64,000 bases of DNA, from the NCBI RefSeq assembly GCF_004135935.1, contig NZ_CP025086.1, positions 1,116,001 through 1,180,000 on the forward strand, in the 5' to 3' direction. The position numbers and the translations under genes were made by a program. The notes under the pieces were generated by a model, which ran no database searches, was not told where the DNA came from, and saw only the letters and a program-made list of their open reading frames with translations. Positions 1 to 64,000 of the stretch are shown here, piece by piece. Source of the DNA: Methylovirgula ligni. GTDB taxonomy: Bacteria > Pseudomonadota > Alphaproteobacteria > Rhizobiales > Beijerinckiaceae. Position 1 is the stretch's first letter; each line of letters opens with the position of its first letter.

Positions 1-1535
1 GTGGCAGATGAATTGAACGGCCGGCCGGTCTCGGCAGCGAGCTTGTCTCCAAGCGCCTGAACCTCGCGCTTGCGCAGCGTATCGATCAGGTTGCGGCTGA
101 AGGTGATGCCGCTGGCCTGCCGCTCGGCGAGGCCTTGCCCGATGAGCTGCTCGGCACGACGCTCCATCGCGTCGCGCACCTCAGCGCCGAATCCGGCCTG
201 GCCGAGGGCCGCCGGCTCCCGCGCGATTGCTTGTCGGTCGAGCCAGGTGGCGCCCGTCGCCGTGATCTGCCGTTCGATCGAGAGGTCCGAGCGGACAGCA
301 AGGGCTACCCGCCGCCGCCCTTGCGCGTCATCGAACTTGCGCAACTCGACGATCGAGCCCGGCGCGCTATCGCCGGCGGCGTCGAGATCGGGCAGCTTGA
401 CGTGGTGGGTGCGGCCATCGACGCCGTCGACCACGGCATAGGCCGTGCCCTTCAGCTCGTCGTCGACGCCGCGATCGACCAGGCGGCCGACGACCGGGAC
501 GTCGAGGCTTTCGCCGGCCAGCACAAAGCTCGCCGTGCCGCGCTCGATGCCGCGTTCGGTCAGACTACGGTGGATGCGCTTGATGATGTCGCCGCGCTCG
601 CCGAGGTCGCGCAGCGTCGCCTCGGCATTTTCCGATAGCACCCACTGACCCGGACCGACCTGATCGGCGAGGCCGAGCGACTCCAGTTTCCGCAACCGAC
701 CGACCTTCAGCGCATGGAATTCATCGGGCTGGCGATCGGCATGCGGCGCCATGTCGATGACGCCGGAACGATAAGCGTCGTGGGAAAGCTGCCGGTCGAG
801 ATTGGTCCAGCGCTCGCTATCGATCTGCCGTTCGAGTGTCCGCCGAATCTCCTGATCGGTGCGCGGCCCCAGCTCCCGCGTGATCAGGTCCTGGGCGCGG
901 TCGCGCATGCCCTGCTTGATGTAGTCCCGATCGATGACCAGATCCTGGCCGTCGTCGGTACGCCCGCGGATGATGATGTGGACGTGCGGATGCTCAGTGT
1001 TCCAGTGGTCGACGGCGACCCAATCGAGCTTCGTGCCGAGGTCCTTTTCGACCTGGGCCATGAGGTCGCGGGTGAAGCCCTTGAGGTCCGCCATCTCCAC
1101 CGCGTCGTCGGGCGAGACGATGAAGCGGAAATGGTGCCGATCATCCTCGCAGCGCTCGGCGAAGTCCTTGGGGTCGGCATCCTCGGTGCCTGGACCGAAC
1201 AGCTTCGCCTTTTCCCCGTCGCGAGTGACGCCCTCGCGGCGCAGATAGCCAAGATGGGTGGTGAGCTTGCCGCGCTGCGTCGCATGGCGCAGGAAGCGCC
1301 CCTTGACGACGGCGCCACGCGAGCGGCTGGTGAGCAGCCGGTTGGCCTGAACGGCAGCGACCCGGCCCCGGCCAAATCGGGAGCCGCGACGGCCTGTTAT
1401 CGAGCCATCTCGGCCGATCCGCCCGCCCGCCTTCTGGGTGGCGGCGAGCGCTTGGGCGATGAACGGCTTTGTCCGTTGAGCGCGGGATGATCGGATGCGG
1501 CCCGGACGGACCTGGAAATCGTCTTCACGCGCCAT
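1..1535 (-). CDS. VirD2-like relaxase with DUF3363 region (C-terminus outside window)
   Basis: This is an open minus-strand frame that starts at ATG 1535 and runs off the left edge without a stop, giving about 511 residues. A basic N-terminus precedes the relaxase core. The histidine triad HPHVH is at residues 182-186 in the context DHWNTEHPHVHIIIRG, and HHFRFIVSP lies at about 134-142. Tyr97 in HLGYLRREG is a candidate nucleophile. The rest resembles the DUF3363 region of ICE relaxases. It would nick oriT and pilot single-stranded DNA during conjugation. The next gene on the same strand is a transglycosylase, 354 bases away across a repeat-bearing gap. The apparent plus-strand frames here are antisense shadows of this gene. 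Confidence 0.9.
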   Translation of the reverse strand, partial: MAREDDFQVRPGRIRSSRAQRTKPFIAQALAATQKAGGRIGRDGSITGRRGSRFGRGRVAAVQANRLLTSRSRGAVVKGRFLRHATQRGKLTTHLGYLRREGVTRDGEKAKLFGPGTEDADPKDFAERCEDDRHHFRFIVSPDDAVEMADLKGFTRDLMAQVEKDLGTKLDWVAVDHWNTEHPHVHIIIRGRTDDGQDLVIDRDYIKQGMRDRAQDLITRELGPRTDQEIRRTLERQIDSERWTNLDRQLSHDAYRSGVIDMAPHADRQPDEFHALKVGRLRKLESLGLADQVGPGQWVLSENAEATLRDLGERGDIIKRIHRSLTERGIERGTASFVLAGESLDVPVVGRLVDRGVDDELKGTAYAVVDGVDGRTHHVKLPDLDAAGDSAPGSIVELRKFDDAQGRRRVALAVRSDLSIERQITATGATWLDRQAIAREPAALGQAGFGAEVRDAMERRAEQLIGQGLAERQASGITFSRNLIDTLRKREVQALGDKLAAETGRPFNSSA

Positions 1536-1546
1536 CGCCGGCCTCG

Positions 1547-1675
1547 GCAATGTGCGGAAAGGACAATCTCAGCAATGAGTTGGTATCGACACGCACATTG
1601 CGCGGATCGGGCGCACATTGCCCGAATAGTGAAAAAACCCTGGAAAAACAAACCCCCGACCGAGCCGCACATTGC
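1547..1675. repeat. Four CGCACATTGC boxes (iteron-like) in the 354-base gap between relaxase and transglycosylase
   Basis: The ten-base word CGCACATTGC occurs at 1592-1601, 1612-1621 and 1666-1675, and inverted at 1547-1556. The first two direct copies are exactly 20 bases apart, about two helical turns. The gap 1536-1889 otherwise holds no supported gene. It also has an A-rich stretch (GAAAAAACCCTGGAAAAACA) near 1631-1650. The position immediately upstream of the relaxase suggests an oriT, a relaxosome accessory site or an operator for the transfer genes. This role is an inference. Confidence 0.6.
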
Positions 1676-1889
1676 CGGCTTTTATCCTGCCCTCGTTCGG
1701 TTGGTGCCTGCTCGTCTCCCCTGCCTGCTGTCTCTTCTGCGCCAATCCGCGCCAATATACGCCAGAGCACGAATTCTCGCTGACCGGAGGCCGAAGCCCG
1801 CGGCCCGACGGATACATGCACGATCGCAGCAACGTCGATGCGGACGGAAGCGCATTTATCGCCTGCCTGATTGTGCGAACGATGGCCGG

Positions 1890-2642
1890 TCATTGTGGAT
1901 GCCCCGTCGTTGATAGAGCGACGAACAGGCCCTCCGACTGCGGCGCGATAGCTGAGACATCGCGGACCGGGACGGCAGCCGGAGCGCCAGGTGACGGACG
2001 ATCGGGCGACGCTCGATCTGCGCTTCTTGGGCCGTCAGCGCGCACGATGAAGAGCGGAGCCTGTGTCCAGGACGACGGATCGGAGGCTACCAGGAGGACA
2101 GGCCCAGCGATCTCGCCGCCCTCGACAAAAGGGACGAGGGCCGTGACATAGGCCAGCGTCTCGGGCGGCAGCGGCCTGTGTCGGTCGCGGAAATCCTCGT
2201 AACGGCCGGGACCCGCATTGTACGCCGCGAGGAAGCCCGGCGAACCGTAGCGGTCGTACATCTCGCGCAGGAAGGCCGCGCCAGCCAGAATGTTGTCGTG
2301 CGGATCGAAGGGATCACGGCCGAGGCCATACCGCGCGCGCAATCCCGCCCAGGTCTCCGGCATGAGCTGCATGAGGCCCATCGCACCTTTGGACGAGATC
2401 GCGCGCCTGTCACCGCGGCTTTCGATGCGCATGACGGCGCTTACCCAGGCGGCCGGAATGCCGAAGCGCTGCGAGGCTTCCGCCACATGCGCGGCATAGG
2501 GATCGCTTACCGCAGCCCGTTCCGCCGGCGCCGCCTGTGCGGAAGCGGACAGCATGGGCGCGCCGATCGCGACCAGGCCGACAAGGAGGTAGAGCGCGAA
2601 ACGGAAGCACGCCCTGTCTCCGCCACGACGCCAGCGGGCCAT
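1890..2642 (-). CDS. Lytic transglycosylase (SLT domain), conjugation-associated
   Basis: The 250-residue protein starts MARWRRGGDR and has a signal peptide or anchor (FALYLLVGLVAIGAPMLSASAQA), then an SLT domain. The domain signatures are the catalytic glutamate in IESRGD, the GLMQLMPETW motif and the AYNAGPG motif. It should cut peptidoglycan so that the conjugation apparatus can cross the wall, the role of VirB1-type enzymes. The frame continues upstream to 2822, but the start at 2642 puts the hydrophobic segment in the right place and the extra residues look non-coding. It lies between the relaxase and DUF736 genes, all on the minus strand. Confidence 0.85.
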   Translation of the reverse strand: MARWRRGGDRACFRFALYLLVGLVAIGAPMLSASAQAAPAERAAVSDPYAAHVAEASQRFGIPAAWVSAVMRIESRGDRRAISSKGAMGLMQLMPETWAGLRARYGLGRDPFDPHDNILAGAAFLREMYDRYGSPGFLAAYNAGPGRYEDFRDRHRPLPPETLAYVTALVPFVEGGEIAGPVLLVASDPSSWTQAPLFIVRADGPRSADRASPDRPSPGAPAAVPVRDVSAIAPQSEGLFVALSTTGHPQ

Positions 2643-2826
2643 CGTGCTCGCCTCCGTCAAGGGCAAGGCGTAAGCGCCGGCCGATGGCCGCCCTTGACCT
2701 CGTCTGCGCCCGACGGCCGACGGATCGTCGAGCGGGACGAAGGGATGAGACGGTCTTTCCGCGAACAAAGGGATGGGGTTTCGGCGGACCATCCCGCACG
2801 CGATCAGGAACACGTATCGCATGCCG

Positions 2827-3162
2827 TCAGTCCCGCTCGCCGCGCTTGGGCGGACGGTTCCAGTTCAGAATCCAGATCGATTTGTCATCGGTCGACTGGA
2901 ACAGGTTGGCGCGGACCGGCTGCGTGAGGGCTGGATCGTCGAGCACCAGCGAGACGTAGTCGCCGGCCTTCTCACCGGTACGTTTCCAACCGGCGCCGAC
3001 CTCCGGCCCGTCACCGTCACCGAGATGAATGCGATAGTCCGGCGTGTTCTCGGTATCGCTGTGCTCGGCGGGAACGAGCACCAGCTCGGCGTCGAGCGAG
3101 AGCGTATGGATGCGGCCGGAATAGCCGGACTTGCTGCGGGTGAACTGACCGATCTGTGCCAT
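2827..3162 (-). CDS. DUF736 family protein (copy 1)
   Basis: The 111-residue protein starts MAQIGQFTRSKSGYSGRIHT and carries the DUF736 pattern: a GxFT..GY.G.I.TL beginning, DYRIHLGD in the middle and an ILNWNRPPKR ending. The upstream context on the minus strand is AGGAGGCAAATCATG, a strong ribosome binding site, which decides the start over longer frames reaching 3381. DUF736 proteins are very common in alphaproteobacterial conjugative elements but their biochemical role is not established. A second copy lies at 11018-11329. The gap to the S26 peptidase gene is 35 bases. Confidence 0.88.
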   Translation of the reverse strand: MAQIGQFTRSKSGYSGRIHTLSLDAELVLVPAEHSDTENTPDYRIHLGDGDGPEVGAGWKRTGEKAGDYVSLVLDDPALTQPVRANLFQSTDDKSIWILNWNRPPKRGERD

Positions 3163-3197
3163 GATTTGCCTCCTTGGCGGTGAGTTGAATGACGGGT

Positions 3198-3731
3198 TCA
3201 GTCGGTGGCGGCGCGCCAGACGAAGCGGCCGTCGCCGTCCTCGTCGGTCCAGAGCGGGACCGCGCGAGCGACGATCGAGGTGGCGGGAAGCGGGCCGAAG
3301 TAGCGGCCATCCAGGCTGTCGGGGACGGTCGGGTTCATGAGGAAGATTTCGCCCGTGTGGATGGTCCGGCAGCCGTCCCACTTCGGCAGCGGGCGGCCCA
3401 GATGATCGCGGTCGCGCGCATCGCCGGCGGCGACGCCGTCAACGGTTATGGCGTTGCCGGTTCGGCAGACCGTCTGTCCGGGCAGCGCCATGACGTGCTT
3501 CAGCAGCGACACGCCCTTGGGCAGGAAGCCGCCATCGGCGAGGAAGCTCGCGATCGGTTCGGGCGGCCGGACCGCGACCAGCTCCATCGTATGGAGGCGG
3601 CCGACCGGACGCAGCGCATAGAGCCCGGTCGGCGTGCTCGCGGTGGCGTTCCAGATCAGCCGGGGCGCGGGATGAACGCCGATCGCGAGCATGGCGAAGT
3701 ACGTCGTCATGACGTAGCCGAAGCGGGTCAT
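3198..3731 (-). CDS. S26 family signal peptidase, TraF-like
   Basis: The 177-residue protein has an N-terminal membrane segment, then the S26 serine motif around STPTGLY (residue about 33) and the catalytic-lysine region KHVMALPGQTV (about 78-88). A C-terminal IFLMNP..PDSLDGRYFGP block is typical of TraF-type conjugative peptidases. These enzymes process or cyclise the conjugative pilin at the inner membrane. The ATG overlaps the stop of the upstream DUF2840 gene by four bases, so translation is probably coupled. The order DUF736, S26 peptidase, DUF2840 is a hallmark of this ICE family. Confidence 0.88.
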   Translation of the reverse strand: MTRFGYVMTTYFAMLAIGVHPAPRLIWNATASTPTGLYALRPVGRLHTMELVAVRPPEPIASFLADGGFLPKGVSLLKHVMALPGQTVCRTGNAITVDGVAAGDARDRDHLGRPLPKWDGCRTIHTGEIFLMNPTVPDSLDGRYFGPLPATSIVARAVPLWTDEDGDGRFVWRAATD

Positions 3732-4249
3732 AGCGTGACGCTCCGGCGCTTGAGCCAGGCGTCATGCTGCTCGCGGCTATAGGCGCGCGGCTCGTGGTCG
3801 GCGGCGAGACGGTTGTGGAGGTGACGCCAATATTCGGGAGCCGCGTCGGCCGGATCGACATCGAGCGCCTCGACCGTGTCGATGAACTGCAGCACCCGCT
3901 CGACTTTGGGCCAGCCGTCGACGCGCAGCAGGATTTCGCCGCCGGGCCGAACGAAAGGCAGCGTCTGATAGCGCTCGCCGGGTGCGACGGTGCGCACGAT
4001 GTCCATGCGCGAAAGCACCGTGCCGAAGTCGTTCGACGCCCATCGCACGAAGGCGAAGATGCTGCCGGGCTTGAAGCTGGAGATGCTACGGCGGCGATCG
4101 AGAATCTTTTCCTCGGCGCGGCGGCCGAAGCGAAGCCAGAACTCGATCTTCTTCTCGATCCACGTCAGCTCGACATGGGTCAGAGGCAAGGTGCGCCGAT
4201 GTGACGGCGGCACGATGCGCAACACGGGCGGCGTTTCGTTGTCGTTCAT
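3728..4249 (-). CDS. DUF2840 domain-containing protein
   Basis: The 173-residue protein contains the DUF2840 pattern: LTHVELTWIEKKIE.WLRFG near the N-terminus, FAFVRWASNDFGTV..R.DI in the middle and a central FVRPGGEILLRVDGWPKVERVL. Its function is unknown, but it regularly sits between the TraF-like peptidase and the partition genes in alphaproteobacterial ICEs, as here. Four-base start/stop overlaps on both sides place it inside a translationally coupled operon running from RepA (7056) down to the peptidase. Confidence 0.85.
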   Translation of the reverse strand: MNDNETPPVLRIVPPSHRRTLPLTHVELTWIEKKIEFWLRFGRRAEEKILDRRRSISSFKPGSIFAFVRWASNDFGTVLSRMDIVRTVAPGERYQTLPFVRPGGEILLRVDGWPKVERVLQFIDTVEALDVDPADAAPEYWRHLHNRLAADHEPRAYSREQHDAWLKRRSVTL

Positions 4250-4500
4250 GACGACTCTCCAGGATCGGCGGGGAATTCGCGGGCGAAGAGGTCGCGCAGC
4301 ATGTCGGCGACCGTGACGCCGCGCTGGAAGGCGACGATCTTGATCCGGCCGCGCAGCGCCGGCGTGATGTCGATCGTCAGACGCGCGGTGAAACCAGCGG
4401 TGTCAGTCGCGCGAGGCGACGAGGCATCGGGCGCCTTGATCCAACTTTCCGCGTCACCCGGTCGGGAGGCGAAGCCGCGCCTGTTCGGACGCTCACTCAT
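4246..4500 (-). CDS. Small ribbon-helix-helix protein, ParG-like
   Basis: The 84-residue protein has a disordered basic N-terminus and a C-terminal segment (TARLTIDITPALRGRIKIVAFQRGVTVADMLRDLFAREF) with a beta strand followed by two helices, as in ribbon-helix-helix DNA-binding partition or plasmid proteins. Together with the ParA encoded two genes upstream it may form a partition pair in which it binds the centromere-like site. This is an inference from fold pattern and neighbours. The gene overlaps both neighbours by four bases. Confidence 0.6.
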   Translation of the reverse strand: MSERPNRRGFASRPGDAESWIKAPDASSPRATDTAGFTARLTIDITPALRGRIKIVAFQRGVTVADMLRDLFAREFPADPGESS

Positions 4501-5255
4501 GCTGCCCCTCCGTCACGGAAGGGCAGCACGCCGGCGATGCGCCAGCGCGCACGCTCGGCCATGTCGGGATCGATTTCGCAGCCGAGATAACGGCGTCCGG
4601 AAAGCCGGCACGCTTCGCCTGCTGCGCCCGAGCCAGCAAACCAATCGCCGACCAAGCCATCCGGTGGGCAACTCGTGCGGACGAGGATTTCGATCAGGCC
4701 CGAGGGTTTTTCGGTCGGATGGATCGCGTGGCCGTGTGCGTTCCGGGCATAGATGACCGAGCGCATGAGGCGCGGCCCGCCATCCTCGCTGACATAATGA
4801 CCGGCCTCGATATGGCCGGTGTGCGGCGAACGTTGCTTGCGCCGCACGGTGCGGGCCGTGGCGTCCGATGTCGTCTGGACATCGTTGTAGATGTTGGCCC
4901 AGGCCGTGTCGGCGCGATAGAACTGTGCAACCAGCTCATGTACGCGCTTGAAGCGATCGGCGTGGAAGCTGGAGCCGTTCTGTTTTTCCCAGACGATCTC
5001 CTGCGCGTATTTCCAGCCGGCGTCATGAAGTGCCGCAGCCGTCGCCATGAAGCACCGGAGTGAGCCGAACACCCACATGGAGCCGGACGGATTCAGCGCA
5101 GCGTGAGCGAGTGGCAGCCAGCCATCGACGCGCCGGTCCCAGGCGAGCGACGTGTCGCCATAGGGCGGATCGGCGACGATCAGATCGAACGGGCGGTGCG
5201 CCGGCATGAGCGCGCGGCAGTCGCCCGTCACGACCATGTCGGTGAAGATCGTCAT
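4497..5255 (-). CDS. DNA methyltransferase (N4-cytosine/N6-adenine type)
   Basis: The 252-residue protein has the catalytic motif DPPY at residues 29-32 and the AdoMet-binding motif DWFAGSGAAGEACRL near residue 210, so DPPY precedes the FxGxG motif as in beta-class enzymes. HPTEKP before the second motif fits the D21-class core. It probably methylates element DNA to evade host restriction or to mark replication; no cognate restriction gene is adjacent, so it looks like an orphan. It is embedded between the ribbon-helix-helix and ParA genes with four-base overlaps on each side. Confidence 0.85.
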   Translation of the reverse strand: MTIFTDMVVTGDCRALMPAHRPFDLIVADPPYGDTSLAWDRRVDGWLPLAHAALNPSGSMWVFGSLRCFMATAAALHDAGWKYAQEIVWEKQNGSSFHADRFKRVHELVAQFYRADTAWANIYNDVQTTSDATARTVRRKQRSPHTGHIEAGHYVSEDGGPRLMRSVIYARNAHGHAIHPTEKPSGLIEILVRTSCPPDGLVGDWFAGSGAAGEACRLSGRRYLGCEIDPDMAERARWRIAGVLPFRDGGAA

Positions 5256-5890
5256 GGAGCGATCCTCCCGACCTCGGCGGCAAGCGCAGCGATCTCGCGG
5301 GCGGCGGGTCCATGCTCTGCGCTCTCGAAGACAAGGCGGCCGGTCTGTGCAGCGTTGGCGAAGGCGACGCGCTGGCCGATGGTGCTGGTGAGCACTGGCG
5401 GGTCATGATCGGCGAGCGTTTCAGCCGTCTCGCGGGCGATGACGGTGCGCGCGCCACAACGGTTCAGCACGAAGCGGGCGGCAAGCTGGGGTCGATAGAT
5501 GCGGGCTTCGCGGAGCAGCGCCAACATCTCGGCCGAGGCCCAGCCGTCGAATGGCGACGGCAGCACCGGGATCAGCACCAGGTCGGCAGCGAGCAGCGCC
5601 GAGCGCATCAGACCGGCGACGCGCGGCGGCCCGTCAATGACGATGTGGTCGGCGGTTCGCGCGAGTTCGGGCGCCTCGCGATGAAGCGTGTCCCGCGCGA
5701 GGCCGATCACCCCGAACAGCCGTGAGAGGTTCTCCCGAGCGCGTTGCTGCGACCAATCGAGAGCCGAGCCCTGGGGATCGGCATCGATCAAGGTGACGCG
5801 CCGGCCGTGCAGAGCCAATTCGCCGGCGAGATGTAGCGCCAGCGTCGTCTTGCCGACACCGCCCTTCTGGTTGAGGAGCGCGACGATCAC
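5252..5890 (-). CDS. parA: ParA family partition ATPase
   Basis: The 212-residue protein begins MIVALLNQKGGVGKTT, the deviant Walker A of ParA/MinD ATPases. LIDADPQGSALDW (Walker A' region) follows, and HIVIDGPPRV is the Walker B strand. The short form, with no N-terminal DNA-binding domain, matches type Ib ParA proteins that work with small ribbon-helix-helix partners, consistent with the 84-residue protein two genes downstream. It should help maintain the excised circular ICE or prevent its loss during replication. Confidence 0.9.
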   Translation of the reverse strand: MIVALLNQKGGVGKTTLALHLAGELALHGRRVTLIDADPQGSALDWSQQRARENLSRLFGVIGLARDTLHREAPELARTADHIVIDGPPRVAGLMRSALLAADLVLIPVLPSPFDGWASAEMLALLREARIYRPQLAARFVLNRCGARTVIARETAETLADHDPPVLTSTIGQRVAFANAAQTGRLVFESAEHGPAAREIAALAAEVGRIAP

Positions 5891-7056
5891 TTCGTTCCTC
5901 CCGGCTTTGGGCCGAAGGAGAGACGCGACGCCTCTGAAGTATTGTCAGCCGTAAAACCGGATTTACGGAAAGACGTGTCGGATGCATTGCTTTCCGGCAC
6001 GGCGTCCGGCTTGCGCTGACGCCGGGTGGAGATGTTTTCCACATCGCCTAACAACAAAGAAGAGTTAGATTCTTGGTTAGACTCTAAGTTAAGGCCCGGA
6101 ATCGCCGTTTCGGGCCAAAGCGTTAACTGCCCTCGGCACTCCCGAAATCCCGATAGGGCCACTCCCGAAGTCCCGATAGCGGTCACGCCCGAAGTCCCGA
6201 GCGTTTCCACAGCGCCATCCACAGGCCCTGTGGATAACCGGGCGGGCAGGATGCGCAGCAGCTCGCGCCGGCCGTCGCGCTCGATCCGAAGTCGGTAGCC
6301 AGGCAGCGGCTGACGCAGGACGATGCGGCGGATGTCGAACGCGAAATCCGCGACCTTCGCCAGGCTGCCGGATTTCGCGTGGAGATGGGGAATGTCGAAG
6401 AGCCAGCCCTGCTTCTGGCGGCCGGCATGCTTGCGGGCGACGCGGTAGAGCCAGCGCTCGATGCCTCCTGTCAGCCGGAAATATGCCGGGTCGATGGTCA
6501 GAACCAGCGAGCGGTCGATGACGCCGCGGTAGAACCAGTCGGGCAGCACGAACTCCATGCCCTCGACGCGGCCTTCGCGGGTCGTGCATTCCTCCCACTC
6601 GTTGATCCAGGAGAACTGGTGGCGCCGCCAATGCTCGTTCTGTCGAATGGTGGTGCGGATGACGGTCGATTGCAGGCGGGCGAGCGCTCCCTTCAGGAGC
6701 TTGTAGTCGCGTGCGCCGGTCTGCCGCCCGATCGCCATCAGGAGCTGGTAGGGCGTGAATCGCAGGAAGCGGGACGTCTTGAAGCCGAGGTTCTCGGCCT
6801 CGACGATCTGGCTGGCCGCCCATATCAGCACATCGGCGTCCCAAATGGTCGCCATGCCATGCTCGGGCACGGCATAGACCTCGACGCGCGCGCCGCCGGC
6901 CTCATAGAGGATTGGCGTGGTGCGCTTGGCCTTGCCCAATGAGAAGAACGGGCGCTCCATCAAGTCGCGCTGATCGCGCGGCGAAGCGTCGCCGGTCACC
7001 ACGACGAAGGGGTCGAGTTTACTTCGCTCGCTGGGCGTGATGAGGCGGCGCGACAT
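5887..7056 (-). CDS. repA: Replication initiator protein A (RepA, RPA family)
   Basis: The 389-residue protein resembles the RPA family of replication initiators from alphaproteobacterial plasmids and ICEs. Signatures include LMERPFFSLGKAKRT near the N-terminus, the helical block FLRFTPYQLLMAIGRQTG and FVLPDWFYRGVIDR..VLTID.AYFRLTGGIERWLYR in the centre. A polar tail after about residue 270 is poorly conserved. It is the likely initiator for the excised circle and shares an operon with parA. The gap to the upstream AlpA-like regulator gene is 12 bases, so the operon probably begins with that regulator. Confidence 0.85.
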   Translation of the reverse strand: MSRRLITPSERSKLDPFVVVTGDASPRDQRDLMERPFFSLGKAKRTTPILYEAGGARVEVYAVPEHGMATIWDADVLIWAASQIVEAENLGFKTSRFLRFTPYQLLMAIGRQTGARDYKLLKGALARLQSTVIRTTIRQNEHWRRHQFSWINEWEECTTREGRVEGMEFVLPDWFYRGVIDRSLVLTIDPAYFRLTGGIERWLYRVARKHAGRQKQGWLFDIPHLHAKSGSLAKVADFAFDIRRIVLRQPLPGYRLRIERDGRRELLRILPARLSTGPVDGAVETLGTSGVTAIGTSGVALSGFRECRGQLTLWPETAIPGLNLESNQESNSSLLLGDVENISTRRQRKPDAVPESNASDTSFRKSGFTADNTSEASRLSFGPKPGGTK

Positions 7057-7068
7057 CGGTGCGCGTCC

Positions 7069-7386
7069 TCAGCGGCGATATTGGCCGGCGGAAGCCGGCG
7101 CCGATGGTTTGGGATGATGGCCGGCGGCTTGGCTATTCGCATCGACCCGCCCGGCGGCGCGCGCCTCGTCGTAGCGCGGGTCGGAGGTCGAACGGCACGC
7201 CGCCTGGTCGGCCCAGGCTTCGAGATCGTCGATGGCGTAGACGACGCGCCCGCCGAGTTTGCGGAAGGTCGGGCCGCTGCCGTGGCAGCGATATTTCTCC
7301 AGCGTGCGTGCCGAAAGGCCGAGGAGGCGCGCCGCCTCGTGGGTCCTGACGTAGCGGGCCGAGATCTCCGCGAGCCTGTCGGGCAT
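7069..7386 (-). CDS. Helix-turn-helix regulator, AlpA/MerR-like
   Basis: The 105-residue protein contains a winged helix-turn-helix of the AlpA/excisionase type: YVRTHEAARLLGLSARTLEKYRCHGSGPTFRKLGGRVVYAIDDLEAW. The tail is low in complexity and probably disordered. Such proteins commonly stand in front of repA-parA in this ICE family and act as regulators or excisionases. The 213 bases between it and the DUF2285 gene hold no other supported gene and probably carry its promoter. Confidence 0.82.
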   Translation of the reverse strand: MPDRLAEISARYVRTHEAARLLGLSARTLEKYRCHGSGPTFRKLGGRVVYAIDDLEAWADQAACRSTSDPRYDEARAAGRVDANSQAAGHHPKPSAPASAGQYRR

Positions 7387-7599
7387 TGGTAGCCTCCGTG
7401 TCTGTCGAGGACGCCGCAGCCAAAGCGCGGCGTGTCGGGATCACGGTGGCGAAGAAGACAGGCGCAGGAGGAGGACGAAGATTTTCGCGGAGTGATGTCC
7501 CCCCTGGCGCGCGGCCAGGACAATACGTGGGGGCTTCGGCAGATCCCGACGCGGCCCGGCGTAGAAGAATGGTGTAGAGGGGAGAATGCGAACCCGGTG

Positions 7600-8118
7600 T
7601 CAGTCGCCGCGCAGCAAGCGCAAATAGCCGCCGTTCACGAGGGCGGCGGAATCGCTGATCAAGCGGTTCGCCTTTCGGCGGGCGGCCGAGCTTTTCCATT
7701 CGATCGAGGGAAGGGCCGCGTCAACGGTCGCGCCGAGCACCTCCGTGGCGACATCCCGCGGTTTGCCTCCCTCCGCCCGCAGGTCGAAGGCGTGCAGGAG
7801 CTGGATCAGCCGGGCTTTCTGTATCGGGGTGAGATGAAGGGCGCGCGGCATCAGACTGATCCGCCGGCCCCGAAGCCGCCGAACGAGGCGCAGGGCGATG
7901 TCGAGGCGCATCTCGAACATGCTGTCGACCGGAAGGATCACGGCCGGGCGGCTCGCAGCATGGGCGTCCTGTAGCCAGATGTGCAGCTCGCCAGAGGGGG
8001 CGCCGATAGTCACCTCGCGACCATCCGCGTCGATATGATCGGCGAGAACCGGTCCCAGGACGGCGGGGTCGAAGACGGCGACGGTATCGAACCCCGGCGG
8101 GGCCGGCGTGAGGATCAA
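7600..8118 (-). CDS. DUF2285 domain protein (3' part of a frameshifted DUF6499-DUF2285 gene)
   Basis: The 172-residue frame carries the DUF2285 domain, including SMFEMRLDIALRLVRRLRGR and LTPIQKARLIQLLHAFD. Coding sense continues upstream of the first ATG as FVHDPDALAGREPALWRPEV..GTLILTPAPPGF, the normal linker in this family. It then meets the DUF6499 frame at 8174-8389, displaced by one base. Members usually carry both domains in one polypeptide, so the gene appears frameshifted near 8189-8191. DUF2285 proteins are presumed DNA-binding regulators of ICEs. Here an unshifted product could only start internally. Confidence 0.8.
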   Translation of the reverse strand: MILTPAPPGFDTVAVFDPAVLGPVLADHIDADGREVTIGAPSGELHIWLQDAHAASRPAVILPVDSMFEMRLDIALRLVRRLRGRRISLMPRALHLTPIQKARLIQLLHAFDLRAEGGKPRDVATEVLGATVDAALPSIEWKSSAARRKANRLISDSAALVNGGYLRLLRGD

Positions 8119-8173
8119 TGTGCCGGGCGAGACTTCCGGCCGCCAGAGCGCCGGCTCCCGCCCGGCGAGCGCG

Positions 8174-8389
8174 TCAGGGTCGTGGACGAAACCGCAACCC
8201 CCAGCGGCGCGCCAGTTCGGGCCGGGCGCTGCCCGGATCGGCCTGGCCGCGCGCGATCTGACGAAGGGTGCGCTTGTAGTCGTGACGATAGCCGGCGTTG
8301 CGGCGCAGGAATTCGAGCGCGAAGCCAGGACGTTCGAGGCGGTTCAGTTGTTCGATCGCATCCGATGACCGCCAGAAGGATATGGGCAT
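8174..8389 (-). CDS. DUF6499-type regulator domain (5' part of frameshifted DUF2285 gene)
   Basis: The frame from ATG 8389 encodes 71 residues starting MPISFWRSSDAIEQLNRLE. The block FALEFLRRNAGYRHDY and the ending RWGLRF are typical of the N-terminal domain that precedes DUF2285. It stops at 8174. Removing one base from the AAA run at 8189-8191 (plus strand) joins WGLRF to VHDPDALAGREP in the DUF2285 frame. The upstream minus-strand context AGGGAGGCACCCATG supplies a ribosome binding site. The frame is open further upstream but looks non-coding there. Confidence 0.65.
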   Translation of the reverse strand: MPISFWRSSDAIEQLNRLERPGFALEFLRRNAGYRHDYKRTLRQIARGQADPGSARPELARRWGLRFRPRP

Positions 8390-8543
8390 GGGTGCCTCCC
8401 TTGACTGGCCCCTCGTTCGGCGAGGGGAAACACCCACGATCTTGAAACTGCGAGCTGAAACTAGACCCGAAGGTTGCATCGCGCGCGACTGCCGGTTGCG
8501 TAACATACTTAAAGTTGCCGACAGCAACTCGGATTGTCGGCGG

Positions 8544-8807
8544 CTATTGCATTCGCGGTTCAAGAAGATGCCTGTAACCGCACTCCGTCATCCAGCGGGC
8601 GCGCGCCAAGTGGCTGTCGTGGACCCTTTTGGCCCGATCCGGTTCGCGTGCCGGGTCGAGGCCGAAGATGATCAGGACTGCTTCGCGCCAGTCCGCGCCT
8701 TCCTCATTGGCGTCAAGGAGCCGGAGATAGGTCACGAAGTGCCGTTCGTCGTAAGCGTTCACGCGCTCTGTCTGGGGTGGGTGGTCGTCGAAGGATAGCG
8801 TCGCCAT
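8544..8807 (-). CDS. Conserved small ICE protein (often annotated DUF2285-related)
   Basis: The 87-residue protein starts MATLSFDDHPP and contains AYDERHFVTYLRLLDANEEGADWREAVLIIFGLDPAREPDRA, followed by HLARARWMTECGYRHLL. I recognise this pattern as a small protein that commonly accompanies DUF2285 genes in alphaproteobacterial ICEs, probably DNA-binding, but its function is not known. The start at 8807 is preferred over 8837 because family members begin at this motif. The region upstream to 9035 is the control region shared with the divergent XRE gene. Confidence 0.7.
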   Translation of the reverse strand: MATLSFDDHPPQTERVNAYDERHFVTYLRLLDANEEGADWREAVLIIFGLDPAREPDRAKRVHDSHLARARWMTECGYRHLLEPRMQ

Positions 8808-8985
8808 GTCGGGCCTCCCCCAAGGTCCAATCAGCAAAACTTTACCACAAAATAATCACAACACTACGCAAGTGATGTGCCGATTCGAGGCACTATACTG
8901 ATGCGTATGAGGCATCGCGTGCATCACCAATGCCGACAAGAGCGGCGTTCGGCTCGGTCGAGATTAGCACGGCTCCTGACGAATC

Positions 8986-9014
8986 GGAACTATCGTTCCT
9001 GGAACGATAGTTCC
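8986..9014. promoter_or_regulatory. Nested 14+14-base palindromic operator upstream of the XRE gene
   Basis: GGAACTATCGTTCC at 8986-8999 is followed, after one T, by its exact reverse complement GGAACGATAGTTCC at 9001-9014. Each arm is itself a dyad of GGAAC and GTTCC separated by four bases, so four GGAAC half-sites lie in 29 bases. It ends 21 bases before the XRE start codon and lies in the divergent control region with the minus-strand operon. It is most simply an autoregulatory operator for the XRE protein. Confidence 0.75.
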
Positions 9015-9035
9015 TAATTCGGCTCCCTTGTCGCC

Positions 9036-9272
9036 ATGGATCTCAAGGAGGTCATGGCGATCAATCTGCGTCGGTTACGTCATGCGAAACAAATGACGCA
9101 GGAAGAGCTGGCAGAGAGTGCTGGATTGAGCGCCCGGTATGTCGGCGCGATCGAACGTGCTGACGTGTCCGCCAGCGTGACGGTGCTGGGACGGATCGCG
9201 CAGGCGCTCCATGTTGAAGCGGCTGAACTGATCCAGCGGTCGGCGCCGAAGGCGCCGACCGAGTCGCCATAA
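9036..9272 (+). CDS. XRE family helix-turn-helix regulator
   Basis: The 78-residue protein is almost entirely one HTH_3 domain: INLRRLRHAKQMTQEELAESAGLSARYVGAIERADVSASVTVLGRIAQAL. The Q-E-x-L-A and recognition-helix pattern are typical of Cro/C.-type regulators. It is divergent from the DUF2285-side operon, with a 29-base double palindrome immediately upstream. That arrangement fits a repressor controlling its own gene and the leftward backbone operon. Confidence 0.88.
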   Translation: MDLKEVMAINLRRLRHAKQMTQEELAESAGLSARYVGAIERADVSASVTVLGRIAQALHVEAAELIQRSAPKAPTESP

Positions 9273-9351
9273 GTACAAAGCGTGAGCGACGTGCATTCGC
9301 GAGCCGGGCGCAGCCCGGCGAGCGGCGGCCGTGGCACGGGCGCGGCCGTAC

Positions 9352-9379
9352 CCGCCGATCCGGGTTTGCGGATCGGCGG
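9352..9379. terminator. Hairpin after XRE gene
   Basis: An 11-base perfect stem (CCGCCGATCCG paired with CGGATCGGCGG) has a six-base loop and is followed by GAAAATTTG. It is 80 bases beyond the XRE stop, in the convergent gap before DUF932. There is no strong T tract on the plus strand, so termination efficiency is uncertain. Confidence 0.5.
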
Positions 9380-9414
9380 AAAATTTGATGATGCGGGGAA
9401 GCTGAAAGGCGTAA

Positions 9415-9446
9415 AGCCGTGCAACCGGGTTTACGGCTGCACGGCT
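9415..9446. terminator. Hairpin before the DUF932 3' end
   Basis: AGCCGTGCA at 9415-9423 pairs with TGCACGGCT at 9438-9446 around a 14-base loop. An alternative pairing of CGTAAA with TTTACG is possible inside it. It lies 10 bases from the DUF932 stop and could end transcription from the minus strand. Confidence 0.4.
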
Positions 9447-9455
9447 CTGCCGAAT

Positions 9456-10646
9456 TCAGGCGGCGCGGTCCAACAGCTTCTTCGCCTTGCCTTCAAGGTC
9501 TAGGCGGGTGTCCTGATTGGTCTTGCTGCGAGCGAGCGCGGTGATGCCCTGCACGAAATCGAAGATGCTTTCCGGCTTGCGGCCTTCCTCGTCCAGCACG
9601 GTTTCGATGATCTTGGTCGTTTCCGGCTTGGAAAACCCCCGCTTGCGCAAGAAGCTTTCCCGGTCCTCGTCGGTGCGGGCGACGACACGCTCCCGCGCCG
9701 CCTTGATCCCGGCGACGAACGGCGCGGGGGAGGAGTTGGCGAAGCTGGTCAGCGCGGGCGCGGCCTCATGAGCAAAACGCTGCGCGGCGAATTTGCTATG
9801 TCGGATGCTGATTTCCTCGAAACCCTCGACGCCCCACAGGTTGCGGTTCTGGCAAACCGCGCGGAGATAGAAAGAGGCGATGCCCAAGGTCTTCGATCCG
9901 ACTTCGCTATTCCACGCATAGAAGCCCCGGAAATAGAGGTCCGGCTCGCCATTCGGCAGGCGGCCCGCCTCGATAGGATGGGTGTCGTCGACCAGAAACA
10001 GGAACACATCGCGGTCGCTGGCGTACAGAGTCGTCGTGTCCTTCGTCACGTCGACGAACGGATTGTGCATCATGGTCGCCCAATCCAGCACACCCGGTAC
10101 TTTCCAGCGGGTATCGCCCGTGCCATTGCCCGCGATCTTCATCACGGCGGCGACAAGCTCATGATCCCAGATGCGGCCATAATCCGGGCCGGTCACGGCG
10201 CGTAGCTCTATCCGCCCATCGTCTGCCTCAAGCGTCTTCACCAATTCGGCGCGATGCGACAGCAAACCATGCTGCAGGTTGATCCCGGCCAGCGGTGCCG
10301 GAAGCTGGCGCATGTAGGACGCGGGCGCGCTCACAAGGCTGCACAACTGCCCGAAACTCCAATGCGTCGGGGAGACCGGCTCGTCACGGCCCGGCACGAT
10401 CAGCGACAAGCGTTCCGCATCGTCCCGGCTCGCCTCCACTCGCACGGCGCGGCTCTCCACGGTACGGGCATGCGCGCGCTCGGCGCGGCGGCGTACCGTG
10501 TCGTAAAGCTCGGTGAGGTTCAGATAGCGCTCGTCATCGGGCCGGGAAAACCATTCCGAGGAAACGCGGCCGATCCGCTCGCCGCGCGATACGTCCACGC
10601 GAAAGCCGGAGGAAACAGGCTGCTGGTTTAGGGTCAAGGTGTTCAT
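9456..10646 (-). CDS. DUF932 domain-containing protein
   Basis: The 396-residue protein starts MNTLTLNQQPVSSGFRVDVS after the minus-strand ribosome binding site TAGGAGTAAAGACC. DUF932 features include the central HWSFGQLCSLVSAPASYMRQLP, ELRAVTGPDYGRIWDHELV and the C-terminal SFYLRAVCQNRNLWGVEGFEEISIRHSK. Phage and plasmid DUF932 proteins are of unknown biochemical function, though some are described as phage-plasmid-like or LGT_TIGR03299 proteins. The frame extends to 10769 but the start and leader at 10646 match the organisation of the ParB-like gene downstream of the other leader copy. Confidence 0.85.
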   Translation of the reverse strand: MNTLTLNQQPVSSGFRVDVSRGERIGRVSSEWFSRPDDERYLNLTELYDTVRRRAERAHARTVESRAVRVEASRDDAERLSLIVPGRDEPVSPTHWSFGQLCSLVSAPASYMRQLPAPLAGINLQHGLLSHRAELVKTLEADDGRIELRAVTGPDYGRIWDHELVAAVMKIAGNGTGDTRWKVPGVLDWATMMHNPFVDVTKDTTTLYASDRDVFLFLVDDTHPIEAGRLPNGEPDLYFRGFYAWNSEVGSKTLGIASFYLRAVCQNRNLWGVEGFEEISIRHSKFAAQRFAHEAAPALTSFANSSPAPFVAGIKAARERVVARTDEDRESFLRKRGFSKPETTKIIETVLDEEGRKPESIFDFVQGITALARSKTNQDTRLDLEGKAKKLLDRAA

Positions 10647-10910
10647 GGTCTTTACTCCTAGTGGGCTTGGGTTGAAGCGCAGCGCTGCGCTGCAACCCTG
10701 CCCGTCGGCGAGACCGGGGTAGCAAGGTGCAAGGGCGGCCGGGACGGAGGGGGATCGCCCGGCCTGCACAAGGCGAAGCCGCGGAAGGCTGGGGAGACCG
10801 TCCCGGCCGAGCGTGAGCGATCCCTTGCGCCGCGCGGGGGCGGAGCCCCTAGGAAATCCGGGCCGGCGGGAGCCGGGATCAAGAGCCGATCAGGATGTGC
10901 AAAGCCGGGA
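10647..10910 (-). repeat. Duplicated leader, copy 1 (upstream of DUF932)
   Basis: This 264-base non-coding stretch aligns over most of its length with 15116-15420. A 41-base block is identical (10687-10727 and 15148-15188), and further matching blocks follow in the same order. It contains an imperfect 30-base palindrome at 10669-10698 with one mismatched pair. Both copies stand directly before a minus-strand gene with nearly the same ribosome binding region. The rest of the gap up to 11017 shows no gene. Confidence 0.75.
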
Positions 10911-11017
10911 CGGCGCAAAACCTGACATCCTGATTTCCGTATTCACTGAGAGGCGGTGGGGTTCTGAACATGACGAAGCCCCGCTCGGGTGAGCGGGGCT
11001 CCTTGAGGTATTCGGCC

Positions 11018-11329
11018 TCAGTCGCCGTTGCGGCGGGACCAGATGAGATTGTGGCCTTCGCCGTCCTCGGCCTCGACCAGGCTGGCGTAGATCGGCGCCG
11101 GGAAGCTCGGATCGTCCAGCTTGACGGAGAGGTATTCGCGCTGCGTCTCGCGGGCGGTCTTCTTCCAGGCCGCGCCGAACTCGGTGGCGCCGGCGAAGAT
11201 GCGGTAGTCGGGGCCGCGCTCGTTTTCGCCTTCGGCGGGGGCGAACTTGGCCTTGACGTTAAGGGTCAGGGTCTTGACCGATCCTGCGAAGCCATTGTCG
11301 GTCTTGGTGAAGCTGCCGATGGTTGCCAT
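11018..11329 (-). CDS. DUF736 family protein (copy 2)
   Basis: The 103-residue protein starts [20 protein letters not shown] and follows the DUF736 pattern through GPDYRIFAG and the ending [11 protein letters not shown]. It is clearly paralogous to the protein at 2827-3162, with the same order of motifs but only moderate similarity, so the two are not a recent duplication. Copies in this position, near DUF932 and ParB-like genes, are common in alphaproteobacterial ICEs. The minus-strand context AAAAGGAACACGACAATG provides a plausible ribosome binding site. Confidence 0.88.
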
Positions 11330-12071
11330 TGTCGTGTTCCTTTTCCATTCGGACCGCGCCCATCGCGGCCTCGATGGGGGTCGGCCGACCGGGGACGATC
11401 GGCCCGCACCCGGCAGGGCTGGAACGTCAGTGAAAGGCGGCCGGCGACGGCTTTTTTGCTTCGCGATGCAAAGCCGCAGGCGGCGGAAAAAAGTTGGCGA
11501 CGGCAGTTGCGGGAAGACGAGCGAGGCGCAGCCGGTCTTCGGTCAGACCCAATCCATTCGAGGCCGCAGATGGGCGGCGCGCATGGAAATCTCCGAAACA
11601 CGACAGGCAACAACATCGGTTGCCTCCAAGACCGGCAGGCGGAACCGAGCTGGTTTGAGACCCTGGCCTTTAACGACAAGAGCAGACCCCGTATGCTTGA
11701 GCGAATGAGAGCGCGGTCGTGGCATGATGCTTTCGCGGCGCCATCGAGTGCGGTGATGCGGCAGAAGATGTCCGCGAGTTGCGGCCACGATCTCGTCCCG
11801 TCTTGCTGCCGGTCCGCTGCGCGGCGCTCTACATCAGCCTGGTCGAGGCCGAGGATGGCGTGCTCCGATCTCATGAGTCCTGTCGCAACGGCGATTGAGG
11901 CCAAACACCCCAAAGGCTCGATCATCCGAGTGGGGCTTCGTCATGCGAGAGAACCCGGCCGCTACCCGTGCGTTAGCGATCGAAGCCGAATGGCGGAAAC
12001 ACGCCTACATGGTTCCGGCGCAGCCAAGAGCGCGGCCCGAAGGGCAACGCCCAACCGCGACCTGCTCTATG
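11330..12071. other. 742-base stretch without a supported gene; contains an inverted DUF736-like fragment
   Basis: No frame here looks like a real gene. Frames on both strands have no recognisable motif and do not agree with each other. At 11827-11859 the plus strand reads [11 protein letters not shown], nearly the same as [11 protein letters not shown] in the DUF736 copy on the opposite strand at about 11061-11092. This suggests a decayed, inverted DUF736 remnant. The rest may be rearranged backbone DNA. Confidence 0.5.
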
Positions 12072-12506
12072 TCAGGGTCGGCTCAGCCTCTGGTCCGCAA
12101 GCGGATCGCCGGCAGCCATCAATCGCAAGAGCGCCGAGACGCCCACGAACACACCGCCCATGATGCAGAAGAGTTGCTGCCAGATGGCCGAGGGGACGTA
12201 TTCGTGGGCGATGCCCCACACGAGTTGATAGCCCGCGACGGCGGCAGGTGCGGCGAAGATCAGCGCGATGGCGATGCGCAGGATCGGCGGGCGCAGGGCC
12301 GCGAACAGGAACACCAACACCCCGAACACGGCGAGTCCGGCAAAGAAGCCGACAAGGCCCGCGCCGATCAGCCCGGAGCCGGTGTGATAGGCGAACCGGG
12401 CGGCCGCAAGTCCGGCCATGAACGGTACGGCGTAGGTGGCGAGATTGAAGGCCAGCATGCAAAGCATGCCGATCAGCACCACACACGCGATGATCGCAAT
12501 GATCAT
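12072..12506 (-). CDS. Small multi-pass membrane protein of ICE backbone
   Basis: The 144-residue protein has about four hydrophobic segments: the N-terminal MIIAIIACVVLIGMLCMLAF, then GLIGAGLVGFFAGLAVFGVLVFLFAAL, ILRIAIALIFAAPAAVAGYQLVWG and LFCIMGGVFVGVSALLRLMAAG. It has no recognisable enzymatic motif. Proteins of this sort often lie beside the ParB-like gene in related elements, where their role is unknown. Its start overlaps the stop of the upstream 149-residue gene by four bases, so the two are probably co-translated. Confidence 0.7.
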   Translation of the reverse strand: MIIAIIACVVLIGMLCMLAFNLATYAVPFMAGLAAARFAYHTGSGLIGAGLVGFFAGLAVFGVLVFLFAALRPPILRIAIALIFAAPAAVAGYQLVWGIAHEYVPSAIWQQLFCIMGGVFVGVSALLRLMAAGDPLADQRLSRP

Positions 12507-12952
12507 AATCCGCCTCCTTTACTGCCGCCGACCGCCTTTCGCCGGGTCGGACTTGCTTGGGATTGAACGGCAAGATTCTCTCTCCAACGGATGCCTCTGT
12601 CGACTGGAAAGGTGGCGTTGCCCTGTGACATCGCCCCTGGATCGGGGTGCGGCCGCAACCGAAACGCCTCCATGGCGGCGCTCTGCCGGGCGAGTTTCCG
12701 GGCCAATGCGTCGATTTCGGCCCGCCGCTCGAAGCGCAAGATGGCGAGATTCTCGCGATAGAGGTGCTCATCCGGCGGTGTCCAGGTGCTCTTACCGCGT
12801 CCGAACTGCCGGGCCTTGGTGCGGAAGGTGATGACCATCCGCTCGGCGCGGGCCGCGATCTGGTGTTCGATGATGTTGAGATGGCGGGCGGTCTCGGCGC
12901 GCGCCCTCTCCAGGCGCGTCAGCGTAGCGCACCCTTTCGTATGAGTCGGCAT
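12503..12952 (-). CDS. Hypothetical ICE protein, helical
   Basis: The 149-residue protein is rich in Arg, Ala and Glu and looks helical in the first 100 residues (RLERARAETARHLNIIEHQIAARAERM, RENLAILRFERRAEIDALARKLARQ), with a polar tail. I do not recognise a family. It overlaps the downstream membrane-protein gene by four bases and is separated from the ParB-like gene by 111 bases. It may act as a soluble partner of the membrane protein, but there is no direct evidence. Confidence 0.6.
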   Translation of the reverse strand: MPTHTKGCATLTRLERARAETARHLNIIEHQIAARAERMVITFRTKARQFGRGKSTWTPPDEHLYRENLAILRFERRAEIDALARKLARQSAAMEAFRLRPHPDPGAMSQGNATFPVDRGIRWRENLAVQSQASPTRRKAVGGSKGGGL

Positions 12953-13063
12953 GGTGATGTCCTGCTGTCGAGGTCATCCGGCCGCGCGGCCCAAGCCGCG
13001 CGGCCGGATTTCCATCTGCCGGGAAGGAAAGCCGGGACCGCCTGTGCGGCCCCGGCTCGCCCT

Positions 13064-15115
13064 TCACTCGGCGGCGATGGGATAGCCGTCACCGTCTTGT
13101 CTCTGCGAGACATTCTCTGCCTTGGAAGGCTCCGGCTGCTCCGCCGCCAGCCACGCGGGTTCCGGCGTCCGCATGAGCGAGGGCAGCCAGCCGGTCCCGG
13201 CGAGCAACTGCTCGGCGGCCTCGGCCATTGGCTGCTTCTTCATCCCCGCGATCCGGTCAGCGGCTTCATCACTGACCGCCTCGCGCACGGCGGCGGCGAT
13301 GTGCGCCTTGGTGACGCGGCCGAGATAGGTCCGCACCGTGGGCGTCCAATGCGCCGTCATGTCGAGGGCCAGCGCCGTCGCCAGCCTGTCAGCCGTCTCA
13401 TGGGCGCGGGGCTTGCGCTCCCAAGGCTGCTTCACCGCATTGATGGTCAGGGAGGCGCAATGCGCCAACAGCGCCATGACGCTTGCCTGATCCAGCCCGG
13501 CGATGAAGCCCCACAGGTCCGCCACGTCACGCGGCAGGTCCGCCGCCCAGGCGGCATGACGATCCGCCAGCGCCTTGCCCGCCGCCGTGTCTTCGATCCC
13601 GTCCGCGTGGCCGGCGAGGTAGGCGCTCGCCGGACGGATATCGAGGCAATGCGCTTCCGACGCCCGGTAGAAGGTCTGCGCGGCCAGCGCATGGATGACG
13701 GCGATCAGGGCGATGTCCGGCTGTTCACCCAAGGCGAGGCGTAGGCCGAGGGTGCGATGGGCGGTGAGGTCGCGGACGAGAAGGTCCGACAGCGGCTTGC
13801 CGTCGTCCTCCGCGTCCTCGTCCTCAGCCTCCGAGGCCGTCCCGTCCTCGTCGTCGCCGTTCTCGACGATCTCGCCATCCTCGGTGACGGCGTAGCCTTC
13901 ACTTTCCGGCTCGGCCTCCGGTTCCGGCTCGGGCGCCTCGTCCTCCGCTCGGACGAAACCCCGCTCGATCCGGGCCGTCCCGTCATGGTTCAACACGACG
14001 AACACGCCGCCGCGCGCGATGTTGTCGGGATCGTAGGCATGGCGCTTGGCGTCGATACGCTCGATCTCGGCTTCCAACTCCGCAAACCGTTCGTCTACAT
14101 CATCCGGCAACTCGTCTGCGCCGTCATATTCCTCGCTGATGGAGTCGTATTCCATCTGCGCGGCCTCGCGGACGGCCTCGTCCTCCGTCGAAAGCTCCAC
14201 CATCTCCGGATAGTAGCGGCTCATGCCATGGGCATGCGGATAGTCGATGTGAACGCTGGTCCACTTCCAGCCCTCCGCCTGCACCTCGGCGGCGATGCCT
14301 TCCAGCTTCTCGATGACGAGCCGGTCCAGCAAGGCCACGTCCTCGAAGAAACCGCCGCGATCCTCGGTGAACAGGTCGCGCAGGATGGTCCCGCCCGCCG
14401 CCGTGTAGGCATCCGGGCCGACGAAGACGGCACGCCGATCCGTCGCCGCGATGTTCATGCGGGTCAGGTCGCGGCGGATCAGCGAGGGATCGCGGTTATA
14501 GGACAGGTTGTCGTAAACCTGCTGCTGCCGGTCGTGATCCTCCACGATGGCGAAGGCCATCAACTGGTCGAGGCTCAACCCGCCGTCGCGATAGACCTGC
14601 ATCAAGCGGGGCGATACCGCGCCGAGGCGCAGGCGCTGCCGCACCACATGCGGCGTCACGCCGAAGCGGGCGGCAATTTCCTCCGCGCCCCAGCCCTTCC
14701 GTTCGGAAAGCTCCCGGAAGCGCTCGAACTGATCGGCGGGGTGCATGGCCTCGCGCGTGACGTTCTCGTCCAGGCTGATCTCCTGCGGGTCGTTCTCGGT
14801 GTCGAGAACGCAACGGATCGGCTCGGTCTTCTTGATCTGCTTGCGCTTGGCGCGCAGCAATTGCGCCAGCCTGCGGCCTTCGCCAATCGTGACGAGATAG
14901 CTGCCGGTCGGCCCGCCGTCCGCGTCCTGTTCCGGCTCGACCACAAGGTTTTGCAGCATCCCCTTCACGGCGATGCTCGCCGCCAGAGCCTCGATATGCG
15001 CTTCGCTGTGCGGGGTCTTCCGGGCGTTCCGGGGCGACTTCTTCAGCTTGTTGAGCGGCACGAAGATTTCCGTCCCGCTCACGGTGACGGTTTCAATGTT
15101 CACAGTGTCAGTCAT
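13064..15115 (-). CDS. ParB/Spo0J-like nuclease domain protein, large
   Basis: The 683-residue protein has an N-terminal ParB/sulfiredoxin-like domain (FVPLNKLKKSPRNARKT, IGEGRRLAQLLRA, LDENVTREAMHPADQFERF). A helix-turn-helix follows (WGAEEIAARFGVTPHVVRQRLRLGAV). A long acidic stretch at about 395-445 leads to a large helical C-terminal half. This is much longer than chromosomal ParB and matches the KorB/ParB-like proteins of alphaproteobacterial plasmids and ICEs, which bind DNA and may regulate or partition the element. It is far from parA (5252-5890), so it is unlikely to be that protein's simple operon partner. It is preceded by the second copy of the duplicated leader. Confidence 0.88.
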   Translation of the reverse strand: MTDTVNIETVTVSGTEIFVPLNKLKKSPRNARKTPHSEAHIEALAASIAVKGMLQNLVVEPEQDADGGPTGSYLVTIGEGRRLAQLLRAKRKQIKKTEPIRCVLDTENDPQEISLDENVTREAMHPADQFERFRELSERKGWGAEEIAARFGVTPHVVRQRLRLGAVSPRLMQVYRDGGLSLDQLMAFAIVEDHDRQQQVYDNLSYNRDPSLIRRDLTRMNIAATDRRAVFVGPDAYTAAGGTILRDLFTEDRGGFFEDVALLDRLVIEKLEGIAAEVQAEGWKWTSVHIDYPHAHGMSRYYPEMVELSTEDEAVREAAQMEYDSISEEYDGADELPDDVDERFAELEAEIERIDAKRHAYDPDNIARGGVFVVLNHDGTARIERGFVRAEDEAPEPEPEAEPESEGYAVTEDGEIVENGDDEDGTASEAEDEDAEDDGKPLSDLLVRDLTAHRTLGLRLALGEQPDIALIAVIHALAAQTFYRASEAHCLDIRPASAYLAGHADGIEDTAAGKALADRHAAWAADLPRDVADLWGFIAGLDQASVMALLAHCASLTINAVKQPWERKPRAHETADRLATALALDMTAHWTPTVRTYLGRVTKAHIAAAVREAVSDEAADRIAGMKKQPMAEAAEQLLAGTGWLPSLMRTPEPAWLAAEQPEPSKAENVSQRQDGDGYPIAAE

Positions 15116-15420
15116 GGTCTTTCTCCTATGGGTTTGGGTTGCAGCGCGCGCTGCAACCCTGCCCGTCGGCGAGACCGGGGTAGCAAGGGCAAGGGCGGCC
15201 GGGGCGGAGGGGGATCACCCGGCCTGCACAAGCGGATTTCCGCAGTTACAGAAGTGCCGAAAGTCGTATCCGCGCGGAAGGCTGGGGAGACCGCCCTGGA
15301 CGGCGCCGGCTTGCCGGAGCTTCACCCTTGCCCGCGCGAGGGCGGAGCCCTTAGCGAAACCGGCCCGGCGTGAGCGCCAGCGGGAGCCGGACGATGGTGC
15401 GATCAGGGATGTAAGCTCTG
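15116..15420 (-). repeat. Duplicated leader, copy 2 (upstream of ParB-like gene)
   Basis: This is the partner of 10647-10910. It contains a perfect 24-base palindrome at 15136-15159 (GGGTTGCAGCGC and its complement), then the 41-base block identical to copy 1. An insertion of about 40 bases absent from copy 1 lies near 15235-15275. The remaining bases to 15638 show no gene and separate the minus-strand backbone from the plus-strand cargo. Confidence 0.75.
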
Positions 15421-15638
15421 GTGGCGGTGACAGCGTGTCCCTGATCCCCGTGCGCGTCGGGGCGTTGCGGGGTGTCCTTCCAGAAGGGGTGTGCCGGCGA
15501 CCGCGGCGCCGGTCAGGGGGAAAGCTTTCCCCCAACAGGCTCACTTCGAAATCGCAGTGACTCCGGTTCCAACGATCACATCCTTGACTTCCAATTGTCA
15601 TGGCTCATAGTTCCAATTTACTGGACCTTGGAATCGGC

Positions 15639-16859
15639 ATGTATGAGCGATTTGTGGAACGGCGGGCGGAGGAAGCCCTTTTAGACACCCCGGTGGTGCT
15701 GATCGTCGGCCCGCGCCGCGCCGGCAAGACGACGCTTGTGCGGAAGATGGGCGACGCCGGGCGGACATATATCACCCTCGACGATCAGACGACGCTCGAC
15801 GCCGCACAGTCTGATCCGGTGGGATTCATTCGAGGATTGGACCAGGCGATCATCGATGAGATTCAGCGGGCACCCGACCTGCTGCTGGCGATCAAGAAAA
15901 CCGTGGACGAGGACTATCGCCCTGGCCGCTTCCTGCTGACCGGCTCCGCGAACATCCTCACGCTGCCGCGCGTCGCCGACAGCCTGGCCGGGCGGATGGA
16001 AACCATCCACATGCTGCCGCTGGCCCGCGCCGAGGTGACAGGCAAGACGCCGCGATTCCTGGAACGCTTGTTCGACGGCAAGCTGCAGGGCGACCAGGCA
16101 GCGATTGTCGGCGACGATCTCGTCAAGCTCGTGCTTGTCGGCGGCTTTCCTGAAGCGATCAGCCGCGAGAGCGAGCGGCGGCGCCAGGATTGGATGCGGT
16201 CCTATCTGACCTCAGTTCTCACCCGCGACCTGCGAGATATCGCTGACATCGAGAAGCTGACGGAGCTGCCGAAATTCGTCCGCCTCCTGGCGGAGCATTC
16301 GGGGCAATTGGTCAACTACTCGCAGTTCGGCGGCAGCATCAATGTCAGCCACAAGACCGGGCAGCGCTACGTCGCGCTGCTCGAACAGGTGTTCCTCGTT
16401 GCGACATTGCAGCCCTGGTACACGAACGCTCTCAAGCGGATCGCCAAGACGCCGAAACTGCATTTCCTCGATTCCGGGCTGCTCGCCACCACGCGCGGAT
16501 TGAGCTTCGAGCGGGTGAAGGCCGACCGCAGCGAGTTCGGCGCTTTGCTCGAGAGTTTCGTGTTTTCCGAGGTCCTGAAGCTCATGACCGGCTCAGATCT
16601 GCGGCTGACGCCGTATCATTTCCGGGACCAGCAGATGCATGAGGTAGATCTCGTGCTGGAGCGCGACGACGGCATGATTGTCGGCATCGAGGTGAAGGCG
16701 GCCGCAACGGTGAAATCCGGCGACTTCGCTGGGCTGCGCACATTGGCCGAAGCGTGCAAGGAGCGATTCGCCTATGGCGTGGTGCTCTATGACAGCACGG
16801 ATGTCGTGCCCTTCGGCGACAAGCTGGCAGCAGCACCGCTATCGTGTCTATGGGGTTGA
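15639..16859 (+). CDS. AAA ATPase with DUF4143 domain
   Basis: The 406-residue protein has an N-terminal AAA_14 module with Walker A VGPRRAGKTTLVRK and Walker B AIIDEIQRAPDLL, then sensor motif FLLTGSAN. A C-terminal DUF4143 domain has a PD-(D/E)XK-like core (EVDLVLERDDGMIVGIEVKAA). Family starts resemble MYERFVERRAEEAL, so ATG 15639 is preferred over 15600. Such ATPases are common mobile cargo of uncertain role, sometimes proposed as toxins or defence effectors. It is the first plus-strand gene after the backbone, 57 bases before the SMC operon. Confidence 0.85.
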   Translation: MYERFVERRAEEALLDTPVVLIVGPRRAGKTTLVRKMGDAGRTYITLDDQTTLDAAQSDPVGFIRGLDQAIIDEIQRAPDLLLAIKKTVDEDYRPGRFLLTGSANILTLPRVADSLAGRMETIHMLPLARAEVTGKTPRFLERLFDGKLQGDQAAIVGDDLVKLVLVGGFPEAISRESERRRQDWMRSYLTSVLTRDLRDIADIEKLTELPKFVRLLAEHSGQLVNYSQFGGSINVSHKTGQRYVALLEQVFLVATLQPWYTNALKRIAKTPKLHFLDSGLLATTRGLSFERVKADRSEFGALLESFVFSEVLKLMTGSDLRLTPYHFRDQQMHEVDLVLERDDGMIVGIEVKAAATVKSGDFAGLRTLAEACKERFAYGVVLYDSTDVVPFGDKLAAAPLSCLWG

Positions 16860-16916
16860 GGCGATGATCCGATTTGCCGACTGAGTTACGATAGACGAAA
16901 TAGTGGGGGAGCGAAA

Positions 16917-17159
16917 TTGGCCAAGCCTGTAATCAGTTACGACATTTCTGACGATAAATCAGTCTTGGAAAATGTCGAAGCCTACAAAGAAAAGCTCAAA
17001 GAGATCGATCCTGAGCTGGGTCCGCTGCTGGCGGGCCTCCTGCCGTCCCTAATGAAGGAGCCTAACGGCGACAAGAGCGCCATGCTTACCAAGTTGAGAG
17101 CTGTTCTCGACGTTGAAGTCAAACCTGACTCTGACCAAAGGGAGGAACCGTCTCAATGA
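16917..17159 (+). CDS. Small protein at head of SMC operon
   Basis: The 80-residue protein starts at TTG 16917 behind GTGGGGGAGCG, and its stop overlaps the ATG of the SMC-like gene in ATGA. The sequence is acidic and helical (VLENVEAYKEKLKEIDPELGPLLAGLLPSLMKE), with no cysteine or recognisable motif. The tight coupling to a large SMC-like ATPase suggests a dedicated subunit or regulator. I do not recognise a family. Confidence 0.7.
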   Translation: MAKPVISYDISDDKSVLENVEAYKEKLKEIDPELGPLLAGLLPSLMKEPNGDKSAMLTKLRAVLDVEVKPDSDQREEPSQ

Positions 17160-19624
17160 CCGGCTGGCTTCTCCAAGAGATCGAAATCGAAGGATTTCGG
17201 GGCATCAACAATGAAAACGCGCCGTTAGTCCTCAAATTTAAGACTGACAAGGTCAACTCTATCTCCGCTCCCAACGGGGTAGGCAAGAGTTCCATATTCG
17301 ACGCACTCACGTATGCGTTGACGGGCCGTGTTCCTAAGCTGGAAGACCTTCCAGCGGCTGAAGCTGGCAGCAGTTACTATCTCAATAAATTTCACTCCGG
17401 TGGGATCGGCACGATCAAGCTGACCCTCGTACCTGACCTCGGTGGAAATAGTCGGACCATAACAGTCGCACGCGCTGCGGATGGGTCACGAACCAGTTCC
17501 TGCTCTGATGGGGCAGATGCAGAAGCGGCGCTCGCCGAACTTAATCGTGAGTTCGTGCTGCTTGATGCAGAGACATTTCAAAATTTCATATCCCGCGCCC
17601 CCTTGGATCGTGGGCGTAGCTTCGCGGGTCTTCTCGGTCTTGCCTCATATTCAGCGTTGCGGCAGGGGCTGCAGTCGATCTCAAACACCCGTGCGTTCAA
17701 CAACCATTTTGGGGACGCAGGTCACAAGACCGCACGCTCAGGCGCCGAGCGACGCGTCGCGCAACACAGACAGGCCGTGACCGCGGATTATCTGGCCTTG
17801 GTGAAAGAGCCGATCGCCGACGTCGCTTCCACGAAGGCGGCTCATGACAGAGCGCACAGCTCCCTGGCCCAGATCGCGTTGCTTGCGGACCATTGCAAAG
17901 GAAAGCTGTTCAAGGAAATTGACGTAGACGCATGCACGACCGCTATCAAGGACGCGGAAGCCGGCCCCGACCGACAGAAACTCGCGCAGATCATTCAGCA
18001 AGAGGGGGCCTGGAATTTACTCGTCAGCGATCAACCCGACTCGGGAGCTGTTGATCGTCTCAAGCAGCTCGCGCGCAAAAGAGATCTGGCTCTTGCCGGC
18101 ACTAAGGGGGACCTCCTTCGCCAGCTTTACGAGCTTGGAGAGAAGATCACTGGCGACGATGCCTGGAACAACAAGAACCTGTGCCCCGCCTGTGACAATC
18201 ATGGTGATACATCTATTCTCGCGGCCCTCCGAGAGAAACTGGACCACTACACCGCCGTTGAGGCGGCGGCCGAGGAGCTCTCTATCGCATGGGCCGGCGA
18301 TGGCTGGCCTGCTCTGGCCAACCTCGAACAGAAGGTTCTCGCCGAAGGTGAGACAAACCGGTTTAAGGCTGTAGATGCAACGATAAGCGAACGCAGTCTG
18401 ACCGAAACTGAAGTCGATGCGCTTGCCGAGCGCCTGTCGATCATTCGGGTTCGGGCAAAGGAGGCGCAAGATGCCCTGGCCAATGAACACGAGGCGCTGT
18501 CGGCAAGCTTGCCCCCTTCGCTGGTGGCAGTAACAGAAACGGTTGAAGCGGCGCGTCGCCTCCAGCGCAGTTGGGTTCAATTGGAAGAAGCCGAAGCTGA
18601 ATTGGGGCTAGAGACCACGTGGGCCGAACGGACAGCGCGGCTCAAGGGCTTCCTGGACAAAGCCTGCACTTTGTTCTCAACGGCAGAATCGGACGCAGGC
18701 GTGCGGAGACTCGCGGCCGTCGAGCCTCTCTGCCAGACCCTCTTCGCCGCGATCATGCACGAGCCCGTTGTTCCGGCCCTCAAGAAGCGGGCGGGCACCG
18801 AAGAGCTGTCTATATCGCTATCGAAGTTCTTTTCGTTGAACGGCGGTTCAGCGCAGGCTCTCCTCTCCGAAAGTTTTCGCAACGCCTTCTCGGCATCCGT
18901 TTATCTAGCAGCCGCGAAGCTTTACGGTGGGGCTCCGAAATTTCTTGTTCTCGACGACATCACTTCCAGCTTCGACGCCGGCCATCAATACCATCTGGTT
19001 GAGGTCATTCGGACGCAGTTTGCGAGGCCAGTCGTTCCCACCGGCCCGCAGGTGATCCTTCTGAGCCACGACACGCTCCTCGAAAAGCTGTTCAACAAGA
19101 ATGTAACCTCCGGAGGCTGGTGGCATCAGAGGTTGCAGGGAACAGCACGAACGGCAGTGCTCCCGCAGAACAATGCCGTCGATAAGGTAGGGGACAGAAC
19201 GCGGGACTTCCTCAATGCTGGTCGGGTCGACGATGCCGCTCCTTACATCCGGCAATATCTCGAGTTTAGGCTTGAAGAAGTCGCGCAAAGGTGCCGGATT
19301 CCTGTCCCACTTGATTTGGCGTTTAATGAGAACAAGCAGCTCGCCCAAGGTTATCTCGACGCCATTGACGCTGCCGTCGAACTCAACAGGAAGGCCGGCA
19401 CGATAGTCTTGGACGCTGCCCAGCAAGCCTCTCTGTCTACACACGTCGCGACCATTACCGGCAATTACCTTGCTCATTGGGGAACCGGCTCTGCCCATAG
19501 CTTCAGTGCTGGAGCACTCCTGGGTGTCATGAGCGCGATCGATGCTTATGCCGATTGCTTTCGATTCTCCGATCCCCCTGGCAGCCCACCTCGCTACTAC
19601 AAATCCCTGGGCCAGAGGACATAG
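17156..19624 (+). CDS. SMC/Rad50-like AAA ATPase
   Basis: The 822-residue protein has an AAA_23-type N-terminus (IEIEGFRGI) with Walker A APNGVGKSS at about 38-46. Helical stretches flank a CPAC pair at residues 343-346 that could form a zinc-hook-like turn. The ABC-type C-terminal half includes the D-loop region VLDDITSSFDAGHQ near residue 600 and an ILLSHD strand. The last 150 residues form an extra helical domain. It is shorter than true Rad50 and lacks an adjacent Mre11 gene. Its neighbours are a small protein and a nuclease-nSTAND gene, a layout reminiscent of SMC-based phage-defence operons such as Lamassu, though homology to Lamassu is not shown here. Confidence 0.85.
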   Translation: MTGWLLQEIEIEGFRGINNENAPLVLKFKTDKVNSISAPNGVGKSSIFDALTYALTGRVPKLEDLPAAEAGSSYYLNKFHSGGIGTIKLTLVPDLGGNSRTITVARAADGSRTSSCSDGADAEAALAELNREFVLLDAETFQNFISRAPLDRGRSFAGLLGLASYSALRQGLQSISNTRAFNNHFGDAGHKTARSGAERRVAQHRQAVTADYLALVKEPIADVASTKAAHDRAHSSLAQIALLADHCKGKLFKEIDVDACTTAIKDAEAGPDRQKLAQIIQQEGAWNLLVSDQPDSGAVDRLKQLARKRDLALAGTKGDLLRQLYELGEKITGDDAWNNKNLCPACDNHGDTSILAALREKLDHYTAVEAAAEELSIAWAGDGWPALANLEQKVLAEGETNRFKAVDATISERSLTETEVDALAERLSIIRVRAKEAQDALANEHEALSASLPPSLVAVTETVEAARRLQRSWVQLEEAEAELGLETTWAERTARLKGFLDKACTLFSTAESDAGVRRLAAVEPLCQTLFAAIMHEPVVPALKKRAGTEELSISLSKFFSLNGGSAQALLSESFRNAFSASVYLAAAKLYGGAPKFLVLDDITSSFDAGHQYHLVEVIRTQFARPVVPTGPQVILLSHDTLLEKLFNKNVTSGGWWHQRLQGTARTAVLPQNNAVDKVGDRTRDFLNAGRVDDAAPYIRQYLEFRLEEVAQRCRIPVPLDLAFNENKQLAQGYLDAIDAAVELNRKAGTIVLDAAQQASLSTHVATITGNYLAHWGTGSAHSFSAGALLGVMSAIDAYADCFRFSDPPGSPPRYYKSLGQRT

Positions 19625-19646
19625 CATTGCGGTCAGGAGAGGGTAA

Positions 19647-21176
19647 ATGGGCGTGAGGGACGGAGGCCGGGAGAGCGATGTTTCTGGCGCGCGCGCCGAG
19701 GGGCCGTGGTCGAGTCTTGCTCTGGAAACTATCGGCTGGAAAGCCTTCCAGGATCTCTGCTCGCAGGTTTGCGAGGAGGTGCTGAGAAGGCCGGTGCAGA
19801 TTTATCGGGAGGCTCAGGACGGTGGTCAGGATGCAGTCTTCATCGTGGAGGGGCCGAATGGGGCGGTCGATGCGACAGTGCAGTGCAAGCACTCCGCTGA
19901 TCCGCGCAGGCGGCTTAAGGCGGGAGATCTCAATGGCGAATTCGACACGGTCGCCGAGTTGGTTGCCGCCAACCAAGCTGATACCTACTTCTTGATAACC
20001 AGCATGGGCGTCGATGCCGCTGTTGCTGTTGAAATCCGCACGAAATTACGGGCGCTGGGGGTTCGAAAGCCGCATGTACTCGGCCGCGAGTACCTTGTGC
20101 GAGCAATCCGAGCAAGTGCTCGCCTCCGCGCACTTGTCCCGCAGGTCTACGGCCTTGGCGATCTCGGCGCGATCCTTGATCAGCGGCTGATTCAGCAGAC
20201 CAGAGCCTTGCTCGACCACTGGATTCAGAAACTGAAGCTCTATGTCCCAACATCAGCGCACAGAAAAGCCGTTCGCGCGTTGACGGAATACGGGATCGTC
20301 CTCCTGCTCGGCAATCCGTCGACTGGCAAATCAACGATCGGGGCAATCCTTTCTACGATCGCGAGCGAAGACGCCGACCATACCGTCCTACACCTCACCA
20401 GCCCACGTGACTTCGAAGCGAACTGGAATCCGGCGGACCGCAAGCGCTTCTTTTGGGTCGATGACGCCTTCGGCTCAAATGCAGTGCGTGACGAGTATGT
20501 GCGAGACTGGACCTCAGCATTCCGAAAGGTGCAAGCGGCCATCGGGCATGGGAATCGCTTCGTGTTGACTTCGCGTCGGCATATTTATGAGGCTGCCAAA
20601 CGCGGCCTGGGTCAACGAAACCATCCGGCCTTTCTGGATGGTCGCGCGGTCGTTGATGTCGGTGAGCTCTCCTCCGAGGAGAAGACACAAATTCTCTATA
20701 ACCACATCACGTACGGAGCGCAGACGCAGAGCTGGAAGAGATCGGTGCGTGACTTTCTAGACGCCGTTGCGAAGGTGGAGGGATTTCTGCCCGGCATCGC
20801 CGAACGTCTCGGCGATCCTGCGTTCACGAAGGGGCTCGGCACTTCGGAGCGCGAGTTGATCCGCTTCATGAAGGAGCCCCGCGAGCATCTGATCGACACA
20901 ATCAATGCGCTCGACGAACCACTCCGGGCGGCACTGATCCTTGTCTACGTCCATCAGGGGGCGCTGAGCAGCGACCAGGGTGACGACGAAGCTTGTAGAG
21001 CTGTCGCGGAGTTGGTTGGCGAATCGCTCCCGCGCATTCATGAGCGCATGTCCGAGCTGAAGGGGTCATTCCTCCGGGTAGCGCGAGTGAGTGGCAAAGA
21101 CGTGTGGGGGTTTGCCCATCCGACAATTGCCGACGCGCTCACAGAGCCGGCCCAGGAAATCTGGACGGTAGGATAA
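19647..21176 (+). CDS. Restriction-endonuclease-like / nSTAND NTPase, 5' part (split by IS)
   Basis: The frame starts at ATG 19647 after AGGAGAGG, 22 bases from the SMC stop. Residues 25-180 look like a PD-(D/E)XK (Mrr-like) nuclease with GGQDAVF and VQCKHS as acidic and Q-x-K strands. A P-loop NTPase follows with Walker A LLGNPSTGKSTIG and Walker B FFWVDDAFG, matching nSTAND3-type NTPases. The coding sense ends at GFAHPTIADALT; the last ten codons belong to the insertion sequence at 21142. The 3' part is at 22557-23372. With the IS removed the frame would be 778 residues, an Avs-like nuclease-STAND layout. As it stands it is truncated and probably inactive. Confidence 0.85.
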   Translation: MGVRDGGRESDVSGARAEGPWSSLALETIGWKAFQDLCSQVCEEVLRRPVQIYREAQDGGQDAVFIVEGPNGAVDATVQCKHSADPRRRLKAGDLNGEFDTVAELVAANQADTYFLITSMGVDAAVAVEIRTKLRALGVRKPHVLGREYLVRAIRASARLRALVPQVYGLGDLGAILDQRLIQQTRALLDHWIQKLKLYVPTSAHRKAVRALTEYGIVLLLGNPSTGKSTIGAILSTIASEDADHTVLHLTSPRDFEANWNPADRKRFFWVDDAFGSNAVRDEYVRDWTSAFRKVQAAIGHGNRFVLTSRRHIYEAAKRGLGQRNHPAFLDGRAVVDVGELSSEEKTQILYNHITYGAQTQSWKRSVRDFLDAVAKVEGFLPGIAERLGDPAFTKGLGTSERELIRFMKEPREHLIDTINALDEPLRAALILVYVHQGALSSDQGDDEACRAVAELVGESLPRIHERMSELKGSFLRVARVSGKDVWGFAHPTIADALTEPAQEIWTVG

Positions 21177-21228
21177 GTGGATTTTCTGCCTGAATGCGGC
21201 GATCTTTGCTGCGGATCAGGAGAGAAGA

Positions 21229-21539
21229 TGGCGAAGCGAGCCCGCCGGAACCACACACCGGCTTTCAAGGCGAAGGTGGCTTTGGCCGCGTTGAAGGGTG
21301 ACAAGACGCTGGCCGATCTGGCGCAGCACTTCGATGTGCATGTGAACCAGATCACGAGCTGGAAGGCGCAGCTGCTGGACGGGGCGGCTGGGGTTTTCAG
21401 CGGCGGCTCGGCCATCCCGGCGGCGGCCGCGGCAGTGGATCTGACGACGCTGCACGCCAAGATCGGGGAGCTGGCGCTGGAGAATGATTTTTTGTCCGGC
21501 GCGCTCGCCAAGGCCGGCTTGCTGAGCGCAAAGCGATGA
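21229..21539 (+). CDS. IS3-family transposase OrfA
   Basis: The 103-residue protein starts MAKRARRNHTPAFKAKVAL after AGGAGAGAAG and contains the helix-turn-helix TLADLAQHFDVHVNQITSWKAQLL, followed by a leucine-zipper-like helix. It binds the IS ends. Its stop overlaps the OrfB start (ATGA at 21536-21539). A programmed frameshift could produce an OrfAB fusion, as in other IS3 elements, but no slippery heptamer is obvious. Confidence 0.92.
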
Positions 21540-22363
21540 TCGAGCGAGAGCATGAGTTGCCGCTCGTGCGGCAGGCCGAGATCCTGAAGCTCAGCCGGAG
21601 CGGGCTCTATTACCAACCCCGGCCGGTGTCGCCGGCCGACTTGGCGATCATGCGGCGGATGGACGAGCTGCATCTGGACTATCCGTTCGCGGGCAGCCGG
21701 ATGCTGCGCGATCTTTTGCGTGGCGAGGGTGTCGGGATCGGCCGCCGGCATGTCGCCACGCTGATGAAGCGGATGGGCATCCAGGCGATCTATCGCCGGC
21801 CGAACACGTCGAAGCCGGCGCCGGGCCACAAGATCTACCCGTATCTGCTACGCGACGTAGCGGTCGAGCGGCCGAACCAGGCCTGGGCGATGGATATTAC
21901 CTACATCCCGATGGCGCGCGGCTTCGTCTACCTGGCGGCCGTGGTCGACTGGTTCAGCCGCCGGGTCCTGGCCTGGCGCCTGTCGATCACGATGGAGGTC
22001 GATTTCTGCCTGGACGCGGTCGAGGAGGCGCTGGCCAAGCACGGCAAGCCGGAGATCTTCAACACGGACCAGGGCAGCCAATTCACCAGCGCCGCCTTCA
22101 CCGGCCTGCTGCAGGACAACGCCATCGCCATCAGCATGGATGGCAAGGGCGCCTGGCGGGACAACGTCTTTGTCGAACGGCTGTGGCGCTCGGTGAAGTA
22201 CGAAGAGGTCTATCTGCGGGCCTATGACAGCGTCAGCGAGGCACGGGCCTCGCTCGGCCGGTACCTGGGCTTCTACAACGCCAAGCGCCCGCATTCGAGC
22301 CTTGACGCCCGGACGCCGGACCAAACCTACTTTAACCACCTGCCGCAGCGGGCGGCAGCATGA
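21536..22363 (+). CDS. IS3-family transposase OrfB (DDE integrase)
   Basis: The 275-residue protein has an HTH_21 segment (YPFAGSRMLRDLLRGEGVGIGRRHVATLMKRMGI) and an rve integrase core. The DDE residues lie in WAMDITYIPM, FNTDQGSQFTS and NVFVERLWRSVKYEEVY. The ending FYNAKRPHSSLDARTPDQTY is characteristic of the family. The gene is full length with no internal stops, so the insertion may be recent and the element still active. Confidence 0.95.
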   Translation: MIEREHELPLVRQAEILKLSRSGLYYQPRPVSPADLAIMRRMDELHLDYPFAGSRMLRDLLRGEGVGIGRRHVATLMKRMGIQAIYRRPNTSKPAPGHKIYPYLLRDVAVERPNQAWAMDITYIPMARGFVYLAAVVDWFSRRVLAWRLSITMEVDFCLDAVEEALAKHGKPEIFNTDQGSQFTSAAFTGLLQDNAIAISMDGKGAWRDNVFVERLWRSVKYEEVYLRAYDSVSEARASLGRYLGFYNAKRPHSSLDARTPDQTYFNHLPQRAAA

Positions 22364-22556
22364 CCCGACAGGTGGCCCCGAAAATTTTGCCGCCGTTGTC
22401 GGGTCGTCACTCCCGTCGGGCTACGCCCTCCCTGCGTGACGACCCGACAACGGCACACCGCGACGCCAACCGGCAGAGAACCCACTTATCAAGAGCAGAA
22501 ATCTGTCCAGACGAACCCGGCCAGCTCTCACTGACATTCTGAAGGACCGTTCTCAT

Positions 22557-23372
22557 ATGATCGCCGCCCTTCTCCGGGGCGCGCCAATCGACACGATATT
22601 AAACGGGTTCGTCTGTGAGGGAGCTGATTTTGTGCTCGACGCACCGGTCGTCCCTGCGACCCTGAACGAGGTTCTGGTAAAACGCTTGTCGGCCTGCGAG
22701 GACAGCGCCTCATCAAACTGGACACTCTTTTCGTTCTTGGCCCACCGCGCGAGTGACGATGTCGTCCAACGCCTTCTGGCGGTCGACCCTGAGATTCTGC
22801 AACGTCAAGCTTGGGTGTTTTACCGAACCGGCGGTGATCCGAAACTCCGTACGCTGGCCCGCGCCCACCAGTTCGGGTTGCTCTCCGATGAGCTTCGTGA
22901 GGACGCCGCTCGGCGTCTGGAATCGAGCGCGCTCCAGGATTTCGATCTCTCTTTCTTCGATCGAAAGGACGTTCTAGCGCTCATTCCTCCGATGGACCTC
23001 GTCTCGCTCGGCATTCGCCTCAGGACCGATTTACTGCCGAACGCTAACGAGCAAATTTCAACTACCGGTGAGGAAGCGGACCTATCAGAAGATCCAGAAA
23101 GCCATTTCGAGCGAATCAACGATGCTCTCAGCACTTTGGAGGACCTGGCGTCGTCGGATCTGTCGACCGCCGAGCTGATCAAAGAGGCTCGCGATGCCGT
23201 TAGGGCAGCTATCACGGATCTCGAGGAGCGCAAACGAGCTAAGGAACAAGAAGAGGAGGACCATTCCAAGGAGTGGACCTACATGGCGTCGGCCCCCCAG
23301 GCCCCGAGGCAAGCCGCGCGATTGCCTACCGACAAGGGGAAGCGGTCGGTCTTCTCAGACGTCGATCAATAA
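22557..23372 (+). CDS. Nuclease-nSTAND protein, 3' part (separated by IS)
   Basis: The frame contains MIAALLRGAPIDTILNGFVCEG, with open coding sense reading back through ALTDILKDRSH to the IS end at 22526. This joins the ALT at the end of the 5' part (19647-21141) without a shift: 1495 + 842 bases is divisible by three. It is therefore the C-terminal region of the split gene rather than an independent protein. It forms a helical domain with Leu-rich repeats of helices and a charged coiled tail (AAITDLEERKRAKEQEEEDHSKE). It may be sensor or regulatory in function. Expression from the ATG at 22557 is possible but no ribosome binding site is evident. Confidence 0.75.
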   Translation: MIAALLRGAPIDTILNGFVCEGADFVLDAPVVPATLNEVLVKRLSACEDSASSNWTLFSFLAHRASDDVVQRLLAVDPEILQRQAWVFYRTGGDPKLRTLARAHQFGLLSDELREDAARRLESSALQDFDLSFFDRKDVLALIPPMDLVSLGIRLRTDLLPNANEQISTTGEEADLSEDPESHFERINDALSTLEDLASSDLSTAELIKEARDAVRAAITDLEERKRAKEQEEEDHSKEWTYMASAPQAPRQAARLPTDKGKRSVFSDVDQ

Positions 23373-23492
23373 AGCGGAGAGGTCGGTCAACGCAATCGGG
23401 CCGCGGAGTTTGCCGAGATGAGAGCGCGCCTAGCGTCCGCTGACGTAAAGGTTGTGGCAATCGATCGCGGCCGACGCAAGCGCAGGTTCGGT

Positions 23493-24917
23493 TTAGACGA
23501 TGGTCAATTGGCTGTGGATGGCTTGGAAGGCGCTGATCTTATCAATTCGCGCCTTTAGGTAGTCGCGATAATCCATCAAAAGGCCGAGCGGATCTCCGAT
23601 CGGATCGGCTATCAGTCTCTCGGTCTCTGCAAGAGCATGTGGAAGGGTCAGCGGTCCACCGCTGTCTTCGATGAGACGCCGGGCGAGGCGAACGTCTGCC
23701 GTTCGCTGGGAGTCTGAATCGAGCAGCGAGCGATGTTCGTAATGGATCAGGCGCTGGGCGAAGGCCTGCAGGCGTTGGTCTTCAAAGTGGCCGGCGATCT
23801 GCACCCTCTCCCATCCGTTAGCATCGTGAAAATCGAACATGCGTTGCTGGTCAGCGTCCGAGGGAAACCCGTCGGAATAGAGACGCCTTTCAACATGGGG
23901 TGACGGCGGGACGTCTGCCCAAGATGCCGAATAGAGAGCAATGATCTTGCCGCAGAGACCAGGATCGTTCTTGAACTGTAGCGCTCGCCTTTCAGCGATC
24001 GCGGGATCAACCCCGTTTAACAGACCATCGGTAGCGTCATAGAAACTGGTCAGGGTCGGAGCGCCGTTTACGCGAATGCGCCGGACGGGCGTTCCCTTGC
24101 GCGCGATCTCGGCTCGGATGTCGACGTCTGTCATGCTGCGCCACGTTTCCGGGGCGATGGAGAGATCGAGGCAGAACCGTCCATTCGAGTTGGTGGGATT
24201 ACGGCCGATGCAGACGACGGCCCGGTGAATCGGCTCCCCTGCAAAGAACTCCGTGAGGACGAAACCATCTTCTCCATCTACGAATTCGGCGACCGCCGCC
24301 CGATTTGAGAACCGAACAAACCTCTGCCACGCTTCGTTTGAGCATCTCCTCACCAGCCGGCAAAGATCGACGACCGCTAGTGTGTCCGACATCGCGTCAT
24401 GAGCACCCGCATGCGCGACGCCATTGGCGGGGGCCAGTTGATCGAGTTTGAAGCTGGGCCGACCGTCCGATTTTCGCGGAACGATCAGGCAGCTAGGCGT
24501 CAACGCACAAGCGGCCTGAACCAATCCGAAGGCATCGGCGCGCCCGTTCTGATGGTGGCTCGTGAGATAGGCAGGAAAAAGAGATTGAAAAAGGCCGTAG
24601 CGCAGCATGTGCTCGTCAAAGCCGATCGAGTTATATCCAACAAAGATTGCAGGCGACCAAGCAATGAGCTGCCGACGAATCTGGGACATCATTTCGTAGT
24701 GGGAGGGCTCTGAGCGGTCGTTCAAGCGCGTGATGGGAAGGCCGTTGGCGCGCAGTGCGCTTGGATGCGGCACCACATGAGGCTGAAGGCGAGCGCGCAT
24801 TTCGAACCGGCCCGATTCGTTCAGGTCATGGTCCGTTTGGATCGCGGCGAAGTGGACGATCTGATCAAAGGCCGGATCTAGGCCTGTCGTCTCGGTGTCG
24901 AAGAAGACATAGCCCAT
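23493..24917 (-). CDS. Exonuclease I-like DEDDh 3'-5' exonuclease
   Basis: The 474-residue protein starts MGYVFFDTETTGLDP, with Exo I residues Asp7 and Glu9. Exo II is in GYNSIGFDEHMLR and Exo III in AHDAMSDTLAVVDL, giving a complete DEDDh set. The length and C-terminal half match the SbcB/ExoI architecture more than DnaQ. It should degrade single-stranded DNA 3' to 5'. It is the last gene of a minus-strand operon with an XRE regulator and an ImmA protease, 13 bases behind the latter. A mobile ExoI copy in a cargo region may serve defence or counter-defence rather than housekeeping repair. Confidence 0.85.
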   Translation of the reverse strand: MGYVFFDTETTGLDPAFDQIVHFAAIQTDHDLNESGRFEMRARLQPHVVPHPSALRANGLPITRLNDRSEPSHYEMMSQIRRQLIAWSPAIFVGYNSIGFDEHMLRYGLFQSLFPAYLTSHHQNGRADAFGLVQAACALTPSCLIVPRKSDGRPSFKLDQLAPANGVAHAGAHDAMSDTLAVVDLCRLVRRCSNEAWQRFVRFSNRAAVAEFVDGEDGFVLTEFFAGEPIHRAVVCIGRNPTNSNGRFCLDLSIAPETWRSMTDVDIRAEIARKGTPVRRIRVNGAPTLTSFYDATDGLLNGVDPAIAERRALQFKNDPGLCGKIIALYSASWADVPPSPHVERRLYSDGFPSDADQQRMFDFHDANGWERVQIAGHFEDQRLQAFAQRLIHYEHRSLLDSDSQRTADVRLARRLIEDSGGPLTLPHALAETERLIADPIGDPLGLLMDYRDYLKARIDKISAFQAIHSQLTIV

Positions 24918-24930
24918 GGCGCGCGGCCCC

Positions 24931-25458
24931 TCAGAACCAGCCGCCGCTGAGGCGGTTACGCATGGCGGACACACTCACCTTGAATTTTTTCGCGAGGCTC
25001 TCAATCGCGGCGTCGTCATCAAGGTCGAGCCCCGCATCTCCCACCGCCTCCAGCAAGAATTGGCGGGGCATGAGCAGTTCTGACGCAAACGCATTGGCGT
25101 CGATCTCAAGTGGATCTGTTCCCTGCGCGGCTAGCTCATCGCGATGCAGGACACGGAATCCTTTGTCGACGTGAACCGCAGCGGAGATTTCGGGCACATG
25201 CAGGACATGGTGGGCGAGTTCGTGGGCGGCGGAGAACCGCTGGCGATTGGGATGGTGCAGCGCGTTCACACCGATGATGGCTACTCCATCCTTAATGTAG
25301 GCCATTCCGGAAAGCTCTTCGGCGAGCGGAGCGTATTGCAGCACAATGTTACGGGCTTTGATTATCCGTTCCACTGGGACCGGCACCGCGCGAACCGGAA
25401 AATCGGCGAGAATTTTCAATGCAGCCGCGCGCGCAGTGGTGGGATCTGCTTGTCTCAC
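24931..25458 (-). CDS. ImmA/IrrE family metallopeptidase
   Basis: The 175-residue protein has the zinc-protease motif HELAH at residues 79-83 (SAAHELAHHVLH) and the downstream EIDANAFASELLMP with the third-ligand glutamate. Members cleave XRE-type repressors on damage or infection signals, as ImmA does for ImmR. Its ATG overlaps the stop of the upstream XRE gene by four bases, the classical repressor-protease pairing. By family analogy it probably inactivates the protein encoded by 25455-25802, which may control the divergent ubiquitin-like operon. Confidence 0.92.
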   Translation of the reverse strand: MRQADPTTARAAALKILADFPVRAVPVPVERIIKARNIVLQYAPLAEELSGMAYIKDGVAIIGVNALHHPNRQRFSAAHELAHHVLHVPEISAAVHVDKGFRVLHRDELAAQGTDPLEIDANAFASELLMPRQFLLEAVGDAGLDLDDDAAIESLAKKFKVSVSAMRNRLSGGWF

Positions 25459-25802
25459 CGCCTGCCCTTAGCGCTATGGGTGGCGAGAACGCTCGCGACC
25501 AAGTCGCTAACCTGAGCCACGTCGCGGGACGAGATAGCACCATCTGTGACGTTTACCTCCAACGGGCCGAGCGCCGCTTTCGGCCGTGCGGGCAAAAGGT
25601 CTCCCACTTTCGGCATCTCCAGAGCCGTGGCGAGATCGTAGACATGATGCAAGAGCACGTTCTGCCTCCCCTTTTCGATGTTCGCTACGGACGCTCGAGA
25701 TATCCCGACCAAGCCCGCAAGATCGGCCTGGGTCAGCTCTAGTTCTTCGCGGCGCTGAGCGACGGCCCTACCGAAGGCGACGTTGATCGGGTTTCTGATC
25801 AT
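25455..25802 (-). CDS. XRE family repressor paired with ImmA
   Basis: The 115-residue protein has an N-terminal HTH_3 domain (FGRAVAQRREELELTQADLAGLVGISRASVANIEKGRQNVLLHHVYDLATAL) and a C-terminal linker and tail that may be the ImmA cleavage region. It is the first gene of the minus-strand operon XRE-ImmA-ExoI. It is divergent from the ubiquitin-like operon; the 170-base spacer has two palindromes and a promoter facing right, so it probably represses that promoter and its own. Confidence 0.9.
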   Translation of the reverse strand: MIRNPINVAFGRAVAQRREELELTQADLAGLVGISRASVANIEKGRQNVLLHHVYDLATALEMPKVGDLLPARPKAALGPLEVNVTDGAISSRDVAQVSDLVASVLATHSAKGRR

Positions 25803-25844
25803 TCCATATGTTTGCGCTCAGCCGAAGGGACTGTCAATGGTGCG

Positions 25845-25877
25845 CACAATTGTGATTAACAAGCACATCTATATGTG
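25845..25877. promoter_or_regulatory. Two dyads between XRE and ubiquitin-like genes (putative operators)
   Basis: CACAATTGTG at 25845-25854 is a perfect ten-base palindrome. CACATCTATATGTG at 25864-25877 has five-base perfect arms around CTAT. The two share CACA/TGTG ends and are 19 bases apart centre to centre (about two turns), just upstream of a -35 element at 25882. They are good candidates for repressor sites of the adjacent XRE protein. Confidence 0.6.
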
Positions 25878-25881
25878 ACTA

Positions 25882-25910
25882 TTGACGACAACAAGAATCT
25901 CGGCGATATA
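25882..25910 (+). promoter_or_regulatory. Sigma70-type promoter of the ubiquitin-like operon
   Basis: TTGACG at 25882-25887 and GATATA at 25905-25910 are separated by exactly 17 bases. Transcription would start near 25917 and leave a leader of about 55 bases before the ATG at 25973, which is preceded by AGGAGATCGGGAG. The dyad at 25864-25877 ends five bases before the -35, in a good position for control. Confidence 0.65.
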
Positions 25911-25972
25911 GGTCTCACGCCGCGGGGCGGTCCCGCGTCGCCCCAGGCCCACCTTGATCAGGAGATCGGGAG

Positions 25973-26380
25973 ATGATCGACGATGACGCCGAGGACGGCG
26001 CTGAACGTAAGGAACTAGAGGATGTCGAGCGGCTGCTAAAAGACGCGGCGCGCGAAGGTGAGATCGCGAAAGAGGCCGTTGAGAAGCAGGCTGAGGACCT
26101 TGTTGAAGCCGAGCACGAGCTTGAGGCGCTTCGCCACCCGCCCACGGTTACCATCATCGTCGACGGGACGCCGCATCAGGTTCGGCGGCGCGAACACATC
26201 ACCTACGCCGAGGTTGTGACCTTGGCCTACCCTGACTACCCGCAGCACCCCGAAATCACGTATTCGGTCACCTACACCAAGGGGCCCGTCGAGAAGCCCG
26301 AAGGCATCCTGTCTCCGGGTGGCAGCGTCAAGGTCAAGGAAGGCATGGTGTTCCGTGTTAATCGAACTGGCCAATCATAA
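25973..26380 (+). CDS. Ubiquitin-like protein (multiubiquitin-domain type) with helical N-terminus
   Basis: The 135-residue protein starts after a strong ribosome binding site. Residues 10-50 are a charged helix or coiled coil (RKELEDVERLLKDAAREGEI). Residues about 55-132 match the prokaryotic Multiubiquitin domain: PTVTIIVDGTPHQVRRREHITYAEVVTLAYP, ITYSVTYTKG and GGSVKVKEGMVFRVNRTGQS, a beta-grasp pattern. Only one such domain is present and the C-terminus ends GQS, not Gly-Gly, with no room for a processed tail. The E1-like gene starts inside its last codons. It is the probable modifier or scaffold of a ubiquitin-like defence system. The family assignment is by pattern recognition. Confidence 0.8.
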   Translation: MIDDDAEDGAERKELEDVERLLKDAAREGEIAKEAVEKQAEDLVEAEHELEALRHPPTVTIIVDGTPHQVRRREHITYAEVVTLAYPDYPQHPEITYSVTYTKGPVEKPEGILSPGGSVKVKEGMVFRVNRTGQS

Positions 26381-27527
26381 CGAAGACATCCGTCGACTCT
26401 TGGACAAGGGCTACGCTCTAAGGGTCGACGGAGGCTCCCTGGTCGTAAGGGACATCCCCTACCTTGACGCCGCGAAAGCGCTGCAATGGGGCGCTTTCGT
26501 CGCGAAGCTTGTCTTCATCGATAAGGTTCGGGTGCAGCAGGACGACCACCAAGTCTATTTTGCAGGATCCGTCCCCCATGGCTTGGACGGCAAGCCCGTT
26601 CCGAACCTCGCCGGCGGGCCACGTCGCATCCCCCTCGAGAAGAATGATGTTGTCGTTCAGCGATCGTTCTCGAACAAGCCGTCCGGAGGTTTCGCGAACT
26701 TCTCCGACAAGATCGAGCACTACGTGCAGTTGATTTCGGGGCCGGCGATGTCACTGCATGACGTGACCCCGCTGACCTTCCGGGTTGATCACGACGTCGC
26801 CGCCGGATCGGCATTTAAGTTCCATGACACTCTCACGAGCCGGGCGGAGCTCGGCGATCTTGCCGCCGTATTTAAGAACGACATCGTCGCGGTGATCGGG
26901 CTTGGTGGCACAGGCGCCTATCTGCTCGACTTCCTTGTTAAGACACCGGTGAAGGAGATCCGGGGGTTCGACGGCGACGCCTACTATGTCCACAACGCCT
27001 ATCGCTCTCCTGGCCGGCTGCAAGAAGACGAGCTCGGCAAGGGGAAGGCGGATGTCTACCGTCTCCGCTACGAAAACTTCCGCGAAGGCCTGACTGTCCA
27101 TCAAATGTACATCACAGAGGAGTCGGCGAACGAACTCGTAGACGTGACGTTTGCGTTCGTCTGCGTAGACAAGGGGTCCGCTCGTTCAGAGATCTTCGAT
27201 TTGCTGATCCGGTTGAAGATCCCATTTATCGACGTGGGCATGGGTCTTGACCGGAAGCAGGGAGCACTATCCGGCACGCTGCGCGCCACCTACTATTCGA
27301 CGGCGACGGCTTCGCAAGTGCGAGACATGCAGTTGGCTGAAATGGCAGATCATCCCGAAGACCTGTATCGAACGACAGTTCAGATCTCTGAGCTGAATGC
27401 GTTGAACGCCTGCCTCGCCATCATCAGGTACAAACAGCTTCGGGGCTTTTACGTCGACGACAGCGCGGCATACCATGTGCTGATGGGCGTCGAGAGTCTG
27501 CGGATCTTCGCCGAGCGTACCGAGTGA
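26355..27527 (+). CDS. E1-like ThiF adenylyltransferase with N-terminal DUF6791-like region
   Basis: GTG 26355 gives a 390-residue protein (start LIELANHNEDIRRLL) overlapping the ubiquitin-like gene by 26 bases. ATG 26319 would add only shadow sequence. The N-terminal 150 residues (LVVRDIPYLDAAKA, VYFAGSVPHGLDGKPVP, RSFSNKPSGGFANFSDKIEHYV) resemble DUF6791. The adenylation core has GLGGTGAYLLDF at about 182, GFDGDAYYVHNAYRSPG, the lysine region GKGKADVYR and VCVDKGSAR. Known Bil/Bub-type E1 proteins adenylate the modifier's C-terminus. I see no cysteine in the usual crossover-loop position; the only cysteines after the P-loop are in FVCVD and NACLAI. There is no separate E2 gene. Confidence 0.85.
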   Translation: MLIELANHNEDIRRLLDKGYALRVDGGSLVVRDIPYLDAAKALQWGAFVAKLVFIDKVRVQQDDHQVYFAGSVPHGLDGKPVPNLAGGPRRIPLEKNDVVVQRSFSNKPSGGFANFSDKIEHYVQLISGPAMSLHDVTPLTFRVDHDVAAGSAFKFHDTLTSRAELGDLAAVFKNDIVAVIGLGGTGAYLLDFLVKTPVKEIRGFDGDAYYVHNAYRSPGRLQEDELGKGKADVYRLRYENFREGLTVHQMYITEESANELVDVTFAFVCVDKGSARSEIFDLLIRLKIPFIDVGMGLDRKQGALSGTLRATYYSTATASQVRDMQLAEMADHPEDLYRTTVQISELNALNACLAIIRYKQLRGFYVDDSAAYHVLMGVESLRIFAERTE

Positions 27528-27928
27528 AAACCCTTGTCCTGAAGCGCGTAGAATTCATGCCGAGGGATTTGTCCCCCGGCGTGCTCTACGTATCGGAGGA
27601 ATATGGCGTGGCCGGCCACCTCTGCGCCTGCGGCTGCGGCAACAAGGTCATAGTGCCGCTGGGGCCCACAGAGTGGACCTTTCACGAAAAGGCAGGGCGA
27701 CCAACCTTGCGGCCGTCCATCGGAAATTGGCAGCTGCCTTGCCGGTCTCACTACGTCATCACCAACGGGAGGATCGAGTGGGCAGGCGCGTGGTCCGAGG
27801 ACGCTGTGATCGCAGGCCGTCGCGCAGAGGAGGCCCGGCGCGTGGCATACTACGCCAAGTTGGATCGAGACCGGGGCTTCTGGCATCGTCTTTGGAAGCG
27901 GATTCTCAAGATCATCGGTCGCAACTGA
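27524..27928 (+). CDS. DUF6527-like cysteine-rich protein
   Basis: The GTG start overlaps the E1 stop (GTGA), so translation is coupled. The 134-residue protein has Cys34, Cys36 and Cys38 in LCACGCGNKV, then PSIGNW and LPCRSHYVITNG with Cys73 and His76. A helical, basic C-terminus ends WHRLWKRILKIIGRN. This is the DUF6527 pattern, which occurs with multiubiquitin and ThiF genes. A protease or deubiquitinase-like role has been suggested for such partners, and Ser65 with His76 could be reactive residues. I cannot confirm this from sequence; a zinc-binding structural role is equally possible. Confidence 0.75.
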   Translation: MKTLVLKRVEFMPRDLSPGVLYVSEEYGVAGHLCACGCGNKVIVPLGPTEWTFHEKAGRPTLRPSIGNWQLPCRSHYVITNGRIEWAGAWSEDAVIAGRRAEEARRVAYYAKLDRDRGFWHRLWKRILKIIGRN

Positions 27929-28014
27929 CGGCGGAGGAGCACTTCGTGGCGGCGGTAGCTGGCAATGACTTCTTCGAGCGTCTGTTAGGCGCGGCGCGGC
28001 ACGAGGTTTCCTAG
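27929..28014 (+). other. Possible remnant of a coding region
   Basis: Immediately after DUF6527 the next frame reads LTAEEHFVAAVAGNDFFERL and on to a stop at 28012-28014. It looks like a genuine protein tail but has no plausible start, since in that frame the upstream codons are antisense-like nonsense inside DUF6527. It may be the 3' end of a gene lost by deletion. This is weak evidence. Confidence 0.3.
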
Positions 28015-28021
28015 GGACAAA

Positions 28022-28050
28022 CGATTGTGCAGCAGCCTGTTGCACAATCG
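28022..28050 (+). terminator. Ten-base-pair hairpin after the ubiquitin-like operon
   Basis: CGATTGTGCA at 28022-28031 pairs perfectly with TGCACAATCG at 28041-28050 around a nine-base loop. There is no T tract, so it may be an operator for the downstream AddB-like operon rather than a terminator. It shares the TTGTG/CACAA sequence with the palindrome at 25845-25854. Confidence 0.45.
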
Positions 28051-28164
28051 GGCGCGCCTTTTGGAAGGCGTCGAAGCGACTAGGCGAGGAAGCAGGCTCC
28101 AATGCAGCGCGCGTGGATTGAACCTGTGCCGAGGAGTATGAATCCTGACGGGGGAGGGTGAACG

Positions 28165-30855
28165 ATGCAACTGATCTTCGGCGCCACAGCCGATGGCCGA
28201 ACCTATCCGGACCACGCTGGCGCGAAGCATGGGGCGCTAGACCGCGCGCTCGTCGGGCCGGCCAGTCTGGTGGAGGCGCTGGAAGCCCAGTTTGGCTTAC
28301 TCGGTCCAGTGGCGCCCAAGGCGGTCCGGATCGCCGCCTACCTCGCGAAACTTCGTGCCGCGGGTGATGGCAAGTTCTGGTCCCTATCGTTTTCCAAGGA
28401 TGCCTGGTCCACCGCCGTCCTCTTGCTTGGCTGGCGCGACGCGCTTGTGGCGGGGGGCTGGTCAGGCGCGCCAGCCGGTGCGACGCGGCCGGATGATCTT
28501 GCGGCCGTGGAGCGGGCCGGCGCGCCTCTGCCGCCGGGCCTCGCCGATCGTCTGACGGCTGTGCTGGCGGCGATCGGCAACCGGCCAGGGTTACGCCTGG
28601 AGCGCCTGACCCTCATCGAGCCGCGCGTCCGCTTGGCGCCGCCCTGGCGCCGCTTGGTGGATGCCCTCGAAGCCGCCGGTGTGCCGATCGAGGAATGGCC
28701 GGCGACCCCATCGGCCGCGCCCGGCTCGGACCTCGCTCGCGTCCAGGCGACCTTGGGCGGCGCGGCGGCCGAGCCTCTGCTCGGCGACGGCTCGTTCACG
28801 CTTGTCGAGGCGGACACCGCCCTCATGGCGGCGGAGGCGGTCGCCGACTGGTTGGCCGCAGGGCCGAAGGAAGAACTCGCCGGGACGGTCGTATTGGCGC
28901 CCGATGGAGACACGGCCCTTCTGGACCGCGCGCTGGCGGCGCGCAGACTTCCAGCGCTTGGCCTTTCCAGCCCATCGGCTTGGCGGGGCGCGCTTCAGGT
29001 CCTACCGCTCGCCTTCGCCGTCGCTTGGCGACCTTTCGACCCGAAGACACTCTTGAACCTCTTGATGCTTCCACGCCCGCCGATCGGTGGCTTTGCGGCC
29101 GGGCGACTGGCACGCGCGCTCGTGGCCGAGCCCGGGCTTGGAGGGCGAGCTTGGACGCAGGCGTGGGAGGACATCTCGGCGTATCTGCTCGCCCGCGAGA
29201 CGGACGCCGACGCCGCCGAAGCGGACCGCAAAATCGCCCGCCAGATGGCGCGGTGGCGCGATTGGACGGCCGGTGGCGAGTTTGACCGGGTTCAGGGCAT
29301 GAGCGCCGCCGACGCCCGCCAGATCGCCGGACGTGTGGCCGCCTGGGCAATGGCGGCCGATGCCGGCAACGGCGACCGCCTATTCCTCGCTGTCGCCGCT
29401 GCTGCCGCCGGTTTCGTCCGTGCGGTCGATACGCTGCGCCAGGACTTGCTGCCAGCCCTGTTGATCGAGCGTATTTTGGGCGACGTCCTGGCCGAAGGGG
29501 TGGCCAATCCCGAGCATGTGGCGGAGGCTGGCGGTCTCCGAGCCGTACATGCGCCTGGAGCACTTTGGGCACCGGCACAGCGGCTGGTCTGGTGGAATTT
29601 TGTCGGCCCAGGCGAAAAAGTAGCGCCAATCCCGTGGAGTCGATCTGAACTGGCGGCTTGGGCAAAGGCTGGCGTCGAGTTGGAGACTGCGCCCAACGCC
29701 GCGCGCCGAATCGGGGCGGGCTATACTGACGCCTTGATGCGGGTCACCGAGCGCGTCTTGCTTGTACGGCCCGCCCTCTCGGGCGCTGACGAAACTGTGG
29801 CCCATCCGCTTGCACATCAGCTCCATCCCCTCACCGAGTCCGCGGACGAGCGGGTGCGCTGGCGGGCGGAAAGTCTGTTAAGCGAGGCCAGAGGCCAGGT
29901 GGCGAGACGTGTTCTCACACGCCAACCGGTGGATCTGATCGACGCGCCCCTCGGCCGCCCCAGTTGGGGCGTACCGGCCGCGGCGTTGGTCCGTCTGGAG
30001 GGACGGCGCGAAAGCGCCACCGCCCTCGGGCGTCTTTTGAACTGCCAGTTGAGTTGGTTCGCGCAAGATGTTCTGCGCCTGCGGCTTGGCCGATTCGCTG
30101 AAATCCCGGGTGCCGACCAACTGTTCGGCAACCTCGCCCATGAGATCGCTAACCGCCTCCTGCCGCCCGGGCCGCCGCCACCACTGACGGACGTCCGGAT
30201 GCGCGCCGCCGCGCTGTTCGACGATCTTCTCCCTCGGATGGCCGCGCCTCTGCAGCAGCCCGAATTAGCCGGTGAACTGGCTGCCGCCCGCGAACGCGTG
30301 CCGGCCGCGCTAGAAGCGCTTGTGCGGATGCTCCACGAGCGCGGCCTCGAAGTGGTGGGCGCCGAGCTCGATCGGGAAGGAACATCCGATGGTTTGGCCC
30401 TGCAGGGCCGCCTTGATCTGTTGGTGCGCCGCGGGTCCACCTCCGCGATCGTGGACCTCAAATGGACACGCTCGGTGCGACGTTACCGCGATGAGATCGC
30501 CGAAGGCCGCGCAGTGCAGCTTGCAGTCTATGGCGCGATTGCCAACCCACACGGGCCGGCCATGGCCACAGGCGGATACTTCCTCCTGCGTCAGCGAAGG
30601 CTATTTGCCGGGCGGGGCACTCTTCTGGCCGACGAGGACATCGAAACCGTACGCGATCAGGCTGACACCCTTCGCGATGTCATCGACGACTGGAGAACAT
30701 GGCGAGGCCTCCTCGATCAGGGCGTTGTCGTCGCTGCCGGGGTCGACGGAGCGGATGCTTTGCGGCCTGCCGGCTTGGCTTTTGAGACCTCCAAGGACCC
30801 TTGCAAATTCTGTGACTTGACCGGCCTGTGCCGGGTGCGCGTGGAGGCGGTCTGA
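28165..30855 (+). CDS. AddB-like PD-(D/E)XK exonuclease
   Basis: The 896-residue protein starts after GGGGGAGGGTGAACG. The C-terminal nuclease has GRLDLLVRRGSTSAIVDLKWT, giving the D...DxK core. An AddB-type cysteine arrangement is visible: one Cys in LNCQLSWF before the nuclease, and the triplet CKFCDLTGLC near the end, enough for an iron-sulfur cluster. The N-terminal half is an inactivated helicase-like region without Walker A. The gene is coupled by TGATG to the helicase-nuclease gene. With it, it should form a two-nuclease DNA end-processing machine. It differs from host AddB in sequence and context and is probably a defence variant. Confidence 0.85.
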   Translation: MQLIFGATADGRTYPDHAGAKHGALDRALVGPASLVEALEAQFGLLGPVAPKAVRIAAYLAKLRAAGDGKFWSLSFSKDAWSTAVLLLGWRDALVAGGWSGAPAGATRPDDLAAVERAGAPLPPGLADRLTAVLAAIGNRPGLRLERLTLIEPRVRLAPPWRRLVDALEAAGVPIEEWPATPSAAPGSDLARVQATLGGAAAEPLLGDGSFTLVEADTALMAAEAVADWLAAGPKEELAGTVVLAPDGDTALLDRALAARRLPALGLSSPSAWRGALQVLPLAFAVAWRPFDPKTLLNLLMLPRPPIGGFAAGRLARALVAEPGLGGRAWTQAWEDISAYLLARETDADAAEADRKIARQMARWRDWTAGGEFDRVQGMSAADARQIAGRVAAWAMAADAGNGDRLFLAVAAAAAGFVRAVDTLRQDLLPALLIERILGDVLAEGVANPEHVAEAGGLRAVHAPGALWAPAQRLVWWNFVGPGEKVAPIPWSRSELAAWAKAGVELETAPNAARRIGAGYTDALMRVTERVLLVRPALSGADETVAHPLAHQLHPLTESADERVRWRAESLLSEARGQVARRVLTRQPVDLIDAPLGRPSWGVPAAALVRLEGRRESATALGRLLNCQLSWFAQDVLRLRLGRFAEIPGADQLFGNLAHEIANRLLPPGPPPPLTDVRMRAAALFDDLLPRMAAPLQQPELAGELAAARERVPAALEALVRMLHERGLEVVGAELDREGTSDGLALQGRLDLLVRRGSTSAIVDLKWTRSVRRYRDEIAEGRAVQLAVYGAIANPHGPAMATGGYFLLRQRRLFAGRGTLLADEDIETVRDQADTLRDVIDDWRTWRGLLDQGVVVAAGVDGADALRPAGLAFETSKDPCKFCDLTGLCRVRVEAV

Positions 30856-33800
30856 TGTCTGGCACAATCCAGGTGGTGACTGCGGCTGCGGGTGCCGGCA
30901 AAACGACACGGATCGTTGACGATATCGCGGCGGACGTCGGCGTCCGCCCGCCCGAAGAGATTCTTGCCACCACCTTCACCATCAGGGCGGCTGACGAGCT
31001 GGTGCAGCGCACGCGTTCTGAATTGTTCCGCCAGGGCCGGGTCGACCTAGCTGGGCGGTTGTTGGGCGCTCGGTTCGGCACCGTGAACGCGGTCTGTGGC
31101 CAAATCGTTGCGGAGTACGCCCTGGAGCTCGGACGCTCTACTTCGACGAATGTGATCGCCGACACCAATGAATCCCTGGTGTTCGCCATCGCTGCCGATG
31201 CTGCGATCGGGGCCCACGCACCGCTCCTCAATGACTTGGCGGAATCCTTCGGGCACGACGACCCTCATCCGCCCGGCAAGGAGCCGCCGGACTGGCGGCG
31301 AACCGTCCGTTCGGTGCTGTCCCTTGCCCGCGCCAACGGAATCAACGCGGAAGCCTTGGCGAGGTCCGCCCAGCGGTCGGAGCAGAGCTTCTTAGCACTG
31401 TTCCCGCCGGCGGCGGCAAGCGGCGAAACGCTCGATGCGGCGCTCGCCGATGCTGTGGCCGCCGCGGTCGCCGCCGTCCCCACCACGCCGAGTGCCACGG
31501 CCAATAGCGGGGGCCTGCCTGCCCTGCGCGCCGCCCACGCGCGACTTTCACGCGATGAACGACTGACTTGGTCAGCCTGGGCCGCTCTGACCAAGGTGAA
31601 ATGCGCCCCGACCAAGGACGGTCGCAGCTATGCCGAAGCCCTGGCCCAGGTTGCTGCCGCCGCAGGCCGACATGGCGAGCATCCTCGTCTCTGCACCGAC
31701 GGCGCCCGCTTCATTCGTGAGATCTTCCTGTGCGCGGCGGAGGCGTTGCAAGCCTACCAGACGCATAAAGCCGAGCGCGGCCTTGTGGATTTCACGGACC
31801 AGGAGGCGCTTGCCCTGCAGGTACTGCAGGATCCTGCGCTGTCGGCGCGTTTGCGTGAACGGATCAGTCGGGTCTTCGTCGATGAGTTTCAGGACTCGAG
31901 CCCGCTCCAACTCGCGGTGTTCACCGCCTTGGCCGAGATTGTCGAGGCCAGCACATGGGTCGGCGACCCCAAACAGGCGATTTACGCCTTTCGCGGTGCT
32001 GACACCGACCTTACGCAGTCAGCCTTCGCCGGCGCGGCCGATTCAGCGACGAGCGATGTGTTGTCCGTCTCGTGGCGCAGTCGGCCGGACATCGTACGCC
32101 TCGCCAATGCGGCGTTTGGGCCGGCCTTCGAACGTATGGGGCTACCTGTGACGCGCCATGCCTTTTCGCGCGCCGCGCGGTCGGATAACGGGTTCGACCG
32201 GCATGCATTGGGCTACTGGCCGTTGATCGGCAAGGTCGACGAGCAGGCGGCCGCACTGGCACAGGGACTGCGCGGCGTCCTCGCAGAAGGCGCGTCTTGG
32301 AGCGTCGAACAACCCCGGGAGGTCCATCGGCCGTTACGTGTCGGCGACATCGCCGTCCTTTGCCGCACCAATACCGATGTTGCGCGCTATGCCGCCGCTT
32401 TGAGCCGCGAAGGACTGCCGGTGGCTGTCGAGAGGACAGGCTTGGCGCGTACCCCGCACGTGGAATTGTCCCTGGCGGCCTATCGTTGGATTGCCGACCG
32501 CACCGATCGCCTAGCGCTTGCGGAATTGGCTCGGTTCTTCGCCGTCGATCCGGAATCTGACGCGTGGCTGCAGGCGGCCGCTCAGGAGTCGGATGATGCG
32601 CTGCAGGCCGTGGTCCCCATCGCCTCAGCGCTCTCGGCCCTTCGCGATCAGATATTGAACCTGACGCCGGCCGAACTCCTGGACGCGGTCTTGGTCTTGC
32701 CGGAGGTGGTCGGCCGAATCGAGCGCTGGGGCGACCATGCCATTCGCCTAGACGACTTGGAGGCGCTACGCGGCTACGCGCACGCCTACGAGGCGGAGTG
32801 TATGGCCTCGGGTGCGCCGGCGACACCGTCGGGCCTGTTGCTCGCGCTGAAGGGCGCCGACCCGCAGCGGCCGCCGAGTCTTGCCGCCGATGCGATCCAG
32901 ATAATGACCTATCACGGGGCCAAAGGCCTCGAGTGGCCGATGGTCGTCCTTACCGGTTTGGCGTGGGAGCCCAGGGCACGGCTGTTCGAGCCTACCGCAG
33001 AAGTCGATGGAGAGCTCGATTGGCGCTGTCCCCTGGCGAACCGGTGGATCCGTTATTGGCCCTGGCCCTATGGGCTGTCCGGATCCGGCTGCGACTTGGA
33101 CGTGAACGCCGCAGCCTCGCAACCGGGACAGGAAGCATGGCGCCGAGCCGCGCAAGAGGACACGCGCCTGCTCTATGTTGGTGTCACCCGAGCGCGCGAT
33201 TACCTCGTGCTGGCCCCACCGGCGAAAGGCGCGCTGAATTGGCTGAAGGTCCTCGATGATCCAGGTGGTTCGCCGCATGTGAACTTCCCCGCCGAGGGCG
33301 ACAACCTTATCCGCGTGGGTGCCGAGACGTTTGTCGCGGACGTTCGTCGGCTTGCGGCCTCCGAGGAGGAGACCCTACGGGCGATTCAGCTTACGCACGT
33401 GCGGTGGCCCGCCGCCGACGTGAGCGTGCCGAGGCCATTGCACCTACGCCCTAGCGAGACCCAGAGTGAGGCCGAGTGGACCATTGTCGAGAGCATGAGT
33501 CTCGGTGGCCGCCTACGCATCGATGGCGTTACCGACATGGCGAGTCTCGGCGAGGCCGTGCATGCCATCCTCGCTTACGACGACCCGGCTCGGTCGGTGG
33601 AAATCCGCTGGGCTGATGCTCAGGCGACACTTGAACGCTGGGGAATCCTGGGCCTCTCCGCCGTCGACGCGATTGCGGCGTCAGATCGACTCCATGCAGC
33701 ATTGGCGGGGCGCTGGCCGGGCGCCAAGCTAACGCGTGAGGTTCCCGTCGTTGCCACGCTAGGCGATCAGTTGGTCCGCGGACGGATCGACCTGTTGGCA

Positions 33801-34046
33801 GAAACCTCGAGCGGCTTTGCGATCATCGATCACAAGAGTTTTCCCGGTGCGCCGGATCTGTGGACCGAGCGGGCGCTCCGATACGCGCCGCAACTGGCTC
33901 TCTACGCTGAGGCCGTGCAGGCGGCGACAGGACAGCGCTGTGCTGACCTCTTTGTGCATATGCCCATTGTTGGCGCATTACTGCGTCTGGCGCCTGCGCG
34001 CCCGCCAACCTTTCCCAGTTCGGCTGGAGGCCATGCTGTCACATGA
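30855..34046 (+). CDS. AddA-like UvrD helicase with C-terminal nuclease
   Basis: The 1063-residue protein starts MSGTIQVVTAAAGAGKTTR (Walker A). It carries SF1A motifs in order: TFTIRAADELVQR, VFVDEFQDSSPLQ (Walker B), VGDPKQAIYAFRGAD, LSVSWRSRPDIV, IMTYHGAKGLEWP and LLYVGVTRARDYL. At the end is a second nuclease core, RGRIDLLAETSSGFAIIDHKS. The helicase plus nuclease plan equals AddA. It is translationally coupled to the AddB-like gene, and its stop overlaps the phosphatase start. The pair could resect linear DNA such as incoming phage or plasmid DNA. Confidence 0.88.
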   Translation: MSGTIQVVTAAAGAGKTTRIVDDIAADVGVRPPEEILATTFTIRAADELVQRTRSELFRQGRVDLAGRLLGARFGTVNAVCGQIVAEYALELGRSTSTNVIADTNESLVFAIAADAAIGAHAPLLNDLAESFGHDDPHPPGKEPPDWRRTVRSVLSLARANGINAEALARSAQRSEQSFLALFPPAAASGETLDAALADAVAAAVAAVPTTPSATANSGGLPALRAAHARLSRDERLTWSAWAALTKVKCAPTKDGRSYAEALAQVAAAAGRHGEHPRLCTDGARFIREIFLCAAEALQAYQTHKAERGLVDFTDQEALALQVLQDPALSARLRERISRVFVDEFQDSSPLQLAVFTALAEIVEASTWVGDPKQAIYAFRGADTDLTQSAFAGAADSATSDVLSVSWRSRPDIVRLANAAFGPAFERMGLPVTRHAFSRAARSDNGFDRHALGYWPLIGKVDEQAAALAQGLRGVLAEGASWSVEQPREVHRPLRVGDIAVLCRTNTDVARYAAALSREGLPVAVERTGLARTPHVELSLAAYRWIADRTDRLALAELARFFAVDPESDAWLQAAAQESDDALQAVVPIASALSALRDQILNLTPAELLDAVLVLPEVVGRIERWGDHAIRLDDLEALRGYAHAYEAECMASGAPATPSGLLLALKGADPQRPPSLAADAIQIMTYHGAKGLEWPMVVLTGLAWEPRARLFEPTAEVDGELDWRCPLANRWIRYWPWPYGLSGSGCDLDVNAAASQPGQEAWRRAAQEDTRLLYVGVTRARDYLVLAPPAKGALNWLKVLDDPGGSPHVNFPAEGDNLIRVGAETFVADVRRLAASEEETLRAIQLTHVRWPAADVSVPRPLHLRPSETQSEAEWTIVESMSLGGRLRIDGVTDMASLGEAVHAILAYDDPARSVEIRWADAQATLERWGILGLSAVDAIAASDRLHAALAGRWPGAKLTREVPVVATLGDQLVRGRIDLLAETSSGFAIIDHKSFPGAPDLWTERALRYAPQLALYAEAVQAATGQRCADLFVHMPIVGALLRLAPARPPTFPSSAGGHAVT

Positions 34047-34534
34047 TTGAGGTTTACCAGAATCTATTTGTGGGCGCGCAGACAGACGAGGTCGCCATTC
34101 GCGGCCAGAGCGGTTGGTTCGTTATTCACGCGTGCAAGGAGCCCTATCATCGGCATGCTCTCGGCTACACCACGCCCGGTGCGCCGAAGAATCATCCGGA
34201 ATATCTACTCGCTGCGCGTCCAGGCTGCCTGATCTTGAACCTGGTCGACGTTGACAAGGTAAGCTTCATCGCGCCGGAAATTATCAACGCGGCACTGAAC
34301 GCCGTCCGGGACAATATTGGATCGTCAAGGGTTCTGATTCACTGCAACCAGGGTATGTCACGCTCGCCCGCAATCGCGCTTTTGTATCTGCTGAAGCATA
34401 CTGATGCCCTTGGTGTGAAGGAGCACATACAGGCAGTGCGGGCATTTCAGACGCTTTACCCTTCTTATGCGCCCGCGAAGGGAATGGCGGACTATGTCAT
34501 GCTAAACTGGGATAAGTACCTTCCCGCCGGCTGA
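34043..34534 (+). CDS. Dual-specificity / tyrosine phosphatase-like protein
   Basis: The 163-residue protein contains the complete phosphatase signature HCNQGMSRSP (Cys101, Arg107) and a plausible general acid in NLVDVDKV (Asp69). The size is that of a minimal dual-specificity phosphatase domain. It overlaps the AddA-like stop by four bases, so it is made with the helicase-nuclease. A phosphatase in this position is unusual; it could relieve or sense phosphorylation of the complex, or hydrolyse a nucleotide signal. That is inference. Confidence 0.82.
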   Translation: MIEVYQNLFVGAQTDEVAIRGQSGWFVIHACKEPYHRHALGYTTPGAPKNHPEYLLAARPGCLILNLVDVDKVSFIAPEIINAALNAVRDNIGSSRVLIHCNQGMSRSPAIALLYLLKHTDALGVKEHIQAVRAFQTLYPSYAPAKGMADYVMLNWDKYLPAG

Positions 34535-34764
34535 TCTGCGATCAGACCATTTTCGCTCGGTGCCGTGAAGAGCGGGATTTCCAGCCACCCCTGAAGGGTC
34601 AGGCTTTGGGTGTGGCCGCAAGCGTGATCCTAGGCACATCTGCGCCTCCATCCGCCGTTTCTCGATGTGAGAATGGCACAGGAAGGTGTCGGCGACGCTC
34701 AGCCGGGAACCACGATGCTATGTGGGCGTTTGGCGGCCGCACTTGGTTCGGTGTAGTGCGACGA

Positions 34765-35139
34765 TCAGGATGCGGCGGCACGGCGGCGGCCGCGCGGCTT
34801 AGCGACTGACGACGAAGGGGTGGCTGACGCTTCGCCCAGATGCTGGAGGTGCAACGCCGGGCGGCGGGGCAACTTCACGACCAGCTCCAGCTTCCCGCCG
34901 ACGGCCTCGACGTAGCTGCGCAATGTCGAGAGATACATGTCGGCCTGCTTCTCGATTTTCGACACGGACGGCTGTTTGATGTTCAACGCCTCAGCGATTT
35001 CGAGTTGCGCCTTCCCGGCGATCTGCCGCAGCTCCCGCAGGCCTTCAACTTCCTGCTTGAGTTCCTGGTAGCGCGCCTCCACCCCCGCCTGGCGTTCAGG
35101 CGGAAGGTCGGCAAGCATATCGTTCAGGTTCCGGACCAT
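34765..35139 (-). CDS. XRE-type antitoxin (HigA-like)
   Basis: The 124-residue protein has a coiled N-terminus (RYQELKQEVEGLRELRQIAGK) and a helix-turn-helix LEIAEALNIKQPSVSKIEKQADMYLSTLRSYVEAVGGKLELVV, the usual XRE antitoxin of phage-derived toxin pairs. It follows the toxin gene with one base between stop and start. It would neutralise the toxin and repress the operon. The 230-base gap to the phosphatase gene holds no supported gene. Confidence 0.88.
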   Translation of the reverse strand: MVRNLNDMLADLPPERQAGVEARYQELKQEVEGLRELRQIAGKAQLEIAEALNIKQPSVSKIEKQADMYLSTLRSYVEAVGGKLELVVKLPRRPALHLQHLGEASATPSSSVAKPRGRRRAAAS

Positions 35140-35140
35140 C

Positions 35141-35509
35141 TCACACCTTCCTCTTTCCGGCCTTCAGGCTTTCCACATGAGCGGAGAACCGGGAATCGGC
35201 CTTGGCGATAAGCTGACGATAAAAGCGTTTCTGACTTCCGCCGGACTTGTCGCCCGCGACGAGCAGAATCGCCCGCCGCTCCGGATCGAAAGCGAACGCA
35301 GCGCGCCATTCGCCGTCTGCTCCCTCGAACCGCAGCTCCTTCATGTTGGCGTGCTTTGACCCTTTGAGCGTATCCGCATGCGGCCGGCCGAGCTGGGGGC
35401 CGTAGTCGGCCAACAGCTTGGCAACAGCAAGCAAACCATCCTGGACAGAGGCTTCGAACGCTTTGAACTCCGGGACGAACTCGTCATGGAAAGCAACATC
35501 CCACGCCAT
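35141..35509 (-). CDS. RelE/HigB-family toxin (phage Gp49-like)
   Basis: The 122-residue protein contains the Gp49-like pattern: EFKAFEASVQDGLLAVAKLLADYGPQLGRP, ADTLKGSKHANMKELRFEGADGEWRAAFAFDP and ILLVAGDKSGGSQKRFYRQLI. Members are mRNA-cleaving toxins of type II systems, with the toxin gene first as here. It lies between the cargo and the integrase, where it would punish loss of the ICE. Confidence 0.9.
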   Translation of the reverse strand: MAWDVAFHDEFVPEFKAFEASVQDGLLAVAKLLADYGPQLGRPHADTLKGSKHANMKELRFEGADGEWRAAFAFDPERRAILLVAGDKSGGSQKRFYRQLIAKADSRFSAHVESLKAGKRKV

Positions 35510-35559
35510 TTATATAGCTTCTAAGCTATGTCGGGTCAAGAGATTGTTGAGCCGCAAGG

Positions 35560-36837
35560 TCAGGCGGCCTTCTTGGAGGCGCTGGCAGCCTTGGCCGACT
35601 CCCCCTTGTCCAGCAGCGACGCGATTTCCTCGCATGTGCGCGCCGTGGCCAACTTCAGAGCCTCGTCGATGTGGATGTAGTCCTGGGTCACGCTCTGGGA
35701 GCCGTGACCGAGCAAGGCCCGAATGGTCAGTTCCGAGAAGCCCAGGTCTCCCGCGACGCTCGCGAACGTGTGCCGCAACGTGTGGGGCGTAACGCCTTCA
35801 ATACCGACCGACGCACACAGCCGCTCTAGGCAAGCTTTGGCGGCGGTGTAGTGCCCCTCGCCGACCTCAGACGGAAACACATAAGGCGAATTCACACGCA
35901 TCGGCTGCTGTGCGATCAGCTTCACGGCAGAGGAGCCAATCGCCCTGACCTGAGCGTCGCCCTTGGTGTCGGGGAAGCCCACATAGCCTTCCGCGGCGGC
36001 GACCCATTCACGTTCGAGGTTTTGCCCCTCGGAAATCCGAAACCCAGTCAGAAGCAGAAGCCGCACGATGGCGAGCGCGATGGGGCTTTCGGTCTCCTTG
36101 AGCGCCGCATGACGCATCGCCTGGCCGAGCTTCACGATCTCGGGAACGCTCAAACGCCGGTTCTTCTTCTTCCCGGCCAGTTTCCGCGCACCCTTACTCG
36201 GATGAGCTTCGATGCGATCGAGGCGTACTGCGTGCCCGAGGATGCTTTGCAACGTCGACACGGTGCGCGCGGCGACGCCAGGCCCCCCGGTGGTCGCGCC
36301 GCCTCGGCCCTCGCCGCGTGGCTTAGCGGTTTTCCCCGCGACGATGTCCGATTGCATGCGCTCGATATCGGCGATCTTGAGGGTGTGGATCAGCGCTTTG
36401 CCCAAGAGCGGCTTGATGTGTGTTTCGATCCGGCTCTTGTCCATCGCGAGGGTCGAGGCTTTGATCGGCCGGTTCCGGCGTCCGAGAATACGGCCGGCCT
36501 TGGCTTCCTCAAGATACCAGTCGCACAGCGCCGCCACGGTCGTTTTCCTCCGTGTGTCGGGCTTCTTGGCCGGGTCATTGCCCTTGGCTAGTTCGCCGAA
36601 TTTCACCTTGGCAAGATCGCGTGCGTTCTCAACCGTGATCGCGCCGAAGCGCCCGAGCTTGATCCGGCGGGTCCGGCCGTCGGCATCTCGGTACTGAAGG
36701 ATGAAGGTCTTCAGGCCAGAGTGAATGACCCGGACGCCGAAGCCCTTCAATTCGCCATCCCAAAGGAAGCCCTGTTCGCCCTGCTTGCCCGGGGGCGTTA
36801 GGCCTTCGACGGCCGTCTTGGTCAACCTCCCGCTCAT
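35560..36837 (-). CDS. Tyrosine recombinase / ICE integrase
   Basis: The 425-residue protein starts MSGRLTKTAVEGLTPPGKQG. The DUF4102-like N-terminal domain (LWDGELKGFGVRVIHSGLKTFILQYRDADGRTRRIKLGRFG) identifies the P4/bacteriophage-type integrase class. A SAM-like core-binding domain follows, then the catalytic residues Arg (TGFRISEGQ), His and Arg (HTLRHTF), His (LLGHGSQ) and Tyr (TQDYIHID). The frame is open to 37086 but that extension is only the translation of the tRNA fragment. It is the enzyme that recombines the tRNA-Gly att site 190 bases upstream. Confidence 0.95.
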   Translation of the reverse strand: MSGRLTKTAVEGLTPPGKQGEQGFLWDGELKGFGVRVIHSGLKTFILQYRDADGRTRRIKLGRFGAITVENARDLAKVKFGELAKGNDPAKKPDTRRKTTVAALCDWYLEEAKAGRILGRRNRPIKASTLAMDKSRIETHIKPLLGKALIHTLKIADIERMQSDIVAGKTAKPRGEGRGGATTGGPGVAARTVSTLQSILGHAVRLDRIEAHPSKGARKLAGKKKNRRLSVPEIVKLGQAMRHAALKETESPIALAIVRLLLLTGFRISEGQNLEREWVAAAEGYVGFPDTKGDAQVRAIGSSAVKLIAQQPMRVNSPYVFPSEVGEGHYTAAKACLERLCASVGIEGVTPHTLRHTFASVAGDLGFSELTIRALLGHGSQSVTQDYIHIDEALKLATARTCEEIASLLDKGESAKAASASKKAA

Positions 36838-37024
36838 GACGCCTTCCTCTTTGCGATCCGATCTGCTTACATTATCAGGCCTACCAAAAAATGTAAGCAC
36901 TATGTAAGCAGTTCGGCGCAAGCGGAGGGCGGATCGGTCGGGGACGAGCGTAGGATGTTCTGTATAACCTACTGTTTTATAGGGATGTAGAGTGACGCAG
37001 AGTGGCAAGGCGAAGGATAATCTG

Positions 37025-37073
37025 GACCTTGCCAAGGTTGGGGTCGAGGGTTCGAATCCCTTCGCCCGCTCCA
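37025..37073 (+). other. attR: 3' half of tRNA-Gly(GCC)
   Basis: The sequence contains the anticodon loop TTGCCAA (GCC at 37031-37033), variable region, T-arm GAGGG-TTCGAAT-CCCTT, the acceptor 3' strand CGCCCGC, discriminator T and an encoded CCA ending at 37073. The anticodon stem matches E. coli tRNA-Gly(GCC) closely. No D-arm or 5' acceptor strand precedes it; upstream bases are element DNA. It is therefore the duplicated core of a tRNA-Gly attachment site. The intact tRNA is expected at the other end of the ICE. Confidence 0.85.
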
Positions 37074-37149
37074 AATAGTCTTCCATGCGCGCTGGGCAGA
37101 GGGTTCAAGGGCAAGCAGGCCCGCTGCCTCGTTGAATGGGGGCTCGCCA

Positions 37150-38706
37150 ATGGATTACGACGTCATCGTCGTAGGCTACGGCCCGACGGGCAAGATTCTC
37201 GCCCGGTGCCTCAGCGACGCGGGACACAGTGTTGCCATCGTGGAGCGCTGGCCCGAGGCTTATCCTCTGCCCCGGGCGGTCGCCTATCATCATGACATCA
37301 AGCGCGTGTTCCACGCGCTCGGGTTGGCTTCGCAAATCGAGGCAATTTCCCGGCCATTGAGCCATTACATTTGGTACAACGCCGACTGGAAGGTTCTGGC
37401 CGACATCGACGAAACCGGCGAAACCCTCTCCGGCGGACGCCAGTCCCTCAGCTTCAATCAACCGGATCTCGAACGGCTGCTCGAGCGCGACCTCCAGGGC
37501 CGCTCCGGGATCGCGTTATTCCTGCGCAACGAGGCGCAAGGGGTCGAGCAGACGGCTGACGGCGCAAGCGTCACGATCGCGCCGTTCGACGCCGAGACGG
37601 AGGCGGTCGATCTCTCTAAGATTAAGCAGATAACGGCAAAATATGTCGTCGGCTGCGATGGCGCCAACAGCCTGGTGCGCGAAGCTCTCGGCTCGACGTT
37701 TCTCGATCATGGCTTCGATGCGCGATGGCTGGTTATCGACGTTCGTCCGCACGATCCCTCCAAGCTGCAGTTCCCCGATGTCCTGCAATACTGCAACCCG
37801 GCGCGGCCGATGACGATCGTTTGGGGCGGTGTCGTCAATCGCCGCTGGGAGTTCATGATCAAACCGGACGAGGACGCGGCCGAATTCGCCAAGCCTGAAA
37901 AGACATGGGAACTGCTCTCGCGTTGGATGAAACCGGGCGACGGCGAGCTCGTGCGTCACGCGGTTTATCGGTTTCGCTCGGTGCTCGCGCAAGGCTGGCG
38001 CAACGGGCGGCTTCTCATCGCCGGCGACGCGGCGCATCTGATGCCGCCCTTCATGGGGGAGGGCATGGGCTCGGGCATTCGCGACTCCTGGAACCTCGCC
38101 TGGAAGCTCGATCGCGTGTTGAAGGGGACTTCGAGCGATGCTCTGCTCGATGCCTACGAGGCCGAGCGGGGCCCGAACGTCGATGCCTACATTCGCGTGT
38201 CGATGGAGGTGGGCAAGATCGTCTGCGAGATTGACGCTGAAGCGGCGAAGGCGCGCGACGCGGCTTTCCTGAGCGGCGGGCCGCCGCCGCTCGACTTTCC
38301 GGGGCTCTCCGGCGGCATCATCGCCAAGGGGGACGGCGCCGGCTTGCTCACCCCGCATGATGAACTGGAGACCGCGCAGGGCTTCCGCCGCCTCGACGAT
38401 ATCGTCGGCCGGAATTTCGCGCTGATCGGCGACCCCGCGACCCTTGAGGCGCTCGACAACCGCGTGCGTGCCATAGCCGACAATCTGGGCGTCGTTCTCG
38501 TGGCGATCGGCGCAGGTGCTCACCGCGAGGCAAACGGACGCATCGCCGCCTGGCTCGCGGGGCACAAGGCAGTCGCAGTCCTCGTTCGCCCCGACTTCTA
38601 TGCGTTCGGATTGGCGCGAGACGCAATGCAAGCCGAGCAGCTTTTGATGGAACTCGCCGCGAAGCTTTGCACCGGCATCCCCGAGACGCCGGTGCAAGGG
38701 GATTGA
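37150..38706 (+). CDS. FAD-dependent aromatic monooxygenase, MhpA-like
   Basis: The 518-residue protein starts MDYDVIVVGYGPTGK, an FAD-binding dinucleotide fold. It has the later FAD motif RLLIAGDAAHLMPPFMGEGMGSGIRD of the group A flavoprotein monooxygenases and a thioredoxin-like C-terminal domain. The closest named family is 3-(3-hydroxyphenyl)propionate hydroxylase (MhpA), but the substrate is unknown. ATG 37150 with GGGGG upstream is preferred over TTG 37132. It is the first chromosomal gene after the ICE boundary and the integration did not disrupt it. Confidence 0.85.
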   Translation: MDYDVIVVGYGPTGKILARCLSDAGHSVAIVERWPEAYPLPRAVAYHHDIKRVFHALGLASQIEAISRPLSHYIWYNADWKVLADIDETGETLSGGRQSLSFNQPDLERLLERDLQGRSGIALFLRNEAQGVEQTADGASVTIAPFDAETEAVDLSKIKQITAKYVVGCDGANSLVREALGSTFLDHGFDARWLVIDVRPHDPSKLQFPDVLQYCNPARPMTIVWGGVVNRRWEFMIKPDEDAAEFAKPEKTWELLSRWMKPGDGELVRHAVYRFRSVLAQGWRNGRLLIAGDAAHLMPPFMGEGMGSGIRDSWNLAWKLDRVLKGTSSDALLDAYEAERGPNVDAYIRVSMEVGKIVCEIDAEAAKARDAAFLSGGPPPLDFPGLSGGIIAKGDGAGLLTPHDELETAQGFRRLDDIVGRNFALIGDPATLEALDNRVRAIADNLGVVLVAIGAGAHREANGRIAAWLAGHKAVAVLVRPDFYAFGLARDAMQAEQLLMELAAKLCTGIPETPVQGD

Positions 38707-38722
38707 TTTCAGTGCGAGCGTT

Positions 38723-39580
38723 TCACTCGGCGGCCGGATAATCGGCGGAGAGGCTGGTCTTTTTCCAAAGATCGATCTGTTCCAGAGTGCCGCGCAATTG
38801 CTTCTCGACATTCTCGAAACCCTCGCGTCCAAGCACGAGATGCAGCGGCGGTGCCGGGGATTGAACGGCCTCGATGATGGCTTGTGCCGCGCGCGCCGGA
38901 TCGCCCGGCTGCTTGCCGCTGTAGCCGGCGGTTGCGAGCCTTCGCTTGTCGGCGGTCTCTCCATAATCGGCGATGAAACGCGGCGATTGCTTCAATGACC
39001 GGCCCGCCCAGTCCGTTCGAAATGGGCCCGGTTCGACCAGAACCACATGCAGGCCCAAAGGTGCGACCTCCTGCGCCAGAGATTCGGAAAAGCCCTCGAC
39101 GGCGAATTTGGTCGCAGCGTAATAGCCGGAGCCCGGAAATCCGATCAGCCCGGCGACGGAGGCGATATTGACGATTGTGCCGTGCCGCCGCGTCCGCATG
39201 TCCGGCAGGACCGCGCGCGTCACCGCGGCGAGGCCGAAGAAATTGGTTTCGAAAAGCGCGCGAATATCGGCGTCGTCGCCTTCTTCGACAGCGGCGAGAT
39301 AACCATAGCCCGCGTTATTGACCAGAACGTCGATATGACCGAAACGGCGTCTCGCCTCTTCAACCGCGGCTTGGATCTGACTCGCCTTCGCCACATCGAG
39401 AGGAAGCGTGAGGATGCGATCTTCATGGCCGGCAGCCAAACCCGCCAGCGTCTCCGGATCGCGCGCGGTGGCCACCACGCGAAAGCCATGAGCGAGTGCG
39501 GCTTGCGCCAGAGCGCGGCCAAATCCGGTCGAGCACCCGGTAATGAACCACACCGGCTGATCGGTTGTTTGATTGCTCAT
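38723..39580 (-). CDS. Short-chain dehydrogenase/reductase (SDR)
   Basis: The 285-residue protein starts MSNQTTDQPVWFITGCSTGFGRA behind the ribosome binding site AGGAGA. The NAD(P) motif TGCSTGFG, the NNAG strand (LVNNAGYG) and the catalytic pair YYAATK with upstream Ser (IASVAG) mark a classical SDR. The substrate is unknown. It lies downstream of the AraC regulator on the same strand with a 166-base gap, and may form a small regulon with the adjacent monooxygenase and hydrolase. Confidence 0.9.
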   Translation of the reverse strand: MSNQTTDQPVWFITGCSTGFGRALAQAALAHGFRVVATARDPETLAGLAAGHEDRILTLPLDVAKASQIQAAVEEARRRFGHIDVLVNNAGYGYLAAVEEGDDADIRALFETNFFGLAAVTRAVLPDMRTRRHGTIVNIASVAGLIGFPGSGYYAATKFAVEGFSESLAQEVAPLGLHVVLVEPGPFRTDWAGRSLKQSPRFIADYGETADKRRLATAGYSGKQPGDPARAAQAIIEAVQSPAPPLHLVLGREGFENVEKQLRGTLEQIDLWKKTSLSADYPAAE

Positions 39581-39746
39581 GAGATTTCTCCTGAAATGTC
39601 TTAACTCGCACGGCGAGATCATGATCAGTGTCAGGCGATGGCCGCGGGGCGGCATTAATATGGATCAAACCGCGCATACGGGAAGCAGGCCCGCGCGTGC
39701 GAAGGGCGCCCGCGAATGATCGCGAGCGCCATCCAAATAGGCCCAG

Positions 39747-40655
39747 TCATGACGCCGGGCGGGCGGTATCTTTGCGCGGCTTATATTCGGCGCGCGGGGG
39801 ATGACCGAAGAGAGCCTTGTAAGCGCGGCTGAAGGCAGCCTCGGATTCGTAGCCGACGATAAACCCGATCTCGCTGACCCGCACATTGCCCTTCGCCAGT
39901 AGATCCCGCGCCAGCGTCAGGCGCCACTCGTTTTGGTAGCGCAGAGGCGGACGGCCCACCAAGGCAGTGAATCGCTCGCAGAAATTGGAACGGGACATTC
40001 CCGCACGGCCCGCCAGAGTATCTATGCTCCACCGTTCGGTGGGCCGCTCATGAATGGCTTTCAGCGCACTCGCGATGCGGGCATCGGAAAGTCCTCCCAG
40101 CCACCCCGACGCGGGGCCCTGATGCACCCAGGTCCGCAATGTGCGGATGACCACCAGGTCGATCAGCCGCGAGACCATCAGGGCGGCGCCGGGCTGGATA
40201 TCGCCAGCCTCGATCATCAGAAAATGCACGATTCCCTCAAGCCAGCCTGCACCCTCCGCGTGGCGGATATGGATGCAGTCCGGCAGCGCGGAGACCATGC
40301 CCCGCAGGCTGTCGGTCTCGAATCGGAAGCGGCAGAGAACCAGGGTTGCACCCGCGCCCGCCGCCGCTAACCGCAAGGCGCCGGCACCGTGAGGCAGCAT
40401 CACAAGGTCGCCCGTGTCGATGATCGAAGGTCCGCGCTCGCTTCCTTCAACGCTGAGGGTACCCGCCATGACGAGGCAAACATGCGCGGCGCCGGCTTCC
40501 AGCTCCAGGCGGCCCGCTGGCTCCAGCGAGCAGGAATAGACCCGATCTCCGGTGAGGCGGATTTGCGCCAGCACATGGGACAGCAGATCGGCAGATGCCG
40601 GGATGCCGACCTCCATTTCTGGAAGAATGGTCAAGTTTTTCGGGAGTTCGGTCAT
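39747..40655 (-). CDS. AraC family transcriptional regulator
   Basis: The 302-residue protein starts MTELPKNLTIL. Its N-terminal cupin region matches the Cupin_6 ligand domain (GAGALRLAAAGAGATLVLCRFRF). The C-terminal HTH_18 domain is WSIDTLAGRAGMSRSNFCERFTALVGRPPLRYQNEWRLTLARDLL with the second helix-turn-helix VSEIGFIVGYESEAAFSRAYKALFGHPP. It is divergent from the alpha/beta hydrolase gene; the 165-base gap should carry both promoters. It probably controls this hydrolase and the SDR behind it. Confidence 0.9.
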   Translation of the reverse strand: MTELPKNLTILPEMEVGIPASADLLSHVLAQIRLTGDRVYSCSLEPAGRLELEAGAAHVCLVMAGTLSVEGSERGPSIIDTGDLVMLPHGAGALRLAAAGAGATLVLCRFRFETDSLRGMVSALPDCIHIRHAEGAGWLEGIVHFLMIEAGDIQPGAALMVSRLIDLVVIRTLRTWVHQGPASGWLGGLSDARIASALKAIHERPTERWSIDTLAGRAGMSRSNFCERFTALVGRPPLRYQNEWRLTLARDLLAKGNVRVSEIGFIVGYESEAAFSRAYKALFGHPPRAEYKPRKDTARPAS

Positions 40656-40820
40656 GGCTAAAATCGCCCGATTGAAGGTATCAAGGCGCCGTTCAGAGTT
40701 CGTAACTGCATGATAATACGTACTTTTAGAACAAATCCGCAATCGTTTATTGCGGGATGGAGCCTCGATCGGAAATGTTCCGATTTTCTGGCTTGCCCGC
40801 CGAGTTGAAAGGATAATCCC

Positions 40821-41573
40821 ATGAAAATGCTTGCCCTCAGCCTCCTTGGCGTCCTTCAGGCCGTGGGAGTTCCCGCCGCCGCCGCGACCGCGACCGCGCA
40901 TAATGTGGTGCTCGTTCCCGGCGCCTTCACCGACAAGTCAAGTTGGGACAAGGTGGCCCATCTGCTGCGCGAGAAGGGCTTCAAGGTCAGCGAAGTCGAC
41001 ATTCCGTTGACCTCGCTCGAGGCCGATGTCGCGGCGACTCGTAAAGTGCTGGAGGCTCAGCACGGGGCGACCATTCTGGTCGGCCATTCCTGGGGTGGCG
41101 TCGTCATCGGCGAGGCCGGCGACGATCCCAAGGTCAATGCGCTGGTTTATGTCGCCGCCTTCGCGCCCGACAAGGGCCAAACCCTTAAGGCTCTCACGAG
41201 CAACGGACCGCCGACCGAAGGCTTGAAAGCGGTCCGGCCTGACGCCAAGGGCTTCCTGTCGATCGACCCCGCCGCCTACCCGCATGTCTTCGTCGGCGAC
41301 GTGCCAGTCGCGGAGGGTGAGGAACTGGCCAAGAAGCAGATGCCGATCAACGGCGCGGCGTTCGGCACCCCGGCTGTTGTCGCCGCCTGGCATCTGAAAC
41401 CGACGTATTACGCAATCTCGGCCAACGATCTGATGATCCCGCCCCAGGCGGAGGCTTTCTTTGCGCATCGCATGAAGGCGACGACGGTGACGATCCAGTC
41501 GAGCCACGCGTCGCCGGTGTCGCATCCCGCGGCGGTCGCCGCGCTCATCGAGGAGGCTGCCAAAGGGCGATGA
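40821..41573 (+). CDS. Secreted alpha/beta hydrolase
   Basis: The 250-residue protein has a signal peptide (MKMLALSLLGVLQAVGVPAAAATATA), then the hydrolase fold: oxyanion VPGAFTDKSSW, nucleophile elbow GHSWGG (Ser90) and a catalytic histidine region near IQSSHASPVSHP. Family members act as esterases or salicylate-esterase-like enzymes; the substrate here is unknown. It is transcribed divergently from the AraC gene and followed by a good terminator. Confidence 0.88.
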   Translation: MKMLALSLLGVLQAVGVPAAAATATAHNVVLVPGAFTDKSSWDKVAHLLREKGFKVSEVDIPLTSLEADVAATRKVLEAQHGATILVGHSWGGVVIGEAGDDPKVNALVYVAAFAPDKGQTLKALTSNGPPTEGLKAVRPDAKGFLSIDPAAYPHVFVGDVPVAEGEELAKKQMPINGAAFGTPAVVAAWHLKPTYYAISANDLMIPPQAEAFFAHRMKATTVTIQSSHASPVSHPAAVAALIEEAAKGR

Positions 41574-41598
41574 TCCGGCCGGACGACGGGGAAAATAG

Positions 41599-41624
41599 AA
41601 AGGCCGCCCATTGGGCGGCCTTTT
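41599..41624. terminator. Bidirectional terminator
   Basis: AAGGCCGCCC and GGGCGGCCTT form a ten-base stem with a three-base loop, flanked by A and T runs (GAA...TTTT). It lies between the convergent hydrolase and cydX genes. Confidence 0.85.
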
Positions 41625-41666
41625 ACGTGTCGCGCATTACGACTTGTTTGGCGGCGTCATGCCGGC

Positions 41667-41792
41667 CTAGTGATTCGAAAAGCCATTTTCTTTGGCGCGC
41701 GCATCAGAATCCTTCACTTCAAGCCACATGGCGTTGAGGATGGCGAAGGAGCACGCAAGTCCCAGTCCGAGAACCCAACTGAAGTACCACAT
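41667..41792 (-). CDS. cydX: Cytochrome bd oxidase small subunit CydX
   Basis: The 41-residue protein begins MWYFSWVLGLGLACSFAILN, continues AMWLE and ends in a polar tail. This is the CydX signature: one membrane helix with the WYF..W start and the N-A-M-W-L-E motif after it. The minus-strand context TAGGAGAAGATTCCC gives its ribosome binding site. It is the last gene of the cyd operon, 15 bases after cydB. It stabilises the CydAB complex in the inner membrane. Confidence 0.93.
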   Translation of the reverse strand: MWYFSWVLGLGLACSFAILNAMWLEVKDSDARAKENGFSNH

Positions 41793-41807
41793 GGGAATCT
41801 TCTCCTA

Positions 41808-42947
41808 TCAATAGCTGAAATGATCGGCTTTCACCTGCTCTTCCGTCACCTTGCCGCGCAGCACGTAGTAGATGAACGACGTGTAGGCGAGGATGATCGG
41901 GACGAAGATCAGTGCGGCGATCAGCATGATGAACAAGGTCGTCTGGCTCGAGGACGCATCCCACACCGTCAGGCTGGCCGACGGATCGGACGACGACGGC
42001 AGGATGAAGGGAAACAGGCTGAGACCCGCCGTCGCGACGACGCCGGCGACCGCGAGCGAACTCGCGATGAAGGCGCCGATCGCAAACTTCGCCCGCGTTG
42101 CGAGGATCGCGAGCGCCGCGCCGCCGAAGCCCAGGATCGGCGCGAGAAGGGTCCACGGTTGCGCAGAATAATTGGCGAGCCACTGGCCGCTCTTGCGCAC
42201 CACTGTCTTGGCGAGCGGGTTCGATGCCGCATCATGCGCGATGGTGCCGACGATCTGGTAACCGTCGAGATATTTTACCCAAAGACCGCCGAGGGCGAAG
42301 AGGACGATCAGCGCGAGGCCCGCGTAGGTCGTCGCGCTGCGGGCGCGCTCGGCGACCACACCCTCGGTCTTGACCGCGAGCCAGGTGCCGCCGTGCATCG
42401 TAAGCATGGCGACCGATACCAGCCCGCACAGCAAGGCGAACGGTGTCAACAGGCCGAACAGATTGCCATGATAGGTCATGCGCATCGTGTCATCGAAAGT
42501 GAAGGGCGCGCCGAGCAGCGCATTGCCGACCGCGACGCCGAAGATCAGCGCCGGGATGAAGCCGCCGACAAAGAGCAGCCAGTCCCACGTCTCGCGCCAG
42601 CGGGTGTTTTCGAGCTTGCTGCGGTATTTGAATCCGGCAGGACGCAGGATCAAAGCGCAGAGCACCAGCAGCATGGCGAGATAGAAACCGGAGAAGGAGA
42701 CGGCATAGACCAGCGGCCAGGCGGCGAAGATCGCGCCGCCGCCGAGAATCAACCAAACCTGATTGCCTTCCCACACCGGCCCGACCGTATTGATGACGAC
42801 GCGGCGCTCGCCGTCGGTCTTGCCGACGAAGGGCAACAGAATGGCGGTGCCGAGATCGAAGCCGTCGGCGATGGCAAAGCCGATGAGGAGGACGCCAAGC
42901 AGCAGCCACCAGATGATGCGCAGATGTTCGTAAGTCAGGTATGACAT
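41808..42947 (-). CDS. cydB: Cytochrome bd ubiquinol oxidase subunit II
   Basis: The 379-residue membrane protein has about eight or nine hydrophobic helices and CydB landmarks: IIWWLLLGVLLIGFAIADGFDLG at the start, the GPVWEGNQVWLI motif and the C-terminal ILAYTSFIYYVLRGKV. It pairs with CydA to form the oxygen-reducing terminal oxidase used at low oxygen. It follows cydA by two bases. Confidence 0.97.
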   Translation of the reverse strand: MSYLTYEHLRIIWWLLLGVLLIGFAIADGFDLGTAILLPFVGKTDGERRVVINTVGPVWEGNQVWLILGGGAIFAAWPLVYAVSFSGFYLAMLLVLCALILRPAGFKYRSKLENTRWRETWDWLLFVGGFIPALIFGVAVGNALLGAPFTFDDTMRMTYHGNLFGLLTPFALLCGLVSVAMLTMHGGTWLAVKTEGVVAERARSATTYAGLALIVLFALGGLWVKYLDGYQIVGTIAHDAASNPLAKTVVRKSGQWLANYSAQPWTLLAPILGFGGAALAILATRAKFAIGAFIASSLAVAGVVATAGLSLFPFILPSSSDPSASLTVWDASSSQTTLFIMLIAALIFVPIILAYTSFIYYVLRGKVTEEQVKADHFSY

Positions 42948-42949
42948 GA

Positions 42950-44527
42950 TTAGCGTCCCCCTTCAGGCAAGGACAAAGCCGGCGCGCCGAGCGCGGTCGA
43001 CGGCGGGAATTCGGCGTCCGGGCCGAGCTTGATGTATTTGATCATCAGATAAAGCTCGACGACCGCAAGCACGCTGTAGAAGAGGATGAAGCCGCCGAGA
43101 CTCAGCCAGAGATTGCCCGCCGTCAGGCTCGATGCGGACAAGAACGTCGGCAGAATGCCGTCGATCGTCCACGGCTGGCGTCCGTTCTCCGCTACGAACC
43201 AGCCCAACTCGGCTGCAATCCACGGCAGCGGCAGAATGGCGACCGCGAGCCGCAGGAACCAGTTGTAGGTATCGAGCCGGTGCTTCGCCGAAAGCCAGAA
43301 GGCGAAACCGAAGAAGGCGATGAAGAAGAAGCCAAGGCCCACCATGATGCGGAAGGTCCAGAACAGCGCCGGCACGTTCGGCACGGTGTCCCACGCCGCC
43401 TTAGAAACCTGCTCCGGCGTCGCGTCGGTCACCTTGTCGGTATAGCGCTTGAGAAGCAGGCCATAGCCGAGATCGTTGACATGCGCGTTGAAGGTCGTGC
43501 GGGCCGCCACATCGTCGGGGTGTTTGCGCAATTGGCCGAGCGCGCCATAGGCGACTTCGCCACTGGCGATGCGCGCCTTGTTGGCCTCGACGAGATTCAG
43601 GATGCCCGGAATCTTGTCGCTGAAGGAGCGGGTGCCGATGAGGCCCATCACCCACGGCACTTCGAGCGCGTCATGTGTGGTATGGGTGGCGAGGTCGGGG
43701 AAACCGAAAGCGGTAAAGCTCGCCGGCGCCGCCTCGGTCTGCCACATCGCCTCGATGGCCGCGAGTTTCATCTTTTGATTTTCTGACGCGCTGTAACCGC
43801 TCTCGTCGCCGAGCACCACGACCGACAGAGCCGAGGCAAGGCCGAAGCTTGCGGCCACCGTCATCGAGCGCTTGGCGAAAGCGATATTGCGGCCCTTGAG
43901 TAGGAACCAGGCGCTGATCGCCATCACGAAGATCGAGCCGGTGACATAGCCGGCGCTGACCGTGTGGACGAATTTCGCCTGCGCCACCGGGTTGAACAGA
44001 ACGTCGCTGAAATTGGCGACTTCCATGCGCATCGAGGCGGGATTGAACTTGGCGCCGACGGGATGCTGCATCCAGCCGTTGGCGACGAGAATCCACAGCG
44101 CCGAGAGGTTGGAGCCGAGCGCGACGAGCCAGGTGACGACGAGATGGCCGACCCTGGAGAGCCGGTCCCAGCCGAAGAAGAAGAGACCGATGAAGCTCGC
44201 TTCAAGGAAGAAGGCCATCAGGCCTTCGATCGCCAGCGGCACCCCGAAAATATCGCCGACGTAATGCGAGTAATAGGCCCAGTTCGTGCCGAACTGGAAT
44301 TCCATGGTGATGCCGGTCGCAACGCCCATGGCGAAATTGATGCCGAACAGCAGGCCCCAGTATTTGGTGATGTCGCGCCAGATGGTGCGGCCGGTCATCA
44401 CATACACACTCTCGAAAATCCCGAGCAGGATCGACAGACCGAGGGTGAGCGGGACAAAGAGAAAATGATACAAGGCCGTGAGGCCGAATTGGAGCCGCGA
44501 CAGCTCCACCGTGACATTATCGATCAT
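42950..44527 (-). CDS. cydA: Cytochrome bd ubiquinol oxidase subunit I
   Basis: The 525-residue protein carries the cytochrome bd signature GWFVAENGRQPW. The axial histidine is in TALYHFLFVPLT (His21), and the quinol-loop motif is QNQKMKLAAIEAMW. The quinol loop has the long C-terminal insertion of the E. coli type (LRKHPDDVAARTTFNAH). It is the catalytic subunit binding hemes b558, b595 and d. The operon cydP-cydA-cydB-cydX is transcribed leftward from a promoter region holding a perfect FNR/FixK-type box. Confidence 0.97.
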   Translation of the reverse strand: MIDNVTVELSRLQFGLTALYHFLFVPLTLGLSILLGIFESVYVMTGRTIWRDITKYWGLLFGINFAMGVATGITMEFQFGTNWAYYSHYVGDIFGVPLAIEGLMAFFLEASFIGLFFFGWDRLSRVGHLVVTWLVALGSNLSALWILVANGWMQHPVGAKFNPASMRMEVANFSDVLFNPVAQAKFVHTVSAGYVTGSIFVMAISAWFLLKGRNIAFAKRSMTVAASFGLASALSVVVLGDESGYSASENQKMKLAAIEAMWQTEAAPASFTAFGFPDLATHTTHDALEVPWVMGLIGTRSFSDKIPGILNLVEANKARIASGEVAYGALGQLRKHPDDVAARTTFNAHVNDLGYGLLLKRYTDKVTDATPEQVSKAAWDTVPNVPALFWTFRIMVGLGFFFIAFFGFAFWLSAKHRLDTYNWFLRLAVAILPLPWIAAELGWFVAENGRQPWTIDGILPTFLSASSLTAGNLWLSLGGFILFYSVLAVVELYLMIKYIKLGPDAEFPPSTALGAPALSLPEGGR

Positions 44528-44530
44528 GAC

Positions 44531-44734
44531 TCACCTCTCGGCCGTGCTGGCCATAGTTCTATCGATGAGATGATGCGCGACATCCTGTTGCGTCGGCACC
44601 ATTTGGTGGGCGGAGGAGAAGAAGAGGAAATAAAGCGCCGTGAGGCCGATCACCTTCAGGCACAGGACCGCGACGATCTCACGCCAATAGGTGAAACGGC
44701 CGGAGCGTCGTGGCATTGAGAGTTCAATCGGCAT
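44531..44734 (-). CDS. cydP: Putative small cytochrome bd subunit CydP
   Basis: The 67-residue protein (MPIELSMPRRSGRFTYWREI) has one membrane helix, VAVLCLKVIGLTALYFLFFS, followed by a short soluble tail (HHLIDR). Location directly before cydA, with three bases between the genes, and the R-E-I/V...LKVIGLT.YFLFFS pattern match the CydP-type small protein. ATG 44716 is an alternative start. No clear ribosome binding site distinguishes them. Confidence 0.8.
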   Translation of the reverse strand: MPIELSMPRRSGRFTYWREIVAVLCLKVIGLTALYFLFFSSAHQMVPTQQDVAHHLIDRTMASTAER

Positions 44735-44905
44735 CACGCAACACCGCTGCAAAGAAGATCTGCGAGAATGCCCGCGCAGCCGATATTCGAGAAAGAATGA
44801 AAGCGCGAACAGGATATGCGGGCGAGGTAACACATAGACGTCAGTCCACGTGACGGAAACGTTCTAAAAGCCGCGGGACGTTACTGTGCGTCGCCCCGAA
44901 TCGAA

Positions 44906-44919
44906 TTGATCTTGATCAA
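44906..44919. promoter_or_regulatory. FNR/FixK/Anr-type box upstream of the cyd operon
   Basis: TTGATCTTGATCAA is an exact match to the TTGAT-N4-ATCAA consensus. It lies 172 bases before the cydP start, with no other gene between, and the gene to its right (lrgB) ends toward it. The cyd genes should therefore be induced when oxygen falls. Confidence 0.85.
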
Positions 44920-45021
44920 GCCAGAAATGTTCTGTGAAATCCACGCGCACCCTTGCGGTATCGCAGGATGGGCATGGACAATCTGTCCAAGCTTTCAAAG
45001 GCTTTTTTGGTCAGCCTGTTT

Positions 45022-45741
45022 CTAATGCCAGATGAGCGGCACGAGCGGCAGGATGAGCGCCGTGATGAGGCCGTTGAGGGCGATGCCGAGCGCGGCGAAA
45101 GCGGCGGCGACCCCGTCGAGCCGGGCCGCCTGCGCCGCGGCGACGCCGCTGCCGGCGACTCCCGCAGCAAGGCCATGGGCGCGCCAGTCTGCGACGCGCA
45201 GCCCTTTCAGCATTTTCTCACCGATGATCGCGGCAAGGATGCCGCCGACCATGGCCAGCGCGGCGGTCAGCGCCGGGTTGCCGCCGATCTCGGAAGAGAC
45301 CGCCATGGCGATCGGCGTCGTGATGGATTTCGGCGCCATCGACAAAGCAATGGCGCGGCTGCCGCCGAGCAGGCGGACGATAACGATGCCCGAGAGGATC
45401 GCGGTTACCGCGCCGGCACTGAGGGCCAGACCGATGCTCGCGAGGTTGCGGCGGATATGGTGGAAATTGCGCGCGAGCGGCACCGCCAGCGCCACCGTCG
45501 CGGGGCCGAGCAGGAAGTTGATGAACTGGGCGCCGCTGAAATAGGTCGCATAGGACGTCTGCGTCGCGACGACGATAAAACCGACGGCAATGACCGCGAA
45601 TGCTACAGGATTGGCATAGGGCGCCCCGCCCGCTTTGCGCTGCAGCCAGCAGCCGGCGAGATAGGCGCCGATTGTCAGCACGATCCAGGTGAGCGGCGCC
45701 AGCGCGAGCGGCGTCCAGACGGCTAGGATTTCGCGATACAT
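45022..45741 (-). CDS. lrgB: LrgB/CidB family membrane protein
   Basis: The 239-residue protein has about seven hydrophobic segments and the LrgB signatures NFLLGPATVALAVPLARNF, LAPKSITTPIAMAVSSEIGG (read here as MAPKSITTPIAM) and LAMVGGILAAIIGE. It forms a unit with LrgA (start overlaps the lrgA end by 19 bases). LrgAB proteins are linked to murein-hydrolase control, pyruvate transport or programmed cell death, depending on species; the role here is unknown. Confidence 0.92.
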   Translation of the reverse strand: MYREILAVWTPLALAPLTWIVLTIGAYLAGCWLQRKAGGAPYANPVAFAVIAVGFIVVATQTSYATYFSGAQFINFLLGPATVALAVPLARNFHHIRRNLASIGLALSAGAVTAILSGIVIVRLLGGSRAIALSMAPKSITTPIAMAVSSEIGGNPALTAALAMVGGILAAIIGEKMLKGLRVADWRAHGLAAGVAGSGVAAAQAARLDGVAAAFAALGIALNGLITALILPLVPLIWH

Positions 45742-46142
45742 GGCTTGTCTCCCACCGCGAGTATCCGCGCCTTTTTCGGCGCGGCTTTCCTGCGGATCAG
45801 GTGATGCAACACAAGGCCGGTGACGGCGAGGCTCAACACGGTCGAGCCGATGACGCCGCCGAGGATCGGCAGCCATTGCTGCCGGATCAGGCCGAATTCA
45901 GCGATAATGCCGGCGCCCGCCGGCACGAAGAGCAGGCCAAGATAATTGAGAATGACGCCGGCGGTCTCGTCGAGCGCGCCGGGCGCAGCCGGTGTGGTCT
46001 CGCGCCCGTAACCGCGAAAGATCAGCCAGGCCGCGAGCAGGATCATCCCGACGACCGGGCCGGGAACCGGCAGATGCAGCGCGGCGCGCAGCAATTCGCC
46101 CAAAAGCTCGACACCGAGAAGGGTGAAGACGGCGACCAACAT
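45723..46142 (-). CDS. lrgA: CidA/LrgA family holin-like protein
   Basis: The 139-residue protein starts MLVAVFTLLGVELLGELLRAALHLPVPGPVVGMILL, the LrgA motif being LPVPGPVVGM. A conserved LLFVPAGAGIIAEF block follows, with four membrane helices. It is the first gene of lrgAB and divergent from a LysR gene at 46301. The frame extends to 46211 but family members begin at this Met. Confidence 0.9.
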   Translation of the reverse strand: MLVAVFTLLGVELLGELLRAALHLPVPGPVVGMILLAAWLIFRGYGRETTPAAPGALDETAGVILNYLGLLFVPAGAGIIAEFGLIRQQWLPILGGVIGSTVLSLAVTGLVLHHLIRRKAAPKKARILAVGDKPCIAKS

Positions 46143-46300
46143 GGCGAATCTCCTTCGTTCGCCACTCAAAATGCGCTTCCGCGGCGCAACAGAAAATATC
46201 CGACTTCTCAAATGTCTTTTGCAAAAAAGGGCATAATGCTACCCTGTATGGGTTCATTAACGGATATTAAGGTCCGTTTATTGCGCAAATAGGCAGATAG

Positions 46301-47272
46301 ATGGACGTTTTTGCTGCATTGCGAGCTTTCGTCCGGTCGGTCGATCTCGGCAGTTTCTCCAAGGCGGCGGCCGAACAGGAGCTGAAGGTCTCGACCGTCT
46401 CGCGCTATGTCAGCGCGCTTGAGGCCGATCTCGGGGTCGCGCTTTTCAATCGCTCGACGCGGCGTCTGCATCTCACCGAAGGGGGTGGCGATTTCTATCG
46501 CCGGGCGGTGGCGATCCTCGCCGAGTTCGAGGAAGCACGGCTCGCCATGCACACGCTCAACGCCAGCCCGCGCGGCGTGCTGCGCGTCAATATCCCGAGC
46601 GCCTTCGGCCGCCGCCATATCGTTCCGCATCTGAAGGATTATCGCGATCTCTATCCGCTCGTCCGGCTTGACGTCACCTTGACCGATACGGTCGTGAACC
46701 TGATCGAGACGGGTGCCGATGTCGCGATCCGAATCGGGGCTTTGGAGGATTCAACCCTCGTCGCTCGAAAGCTTGCGCCGCAGCGGCGTATCCCGGTCGC
46801 AAGCCCGACCTATCTCGACCGTCACGGCACGCCGCGCGCGCCGGACGAACTCGCGCGCCACGCCTGTCTCATCCTCGCGCCGCAGCAGGGCGAGACCTGG
46901 TATTATCGCGCCACGCCCGAAGCCGAACTTGAGAGCATTACGGTGAACGGCGATGTGCGCGCCAATGAATCGGAGGCCTTGTTGCAGCTTGCGCGCGATG
47001 GGCTTGGCATTGCGCTGCTGCCGACGTGGATCATGGCCGATGAACTCGGCGCCGGCCTGCTCACGCCGCTGTTGAGCGACTGGCATTGGGCGATTGCCAC
47101 CGGCGCGGAGCGGGCGATCTGGGGCATCTATCCGCCCAAGCGCATCGTCGCGCCGAAAGTACGCACCTTTCTCGCTTTCTTCGCCGCGCGGTTTGGCAAA
47201 CCGCCCTATTGGGAGCGCACGGCGCAGTTGGAAAACACCGCCGACGACGACATCATAATCCCAGATCACTGA
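46301..47272 (+). CDS. LysR family transcriptional regulator
   Basis: The 323-residue protein has an N-terminal winged helix-turn-helix ([55 protein letters not shown]) and a substrate-binding domain. It is divergent from lrgAB, the usual relation of a LysR regulator and its target. The gap has AACGGA-N8-TCCGTT at 46259-46278, a candidate LysR-type dyad. Its 3' end overlaps the convergent DUF1348 gene by 20 bases. Confidence 0.9.
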
Positions 47273-47714
47273 GGCTCGGGTGATCGTCGGGGCGACGGCC
47301 CAAAGGCCAGAAGAATTTGCGATCCTGCTCCTTGATCGGCAGATCATTGATCGAGGCGAAGCGGCGCTGCATCAGACCCTCGGCGTCGAATTCCCAATTC
47401 TCATTGCCGTAGGAGCGGAACCATTGGCCCGCATCGTCGTGCCATTCATAGGCGAAGCGCACGGCAATGCGGTTGTCGGTAAAAGCCCAAAGTTCCTTGA
47501 TGAGGCGATAGTCCAGTTCGCGCGCCCATTTGCGCGTCAGGAAGGCGATGATTTCGGCGCGCCCGCGCGGAAACTCGGCGCGATTCCGCCAGATCGAATC
47601 CGGCGTATAGACGCGCGAGACGCGCTCGGGGTCGCGGCTGTTCCAGCCGTCTTCCGCGAGCCGAACTTTGGCGATGGCGGTTTCACGTGTGAAAGGCGGC
47701 ACGAGCGCGGTCAT
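47253..47714 (-). CDS. DUF1348 / NTF2-like protein
   Basis: The 153-residue protein starts [18 protein letters not shown] after the ribosome binding site AGGAG. It follows the DUF1348 pattern: [47 protein letters not shown] and [26 protein letters not shown]. This is a small alpha+beta-barrel fold of unknown substrate. An 18-base perfect palindrome lies 27 bases upstream of the start codon, so expression is probably repressor-controlled. Confidence 0.9.
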
Positions 47715-47740
47715 GAAAGCTCCTGTACTGAGGAGCGCTA

Positions 47741-47758
47741 TTGTACCGATCGGTACAA
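47741..47758. promoter_or_regulatory. Perfect 18-base palindrome (TetR-type operator candidate)
   Basis: TTGTACCGATCGGTACAA is its own reverse complement. It lies 27 bases upstream of the DUF1348 start. The size, the central CCGATCGG and the TGTAC/GTACA arms resemble TetR-family operators. No TetR gene is adjacent; the TetR at 56256 is 8.5 kb away. Confidence 0.7.
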
Positions 47759-47960
47759 ACGTGTCAAGGTGGTTCTGATGTTGGCGAATCATCACAACCG
47801 CGGCGCTTGCTCGCGCGATAAAAATATCGTCATGACGCGTGGCTCGATTTCCTCGGGAAATGGCATTAAAGCCGAAGAACGGTTTGGCTTTTTGACACGC
47901 GCCTGACATGTGCGCGTCGCCAAGCTGCAACGTCACGCCATCCAGATATAAGGGGGTCCC

Positions 47961-48350
47961 GTGCCGCTTATCCGTATCGACGCCATCGCCGGGCGCACAG
48001 AAGACGAGATCAAGACGCTGCTCGATTCCGCGCATCGCGCCATGCTTGCCGCGTTCAAGGTGCCGGAGCGCGACCGCTATCAGGTCTATACGGAGCACCT
48101 GGCCAGCCATCTCATCGCGCAGGATACCGGCCTCGACATTCCCCGCACGCAAAAATTCGTGCTCGTTACGGTGACGACGCGGCCGCGCTCGCGGGCCGAG
48201 AAAGAAGCCTTCTACAAATTGCTCTGTCAGGAGCTTTGGGAGCACTGCGCCATCGCGACCTCCGATGTGATGATCTCGCTCGTGCAGAACACGGATGAGG
48301 ATTGGTCGTTCGGCAACGGCCGGGCGCAATTCCTGACCGGGGAACTCTAG
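47961..48350 (+). CDS. Tautomerase family protein
   Basis: The 129-residue protein starts at GTG 47961, so the second residue is proline ([21 protein letters not shown]), the N-terminal nucleophile after removal of Met. The pattern [26 protein letters not shown] and [25 protein letters not shown] match the longer tautomerase_2 family. It may act on small keto-enol or dehalogenation substrates; none can be named. Confidence 0.9.
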
Positions 48351-48353
48351 ATA

Positions 48354-48376
48354 ATCGATCTGCAAATCAGATCGAT
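48354..48376. terminator. Nine-base hairpin after tautomerase gene
   Basis: ATCGATCTG and CAGATCGAT pair perfectly around CAAAT, three bases after the tautomerase stop. There is no T tract. It may be a weak terminator or a regulatory dyad for yeiH, which starts 67 bases later. Confidence 0.45.
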
Positions 48377-48443
48377 ACGAATGAAATAATGAATTATATT
48401 TATCTGTCAGCTTAGGCGACATTCGGCTCCCAAGAGGAGCCAG

Positions 48444-49490
48444 ATGATGACGAGCACGACCCCGGATTTAGATGCGCCCCTGTCCCGGCGGCATGCGCCG
48501 ACGGGCCGTGTTCGCCTCACGGTTCTTCCGGGTCTGCTTCTTACCGCGACGATCGCAGCGACGGCCTTTGCCTTGCACAATCTGCCCGGAGTTGCGGCGT
48601 TCAGCCCGATGATTCTGGCGATCCTCATCGGCATCGCCTTCCACAATCTCGTCGGCACACCGGCCCGGGCGAAAGCGGGCGTCACCTTCTCGTTGCGGCG
48701 GATTCTCCGCCTCGCCATTATTCTGCTCGGCCTTCAATTGACGGTCGCGCAGGTTGCGGACGTGGGTGCGAAGGGCGTCAGCGTGATCATCCTCACGCTC
48801 CTTGCCACATTCGTCTTCACCAAATGGCTCGGCGGGATTCTTGGCGTTGATCGGAAGCTGGCGGAACTCATCGCCGCCGGCACGTCGATTTGCGGTGCCT
48901 CCGCGGTGATCGCCACCAATACGGTGACCAACGCGCGTGACGAGGATGTGGCTTATGCTGTCGCCTGTGTAACCGTCTTCGGCTCGATCGCCATGTTCGT
49001 CTATCCGCTCCTGCCCGGCCTGTTGCGGCTTTCGCCGCACGCCTATGGCCTGTGGGCCGGCGCCTCGATCCATGAGATCGCGCAGGTCGTCGCGGCGGCG
49101 TTCCAGGATGGCAAGGCAGCTGGCGAATTCGGCACGATTGCCAAGCTCTCCCGCGTCATGATGCTGGCTCCGGTGATCATCGGCCTCGGTTTCCTGACGC
49201 GCCTGCGCGCAGGACAGGCGCACCACCGCGCCGCCGCGCCGATCCCCTGGTTCGTGCTCGGTTTTGTGGCGCTCGTCGGCCTCAACAGCCTCATAGCCAT
49301 GCCCGCGCCGCTCAAGTCCGATATCGCGATGCTGACAACGTTTCTGTTGTCGATGGCTTTGGCCGCCATGGGGCTCGAGACCGACATTCGCAAGCTGCGC
49401 GCCGAGGGGCTGCGTCCCCTGCTCCTCGGACTCGGCTCGTTCCTCTTCATCGCCACTTTCAGCTTGGCTTTGGTGAAGATGACGACATGA
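48444..49490 (+). CDS. yeiH: YeiH family putative sulfate exporter
   Basis: The 348-residue membrane protein has about nine or ten hydrophobic helices. The Cons_hypoth698 pattern includes [31 protein letters not shown] and [18 protein letters not shown]. The start follows AAGAGGAGCCAG. It is followed eight bases later by a LysR gene, the common yeiH-yeiE-like pairing. Transport of sulfite or sulfate has been proposed for the family but not firmly shown. Confidence 0.92.
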
Positions 49491-49497
49491 TGCGCGG

Positions 49498-50391
49498 ATG
49501 ACCCTGGAGCAGCTTCGCATCTTCGTTGCGGCAGCCGAACGCGAACATGTGACGCAGGCGGCGCGAGATCTCAATTTGACGCAATCCGCCGTCAGCGCCG
49601 CGATCCATGCGCTCGAAGCACGCTATGCGGTCAAATTGTTCGATCGTGTCGGTCGCCGGATCGCGCTGACTCAGACCGGGAATGTGTTTTTGAAGGAGGC
49701 GCGCGGCGTGCTTTTGCGCGCGGCGGATGCCGAAGCGGCACTTGCCGATCTCGCTGGGCTGAAGAGCGGCAGCCTTTCAATCGCTGCGAGCCAGACCATC
49801 GGCAATTATTGGCTGCCGCCGCTCGCCTTGAAATTTCGTGCGGCCTATCCCGGCATTGCGCTCAACATCCGGATCAGCACCACACCCCTCGTGGCCGATC
49901 TGGTGCGCGAGGGTCTTGTCGACCTCGGCCTCGTCGAGGCAGAGGTCGATGATCCCGCCTTGAGCGCGATGCCGATGCCCGGCGACGAACTGGTTGTCGT
50001 CGTGAGTTCGGCGCTGGCGCTGCCGGCGAAGGCCAAGCCGGAAGCGTTGCTCAAAAATCTGCCCTGGGTGCTGCGCGAAAAGGGATCGGCGACGCGGGCG
50101 ATGTTCGAGCGGGCGCTGAAGGGCCTCGGCCTCGCGGCCAGGGAGCTCAATATCGTGCTCGAATTGCCGTCGAACGAGGCGGTGCGCACGGCGGTCGTCA
50201 CGGGCGCTGGCGCGGCAGCCTTGTCGCGCCTCGTCGTCGCCGACACGCTGGTTTGCGGCGCATTGAAACAGCTCGACGTCGCTTTGCCGAAACGACGTTT
50301 CTTTGCGTTGAAACATCGCGAGCGCGAGGCCACGCGCGCCGCTCAGGCGTTCTTCGCTTTGCTCAAAGATAATGCAACGCGCAAGCCTTGA
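49498..50391 (+). CDS. LysR family regulator (YeiE-like)
   Basis: The 297-residue protein starts MTLEQLRIFVAAAEREHVTQAARDLNLTQSAVSAAIHALEARYAVKLFDRVGRRIALT, the helix-turn-helix. The effector domain follows, with GSLSIAASQTIGNYWLPP. It sits just behind yeiH on the same strand, so it is likely co-transcribed and could sense sulfite or a related ion as YeiE does. That function is inferred from context. Confidence 0.9.
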   Translation: MTLEQLRIFVAAAEREHVTQAARDLNLTQSAVSAAIHALEARYAVKLFDRVGRRIALTQTGNVFLKEARGVLLRAADAEAALADLAGLKSGSLSIAASQTIGNYWLPPLALKFRAAYPGIALNIRISTTPLVADLVREGLVDLGLVEAEVDDPALSAMPMPGDELVVVVSSALALPAKAKPEALLKNLPWVLREKGSATRAMFERALKGLGLAARELNIVLELPSNEAVRTAVVTGAGAAALSRLVVADTLVCGALKQLDVALPKRRFFALKHREREATRAAQAFFALLKDNATRKP

Positions 50392-50489
50392 AGCGCTACC
50401 GTGGCCGGGCTATAGGCTCGGCGGCTTTGCGGGCCATCGTCTGATTTCTTCCTTCCCCTTCGGCCCGGGCCAGATCGCGGGAGATTCGA

Positions 50490-50753
50490 ATGCTCAAAAG
50501 AGTTTTGGCGCTTTCGATAGTTGCCGGTTTTGCGTTGGTCGCGTCTCAGGTTGAAGCCCTGCCCTTGTCGTCGCTTGATGGCGCTTCGGCGCCGCACGTC
50601 ACGCTCGTTTATGGCGGCTGCGGGGCTTATGGTCATCGCGGACCCTATGGCCATTGCCGCGCGGGCGGTCAGGCGGGCGGCTATTGGCGCGGTCGTCCGT
50701 GTCCTCCCGGCTGGCATCTCGGCGGTGGCGGACGGCATTGCTGGCGCAACTGA
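50490..50753 (+). CDS. GCG_CRPN-type small secreted protein
   Basis: The 87-residue protein has a signal peptide (MLKRVLALSIVAGFALVASQVEA), then VYGGCGAYGHRGPYGHCRAGGQ and a C-terminal RPCPPGWHLGGGGRHCWRN. This is the prefix and repeat pattern of GCG_CRPN proteins, small Gly- and Cys-rich exported proteins of Hyphomicrobiales. Function is unknown. The presence supports the taxonomic assignment. Confidence 0.88.
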   Translation: MLKRVLALSIVAGFALVASQVEALPLSSLDGASAPHVTLVYGGCGAYGHRGPYGHCRAGGQAGGYWRGRPCPPGWHLGGGGRHCWRN

Positions 50754-50851
50754 TGAAGATGCGGATAGCGTCTTAGCGTCTGCCAGACAATCATCGGTGG
50801 GCGCCGGAAAAGTTCCGGCGCCCTTAATCGTATGCAGAGCGAGCCTCGCTT

Positions 50852-51550
50852 ATGAAAACCGCTGTCGCCATCCGGCACGTTTATTTCGAAGATCTCGGCA
50901 CGCTCGCGCCGTTATTGCGGAGTGCCGGCTACAGTGTGACCTATGTCGATGTCGATAATAGCGCTCTCGCGGCGCTGGATCCGCTGGCGGCGGATCTCGT
51001 CGTCGTTCTGGGCGGTCCGCTCGGTGTCTATCAGACGGACGAATATCCCTTTCTTCTCGACGAGATTCGCCTGCTTGAAGCGCGGCTTGCGGCCAACCGG
51101 CCGACGCTCGGCATCTGCCTCGGTTCGCAACTGATTGCGGCGGCATTGGGCGCCAAGGTCGCCCCGTCCGGCCATAGCGAGATCGGCTTCTCGCGCCTTG
51201 CGCTGAACGCGGCCGGGGCCGAAAGCCCGTTGCGGCATCTCGCCGATGTCGACGTGCTGCACTGGCATGGCGACACATTCGCGATTCCCGATGGCGGGAC
51301 GCTGCTAGCCTCGACACCGCTGTGCGCGCATCAGGCATTTTCGCGCGGTCCCAATGTTCTCGCCCTGCAATTCCATCCCGAGCCGGATGCGGCGGACCTG
51401 GAGCGCTGGCTTATCGGCTATGCCGGCGATCTCGCCGGCGCCAAACTCGATCCGCGGGCGTTCCGCAAGGCGGCGGCGCGCCATTGCCCGCCGCTGCGGA
51501 GCGCGACGGCGGAGTTGCTGACCGAATGGCTCGCCGGCCTGAAACTTTGA
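50852..51550 (+). CDS. Class I glutamine amidotransferase (GMP synthase-like)
   Basis: The 232-residue protein has the nucleophile elbow TLGICLGSQ with Cys89 and the His-Glu pair in LQFHPEPD, a complete class I glutaminase triad. The length corresponds to the free-standing glutamine amidotransferase family related to GuaA, often of unknown acceptor. It stands alone between the GCG_CRPN and DUF6496 genes. Confidence 0.9.
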   Translation: MKTAVAIRHVYFEDLGTLAPLLRSAGYSVTYVDVDNSALAALDPLAADLVVVLGGPLGVYQTDEYPFLLDEIRLLEARLAANRPTLGICLGSQLIAAALGAKVAPSGHSEIGFSRLALNAAGAESPLRHLADVDVLHWHGDTFAIPDGGTLLASTPLCAHQAFSRGPNVLALQFHPEPDAADLERWLIGYAGDLAGAKLDPRAFRKAAARHCPPLRSATAELLTEWLAGLKL

Positions 51551-51619
51551 GATGTGCCGTGGATCGCGTCCGGGCTCTCGTGCGTTGATAGCGGTCGCAG
51601 CGCGAATGGGAGAAGGCCA

Positions 51620-51877
51620 ATGGCGCAACACGAGAGCAAGGCCCAGAAAAACACCGTCGGCCGTGTCATGCACGAATACAAGCACGGCGAACTGGAATCG
51701 AGCCGCGGCGGCAAGGTGAAGAGCCGCAAACAGGCGGTCGCCATCGCCCTGAGCGAGGCGGGCGCCTCGAAATCCGAAAGCCCGCAGAAAAACCGCGAGC
51801 ATCTCCACAAGACCAAGGAAAAGGAACGCCACGGCCAGACGGCCCAGGCGCAGAAGGAAGGCCGTCTAAAGCATTAG
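51620..51877 (+). CDS. DUF6496 small basic protein
   Basis: The 85-residue protein starts MAQHESKAQKNTVGRVMHEYKHGELESSRGGKVKSRKQAVAIALSEAGASK, the DUF6496 pattern, and continues as a highly charged lysine-rich tail (NREHLHKTKEKERHGQ). The AGAAGG context supports ATG 51620 over an upstream start. It is probably nucleic-acid binding or stress-related; there is no firm function. Confidence 0.85.
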   Translation: MAQHESKAQKNTVGRVMHEYKHGELESSRGGKVKSRKQAVAIALSEAGASKSESPQKNREHLHKTKEKERHGQTAQAQKEGRLKH

Positions 51878-52014
51878 GCGGCGCCTCGGAGCGCTTGATC
51901 GTGGAGGTTCGAGCGCCGCCTGTGCAGCGGCGGCGCTCGCGGGTCGACAGAGGTGGACAAAGACCCCACATTGGGGTCAATGATTCGTCTTTCGTTCCCC
52001 GGAGAGAAGCGGGA

Positions 52015-54381
52015 TTGAGCGCCCCCGACAGTTTTGAAGAAGCAGGACATGGCTACGAGCCGCCGGCGTTGCGGCCGGGCGGCATCGCCGCGCGTGCTCG
52101 GGTGGGTGGTGCCCGCTACCTTGAAGGGCTGAACCCCGAACAGCGCGAGGCGGTCGAGACGCTGGATGGGCCGCTTCTGGTGCTCGCCGGGGCTGGCACC
52201 GGCAAGACGCGCGTGCTCACCGCCCGCATGGCCCATATTCTCGCCTCGGGCCGTGCCTTCCCTGGCCAGATTCTCGCCGTCACCTTCACCAACAAGGCGG
52301 CGCGGGAGATGAAGGAACGTATCGCCACGCTGGTCGGCGCCGCGGCCGAGGGCATGCCCTGGCTCGGCACGTTCCACGCGATCTCGACCAAAATCCTGCG
52401 CCGCCACGCCGAGCTTGTCGGGCTCAAGAGCTCCTTCACCATCATCGACACCGACGATCAGATCCGGCTGCTGAAACAGGTGCTGCAGGCGGAGAATATC
52501 GACGACAAGCGCTGGCCGGCGCGCACGCTCGCCTATCAGATCGACAATTGGAAGAATCGCGGCCTCGATCCCGCGCATGTGCCGGCGGGGGAGGCGGCGG
52601 CTTTCGCCGACGGCAAGGGCGCCAAGCTCTATCACGTCTATCAAGATCGGCTGAAGGTGCTGAACGCCGCCGATTTCGGCGATCTCCTGCTCGAAAGCCT
52701 GCGGCTCTTCCGCGAAAATCCCGACGTGCTGAAGCAATATCAGGATCGCTTCCGCTACATGCTCGTCGACGAATATCAGGACACCAACACGGTCCAGTAT
52801 CTGTGGCTGAAGCTGCTGGCGCAGGGCCGCAACAATATCTGCTGCGTCGGCGATGACGACCAGTCGATCTATGGCTGGCGCGGCGCCGATGTCGACAACA
52901 TCCTGCGCTTCGAGAAGGATTTTCCGGGCGCGAAGATCATAAGACTTGAGCGCAATTACCGCTCGACGGCGCATATTCTCGATGTCGCCGCGGGCCTCAT
53001 CGCGCATAATCAGGGGCGGCTCGGCAAGACGCTCTTCACCGATGGCGAGAAGGGCGACAAGCCCACTGTCTCCGGCGTCTGGGATTCGGAAGAGGAGGCG
53101 CGCACGGTCGGCGAGGAGATCGAGCAGCTTCAGCATAAAGGCGTGCGGCTCGACGAGATCGCAATTCTTGTGCGCGCGTCATTCCAGATGCGCGAATTCG
53201 AGGAGCGGTTCATCACGCTCGGCCTGCCCTATCGCGTCATCGGCGGCCCGCGCTTCTATGAGCGCGCCGAAATCCGCGACGCGCTCGCCTATCTGCGGAT
53301 TACCGCCCAGCCGGACGACGATCTTGCCTTCGAGCGCATCATCAACGTGCCGAAGCGCGGCCTCGGCGACGCCAGTATTCAGCTCCTGCACGATCATGCG
53401 CGGCGCGAGCGCATTTCGCTGACGCGGGCGGCGCGCAGCATGATCGAAACGGAGGAATTGAAGCCGAAGCAGCGTCAGTCCTTGCGCGACTTCCTCGCCG
53501 ATCTCGACCGCTGGTCGGCGCAGATCGAGCAGAAGCCGCAGGGCGAACTGGCCGAGACCATATTGGAAGAATCCGGCTACACCGATATGTGGCAGAAGGA
53601 CCGCACGGCCGAGGCCGCGGGCCGGCTCGAAAACCTGAAAGAGCTTGTACGCGCGATGGAGGAGTTTCCCAGCCTCGCCGCCTTCCTCGAGCATATTTCG
53701 CTGGTCATGGACACCGACAGCCAGGATGCCGGCCCGCGCGTCTCGATCATGACACTGCATGCCGCCAAGGGCCTCGAATTCGAGACGGTGTTCCTTCCCG
53801 GCTGGGAGGAAGGCCTGTTCCCGCACCAGCGTTCGCTCGACGACCAGGGCCGCGCCGGGCTCGAGGAAGAGCGCCGCCTCGCCTATGTCGGGCTCACGCG
53901 CGCCAAGCGGCGGGCGAAAATCTACTTCGCCACCAACCGGCGTATCCGCGGTCTGTGGCAGACGACGATCCCCTCGCGCTTTCTCGACGAATTGCCGGAG
54001 GCGCATGTCGAGGTCGTCGATTCGGCGTCAGGCCGCAGCTACGGCAATTATGCGCAATCGCGCTTCGCCAATATGGATACCTATCGCTCCTCCTATACGA
54101 CGCCCGGCTGGCAGCGCGCGCAGCGCCGCAATGCCGAAGAGCAAAGCGAGGCGAAGGGCGGGGCTTGGCGCGACAGTTCCGCGCGCCGCGGCCCGCTGAC
54201 GATCGAGGGCGAACTGGTCGCGAAGTCCTCCGCGACCTCATCCTTCGACAAGGGCGCGCGGGTGTTTCACATCAAGTTCGGACCAGGCACCGTCGCCGCC
54301 GTCGATGGCAACAAGCTTACGGTCGATTTCGACAAGGCCGGCCGCAAGATGGTGCTAGAAAGCTTCGTCCAGGCGGCGTGA
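52015..54381 (+). CDS. uvrD: UvrD/PcrA-type DNA helicase
   Basis: The 788-residue protein has the SF1A helicase motifs: LNPEQREAVETLDGPLLVLAGAGTGKTR (Q motif and Walker A), VTFTNKAAREMKER, MLVDEYQDTN (Walker B), VGDDDQSIYGWRGAD, RLERNYRS, MTLHAAKGLEFETVFLPGWEEGLFPH and RRLAYVGLTRAK. A C-terminal Tudor-like segment (FGPGTVAAVDGNKLTVDFD) is present. It unwinds DNA in nucleotide-excision and mismatch repair. The start is uncertain: TTG 52015 behind AGAAGCGGGA is chosen, and TTG 51895 is an alternative. Confidence 0.93.
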   Translation: MSAPDSFEEAGHGYEPPALRPGGIAARARVGGARYLEGLNPEQREAVETLDGPLLVLAGAGTGKTRVLTARMAHILASGRAFPGQILAVTFTNKAAREMKERIATLVGAAAEGMPWLGTFHAISTKILRRHAELVGLKSSFTIIDTDDQIRLLKQVLQAENIDDKRWPARTLAYQIDNWKNRGLDPAHVPAGEAAAFADGKGAKLYHVYQDRLKVLNAADFGDLLLESLRLFRENPDVLKQYQDRFRYMLVDEYQDTNTVQYLWLKLLAQGRNNICCVGDDDQSIYGWRGADVDNILRFEKDFPGAKIIRLERNYRSTAHILDVAAGLIAHNQGRLGKTLFTDGEKGDKPTVSGVWDSEEEARTVGEEIEQLQHKGVRLDEIAILVRASFQMREFEERFITLGLPYRVIGGPRFYERAEIRDALAYLRITAQPDDDLAFERIINVPKRGLGDASIQLLHDHARRERISLTRAARSMIETEELKPKQRQSLRDFLADLDRWSAQIEQKPQGELAETILEESGYTDMWQKDRTAEAAGRLENLKELVRAMEEFPSLAAFLEHISLVMDTDSQDAGPRVSIMTLHAAKGLEFETVFLPGWEEGLFPHQRSLDDQGRAGLEEERRLAYVGLTRAKRRAKIYFATNRRIRGLWQTTIPSRFLDELPEAHVEVVDSASGRSYGNYAQSRFANMDTYRSSYTTPGWQRAQRRNAEEQSEAKGGAWRDSSARRGPLTIEGELVAKSSATSSFDKGARVFHIKFGPGTVAAVDGNKLTVDFDKAGRKMVLESFVQAA

Positions 54382-54384
54382 CGC

Positions 54385-54687
54385 CTATTTTGCGGACTTC
54401 TCTTTCTTGCAGATAACCGCTTTCGGCTGACAGGCGATACCCGGCGTTGAGCAGCCGACGCGCCCGTCCGGACTGCGCAGGCAGGTGCGGCAGCTATCCG
54501 TCCATTCGAGGCATTCGGGATGCGCGGCGCCATAGGCCAGCACCGAGACATCCGAGGGTATCTTCCCGATCGCGCCGCGGTTCTGAAACGGTACCGGCGA
54601 CGCTTGCTCATCTGCCGTGGCCGCGGTGACCGGCAGAACGAGGCTCAGACCGAGCGGCAGGAAGAGTACGCGAGAAAAAATCGGCAT
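54385..54687 (-). CDS. Small secreted Cys-rich protein
   Basis: The 100-residue protein has a signal peptide (MPIFSRVLFLPLGLSLVLPVTAATADEQ) and a mature part with six cysteines: HPECLEWTDSCRTCLRSPDGRVGCSTPGIACQPKAVICKKE. The pattern suggests disulfide bonds in the periplasm. Family not recognised. It is convergent with uvrD, with a three-base gap. Confidence 0.75.
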   Translation of the reverse strand: MPIFSRVLFLPLGLSLVLPVTAATADEQASPVPFQNRGAIGKIPSDVSVLAYGAAHPECLEWTDSCRTCLRSPDGRVGCSTPGIACQPKAVICKKEKSAK

Positions 54688-54739
54688 GTGCAGATTATAG
54701 AGGCGTCTCACGTGGAGTGCCAAGCCGCCGTGGTGAGGC

Positions 54740-56086
54740 TTACGCTGCATCTTTGGCGGCCTGGAGGAGAAGCACAGCGTCGGCGATGACCTCGCCCAAC
54801 GCGGTTTCGCAGCTTCGGTAAAGTCGCGTCGCATCGTTCCAATCCTTCCGCGCGACCGCGGCAGCCACGGCGCCTCCCAGGCTTCCGGCCTCGGCCGCAC
54901 CTTGCGCGACGCGTTCAGCGCGCCCCCCGTCGCGAAGCCCGGGAAAATTCTGCAGGCTGGCGTCGAGAGAATCGCGATTCAGCCATTGCGCTGTGATCTG
55001 CGGCGGTTGGGCGCCAATCAGGATCGCGGCGAGCCGATGCTTGAAGCTCGCGGCATCGGCCGGGATGCGCGCGAAGCCAGCCAGCGTCGGCGCCGCGTCG
55101 AAACATTGTTCCGACATGGCCTCGCAGCCGGTCAGTCGTGTATCGATCGCGCCGACCTCAGTCTCGGTCTTGCTGATTTTGCCGGCGATGGCGGAGGTGC
55201 TTTCGGCGATCTCGGCGGTCGCGGCGCGCTGGCGGGCCAGATGTTCGGCAAGACAGCGCACCCGGTGGGCGACATCGGCCATCGCGATCCCCCCGCTGGC
55301 GACCTGCGCGGCGACGCTGCGGACGATGCCAAGGCCCTCTCCGACGGCGGTCAGGCTGTCGCCGGCAGCAGCGCGAATGAGGGCCGTCTCCGACGCCAGG
55401 GCGTGCAGGCGTTTGTAAATGTCCTCGGTCACGCCGCCGGTCTGACGCGATAGCGCCTTCACTTCTTCGGCGACGACCGCAAAGCCGCGGCCGGCATCGC
55501 CCGCGCGCGCCGCTTCGATCGTCGCATTGAGCGCGAGCATGTTGGTCCGCTCGGCGATGGCTTCGATCTGGCCGGCCATCGCGCCGATTTGCGCCACGGC
55601 GGCTTCGAGAACATTGAGGCGATCATCGATGTCGCCGGCGCGGCGCTCGATCACGGTCATCGCATCGCTCGCCGCCTGGCTGTCGACTGCGCATCGTGTC
55701 ATCGCGTCCGCCGCTTGCGTGGCGAGCGTCGCGCTTTCGGCCGAATTGTCGGCGATGGCTTTGGTCGAGGTCGCGAGTTCTTCCACCGCGCCCGAAATCG
55801 CCCGGGCCGCGCGCGTCATTTCGCGCGCGTCGTGCGAGATCCAAATCGTGTTGACGGCCGTCTCTGAGGCTTCCTTCGAGAGCGTCGCGATCAGACCGAG
55901 GTGATCGAGATTGCCGATCCGTGCCGTTTGGACGAGGCGCACCAAGGCACGGCCGAAGCGTCCGTCCAGCAATGGCGCCGTGTCGCCCGTCCCCGCCAGC
56001 GCCTCGATGATTTCGGCAAAATGATCCTCGTCCGGCGCAACTTGCGACGGCGCCTCATGCTGCTTCTGGCTGAGACGCCGGAACAT
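54740..56086 (-). CDS. Methyl-accepting chemotaxis-like signalling protein, cytosolic
   Basis: The 448-residue protein starts [14 protein letters not shown] and has no membrane segment. The coiled signalling domain includes the hairpin tip [42 protein letters not shown], the MCP signature. Flanking regions are long alanine-rich coiled coils. A C-terminal domain of about 100 residues is helical and unrecognised. It resembles soluble receptors that sense an internal signal or help a two-component system. No che genes are nearby. Confidence 0.88.
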
Positions 56087-56255
56087 CAAAAGCGATCCTT
56101 GGACGTTTGGCCTGTACTTCTCTAAATGTGGTCCCGACCGTGAGACTACCGCGGATACGTCAAATTTTGGTAACCATGACCGTGAGCGTAAACCGCGACC
56201 GCCCTCGCGCGGGGCGGCAGGCGCGTCTAAACTGGCCCGGATGATCCCAAGGCAT

Positions 56256-56891
56256 ATGAAACGCAATTGGAAACACGGCGGTCCGTTCGGCGAGCGGCGC
56301 GGCTATCATCATGGCGGCCTCAAGGACGCCCTCGTGGAGGCGGCCCGCGCCCTGATGGCCGAGCATGGGCCGAGCGGTTTCACTCTGTCCGAGGCGGCCA
56401 AGCGCGTCGGCGTCACGGCGGCGGCGCCCTACCGGCATTTCGCCGACCGGCAGGATCTGATGGGCGAACTTGCCCGCCGCGGCTTCGATCTTTTCGGTGA
56501 GCGGCTGGCCGGCGCCTGGGACGAAGGCCGGCCCGAGCCGCGTGCCGCCTTGCAGCGCATGGGCCGCGCCTATCTCAACTTCGCCACGGCCGAGCCCGGC
56601 CTCTACAGCGCGATGTTCGAAAATGCCAGAGGTCTGCGCGGGGCTGCGGCGGGCTTCATCGCCACCAAGGCTTTCGAGGGTCTGAGCCGCGCCGCGGCCG
56701 GCGTCATTCTCGGGGGCGGCGGCGATCCAGCCGAAATCCGCCGCCTGGCGCTCGAACTGTGGGCGCTGGCGCATGGCACGGCGATGCTGACCCTCGCCGG
56801 CCATTTCAATCCAGCGTCAGGAGATGATCCCGCCGCGATCCTCGACCGCGGCGCGGAGGCCCTGATCACCGCGGCACTTCGAAAAAAATAG
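56256..56891 (+). CDS. TetR/AcrR family regulator
   Basis: The 211-residue protein begins [76 protein letters not shown], a TetR helix-turn-helix with a long basic N-terminus. The C-terminal ligand domain belongs to the WHG class (TetR_C_13-like). The frame is open from ATG 56241, five residues longer. It stands alone, with the MCP gene divergent on its left. The target is unknown. Confidence 0.88.
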
Positions 56892-57000
56892 ACGCTCTCT
56901 CAATGGGTTGTACGATTTGATCGGACGCTGTCTCGACAAACGGCCAATGTTAAAGTATGTTACATTAACATTGTAGCGCTTCTGCTGCATGGAGGAACTT

Positions 57001-57552
57001 ATGTGTGGAGCACGCAGCTACGGGCATACGCCCGGAGGGAGTTCGATAAGCCTTCCCTATTGGTCTGACTGGCGACCGATGGAAATCGTCGCGATGGTTC
57101 TCGGCTTCATTCTCTTCTGGCCGATCGGGCTTGCCATCCTCATCGCCAAGATCTGGCAGAAGAACCGCGCCTATGCCGGCGATCTGCCGGGCTTCGTCAG
57201 CGCGCAGGTGCAGCAGAAATTCCGCGAAAAATGGGAGCAGAAAATGCGCCGTCACGGTTTGCGCCGTCAGGATTTCTACAATTGGTCGGTTGGCGAGGGA
57301 CGCGGCTTCGGCGGGCCGCCCTGGCAGTGGCGTCCGGCGACGACCGGCAATCTGGCTTTCGACGAATGGCGCGAAGCCGAACTCACGCGCATCGAGGCCG
57401 AGCGCGAGAAGCTGCGTGCTGCCGAGCAGGAGTTCTCGAGCTTTGTCGAGAACCTGCGCCGCGCCAAGGATCGCGAGGAGTTCGAGCGCTTCCTGGCGCA
57501 GCGCAATGCGCAGCCGCCGCAGTCTGGTGCACCCAATCCGCCGGCAAGCTGA
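57001..57552 (+). CDS. DUF2852 membrane protein
   Basis: The 183-residue protein starts MCGARSYGHTPGGSS after GGAGGAACTT. One membrane helix (MEIVAMVLGFILFWPIGLAILIAKIW) precedes the DUF2852 features NWSVGEGRGF.GPPWQWRP and TTGNLAFDEWREAELTRIEAEREKLRAAEQEFSSFVENLRRAKDREEFERFLAQR. It is a small inner-membrane protein of unknown role, frequent in Hyphomicrobiales. Confidence 0.88.
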   Translation: MCGARSYGHTPGGSSISLPYWSDWRPMEIVAMVLGFILFWPIGLAILIAKIWQKNRAYAGDLPGFVSAQVQQKFREKWEQKMRRHGLRRQDFYNWSVGEGRGFGGPPWQWRPATTGNLAFDEWREAELTRIEAEREKLRAAEQEFSSFVENLRRAKDREEFERFLAQRNAQPPQSGAPNPPAS

Positions 57553-57590
57553 TCAAGCTGCTGGCATCATCGGCAAAAGCATAAGCAGCG

Positions 57591-57620
57591 AAGCAATCCG
57601 GAAACAAAACCGGATTGCTT
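57591..57620. terminator. Terminator between DUF2852 and DUF3617 genes
   Basis: AAGCAATCCGG and CCGGATTGCTT form an eleven-base stem with an AAACAAAA loop, followed by TCGTT. It lies between two convergent genes and can serve both. Confidence 0.8.
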
Positions 57621-57665
57621 TCGTTATCTGGACGTGAAGTCTGGCTCGCGACGACGTCGGGGCTA

Positions 57666-58196
57666 TTACTGGCTGTTTCCGCCGCCGCCCGGCAGCAACG
57701 ACTTCAGAAACCTGATCGTCTTGATGTTGACCCGGATGCCGTGGCCCATGTCGAAATCGCCGGGCTTCATGTCCGCGGGGCAGTCGCCGGTCCATTTGGC
57801 ATCTTGAGTAATGTCGACATCGCTCTGGCCAAGCTTCGGCGGGTCGAAATGCGATTTGATGTCGACATGATAGGCGGTATCGCCCGTGTACACCGTGGTG
57901 GCGATCGTCGTCACTTTGGTCCCGCCCATCGTGCAGTCGCTGTCCGCCGTCACGGTGCTGCCGGCCGTCTTGATGTCGTTCTTGCTGCAATGTTTGGAAC
58001 GCACATCGCTGCTGAACTGGTGGAACAATTGATCGGTCGCGGCGTCGATGCACATTTTCATGGCGACGTCGGGAATCGAGGGATTGTGCACGCTGACTTC
58101 CCAGAGGCCGGGCTTGCGTGGCGGATAATCGTCGGCCGCGGCGGCCGTCGCAAAGATCGAAACCAGCGCCGCCGTCATTGCGAATGTCACGCGCAT
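57666..58196 (-). CDS. DUF3617 family secreted protein
   Basis: The 176-residue protein has a signal peptide (MRVTFAMTAALVSIFATAAAA), then PPRKPGLWEVSVHN, MKMCIDAATDQLF, CSKNDIKTAGSTVTADSDCTMGGTKVT and the ending WTGDCPADMKPGDF. This is the DUF3617 pattern with its paired cysteines. It is periplasmic and of unknown function. The start at 58196 puts the hydrophobic segment at the N-terminus. Confidence 0.88.
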   Translation of the reverse strand: MRVTFAMTAALVSIFATAAAADDYPPRKPGLWEVSVHNPSIPDVAMKMCIDAATDQLFHQFSSDVRSKHCSKNDIKTAGSTVTADSDCTMGGTKVTTIATTVYTGDTAYHVDIKSHFDPPKLGQSDVDITQDAKWTGDCPADMKPGDFDMGHGIRVNIKTIRFLKSLLPGGGGNSQ

Positions 58197-58341
58197 ATAT
58201 CCCTCCCAGCCCTGTAATGGCGCCCGCCATAGCACGGACGGCGGCGCCAATCTACTTTGCCGGTCCACTTGCCGGGCGCGGGCTGGTGATGCTCGAGCGT
58301 GTTCTTATCGGGAAAGTCACGCAACTTTCCGGCAATGCGTT

Positions 58342-58764
58342 CTAGTCCGGCTGGACGTTACGCAGCTTCTTGATGGTGCCCCGCCTTTGCTTGGCCTCGA
58401 CGCGGCGTTTCTGCGACGCCAGCGTCGGCCGTGTTGCGATGCGGCGCCTGGGCCGCACCGCCGCCTTGGCGATCAGCGCGCAAAGGCGCGTAAGCGCATC
58501 CCGCCGGTTGGCTTCCTGCGTGCGAAATCTCTGCGCGGAAATGATGACGATGCCGTCGAGCGTCAGCCGGCTCCCGGCGAGCTTTTCGAGCCGCCGCTTG
58601 ATATCGTCCTCGAGCGAGGGCGAGCGGCGCACATCGAAGCGCAGATGCACCGCCGTTTCGACCTTGTTGACATTCTGGCCGCCGGGGCCGGAAGCGCGCG
58701 CGAAGGAATATTCGAGCTCGCTCTCGTCGATCGAAACATTTTTGGCGATGGCGATTGTCGGCAT
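58342..58764 (-). CDS. arfB: Peptidyl-tRNA hydrolase ArfB (ribosome rescue)
   Basis: The 140-residue protein has the release-factor GGQ at residues 28-30 (ASGPGGQNVNKVETAVHLRFD) and a basic C-terminal tail (RRRIATRPTLASQKRRVEAKQRRGTIKKLR) that enters the empty mRNA channel of stalled ribosomes. The absence of a codon-recognition domain separates ArfB from RF1 and RF2. Confidence 0.93.
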   Translation of the reverse strand: MPTIAIAKNVSIDESELEYSFARASGPGGQNVNKVETAVHLRFDVRRSPSLEDDIKRRLEKLAGSRLTLDGIVIISAQRFRTQEANRRDALTRLCALIAKAAVRPRRRIATRPTLASQKRRVEAKQRRGTIKKLRNVQPD

Positions 58765-58782
58765 GTGGATTTATTCCGGCAG

Positions 58783-59820
58783 CTAGCGCAAGAGAATCCG
58801 CATACGCTGCATGATGACCAGAATCGCGAGCGAAGCGCCGACCAGAATCACCATCGACCAGAAAAAGCCGCTGCTGATCTCGGTAAAGGGCAGGTTCTTC
58901 ACGTTCATGCCGAATATGCCGGCGACGAGGCTGGCCGGCAGGAAGAAAGTGGTGATGATCGTCAGCAGATAGAGGCTGCGGTTGGTGTCCTCGGCGATCT
59001 TGAGCGCGACCTCCTCCTGCAGCATGTGGGCGCGTTCGCGCATGGCGATGATGTCGCGATCAAGGTTTTCGAGCCGCTGCATCAGGATGTTGGTCTTGAC
59101 GCGCAAATCCGGTGGCGGCGCGCTGTCGAGCTTGGGGCCGACACGCTCGAACAGGGCCAGCAGGCCCTGCATCTGGCGGTGCAGATGCACGGCAGCCTTG
59201 CGCGCCTTGGCGAGGCGCTCGCGCTGGTCCCTGGAGGCGCGTTGCCACAGCTCGTCCTCGATCTCGTCCATATCTTCATCGAGTTCATCGGAATATTTGT
59301 CGATCGAGTCGGCCACGTGATCGACGATCAGCTCGAACAGCGAGGCGACGCGATGCAGCTTGCGGCCGCGGTCGAGCGCCTGGCGCGCGCTTTCCGCGGC
59401 GCTCATCGCCCGCCGCCGCGCGCTGATCAGCACTCTGTCGGTCATGGCGAAGTGCAGATAGCCGAAATGCTGCGTGGCGCCGTCGATATCGGCGATGAGA
59501 TCGGCGAAAACGCCATAGACGCAATTGTCGTCGACATGGAGCTGCTGGGTGCCGTCGGGGGCCGTCAGCGCCACCGCCGCCTCGGCCGGCAAATCCTCGA
59601 ACTTGGGCAACAGGGCGCAGGCGCGGGCGTCGGCGAGGTTGAAGTGCAGCCATAGCCAGCCGTCCTCGCTGACGGTGTCGATCGGCTGGTCTATCGGCAG
59701 CGCCTCGGGCGTGCCGTCGGCATGGATGCGAAACGCCCAGACGAGTCCGGGCAAGGTTTGGCCAGGCAGGGTTTGGCCTGCGGCCGAAAGCGCAGACGGG
59801 GCGGCGGGCGTGTCATCCAT
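58783..59820 (-). CDS. zntB: CorA family transporter, ZntB-like
   Basis: The 345-residue protein has a large N-terminal cytosolic funnel, a long helix with acidic stretches, and two C-terminal membrane helices with the hallmark GMN in IFGMNVKNLPFTE. The sequence around SLYLLTIITTFFLPASLVAGIFGMN resembles ZntB more than CorA (no YGMNF). It probably carries zinc across the inner membrane. The start at 59820 (MDDTPAAPS) fits the family better than 59862. Confidence 0.82.
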   Translation of the reverse strand: MDDTPAAPSALSAAGQTLPGQTLPGLVWAFRIHADGTPEALPIDQPIDTVSEDGWLWLHFNLADARACALLPKFEDLPAEAAVALTAPDGTQQLHVDDNCVYGVFADLIADIDGATQHFGYLHFAMTDRVLISARRRAMSAAESARQALDRGRKLHRVASLFELIVDHVADSIDKYSDELDEDMDEIEDELWQRASRDQRERLAKARKAAVHLHRQMQGLLALFERVGPKLDSAPPPDLRVKTNILMQRLENLDRDIIAMRERAHMLQEEVALKIAEDTNRSLYLLTIITTFFLPASLVAGIFGMNVKNLPFTEISSGFFWSMVILVGASLAILVIMQRMRILLR

Positions 59821-59932
59821 CGGGAGAACTCTATCTTCTGGAGCGGGCCGGCCGCAGGGCATCCCGCGGCTGAGCGAGACGTTAACCGCGTTATTTTAAG
59901 AGCACTTAACATATTTCGCACAATTTGAGGCA

Positions 59933-60913
59933 ATGGCGCGTCGCGTATTGCCCTTAGCCGCTGCGGCGGCGCTCGTCTTTGAGCTTGCTGGCTGCTCGAA
60001 TTACGAGGCCCAGCGGCCGGCTTGGCGCGCCGAGGCGGAGAACGCCTGTCTGGCGCAAAACCTGATCCATGAATCGGCCTATGTCCGCCCGGTCCAGGCG
60101 ATCGACGGGCCCGGCATCTGTGGTCTGACGCGCCCCTTCAAGGTCGCGGCGCTGCTCGACGGCGCAGTGATGCTCGACGGCAATTACGTCCTCGATTGCC
60201 CGATGATCGCGGCGCTCAATGCCTGGGTTCACGATGTCGTCGAGCCCGCCGCCCAGACCCGGTATAACGAGCGCGTCGTCGAGATCACCACCTTCGGCAC
60301 CTATAGCTGCCGCGGCATCAACGGAGAATTCGGCTCGCGCCTCTCCGAGCACGCCTTCGGCAATGCCATCGACGTCTCTGGCTTCATCCTTCAGGATGGG
60401 CGCAAGCTTGTCATTGCGCATGATTGGAACTTTGGCGATCCGCAATCGCAGGCTTTCCTGCGCGACGTCGACAACGGCGCCTGCGGCGATTTCACCACGG
60501 TCCTCGGCCCCGGCTATAATTTCCTCCATTATAATCATTTCCATCTCGATCTCGCGATGCGCGGCAATACGTCGACGGGGCCGCGCCGCGTCTGCAAGCC
60601 GCATCCGGGGATTCTGCCGCAGGATCATCCCCCGGACGGCCTGCCCGAGCCGCCGCCGCTCGACGAAGAGATGGATGTTTCGCAGGCGGGCGCCGGCGTC
60701 GATCAGCCCGTCTCCCTGCACGCGGGGCCTGGCTCGCCCGATGCATCGCTGCCGCCCGCCCCCTCTTCGCCGCCGCGCTCCTATGCGCGCGACTATCAGG
60801 CCCTGTCGAGCGACGCCTTGCCGCCCGAGCCGGTGGCGCCGCAGCGTGGCACGCTGCGCGCCGACGGCGCCTATGTGCCCGAGGGCAAGCCGAGCGACTG
60901 GGATCTTCATTAG
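59933..60913 (+). CDS. Extensin-like lipoprotein
   Basis: The 326-residue protein has a lipobox signal (ALVFELAGCSN), then the extensin-like C-terminal domain: NACLAQNLIHES, CGLTRPFKVAAL, ALNAWVHDVVEPAAQTRY, TYSCRGINGEFGSRLSEHAFGNAIDVSGF and YNFLHYNHFHLDLAM. The last pattern resembles zinc peptidase DD-carboxypeptidase-like folds. It should sit on the periplasmic side of a membrane. A proline-rich tail follows residue 230. Confidence 0.88.
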   Translation: MARRVLPLAAAAALVFELAGCSNYEAQRPAWRAEAENACLAQNLIHESAYVRPVQAIDGPGICGLTRPFKVAALLDGAVMLDGNYVLDCPMIAALNAWVHDVVEPAAQTRYNERVVEITTFGTYSCRGINGEFGSRLSEHAFGNAIDVSGFILQDGRKLVIAHDWNFGDPQSQAFLRDVDNGACGDFTTVLGPGYNFLHYNHFHLDLAMRGNTSTGPRRVCKPHPGILPQDHPPDGLPEPPPLDEEMDVSQAGAGVDQPVSLHAGPGSPDASLPPAPSSPPRSYARDYQALSSDALPPEPVAPQRGTLRADGAYVPEGKPSDWDLH

Positions 60914-60960
60914 GCCCAAGGCTATCCCCAGACCGCGCCCGGCCCCGGGTTGCGAATTAT

Positions 60961-60977
60961 ATGTTATATAGTTACAT
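60961..60977. promoter_or_regulatory. Zur-like AT-rich dyad upstream of CobW GTPase
   Basis: ATGTTATATAGTTACAT is an imperfect palindrome in an otherwise GC-rich gap, 75 bases before the GTPase start. Its TGTTATA half resembles alphaproteobacterial Zur sites (TGTTATA-N-TATAACA). Only the first half is a good match, so this is tentative. Confidence 0.45.
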
Positions 60978-61051
60978 AATCTGCCGCGCGATTGATGCGG
61001 CTGGGCGCGACGCGACGCCCCGGCCCACGAAAAAATTCAGGAATGATGTTC

Positions 61052-62275
61052 ATGACATTGGCAACAGACCGCAGGCTCCCCGTGACCGTGCTCTCCGGCT
61101 TTCTCGGGGCTGGCAAGACGACGCTGCTCAATCACGTGCTCAACAATCGCACCGGGCGCCGCGTAGCCGTGATCGTCAACGATATGAGCGAAGTGAACAT
61201 CGACGCCGATCTCGTGCGCGAGGGCGGCGCCAACCTCTCGCGCACCGACGAAAAGCTCGTCGAAATGACCAATGGCTGCATCTGCTGCACGCTTCGGGAT
61301 GATCTGCTCCAGGAAGTGCGCCGACTCGCAGAGGATGAGCGCTTCGATTATCTCCTCATTGAATCGACCGGCATTGCCGAGCCCTTGCCGGTCGCCGCGA
61401 CTTTCGAGTTCCGCGACGAGGAGGGCCGCAGCCTGGCCGATCTCGCGCGGCTCGATACGATGGTCACGGTCGTCGATGCCGCCAATCTCCTCAAGGATTA
61501 TGCCTCGGCCGATTTCCTGAAAGATCGCGGCGAGTCGCTCGGCGACGACGATAATCGCACGCTTGTCGATCTGCTTGTTGATCAGATCGAATTCGCCGAT
61601 GTCGTCATTCTGAACAAGGTCGATGCGGCAACGCCCGAGGCGGTCGATGCCGCGCGCAAGATCGTCCGCGCGCTCAATCCCGAAGCCGATCTGATCGAGA
61701 CCGCAATGGCGCAGGTCGATCTCGGCCGCGTCCTCGATACGCGCCGCTTCAATTATGAAAAGGCGCAGCAGCATCCGCTATGGTTCAAGGAGCTCTATGG
61801 CTTTGCCGACCACGCGCCGGAGACGGAGGAATATGGCATCGGCAGCTTCGTCTATCGCGCCCGGCGGCCGTTCCATCCCGAGAAATTCCACGCCTTTCTC
61901 AACACCAATTGGCCGGGCGTCATCCGCGCCAAGGGACATTTCTGGCTCGCGACCCGGCCGGAATGGGTCGGTGAATTGAGCCAGGCAGGGGCTCTCGTCC
62001 GCAATGAAGCGATGGGCTTCTGGTGGGCCGCGGTGCCCAAGAACCGCTGGCCCGATCATCCGGAATGGCGTGCGGCCATCGCCAAGCATTGGGACAAGGT
62101 CTATGGCGACCGGCGGCAGGAGATTGTCTTCATCGGCGCGGCGATGGAGGAGGCAGCGATCCGCCGCACGCTCAATGCCTGTCTCGTCGGCGACGCCAAT
62201 GCGAAGGAGATGCAGACCTCGGCCTGGGGCAAGCTCGCCGATCCCTTTCCCGTCTGGCAGCTCGACAAAAACTGA
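61052..62275 (+). CDS. CobW/ZigA family zinc-binding GTPase
   Basis: The 407-residue protein has [15 protein letters not shown] (Walker A), the metal-binding CxCC in [11 protein letters not shown], the GTPase strands [10 protein letters not shown] and VILNKVDAA, and a CobW C-terminal domain ([19 protein letters not shown]). It follows the COG0523 family, whose members insert or deliver zinc under starvation. The ATG at 61052 is preferred (CAGGA nine bases upstream); 61043 and 61046 are alternatives. Confidence 0.92.
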
Positions 62276-62344
62276 GCGTTCACGATTTGCGGCATCCGCT
62301 TTCCTTGCGCGCTCCCGCCGGTATGATCGGGGGCGGAGGCCGCC

Positions 62345-62914
62345 GTGCTGCAACAAAGTTTTTCATCCAAACCCGGGCTCGCGCGCTACAATGCGCCGGC
62401 GCAAGCGCTGCATTGGATCACACTCGTCGTCATCTTCACCCTCCTGCCGCTCGGCTGGGTGATGGTGAACATGGACGAGCACAAGCCGGCCCGCGGCACG
62501 CTGTTCTTCGTCCACAAATCCTTTGGTGTGCTGGCGCTCGGGCTCATTGTCGCGCGGCTTGGCTGGCGGGCGCTGCGCCCGGCGCCAGGCCTACCGCCAC
62601 AGACAGCCAAATGGGAAATCGGCCTCGCGCATGCGACGCATGCCTTTCTCTATCTGATCTTCATCGTGATGCCGGTGAGCGGCTACATTACGTCGAGCGC
62701 CGGCGGCCATCCTGTCTCGCTGTTCGGGCTGCCGTTGCCGCAGCTTCCGAAGGACAAAGCCTTGTCGGATCTCGCGGGCCAGATTCATGTCGCTGGGCAA
62801 TATCTCGTCTATTTCTTTCTCGGCGTGCATATCCTCGGCGTCGTCTGGCATGTCGCCGTGCGCAAGGACGGTTATCTGGCGCGGATGCTGCCCGAGCAGA
62901 TCAACGCAGAATAG
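62345..62914 (+). CDS. Cytochrome b561
   Basis: The 189-residue protein starts at GTG 62345. It has four membrane helices and paired histidines: ALHWITLVVIFTLLPLGWV, VHKSFGVLALGLIVARLGWRAL, HATHAFLYLIFIVMPVSGYI and HVAGQYLVYFFLGVHILGVVWH. It is a cytochrome b561 that binds two hemes and shuttles electrons from quinol to periplasmic acceptors. The 3' end overlaps the convergent small gene by 14 bases. Confidence 0.92.
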   Translation: MLQQSFSSKPGLARYNAPAQALHWITLVVIFTLLPLGWVMVNMDEHKPARGTLFFVHKSFGVLALGLIVARLGWRALRPAPGLPPQTAKWEIGLAHATHAFLYLIFIVMPVSGYITSSAGGHPVSLFGLPLPQLPKDKALSDLAGQIHVAGQYLVYFFLGVHILGVVWHVAVRKDGYLARMLPEQINAE

Positions 62915-63203
62915 AGCACGAGCTCGCCCCGTTGCACCAATCCTGCCGTCGATATGGGTGGCGACGCATCTGCTGATGCCGGTCGCCTTGCATGGTTTGC
63001 GGATCGTCCAGTGCATTGGGGCCCTTGGCCTGCGGCACGGGCTGCGGCACGAGTTCCTGGTGCGCGCCGCCGCCGGGGTTCAAGGGCTGCGATTCCTGCG
63101 CATTGCCGCCGAGCTGTCCCGGATATGGCTCGGGGATGAGCTGCTGCGCGGCAAAGGCGGGCGTGGCAAGAAGACAGGCCGCGAGCACCAACGTCCTGAA
63201 CAT
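62901..63203 (-). CDS. Small secreted Pro/Gln-rich protein
   Basis: The 100-residue protein has a signal peptide (MFRTLVLAACLLATPAFAA), followed by proline- and glutamine-rich sequence (PEPYPGQLGGNAQESQPLNPGGG). It has no recognisable fold. It is plausible as an exported structural or stress protein. It follows the retropepsin-like gene on the same strand with a gap of 37 bases. Confidence 0.65.
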   Translation of the reverse strand: MFRTLVLAACLLATPAFAAQQLIPEPYPGQLGGNAQESQPLNPGGGAHQELVPQPVPQAKGPNALDDPQTMQGDRHQQMRRHPYRRQDWCNGASSCSILR

Positions 63204-63240
63204 GGCTTCGCCTTTCCGAGTCGGGCCAGCGCCGCGGGGA

Positions 63241-64000
63241 TCAATCCTTCTTGATCCACACCCGTCCCGCTTGCGGGTCGAAAACGATCGTCTGGAACAG
63301 GCGCAGGAAGGAGACGCCAAGCTGTGCCGCCGGCGTCGTCTGCGCCGCGATACCGCCACAGATATTCGCTGGTTTGACGATCAGATAATAGTCGCGGGTC
63401 TGCGCGACAGCCGCGCCGCTCTCATTTGTGATCACAAGCGGTTGACGGCTCGAATAAACCGGCCGGCTCTCAAAGCCGGCGCAGGTCTTCACCGTCACAT
63501 GATTTTGAAGCGTCAGCGACGCTCCGTCTGCGATCAGGGCGTCGTGAAAGGCCTGATTGATGTCGAGTGAATGGGGATAGAGATCGTCGTCATAGCCAGT
63601 GTCGATCTGCGCCCAGGTCTTCGCCGCGCCGATCCGCAAAAAGACCACAGGCACATTCGGCCTGTCGTGGGCGACATGAACGCGGCCGGGTGAGAAGAAG
63701 CCGCGCTGGTCGATGGGCGTGAACCCGGCTTCTTGCAGTTGCGACGCCGCGCATGGTGTGGCCGAAATCGCCGCCGTTGTCGCATTGAGCGCGACGGTGA
63801 GATGCGCCAGAAGGTCGGTGCCGATGATGGCGTCCGTGGCCGGATCGGCATGGCGGGCGAGGAATTCGCTTTCGCCCGGCAAGGGCAGCGAGGTTGCGGC
63901 CTTGACCAGCAAACCAACGTCGGTCGCGGCCTTCGCCCGCAACGAGCTTTGCGTGGCGCCATAATCGAGCAGGGCGCGGGCGGGCGTGCCGTCGATATCG
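63241..64000 (-). CDS. Retropepsin-like aspartic protease, two domains (N-terminus outside window)
   Basis: The frame is open from the right edge to the stop at 63241, about 253 residues. It contains two retropepsin-like units. The first has ARALLDYGATQSSL with Asp-Tyr-Gly where an active enzyme has Asp-Thr/Ser-Gly, followed by AIIGTDLLAHLTVAL. The second has WAQIDTGYDDDLYP with Asp-Thr-Gly. The ending AQLGVSFLRLFQTIVFD resembles the flap-to-hydrophobic-Gly strand. One domain therefore may be inactive. Confidence 0.78.
   Translation of the reverse strand, partial: DIDGTPARALLDYGATQSSLRAKAATDVGLLVKAATSLPLPGESEFLARHADPATDAIIGTDLLAHLTVALNATTAAISATPCAASQLQEAGFTPIDQRGFFSPGRVHVAHDRPNVPVVFLRIGAAKTWAQIDTGYDDDLYPHSLDINQAFHDALIADGASLTLQNHVTVKTCAGFESRPVYSSRQPLVITNESGAAVAQTRDYYLIVKPANICGGIAAQTTPAAQLGVSFLRLFQTIVFDPQAGRVWIKKD

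Follow-up and report, generated by a model that had tools for sequence, protein, structure and literature searches.

Why should an operon that encodes an AddAB-like helicase-nuclease pair end in a gene for a dual-specificity phosphatase (DSP)? We studied this question in a 64,000-nucleotide stretch of the Methylovirgula ligni genome (hereafter the window, to which all positions refer), where the first-pass annotation had suggested a regulated DNA-degrading defence complex. Our study retains from that suggestion the defence-type context, found on the integrated element and on plasmids, and the strong association of the phosphatase family with defence, but not the dedicated triplet. The explanation that we consider probable is that the locus is cargo of a mobile element: an accessory AddBA helicase-nuclease defence system with the DSP as an added third cistron, the substrate of the phosphatase being left unspecified.

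Organization of the locus

Direct reading of the open reading frames gave three overlapping genes on the forward strand, encoding an AddB-like protein (28165..30855, 896 aa), an AddA-like UvrD/SF1 helicase with a C-terminal PD-(D/E)XK nuclease (30855..34046, 1063 aa), and the DSP (34043..34534, 163 aa). The AddB stop and the AddA start form TGATG, the ATG at 30855 having one base in common with the stop, and the AddA/DSP junction is a 4-base overlap (ATGA), just as had been annotated; the description of the set as "fused by overlap" applies to the genes but not to the proteins, which are separate. A ubiquitin-like (Ubl) operon was said to precede the set by 237 bases, and the gap is indeed short, although it measures 236 bases from the DUF6527 gene to the AddB gene. 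It contains a 27-base palindrome (28023..28049; 13-bp stem; -19.6 kcal/mol for the RNA within a 48-base context; single copy in the genome), a possible operator or terminator. This palindrome is absent from the terminator-like sites of our terminator scan, and the scan for sigma-70 promoters and terminators gave counts no higher than in shuffled sequences. A search of plasmids for near DNA matches of the triplet returned one 35-base match and nothing else.

The helicase-nuclease pair is distinct from the host AddAB

The AddB-like protein (PF12705, E 2.2e-21) carries a C-terminal PD-(D/E)XK nuclease, and a degenerate N-terminal Walker A can be recognized by eye. Its cysteines number exactly four (C627, C880, C883, and C889) and are of the Fe-S type, in agreement with the complete iron-sulfur set noted earlier, and its nuclease residues H659, D751, D764, K766, Q785, and Y789 are invariant among 24 homologues. 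Pfam identifies UvrD N (E 2.4e-37), UvrD_C (E 2.3e-16), and PDDEXK_1 (E 2.3e-09) in the AddA-like protein, where the motifs GAGKT, DEFQD, GDPKQ, VTRAR, and GRID/DHK/QLALY are intact and all 22 sequences compared share K16, D343-D347, D979, D992, and K994. This invariance bears out the claim that both large proteins keep their nuclease cores; judged from sequence, the locus encodes an intact motor, two intact nuclease centres, and an Fe-S-type AddB. PADLOC 2023 has no matching two-gene system and no system-specific models for the two large proteins: the matches of the AddA-like protein are generic UvrD ones only, and those of the AddB-like protein are weak (DruK, 7.9e-4; Cas1g, 1.1e-3; PDC-M40A, 0.018). 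At E 1, the AddB-like protein matched no NCBIfam model and no PDB sequence, and among viral contigs no relative of it was confirmed.

The identification of this pair as the housekeeping AddAB of the host can be discarded, since family scores, tree, and genome content agree against it. The AddA-like protein reaches 137-150 bits with TIGR02784, whose curated cut-off is 860.75, and the AddB-like protein goes unreported by TIGR02786 in its own genome, while a housekeeping AddA and AddB with 1197.6 and 957.9 bits, over the curated cut-offs of the same two models, are located elsewhere in that genome. The window AddA-like protein belongs to an accessory clade of 22 rows (100/100), with the five over-cut-off AddAs in another group, in a tree for which the tool issued a long-branch warning and in which four rows that we tagged as housekeeping (L224, L226, L227, and L230) nevertheless lie below the TIGR02784 cut-off. 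Placement of the pair within housekeeping AddAB, which the first-pass annotation had named as an outcome contrary to its proposal, was thus not observed, and these comparisons of protein families show a pair that descended separately from the host AddAB. Housekeeping AddAB over the cut-offs was also present in all five other alphaproteobacterial pair hosts searched; five hosts outside this class had no AddA above the cut-off, which is alpha-specific.

The pair does belong to the AddAB superfamily in the wide sense, being a two-gene helicase-nuclease whose AddB is homologous over most of its length to the housekeeping AddB (hhalign profile comparison: probability 97.2, E 2.8e-11, 605 columns). 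It shares with AddAB/RecBCD enzymes the AddB-AddA gene order, an AddA made of an SF1 motor and a nuclease, and an AddB with a nuclease and Fe-S-type cysteines, which Bacillus AddB also carries. In contrast, a CxxCx5C motif is missing from the housekeeping AddBs of alphaproteobacteria, six of which were examined, and the window pair differs further in its patchy and mobile distribution.

Distribution and genomic context of the pair

The pair was found in 7 of 385 class genomes, two of these being weak cases, and in 14 of 398 phylum genomes, nine of them from a single family (f188) in which it may be near-resident; among the 249 order genomes, the window's own genome was the only one (AddA-like E 1e-60). 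In addition, it occurs on 26 plasmid records, 17 of which are typed as conjugative, and one copy (L104) is part of a contig of 4.26 Mb. In 32 of 33 loci, the two genes overlap or are separated by at most 3 bases; the exception is L129, where 2.6 kb lie between AddB and AddA. Some copies are broken (L018, L122, and L128, the AddB of L018 lying in two frames), and a further locus, L021, has only a C-terminal piece of AddA and a DSP that is divided between two frames.

The surroundings of the pair are typical of defence loci. A divergent WYL regulator adjoins it in L076, L077, L120, and L082, HTH and M78 regulators lie by it in the window, L078, and L123, CBASS adjoins it in L122 and L126, and restriction and Ubl genes are also among its neighbours. 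The element in the window carries RepA-type, ParA, ParB-like, and integrase genes, and its tyrosine integrase (35560..37086, reverse strand; Phage_integrase E 4.6e-15, Arm-DNA-bind_3) probably marks one end. The genes 3' of AddA in L104, L109/L124, L082, and L114 have no similarity to the DSP and, L109/L124 apart, none to each other. As in Gabija, where the OLD nuclease GajA works with the UvrD helicase GajB, a defence UvrD motor is here teamed with a nuclease, and the Gabija-like OLD+UvrD pair of L017 has the same DSP family; membership of Gabija is nevertheless excluded, because the triplet has no OLD/TOPRIM ATPase or other AAA protein, its motor has its own PD-(D/E)XK domain with an AddB-like partner, and its GajB matches are the generic UvrD ones.

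The phosphatase and its partners

The phosphatase has the intact HCxxGxxR site that had been described, in the form HCNQGMSR, and D69, C101, and R107 are invariant in 33 of 33 sequences. It scores 31.7 bits with Pfam DSPc, just below the cut-off of 33.5, and its predicted model (pLDDT 95.7) aligns with DUSP8 (4jmk) at Z 16.7 and rmsd 2.7 over 136 residues. The modelled fold, together with the Asp general acid and HCxxGxxR, places it in the DSP superfamily. It resembles the eukaryotic DUSP/MKP phosphatases (DUSP8, VHR) in fold and in D69, C101, and R107 of HCxxGxSR, but identity to them is 13-24% in the listed rows, and the signature of its family, HACKEPYHR...HPEYL...HCNQGxSR, includes a motif of its own (HACKEPYHR...HPEYL). 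The window protein had no match in PADLOC 2023. Its family, a distinct one of prokaryotes and phages, is represented at 62 genomic loci, on 60 viral contigs (of which one also carries type I restriction-modification, RM), and in 5 phage records.

Of the 33 pair loci, two include a DSP, namely the window and L018; L021 adds a damaged fragment, and the 18 plasmid loci (L076-L083 and L120-L129), covered with flanks of about 8 kb, contain no DSP. The dedicated AddB-AddA-DSP triplet that had been proposed, with the DSP as a fixed third subunit, is therefore rejected: with no DSP in the other 31 pair loci, the phosphatase is dispensable for the pair, and the adjacency is incidental in the sense that it is confined to a small sublineage. 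The DSP tree, which left out L002, L087, L088, L116, L089, L065, L068, L060, L021, uncalled ORFs, and those outside 140-230 aa, holds two separate AddBA-DSP associations, one in the window and L018 and the other in L028 and L037, a second AddBA-like lineage (in L028, about 0.5 kb that includes a small ORF separates the DSP from AddB; in L037, AddA is on the opposite strand).

Most DSP loci lack AddBA. Strong type I RM genes occur in 19 of 62 DSP loci vs 0 of 39 comparison loci, a contrast to be read with the Hsd profiles having been seeded from a DSP locus (L023) and with the comparison loci being mostly from Pseudomonadota, whereas the DSP loci cover many phyla. Restricting the count to the 43 DSP loci that span 12 kb or more leaves 11 with strong RM genes, and a looser count of any Hsd match within 8 kb, weak ones included, gives 25 of 62. 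Other partners, identified by Pfam and PADLOC neighbour scans that covered the named loci, a subset of the 62, include OLD+UvrD (L017), a BREX-like system with BrxL (L063), AbiTii (L038), and SMC-like systems. The DSP often lies within Hsd operons, and a 4-base overlap with the upstream gene recurs both after AddA (window, L018, and L021) and after HsdS (L029, L039, and L047), which suggests coupling to the neighbours. On the tree, 14 changes are needed to account for the type I RM label of 17 rows. The closest DSP, from L007 (77%), sits on an 11.7-kb contig in which no defence partner was recognised. This DSP family behaves as a mobile, promiscuous accessory of many defence systems; given that phages have it too, it may also serve something that is not defence-specific. 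Type I RM operons (HsdMSR) are like the window in being translocase-nuclease operons that house it repeatedly, but they also encode a methyltransferase, a specificity subunit, and an HsdR-type motor, all absent from the window triplet.

In a literature search that covered mostly papers other than subscription ones, none of the matches listed proved relevant, by title or abstract opening, to a role of DSPs in defence or to their presence in Hsd operons, and PMC10853773 and PMC12839542 do not mention DSP, dual specificity, tyrosine phosphatase, AddA, or UvrD. The accessible portions of two reports describe comparable arrangements, a nuclease-protease module acquired repeatedly by unrelated immune systems (PMC12799240) and a validated immune system with a metallophosphatase and a HAD phosphatase (PMC13092281); the accessory and phosphatase parts described in those portions belong to other enzyme families, with no DSP among them. 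The word "phosphatase" does not occur in PMC12799240.

The ubiquitin-like operon and its regulators

The upstream operon, on the forward strand, encodes a Multi_ubiq ubiquitin-like protein (25973..26380; PF14452 E 7.1e-16), an E1-like ThiF protein with DUF6791 of the PRK06153 type (26319..27527; PF20590 E 3e-42, PF00899 E 7e-10; over the NF004803 cut-off), and a DUF6527 protein (27524..27928; PF20137 E 1e-24), for which we found no paper. Ubl and E1 are thus present, and Pfam matched no E2 or JAB in any of the three. On the reverse strand lie a divergent HTH regulator (25455..25802; HTH_31/HTH_3) and an M78/IrrE-type metallopeptidase (24931..25458; PF06114 E 9.3e-24), which by architecture would be CapH-like and CapP-like, respectively, followed by an SbcB-like 3'-5' exonuclease (23493..24974; RNase_T, Exonuc_X-T_C; RTasSbcB E 2.5e-87). 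M78 homologues occupy the corresponding place in L078 and L123, where the exonuclease also adjoins HTH/M78. HTH+peptidase and WYL controllers are described for Bub operons in the accessible portion of PMC13373217, and the Multi_ubiq-E1-DUF6527 operon with its divergent HTH and M78 genes resembles Bil/Bub-type operons with CapH+CapP or CapW, a likeness of gene content and regulators alone.

Ubl-pathway genes (Multi_ubiq, E1/ThiF, or JAB) lie within about 8 kb of the pair in 8 of 30 loci (the window, L078, L080, L081, L109, L123, L124, and L125; the 30 are 29 plus the window, and L109 and L124 are counted separately though they resemble one element). In L081 and L123, an E1 but no Ubl gene was recognised. 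Ubl-pathway genes immediately precede the pair on its own strand in four distinct loci (the window, L078, L109/L124, and L123), as cassettes of three types. Multi_ubiq is found in 12 of 385 class genomes but in two (G000 and G065) of the five strong-pair genomes of this set. With the pair, Ubl adjacency is more recurrent than DSP adjacency.

Discussion

These Ubl counts, the same-strand cassettes, and the HTH+M78+SbcB block common to the window, L078, and L123 could be explained by a composite immune system that relies on Ubl conjugation to mark or activate the nuclease or its target and that acquired the DSP late. We consider this explanation unlikely. The other 22 of the 30 pair loci have no Ubl genes nearby; among the 60 matches listed of 115 plasmid records with E1 relatives, only two belong to the 26 pair plasmids; L152 has SbcB, M78, E1, and DUF6527 without the pair; Multi_ubiq and the pair are on different contigs in G065; and the Ubl genes of L080 and L125 are on the opposite strand. 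Co-residence in islands would likewise give enrichment, and the plasmids represent few lineages. That Ubl conjugation acts on this same nuclease is, taken by itself, equally doubtful.

Two further readings dispense with the partnership or with defence. The DSP could be an independent passenger with its own target (for example, substrates of phage protein kinases), placed here for expression only; the diversity of its partners, its presence in phages, the DSP of L007 with no recognised partner, and the many changes of the RM label would fit, but the recurring 4-base overlaps and the frequent location inside Hsd operons point the other way, and we judge it rather unlikely. The pair could instead be a plasmid or ICE maintenance or repair enzyme that processes DNA ends for the element and forms no defence system. 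AddAB enzymes are repair enzymes, many copies are on conjugative plasmids, and the window element carries replication, partition, and integrase genes; even so, this seems improbable, as the alphaproteobacterial hosts searched already own an AddAB, immune loci typically have the kinds of regulators (WYL or HTH+M78) and neighbours (RM, CBASS, Ubl) seen here, and the L104 copy is on a 4.26-Mb contig.

We thus return to the accessory AddBA defence with an added DSP, whose DNA-degrading defence role is the part held with good confidence. The AddBA pair would degrade invading DNA starting at free or broken ends, with AddA as the translocating subunit and AddB both stabilising the complex and cutting the other strand, and damage or infection may induce the locus through the divergent HTH and M78 regulators. 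Because such DSPs recur in unrelated anti-phage clusters, a nuclease defence under phosphatase control is suggested, and only tentatively do we propose that the DSP acts on or for the adjoining nuclease: it might dephosphorylate the nuclease protein, or a host or phage protein controlling it, and the removal of phosphate would set the timing of nuclease activity. A broader scheme, which we find quite unlikely, would make this DUSP-like family a mobile regulatory subunit of immunity that is plugged into translocating-nuclease operons (HsdR, OLD with Gabija-type UvrD, and AddBA) and switches the motor by dephosphorylation, with phosphorylation and Ubl converging on AddBA here.

If our explanation is right, bacteria have, besides their repair enzyme, a second and mobile AddAB-type enzyme that serves immunity, and several unrelated immune systems share a eukaryote-like phosphatase as a control part. 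From the occurrence of the DSP in operons for type I RM, Gabija-like, and AddBA systems, we would predict that its phosphorylated partners are of one kind. With the Ubl operon next to it, the nuclease becomes a candidate for the partner of a bacterial ubiquitin-like system about which little is understood. The locus would then allow protein phosphorylation in phage defence to be approached by experiment.

Gene structure and relation to the host AddAB

The AddB-like gene (28165-30855; Pfam PDDEXK_1, E 2.2e-21), the AddA-like gene (30855-34046; Pfam UvrD N, UvrD C and PDDEXK_1) and the dual-specificity phosphatase (DSP) gene (34043-34534; Pfam DSPc, E 1.5e-7, with 31.7 bits slightly below the 33.5 cut-off) were read in the sequence at the positions proposed by the first-pass annotation, and both junctions that it described are present: a one-base overlap (TGATG) between the first two genes and a four-base overlap (ATGA) between the second and the third. 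The nuclease cores attributed to both large proteins are kept, as the AddB-like nuclease residues show no variation in 24 homologues, while the Walker A lysine, DExQD and nuclease residues are unchanged in 22 of 22 AddA-like relatives. The claimed complete set of iron-sulfur-type cysteines is likewise found; the AddB-like protein has four cysteines in total (627, 880, 883 and 889), in a C...CxxCx5C arrangement that we take to resemble the Fe-S nucleases of AddB type, and all four are missing from the AddB-like proteins of three other loci (L082, L114 and L115). The DSP active site is intact, as had been stated, with D69, C101 and R107 present in 33 of 33 sequences, and the predicted structure (pLDDT 95.7) has the fold of DUSP8 (4jmk; Z 16.7, rmsd 2.7, 136 residues). 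A 27-base palindrome at 28023-28049, with a single occurrence in the genome, may be a sign of separate control of the pair.

It is important to note that the genome of the window (3.30 Mb, one contig) has housekeeping genes elsewhere: addA at 1880647-1884018 (1197.6 bits vs. a cut-off of 860.75) and addB at 1884069-1887149 (957.9 bits vs. 486.5). On the same housekeeping AddA model (cut-off 860.75), the window AddA-like protein scores 137-150 bits, and the AddB-like protein gave no TIGR02786 match in the profile search of its own genome. Proteins above the cut-offs for both AddA and AddB also occur in all five further alphaproteobacterial pair hosts searched; no AddA passed the cut-off in five non-alphaproteobacterial hosts, for which the alpha-specific model is uninformative. 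In a 36-row tree, to which a long-branch warning applies, the window AddA-like protein lies inside a 22-row clade (100/100, stem 1.62) and five over-cut-off AddAs fall outside it. The phylogeny thus does not place the pair within the housekeeping AddAB; such a placement, together with a merely incidental adjacency of the phosphatase, was what the first-pass annotation had named as refuting its proposal. Given this separate clade, the sub-cut-off scores and the housekeeping genes elsewhere, we rejected the identification of the pair as the host's AddAB. A profile-to-profile comparison nevertheless shows the AddB-like family to be homologous to AddB (probability 97.2, E 2.8e-11, 605 columns), although a CxxCx5C motif is absent from all six housekeeping alphaproteobacterial AddBs examined. 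Taken together, the profile homology, separate clade and low scores indicate, at the level of sequence, that the pair is AddAB-like by descent and design, yet a distinct accessory lineage.

Distribution and genomic setting of the pair

Our searches found the AddB-like protein in 7 of 385 class genomes (with weak matches in two, at E 7e-6 and 4e-5), 14 of 398 phylum genomes (nine from one family, f188) and 26 of 72,556 plasmid records. At E 1e-60, the AddA-like protein occurs in one of 249 order genomes, the window's own; G611, a genome of the same order matched in the phylum-wide AddB-like search, is missing from this result. Phage records yielded one match among 50,697, and viral contigs no confirmed relative of the AddB-like protein. 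The two genes overlap or lie at most 3 bases apart in 32 of 33 loci, the exception being a plasmid locus (L129) with a spacing of 2.6 kb; damaged copies occur in L018 (AddB broken), L122 and L128. In two f188 loci, L111 (15154-15747) and L112, the gene that follows the pair, with a 4-base overlap, encodes 198 aa and in L111 belongs to UPF0227 (alpha/beta hydrolase); the gene slot 3' of AddA is therefore variable.

The window segment is probably an integrated mobile element, since it contains genes for a RepA-type initiator, ParA and a ParB-like protein, and the DSP gene neighbours a Gp49/HTH toxin-antitoxin-like pair and a tyrosine integrase. In the other loci, the pair is adjoined by divergent WYL regulators (L076, L077, L120 and L082), CBASS genes (L122 and L126) or N6 methylases and restriction genes (L077 and L120). 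Separately, window positions 17156-21176 hold an SMC/AAA_23-like protein (822 aa) and a protein matching the PADLOC candidate PDC-S73 (E 1.4e-27), followed by an IS3-type insertion; this couple is probably a further defence pair on the same element.

Ubiquitin-like genes beside the pair

Genes of the ubiquitin-like (Ubl) pathway lie within about 8 kb of the pair in 8 of 30 loci (the window, L078, L080, L081, L109, L123, L124 and L125); in L081 and L123 the E1 was recognised and the Ubl gene was not, and L109 and L124, whose third gene is identical, look like one element. They stand immediately 5' of the pair, on the same strand, in four distinct loci with three cassette types. A fixed union of Ubl genes and pair is opposed by the 22 of 30 pair loci without Ubl genes seen nearby, by the presence of the pair in only 2 of the 60 E1-bearing plasmids listed (the best 60 of 115), and by L152, a locus with SbcB, M78, E1 and DUF6527 genes without the pair. 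Multi_ubiq itself occurs in 12 of 385 class genomes. A divergent HTH-M78 pair and an SbcB-like exonuclease are common to the window, L078 and L123: at 23493-27928 of the window, the exonuclease, M78 peptidase and HTH genes are divergent from Multi_ubiq-E1-DUF6527, and in the other two loci this layout recurs with different Ubl-type cassettes. From their architecture, we infer that the HTH and M78 proteins of the window are CapH and CapP. A second AddBA-like lineage (~885 and 1110 aa) was also observed, close to a Ubl operon in L157 (2371-8348) and close to a DSP gene in L028 (11002-16985), which parallels the window; its first protein in L157 had no PADLOC match.

The phosphatase and its partners

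DSP relatives span bacteria, archaea and phages and carry the signature HACKEPYHR...HPEYL besides the P-loop, and the family is uncommon, being found in 3 of 385 class genomes at E 1e-10. The genome-wide search suggested for the AddB-AddA-DSP triplet recovered no recurrent one: DSP is present in 2 of 33 pair loci (the window and L018), and the window gene order is found at high identity only in L018 and L021 among 62 genomic DSP loci, both damaged. Two Acidobacteriaceae loci have related arrangements; in L028 the DSP gene lies ~0.5 kb from the pair of the different lineage, and in L037 it lies beside an AddA-like gene on the opposite strand that is absent from the AddA tree. In a 94-row DSP tree, with bootstrap not settled, 3 changes are needed to explain the AddBA label on 4 rows and 14 to explain the restriction-modification (RM) label on 17 rows, a pattern consistent with the DSP having been joined several times independently.

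Strong type I RM genes, defined by a minimum of 200 bits for HsdR, 300 for HsdS or 600 for HsdM on profiles seeded from the DSP locus L023, occur in 19 of 62 DSP loci, and in these the DSP gene often lies within the restriction operon. None of the 39 comparison loci, made up of 29 pair loci and 10 Multi_ubiq loci, has them; the Fisher p of 3.6e-5 is a rough guide only, because the comparison loci differ in taxonomy and locus length. Other neighbours are OLD nuclease with UvrD (L017), BrxL (L063), S_4TM (L011), AAA_13/SMC-like proteins (L058, L065 and L066), KAP NTPase (L025), AbiTii (L038) and PDC-S71 (L013), together with the non-defence-like outer-membrane receptor (L067) and asparagine synthase (near L012). 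Phage DSPs are mostly outside RM contexts, as one of 60 viral contigs bearing DSP has type I RM genes. In a Vibrio phage (L084, 4453-5498), the DSP gene and an annotated HAD acid phosphatase gene overlap by one base, hinting at a role on nucleotide or protein phosphate.

Three sphingomonad DSP loci (L012, L015 and L016) have an SbcB-like exonuclease ~2 kb upstream on the opposite strand, accompanied in L015 by an M78 peptidase, which recalls the left end of the window. Large UvrD-family helicases (~1130-1170 aa) of L008 (4981-8379), L149 (4836-8237) and L154 (2710-6222) form one group in the AddA tree, with DSP near the L008 copy and Multi_ubiq genes near the other two; the M78 peptidase profile also matches the L008 helicase, and L149 weakly, so a peptidase-helicase fusion is possible.

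Proposed role

Sequence, motifs, phylogeny and gene linkage form the direct basis of the proposed mechanism, in which AddBA is most likely an inducible DNA-end-degrading defence; its target DNA, its induction and any tie to the Ubl genes are putative. Because DNA-translocating nucleases are a common element of several DSP partners (HsdR, UvrD with OLD, AddBA), the motor or its regulator would be a plausible substrate of the DSP, and HsdR phosphorylation has reportedly been seen in EcoKI. Neither an AddBA-DSP operon nor the DSP family as a defence accessory is announced in the titles and abstract openings of the papers listed by the literature searches. The known kind here is the AddAB-like helicase-nuclease, and we rate its use as an accessory, together with a promiscuous accessory phosphatase, as a variant.
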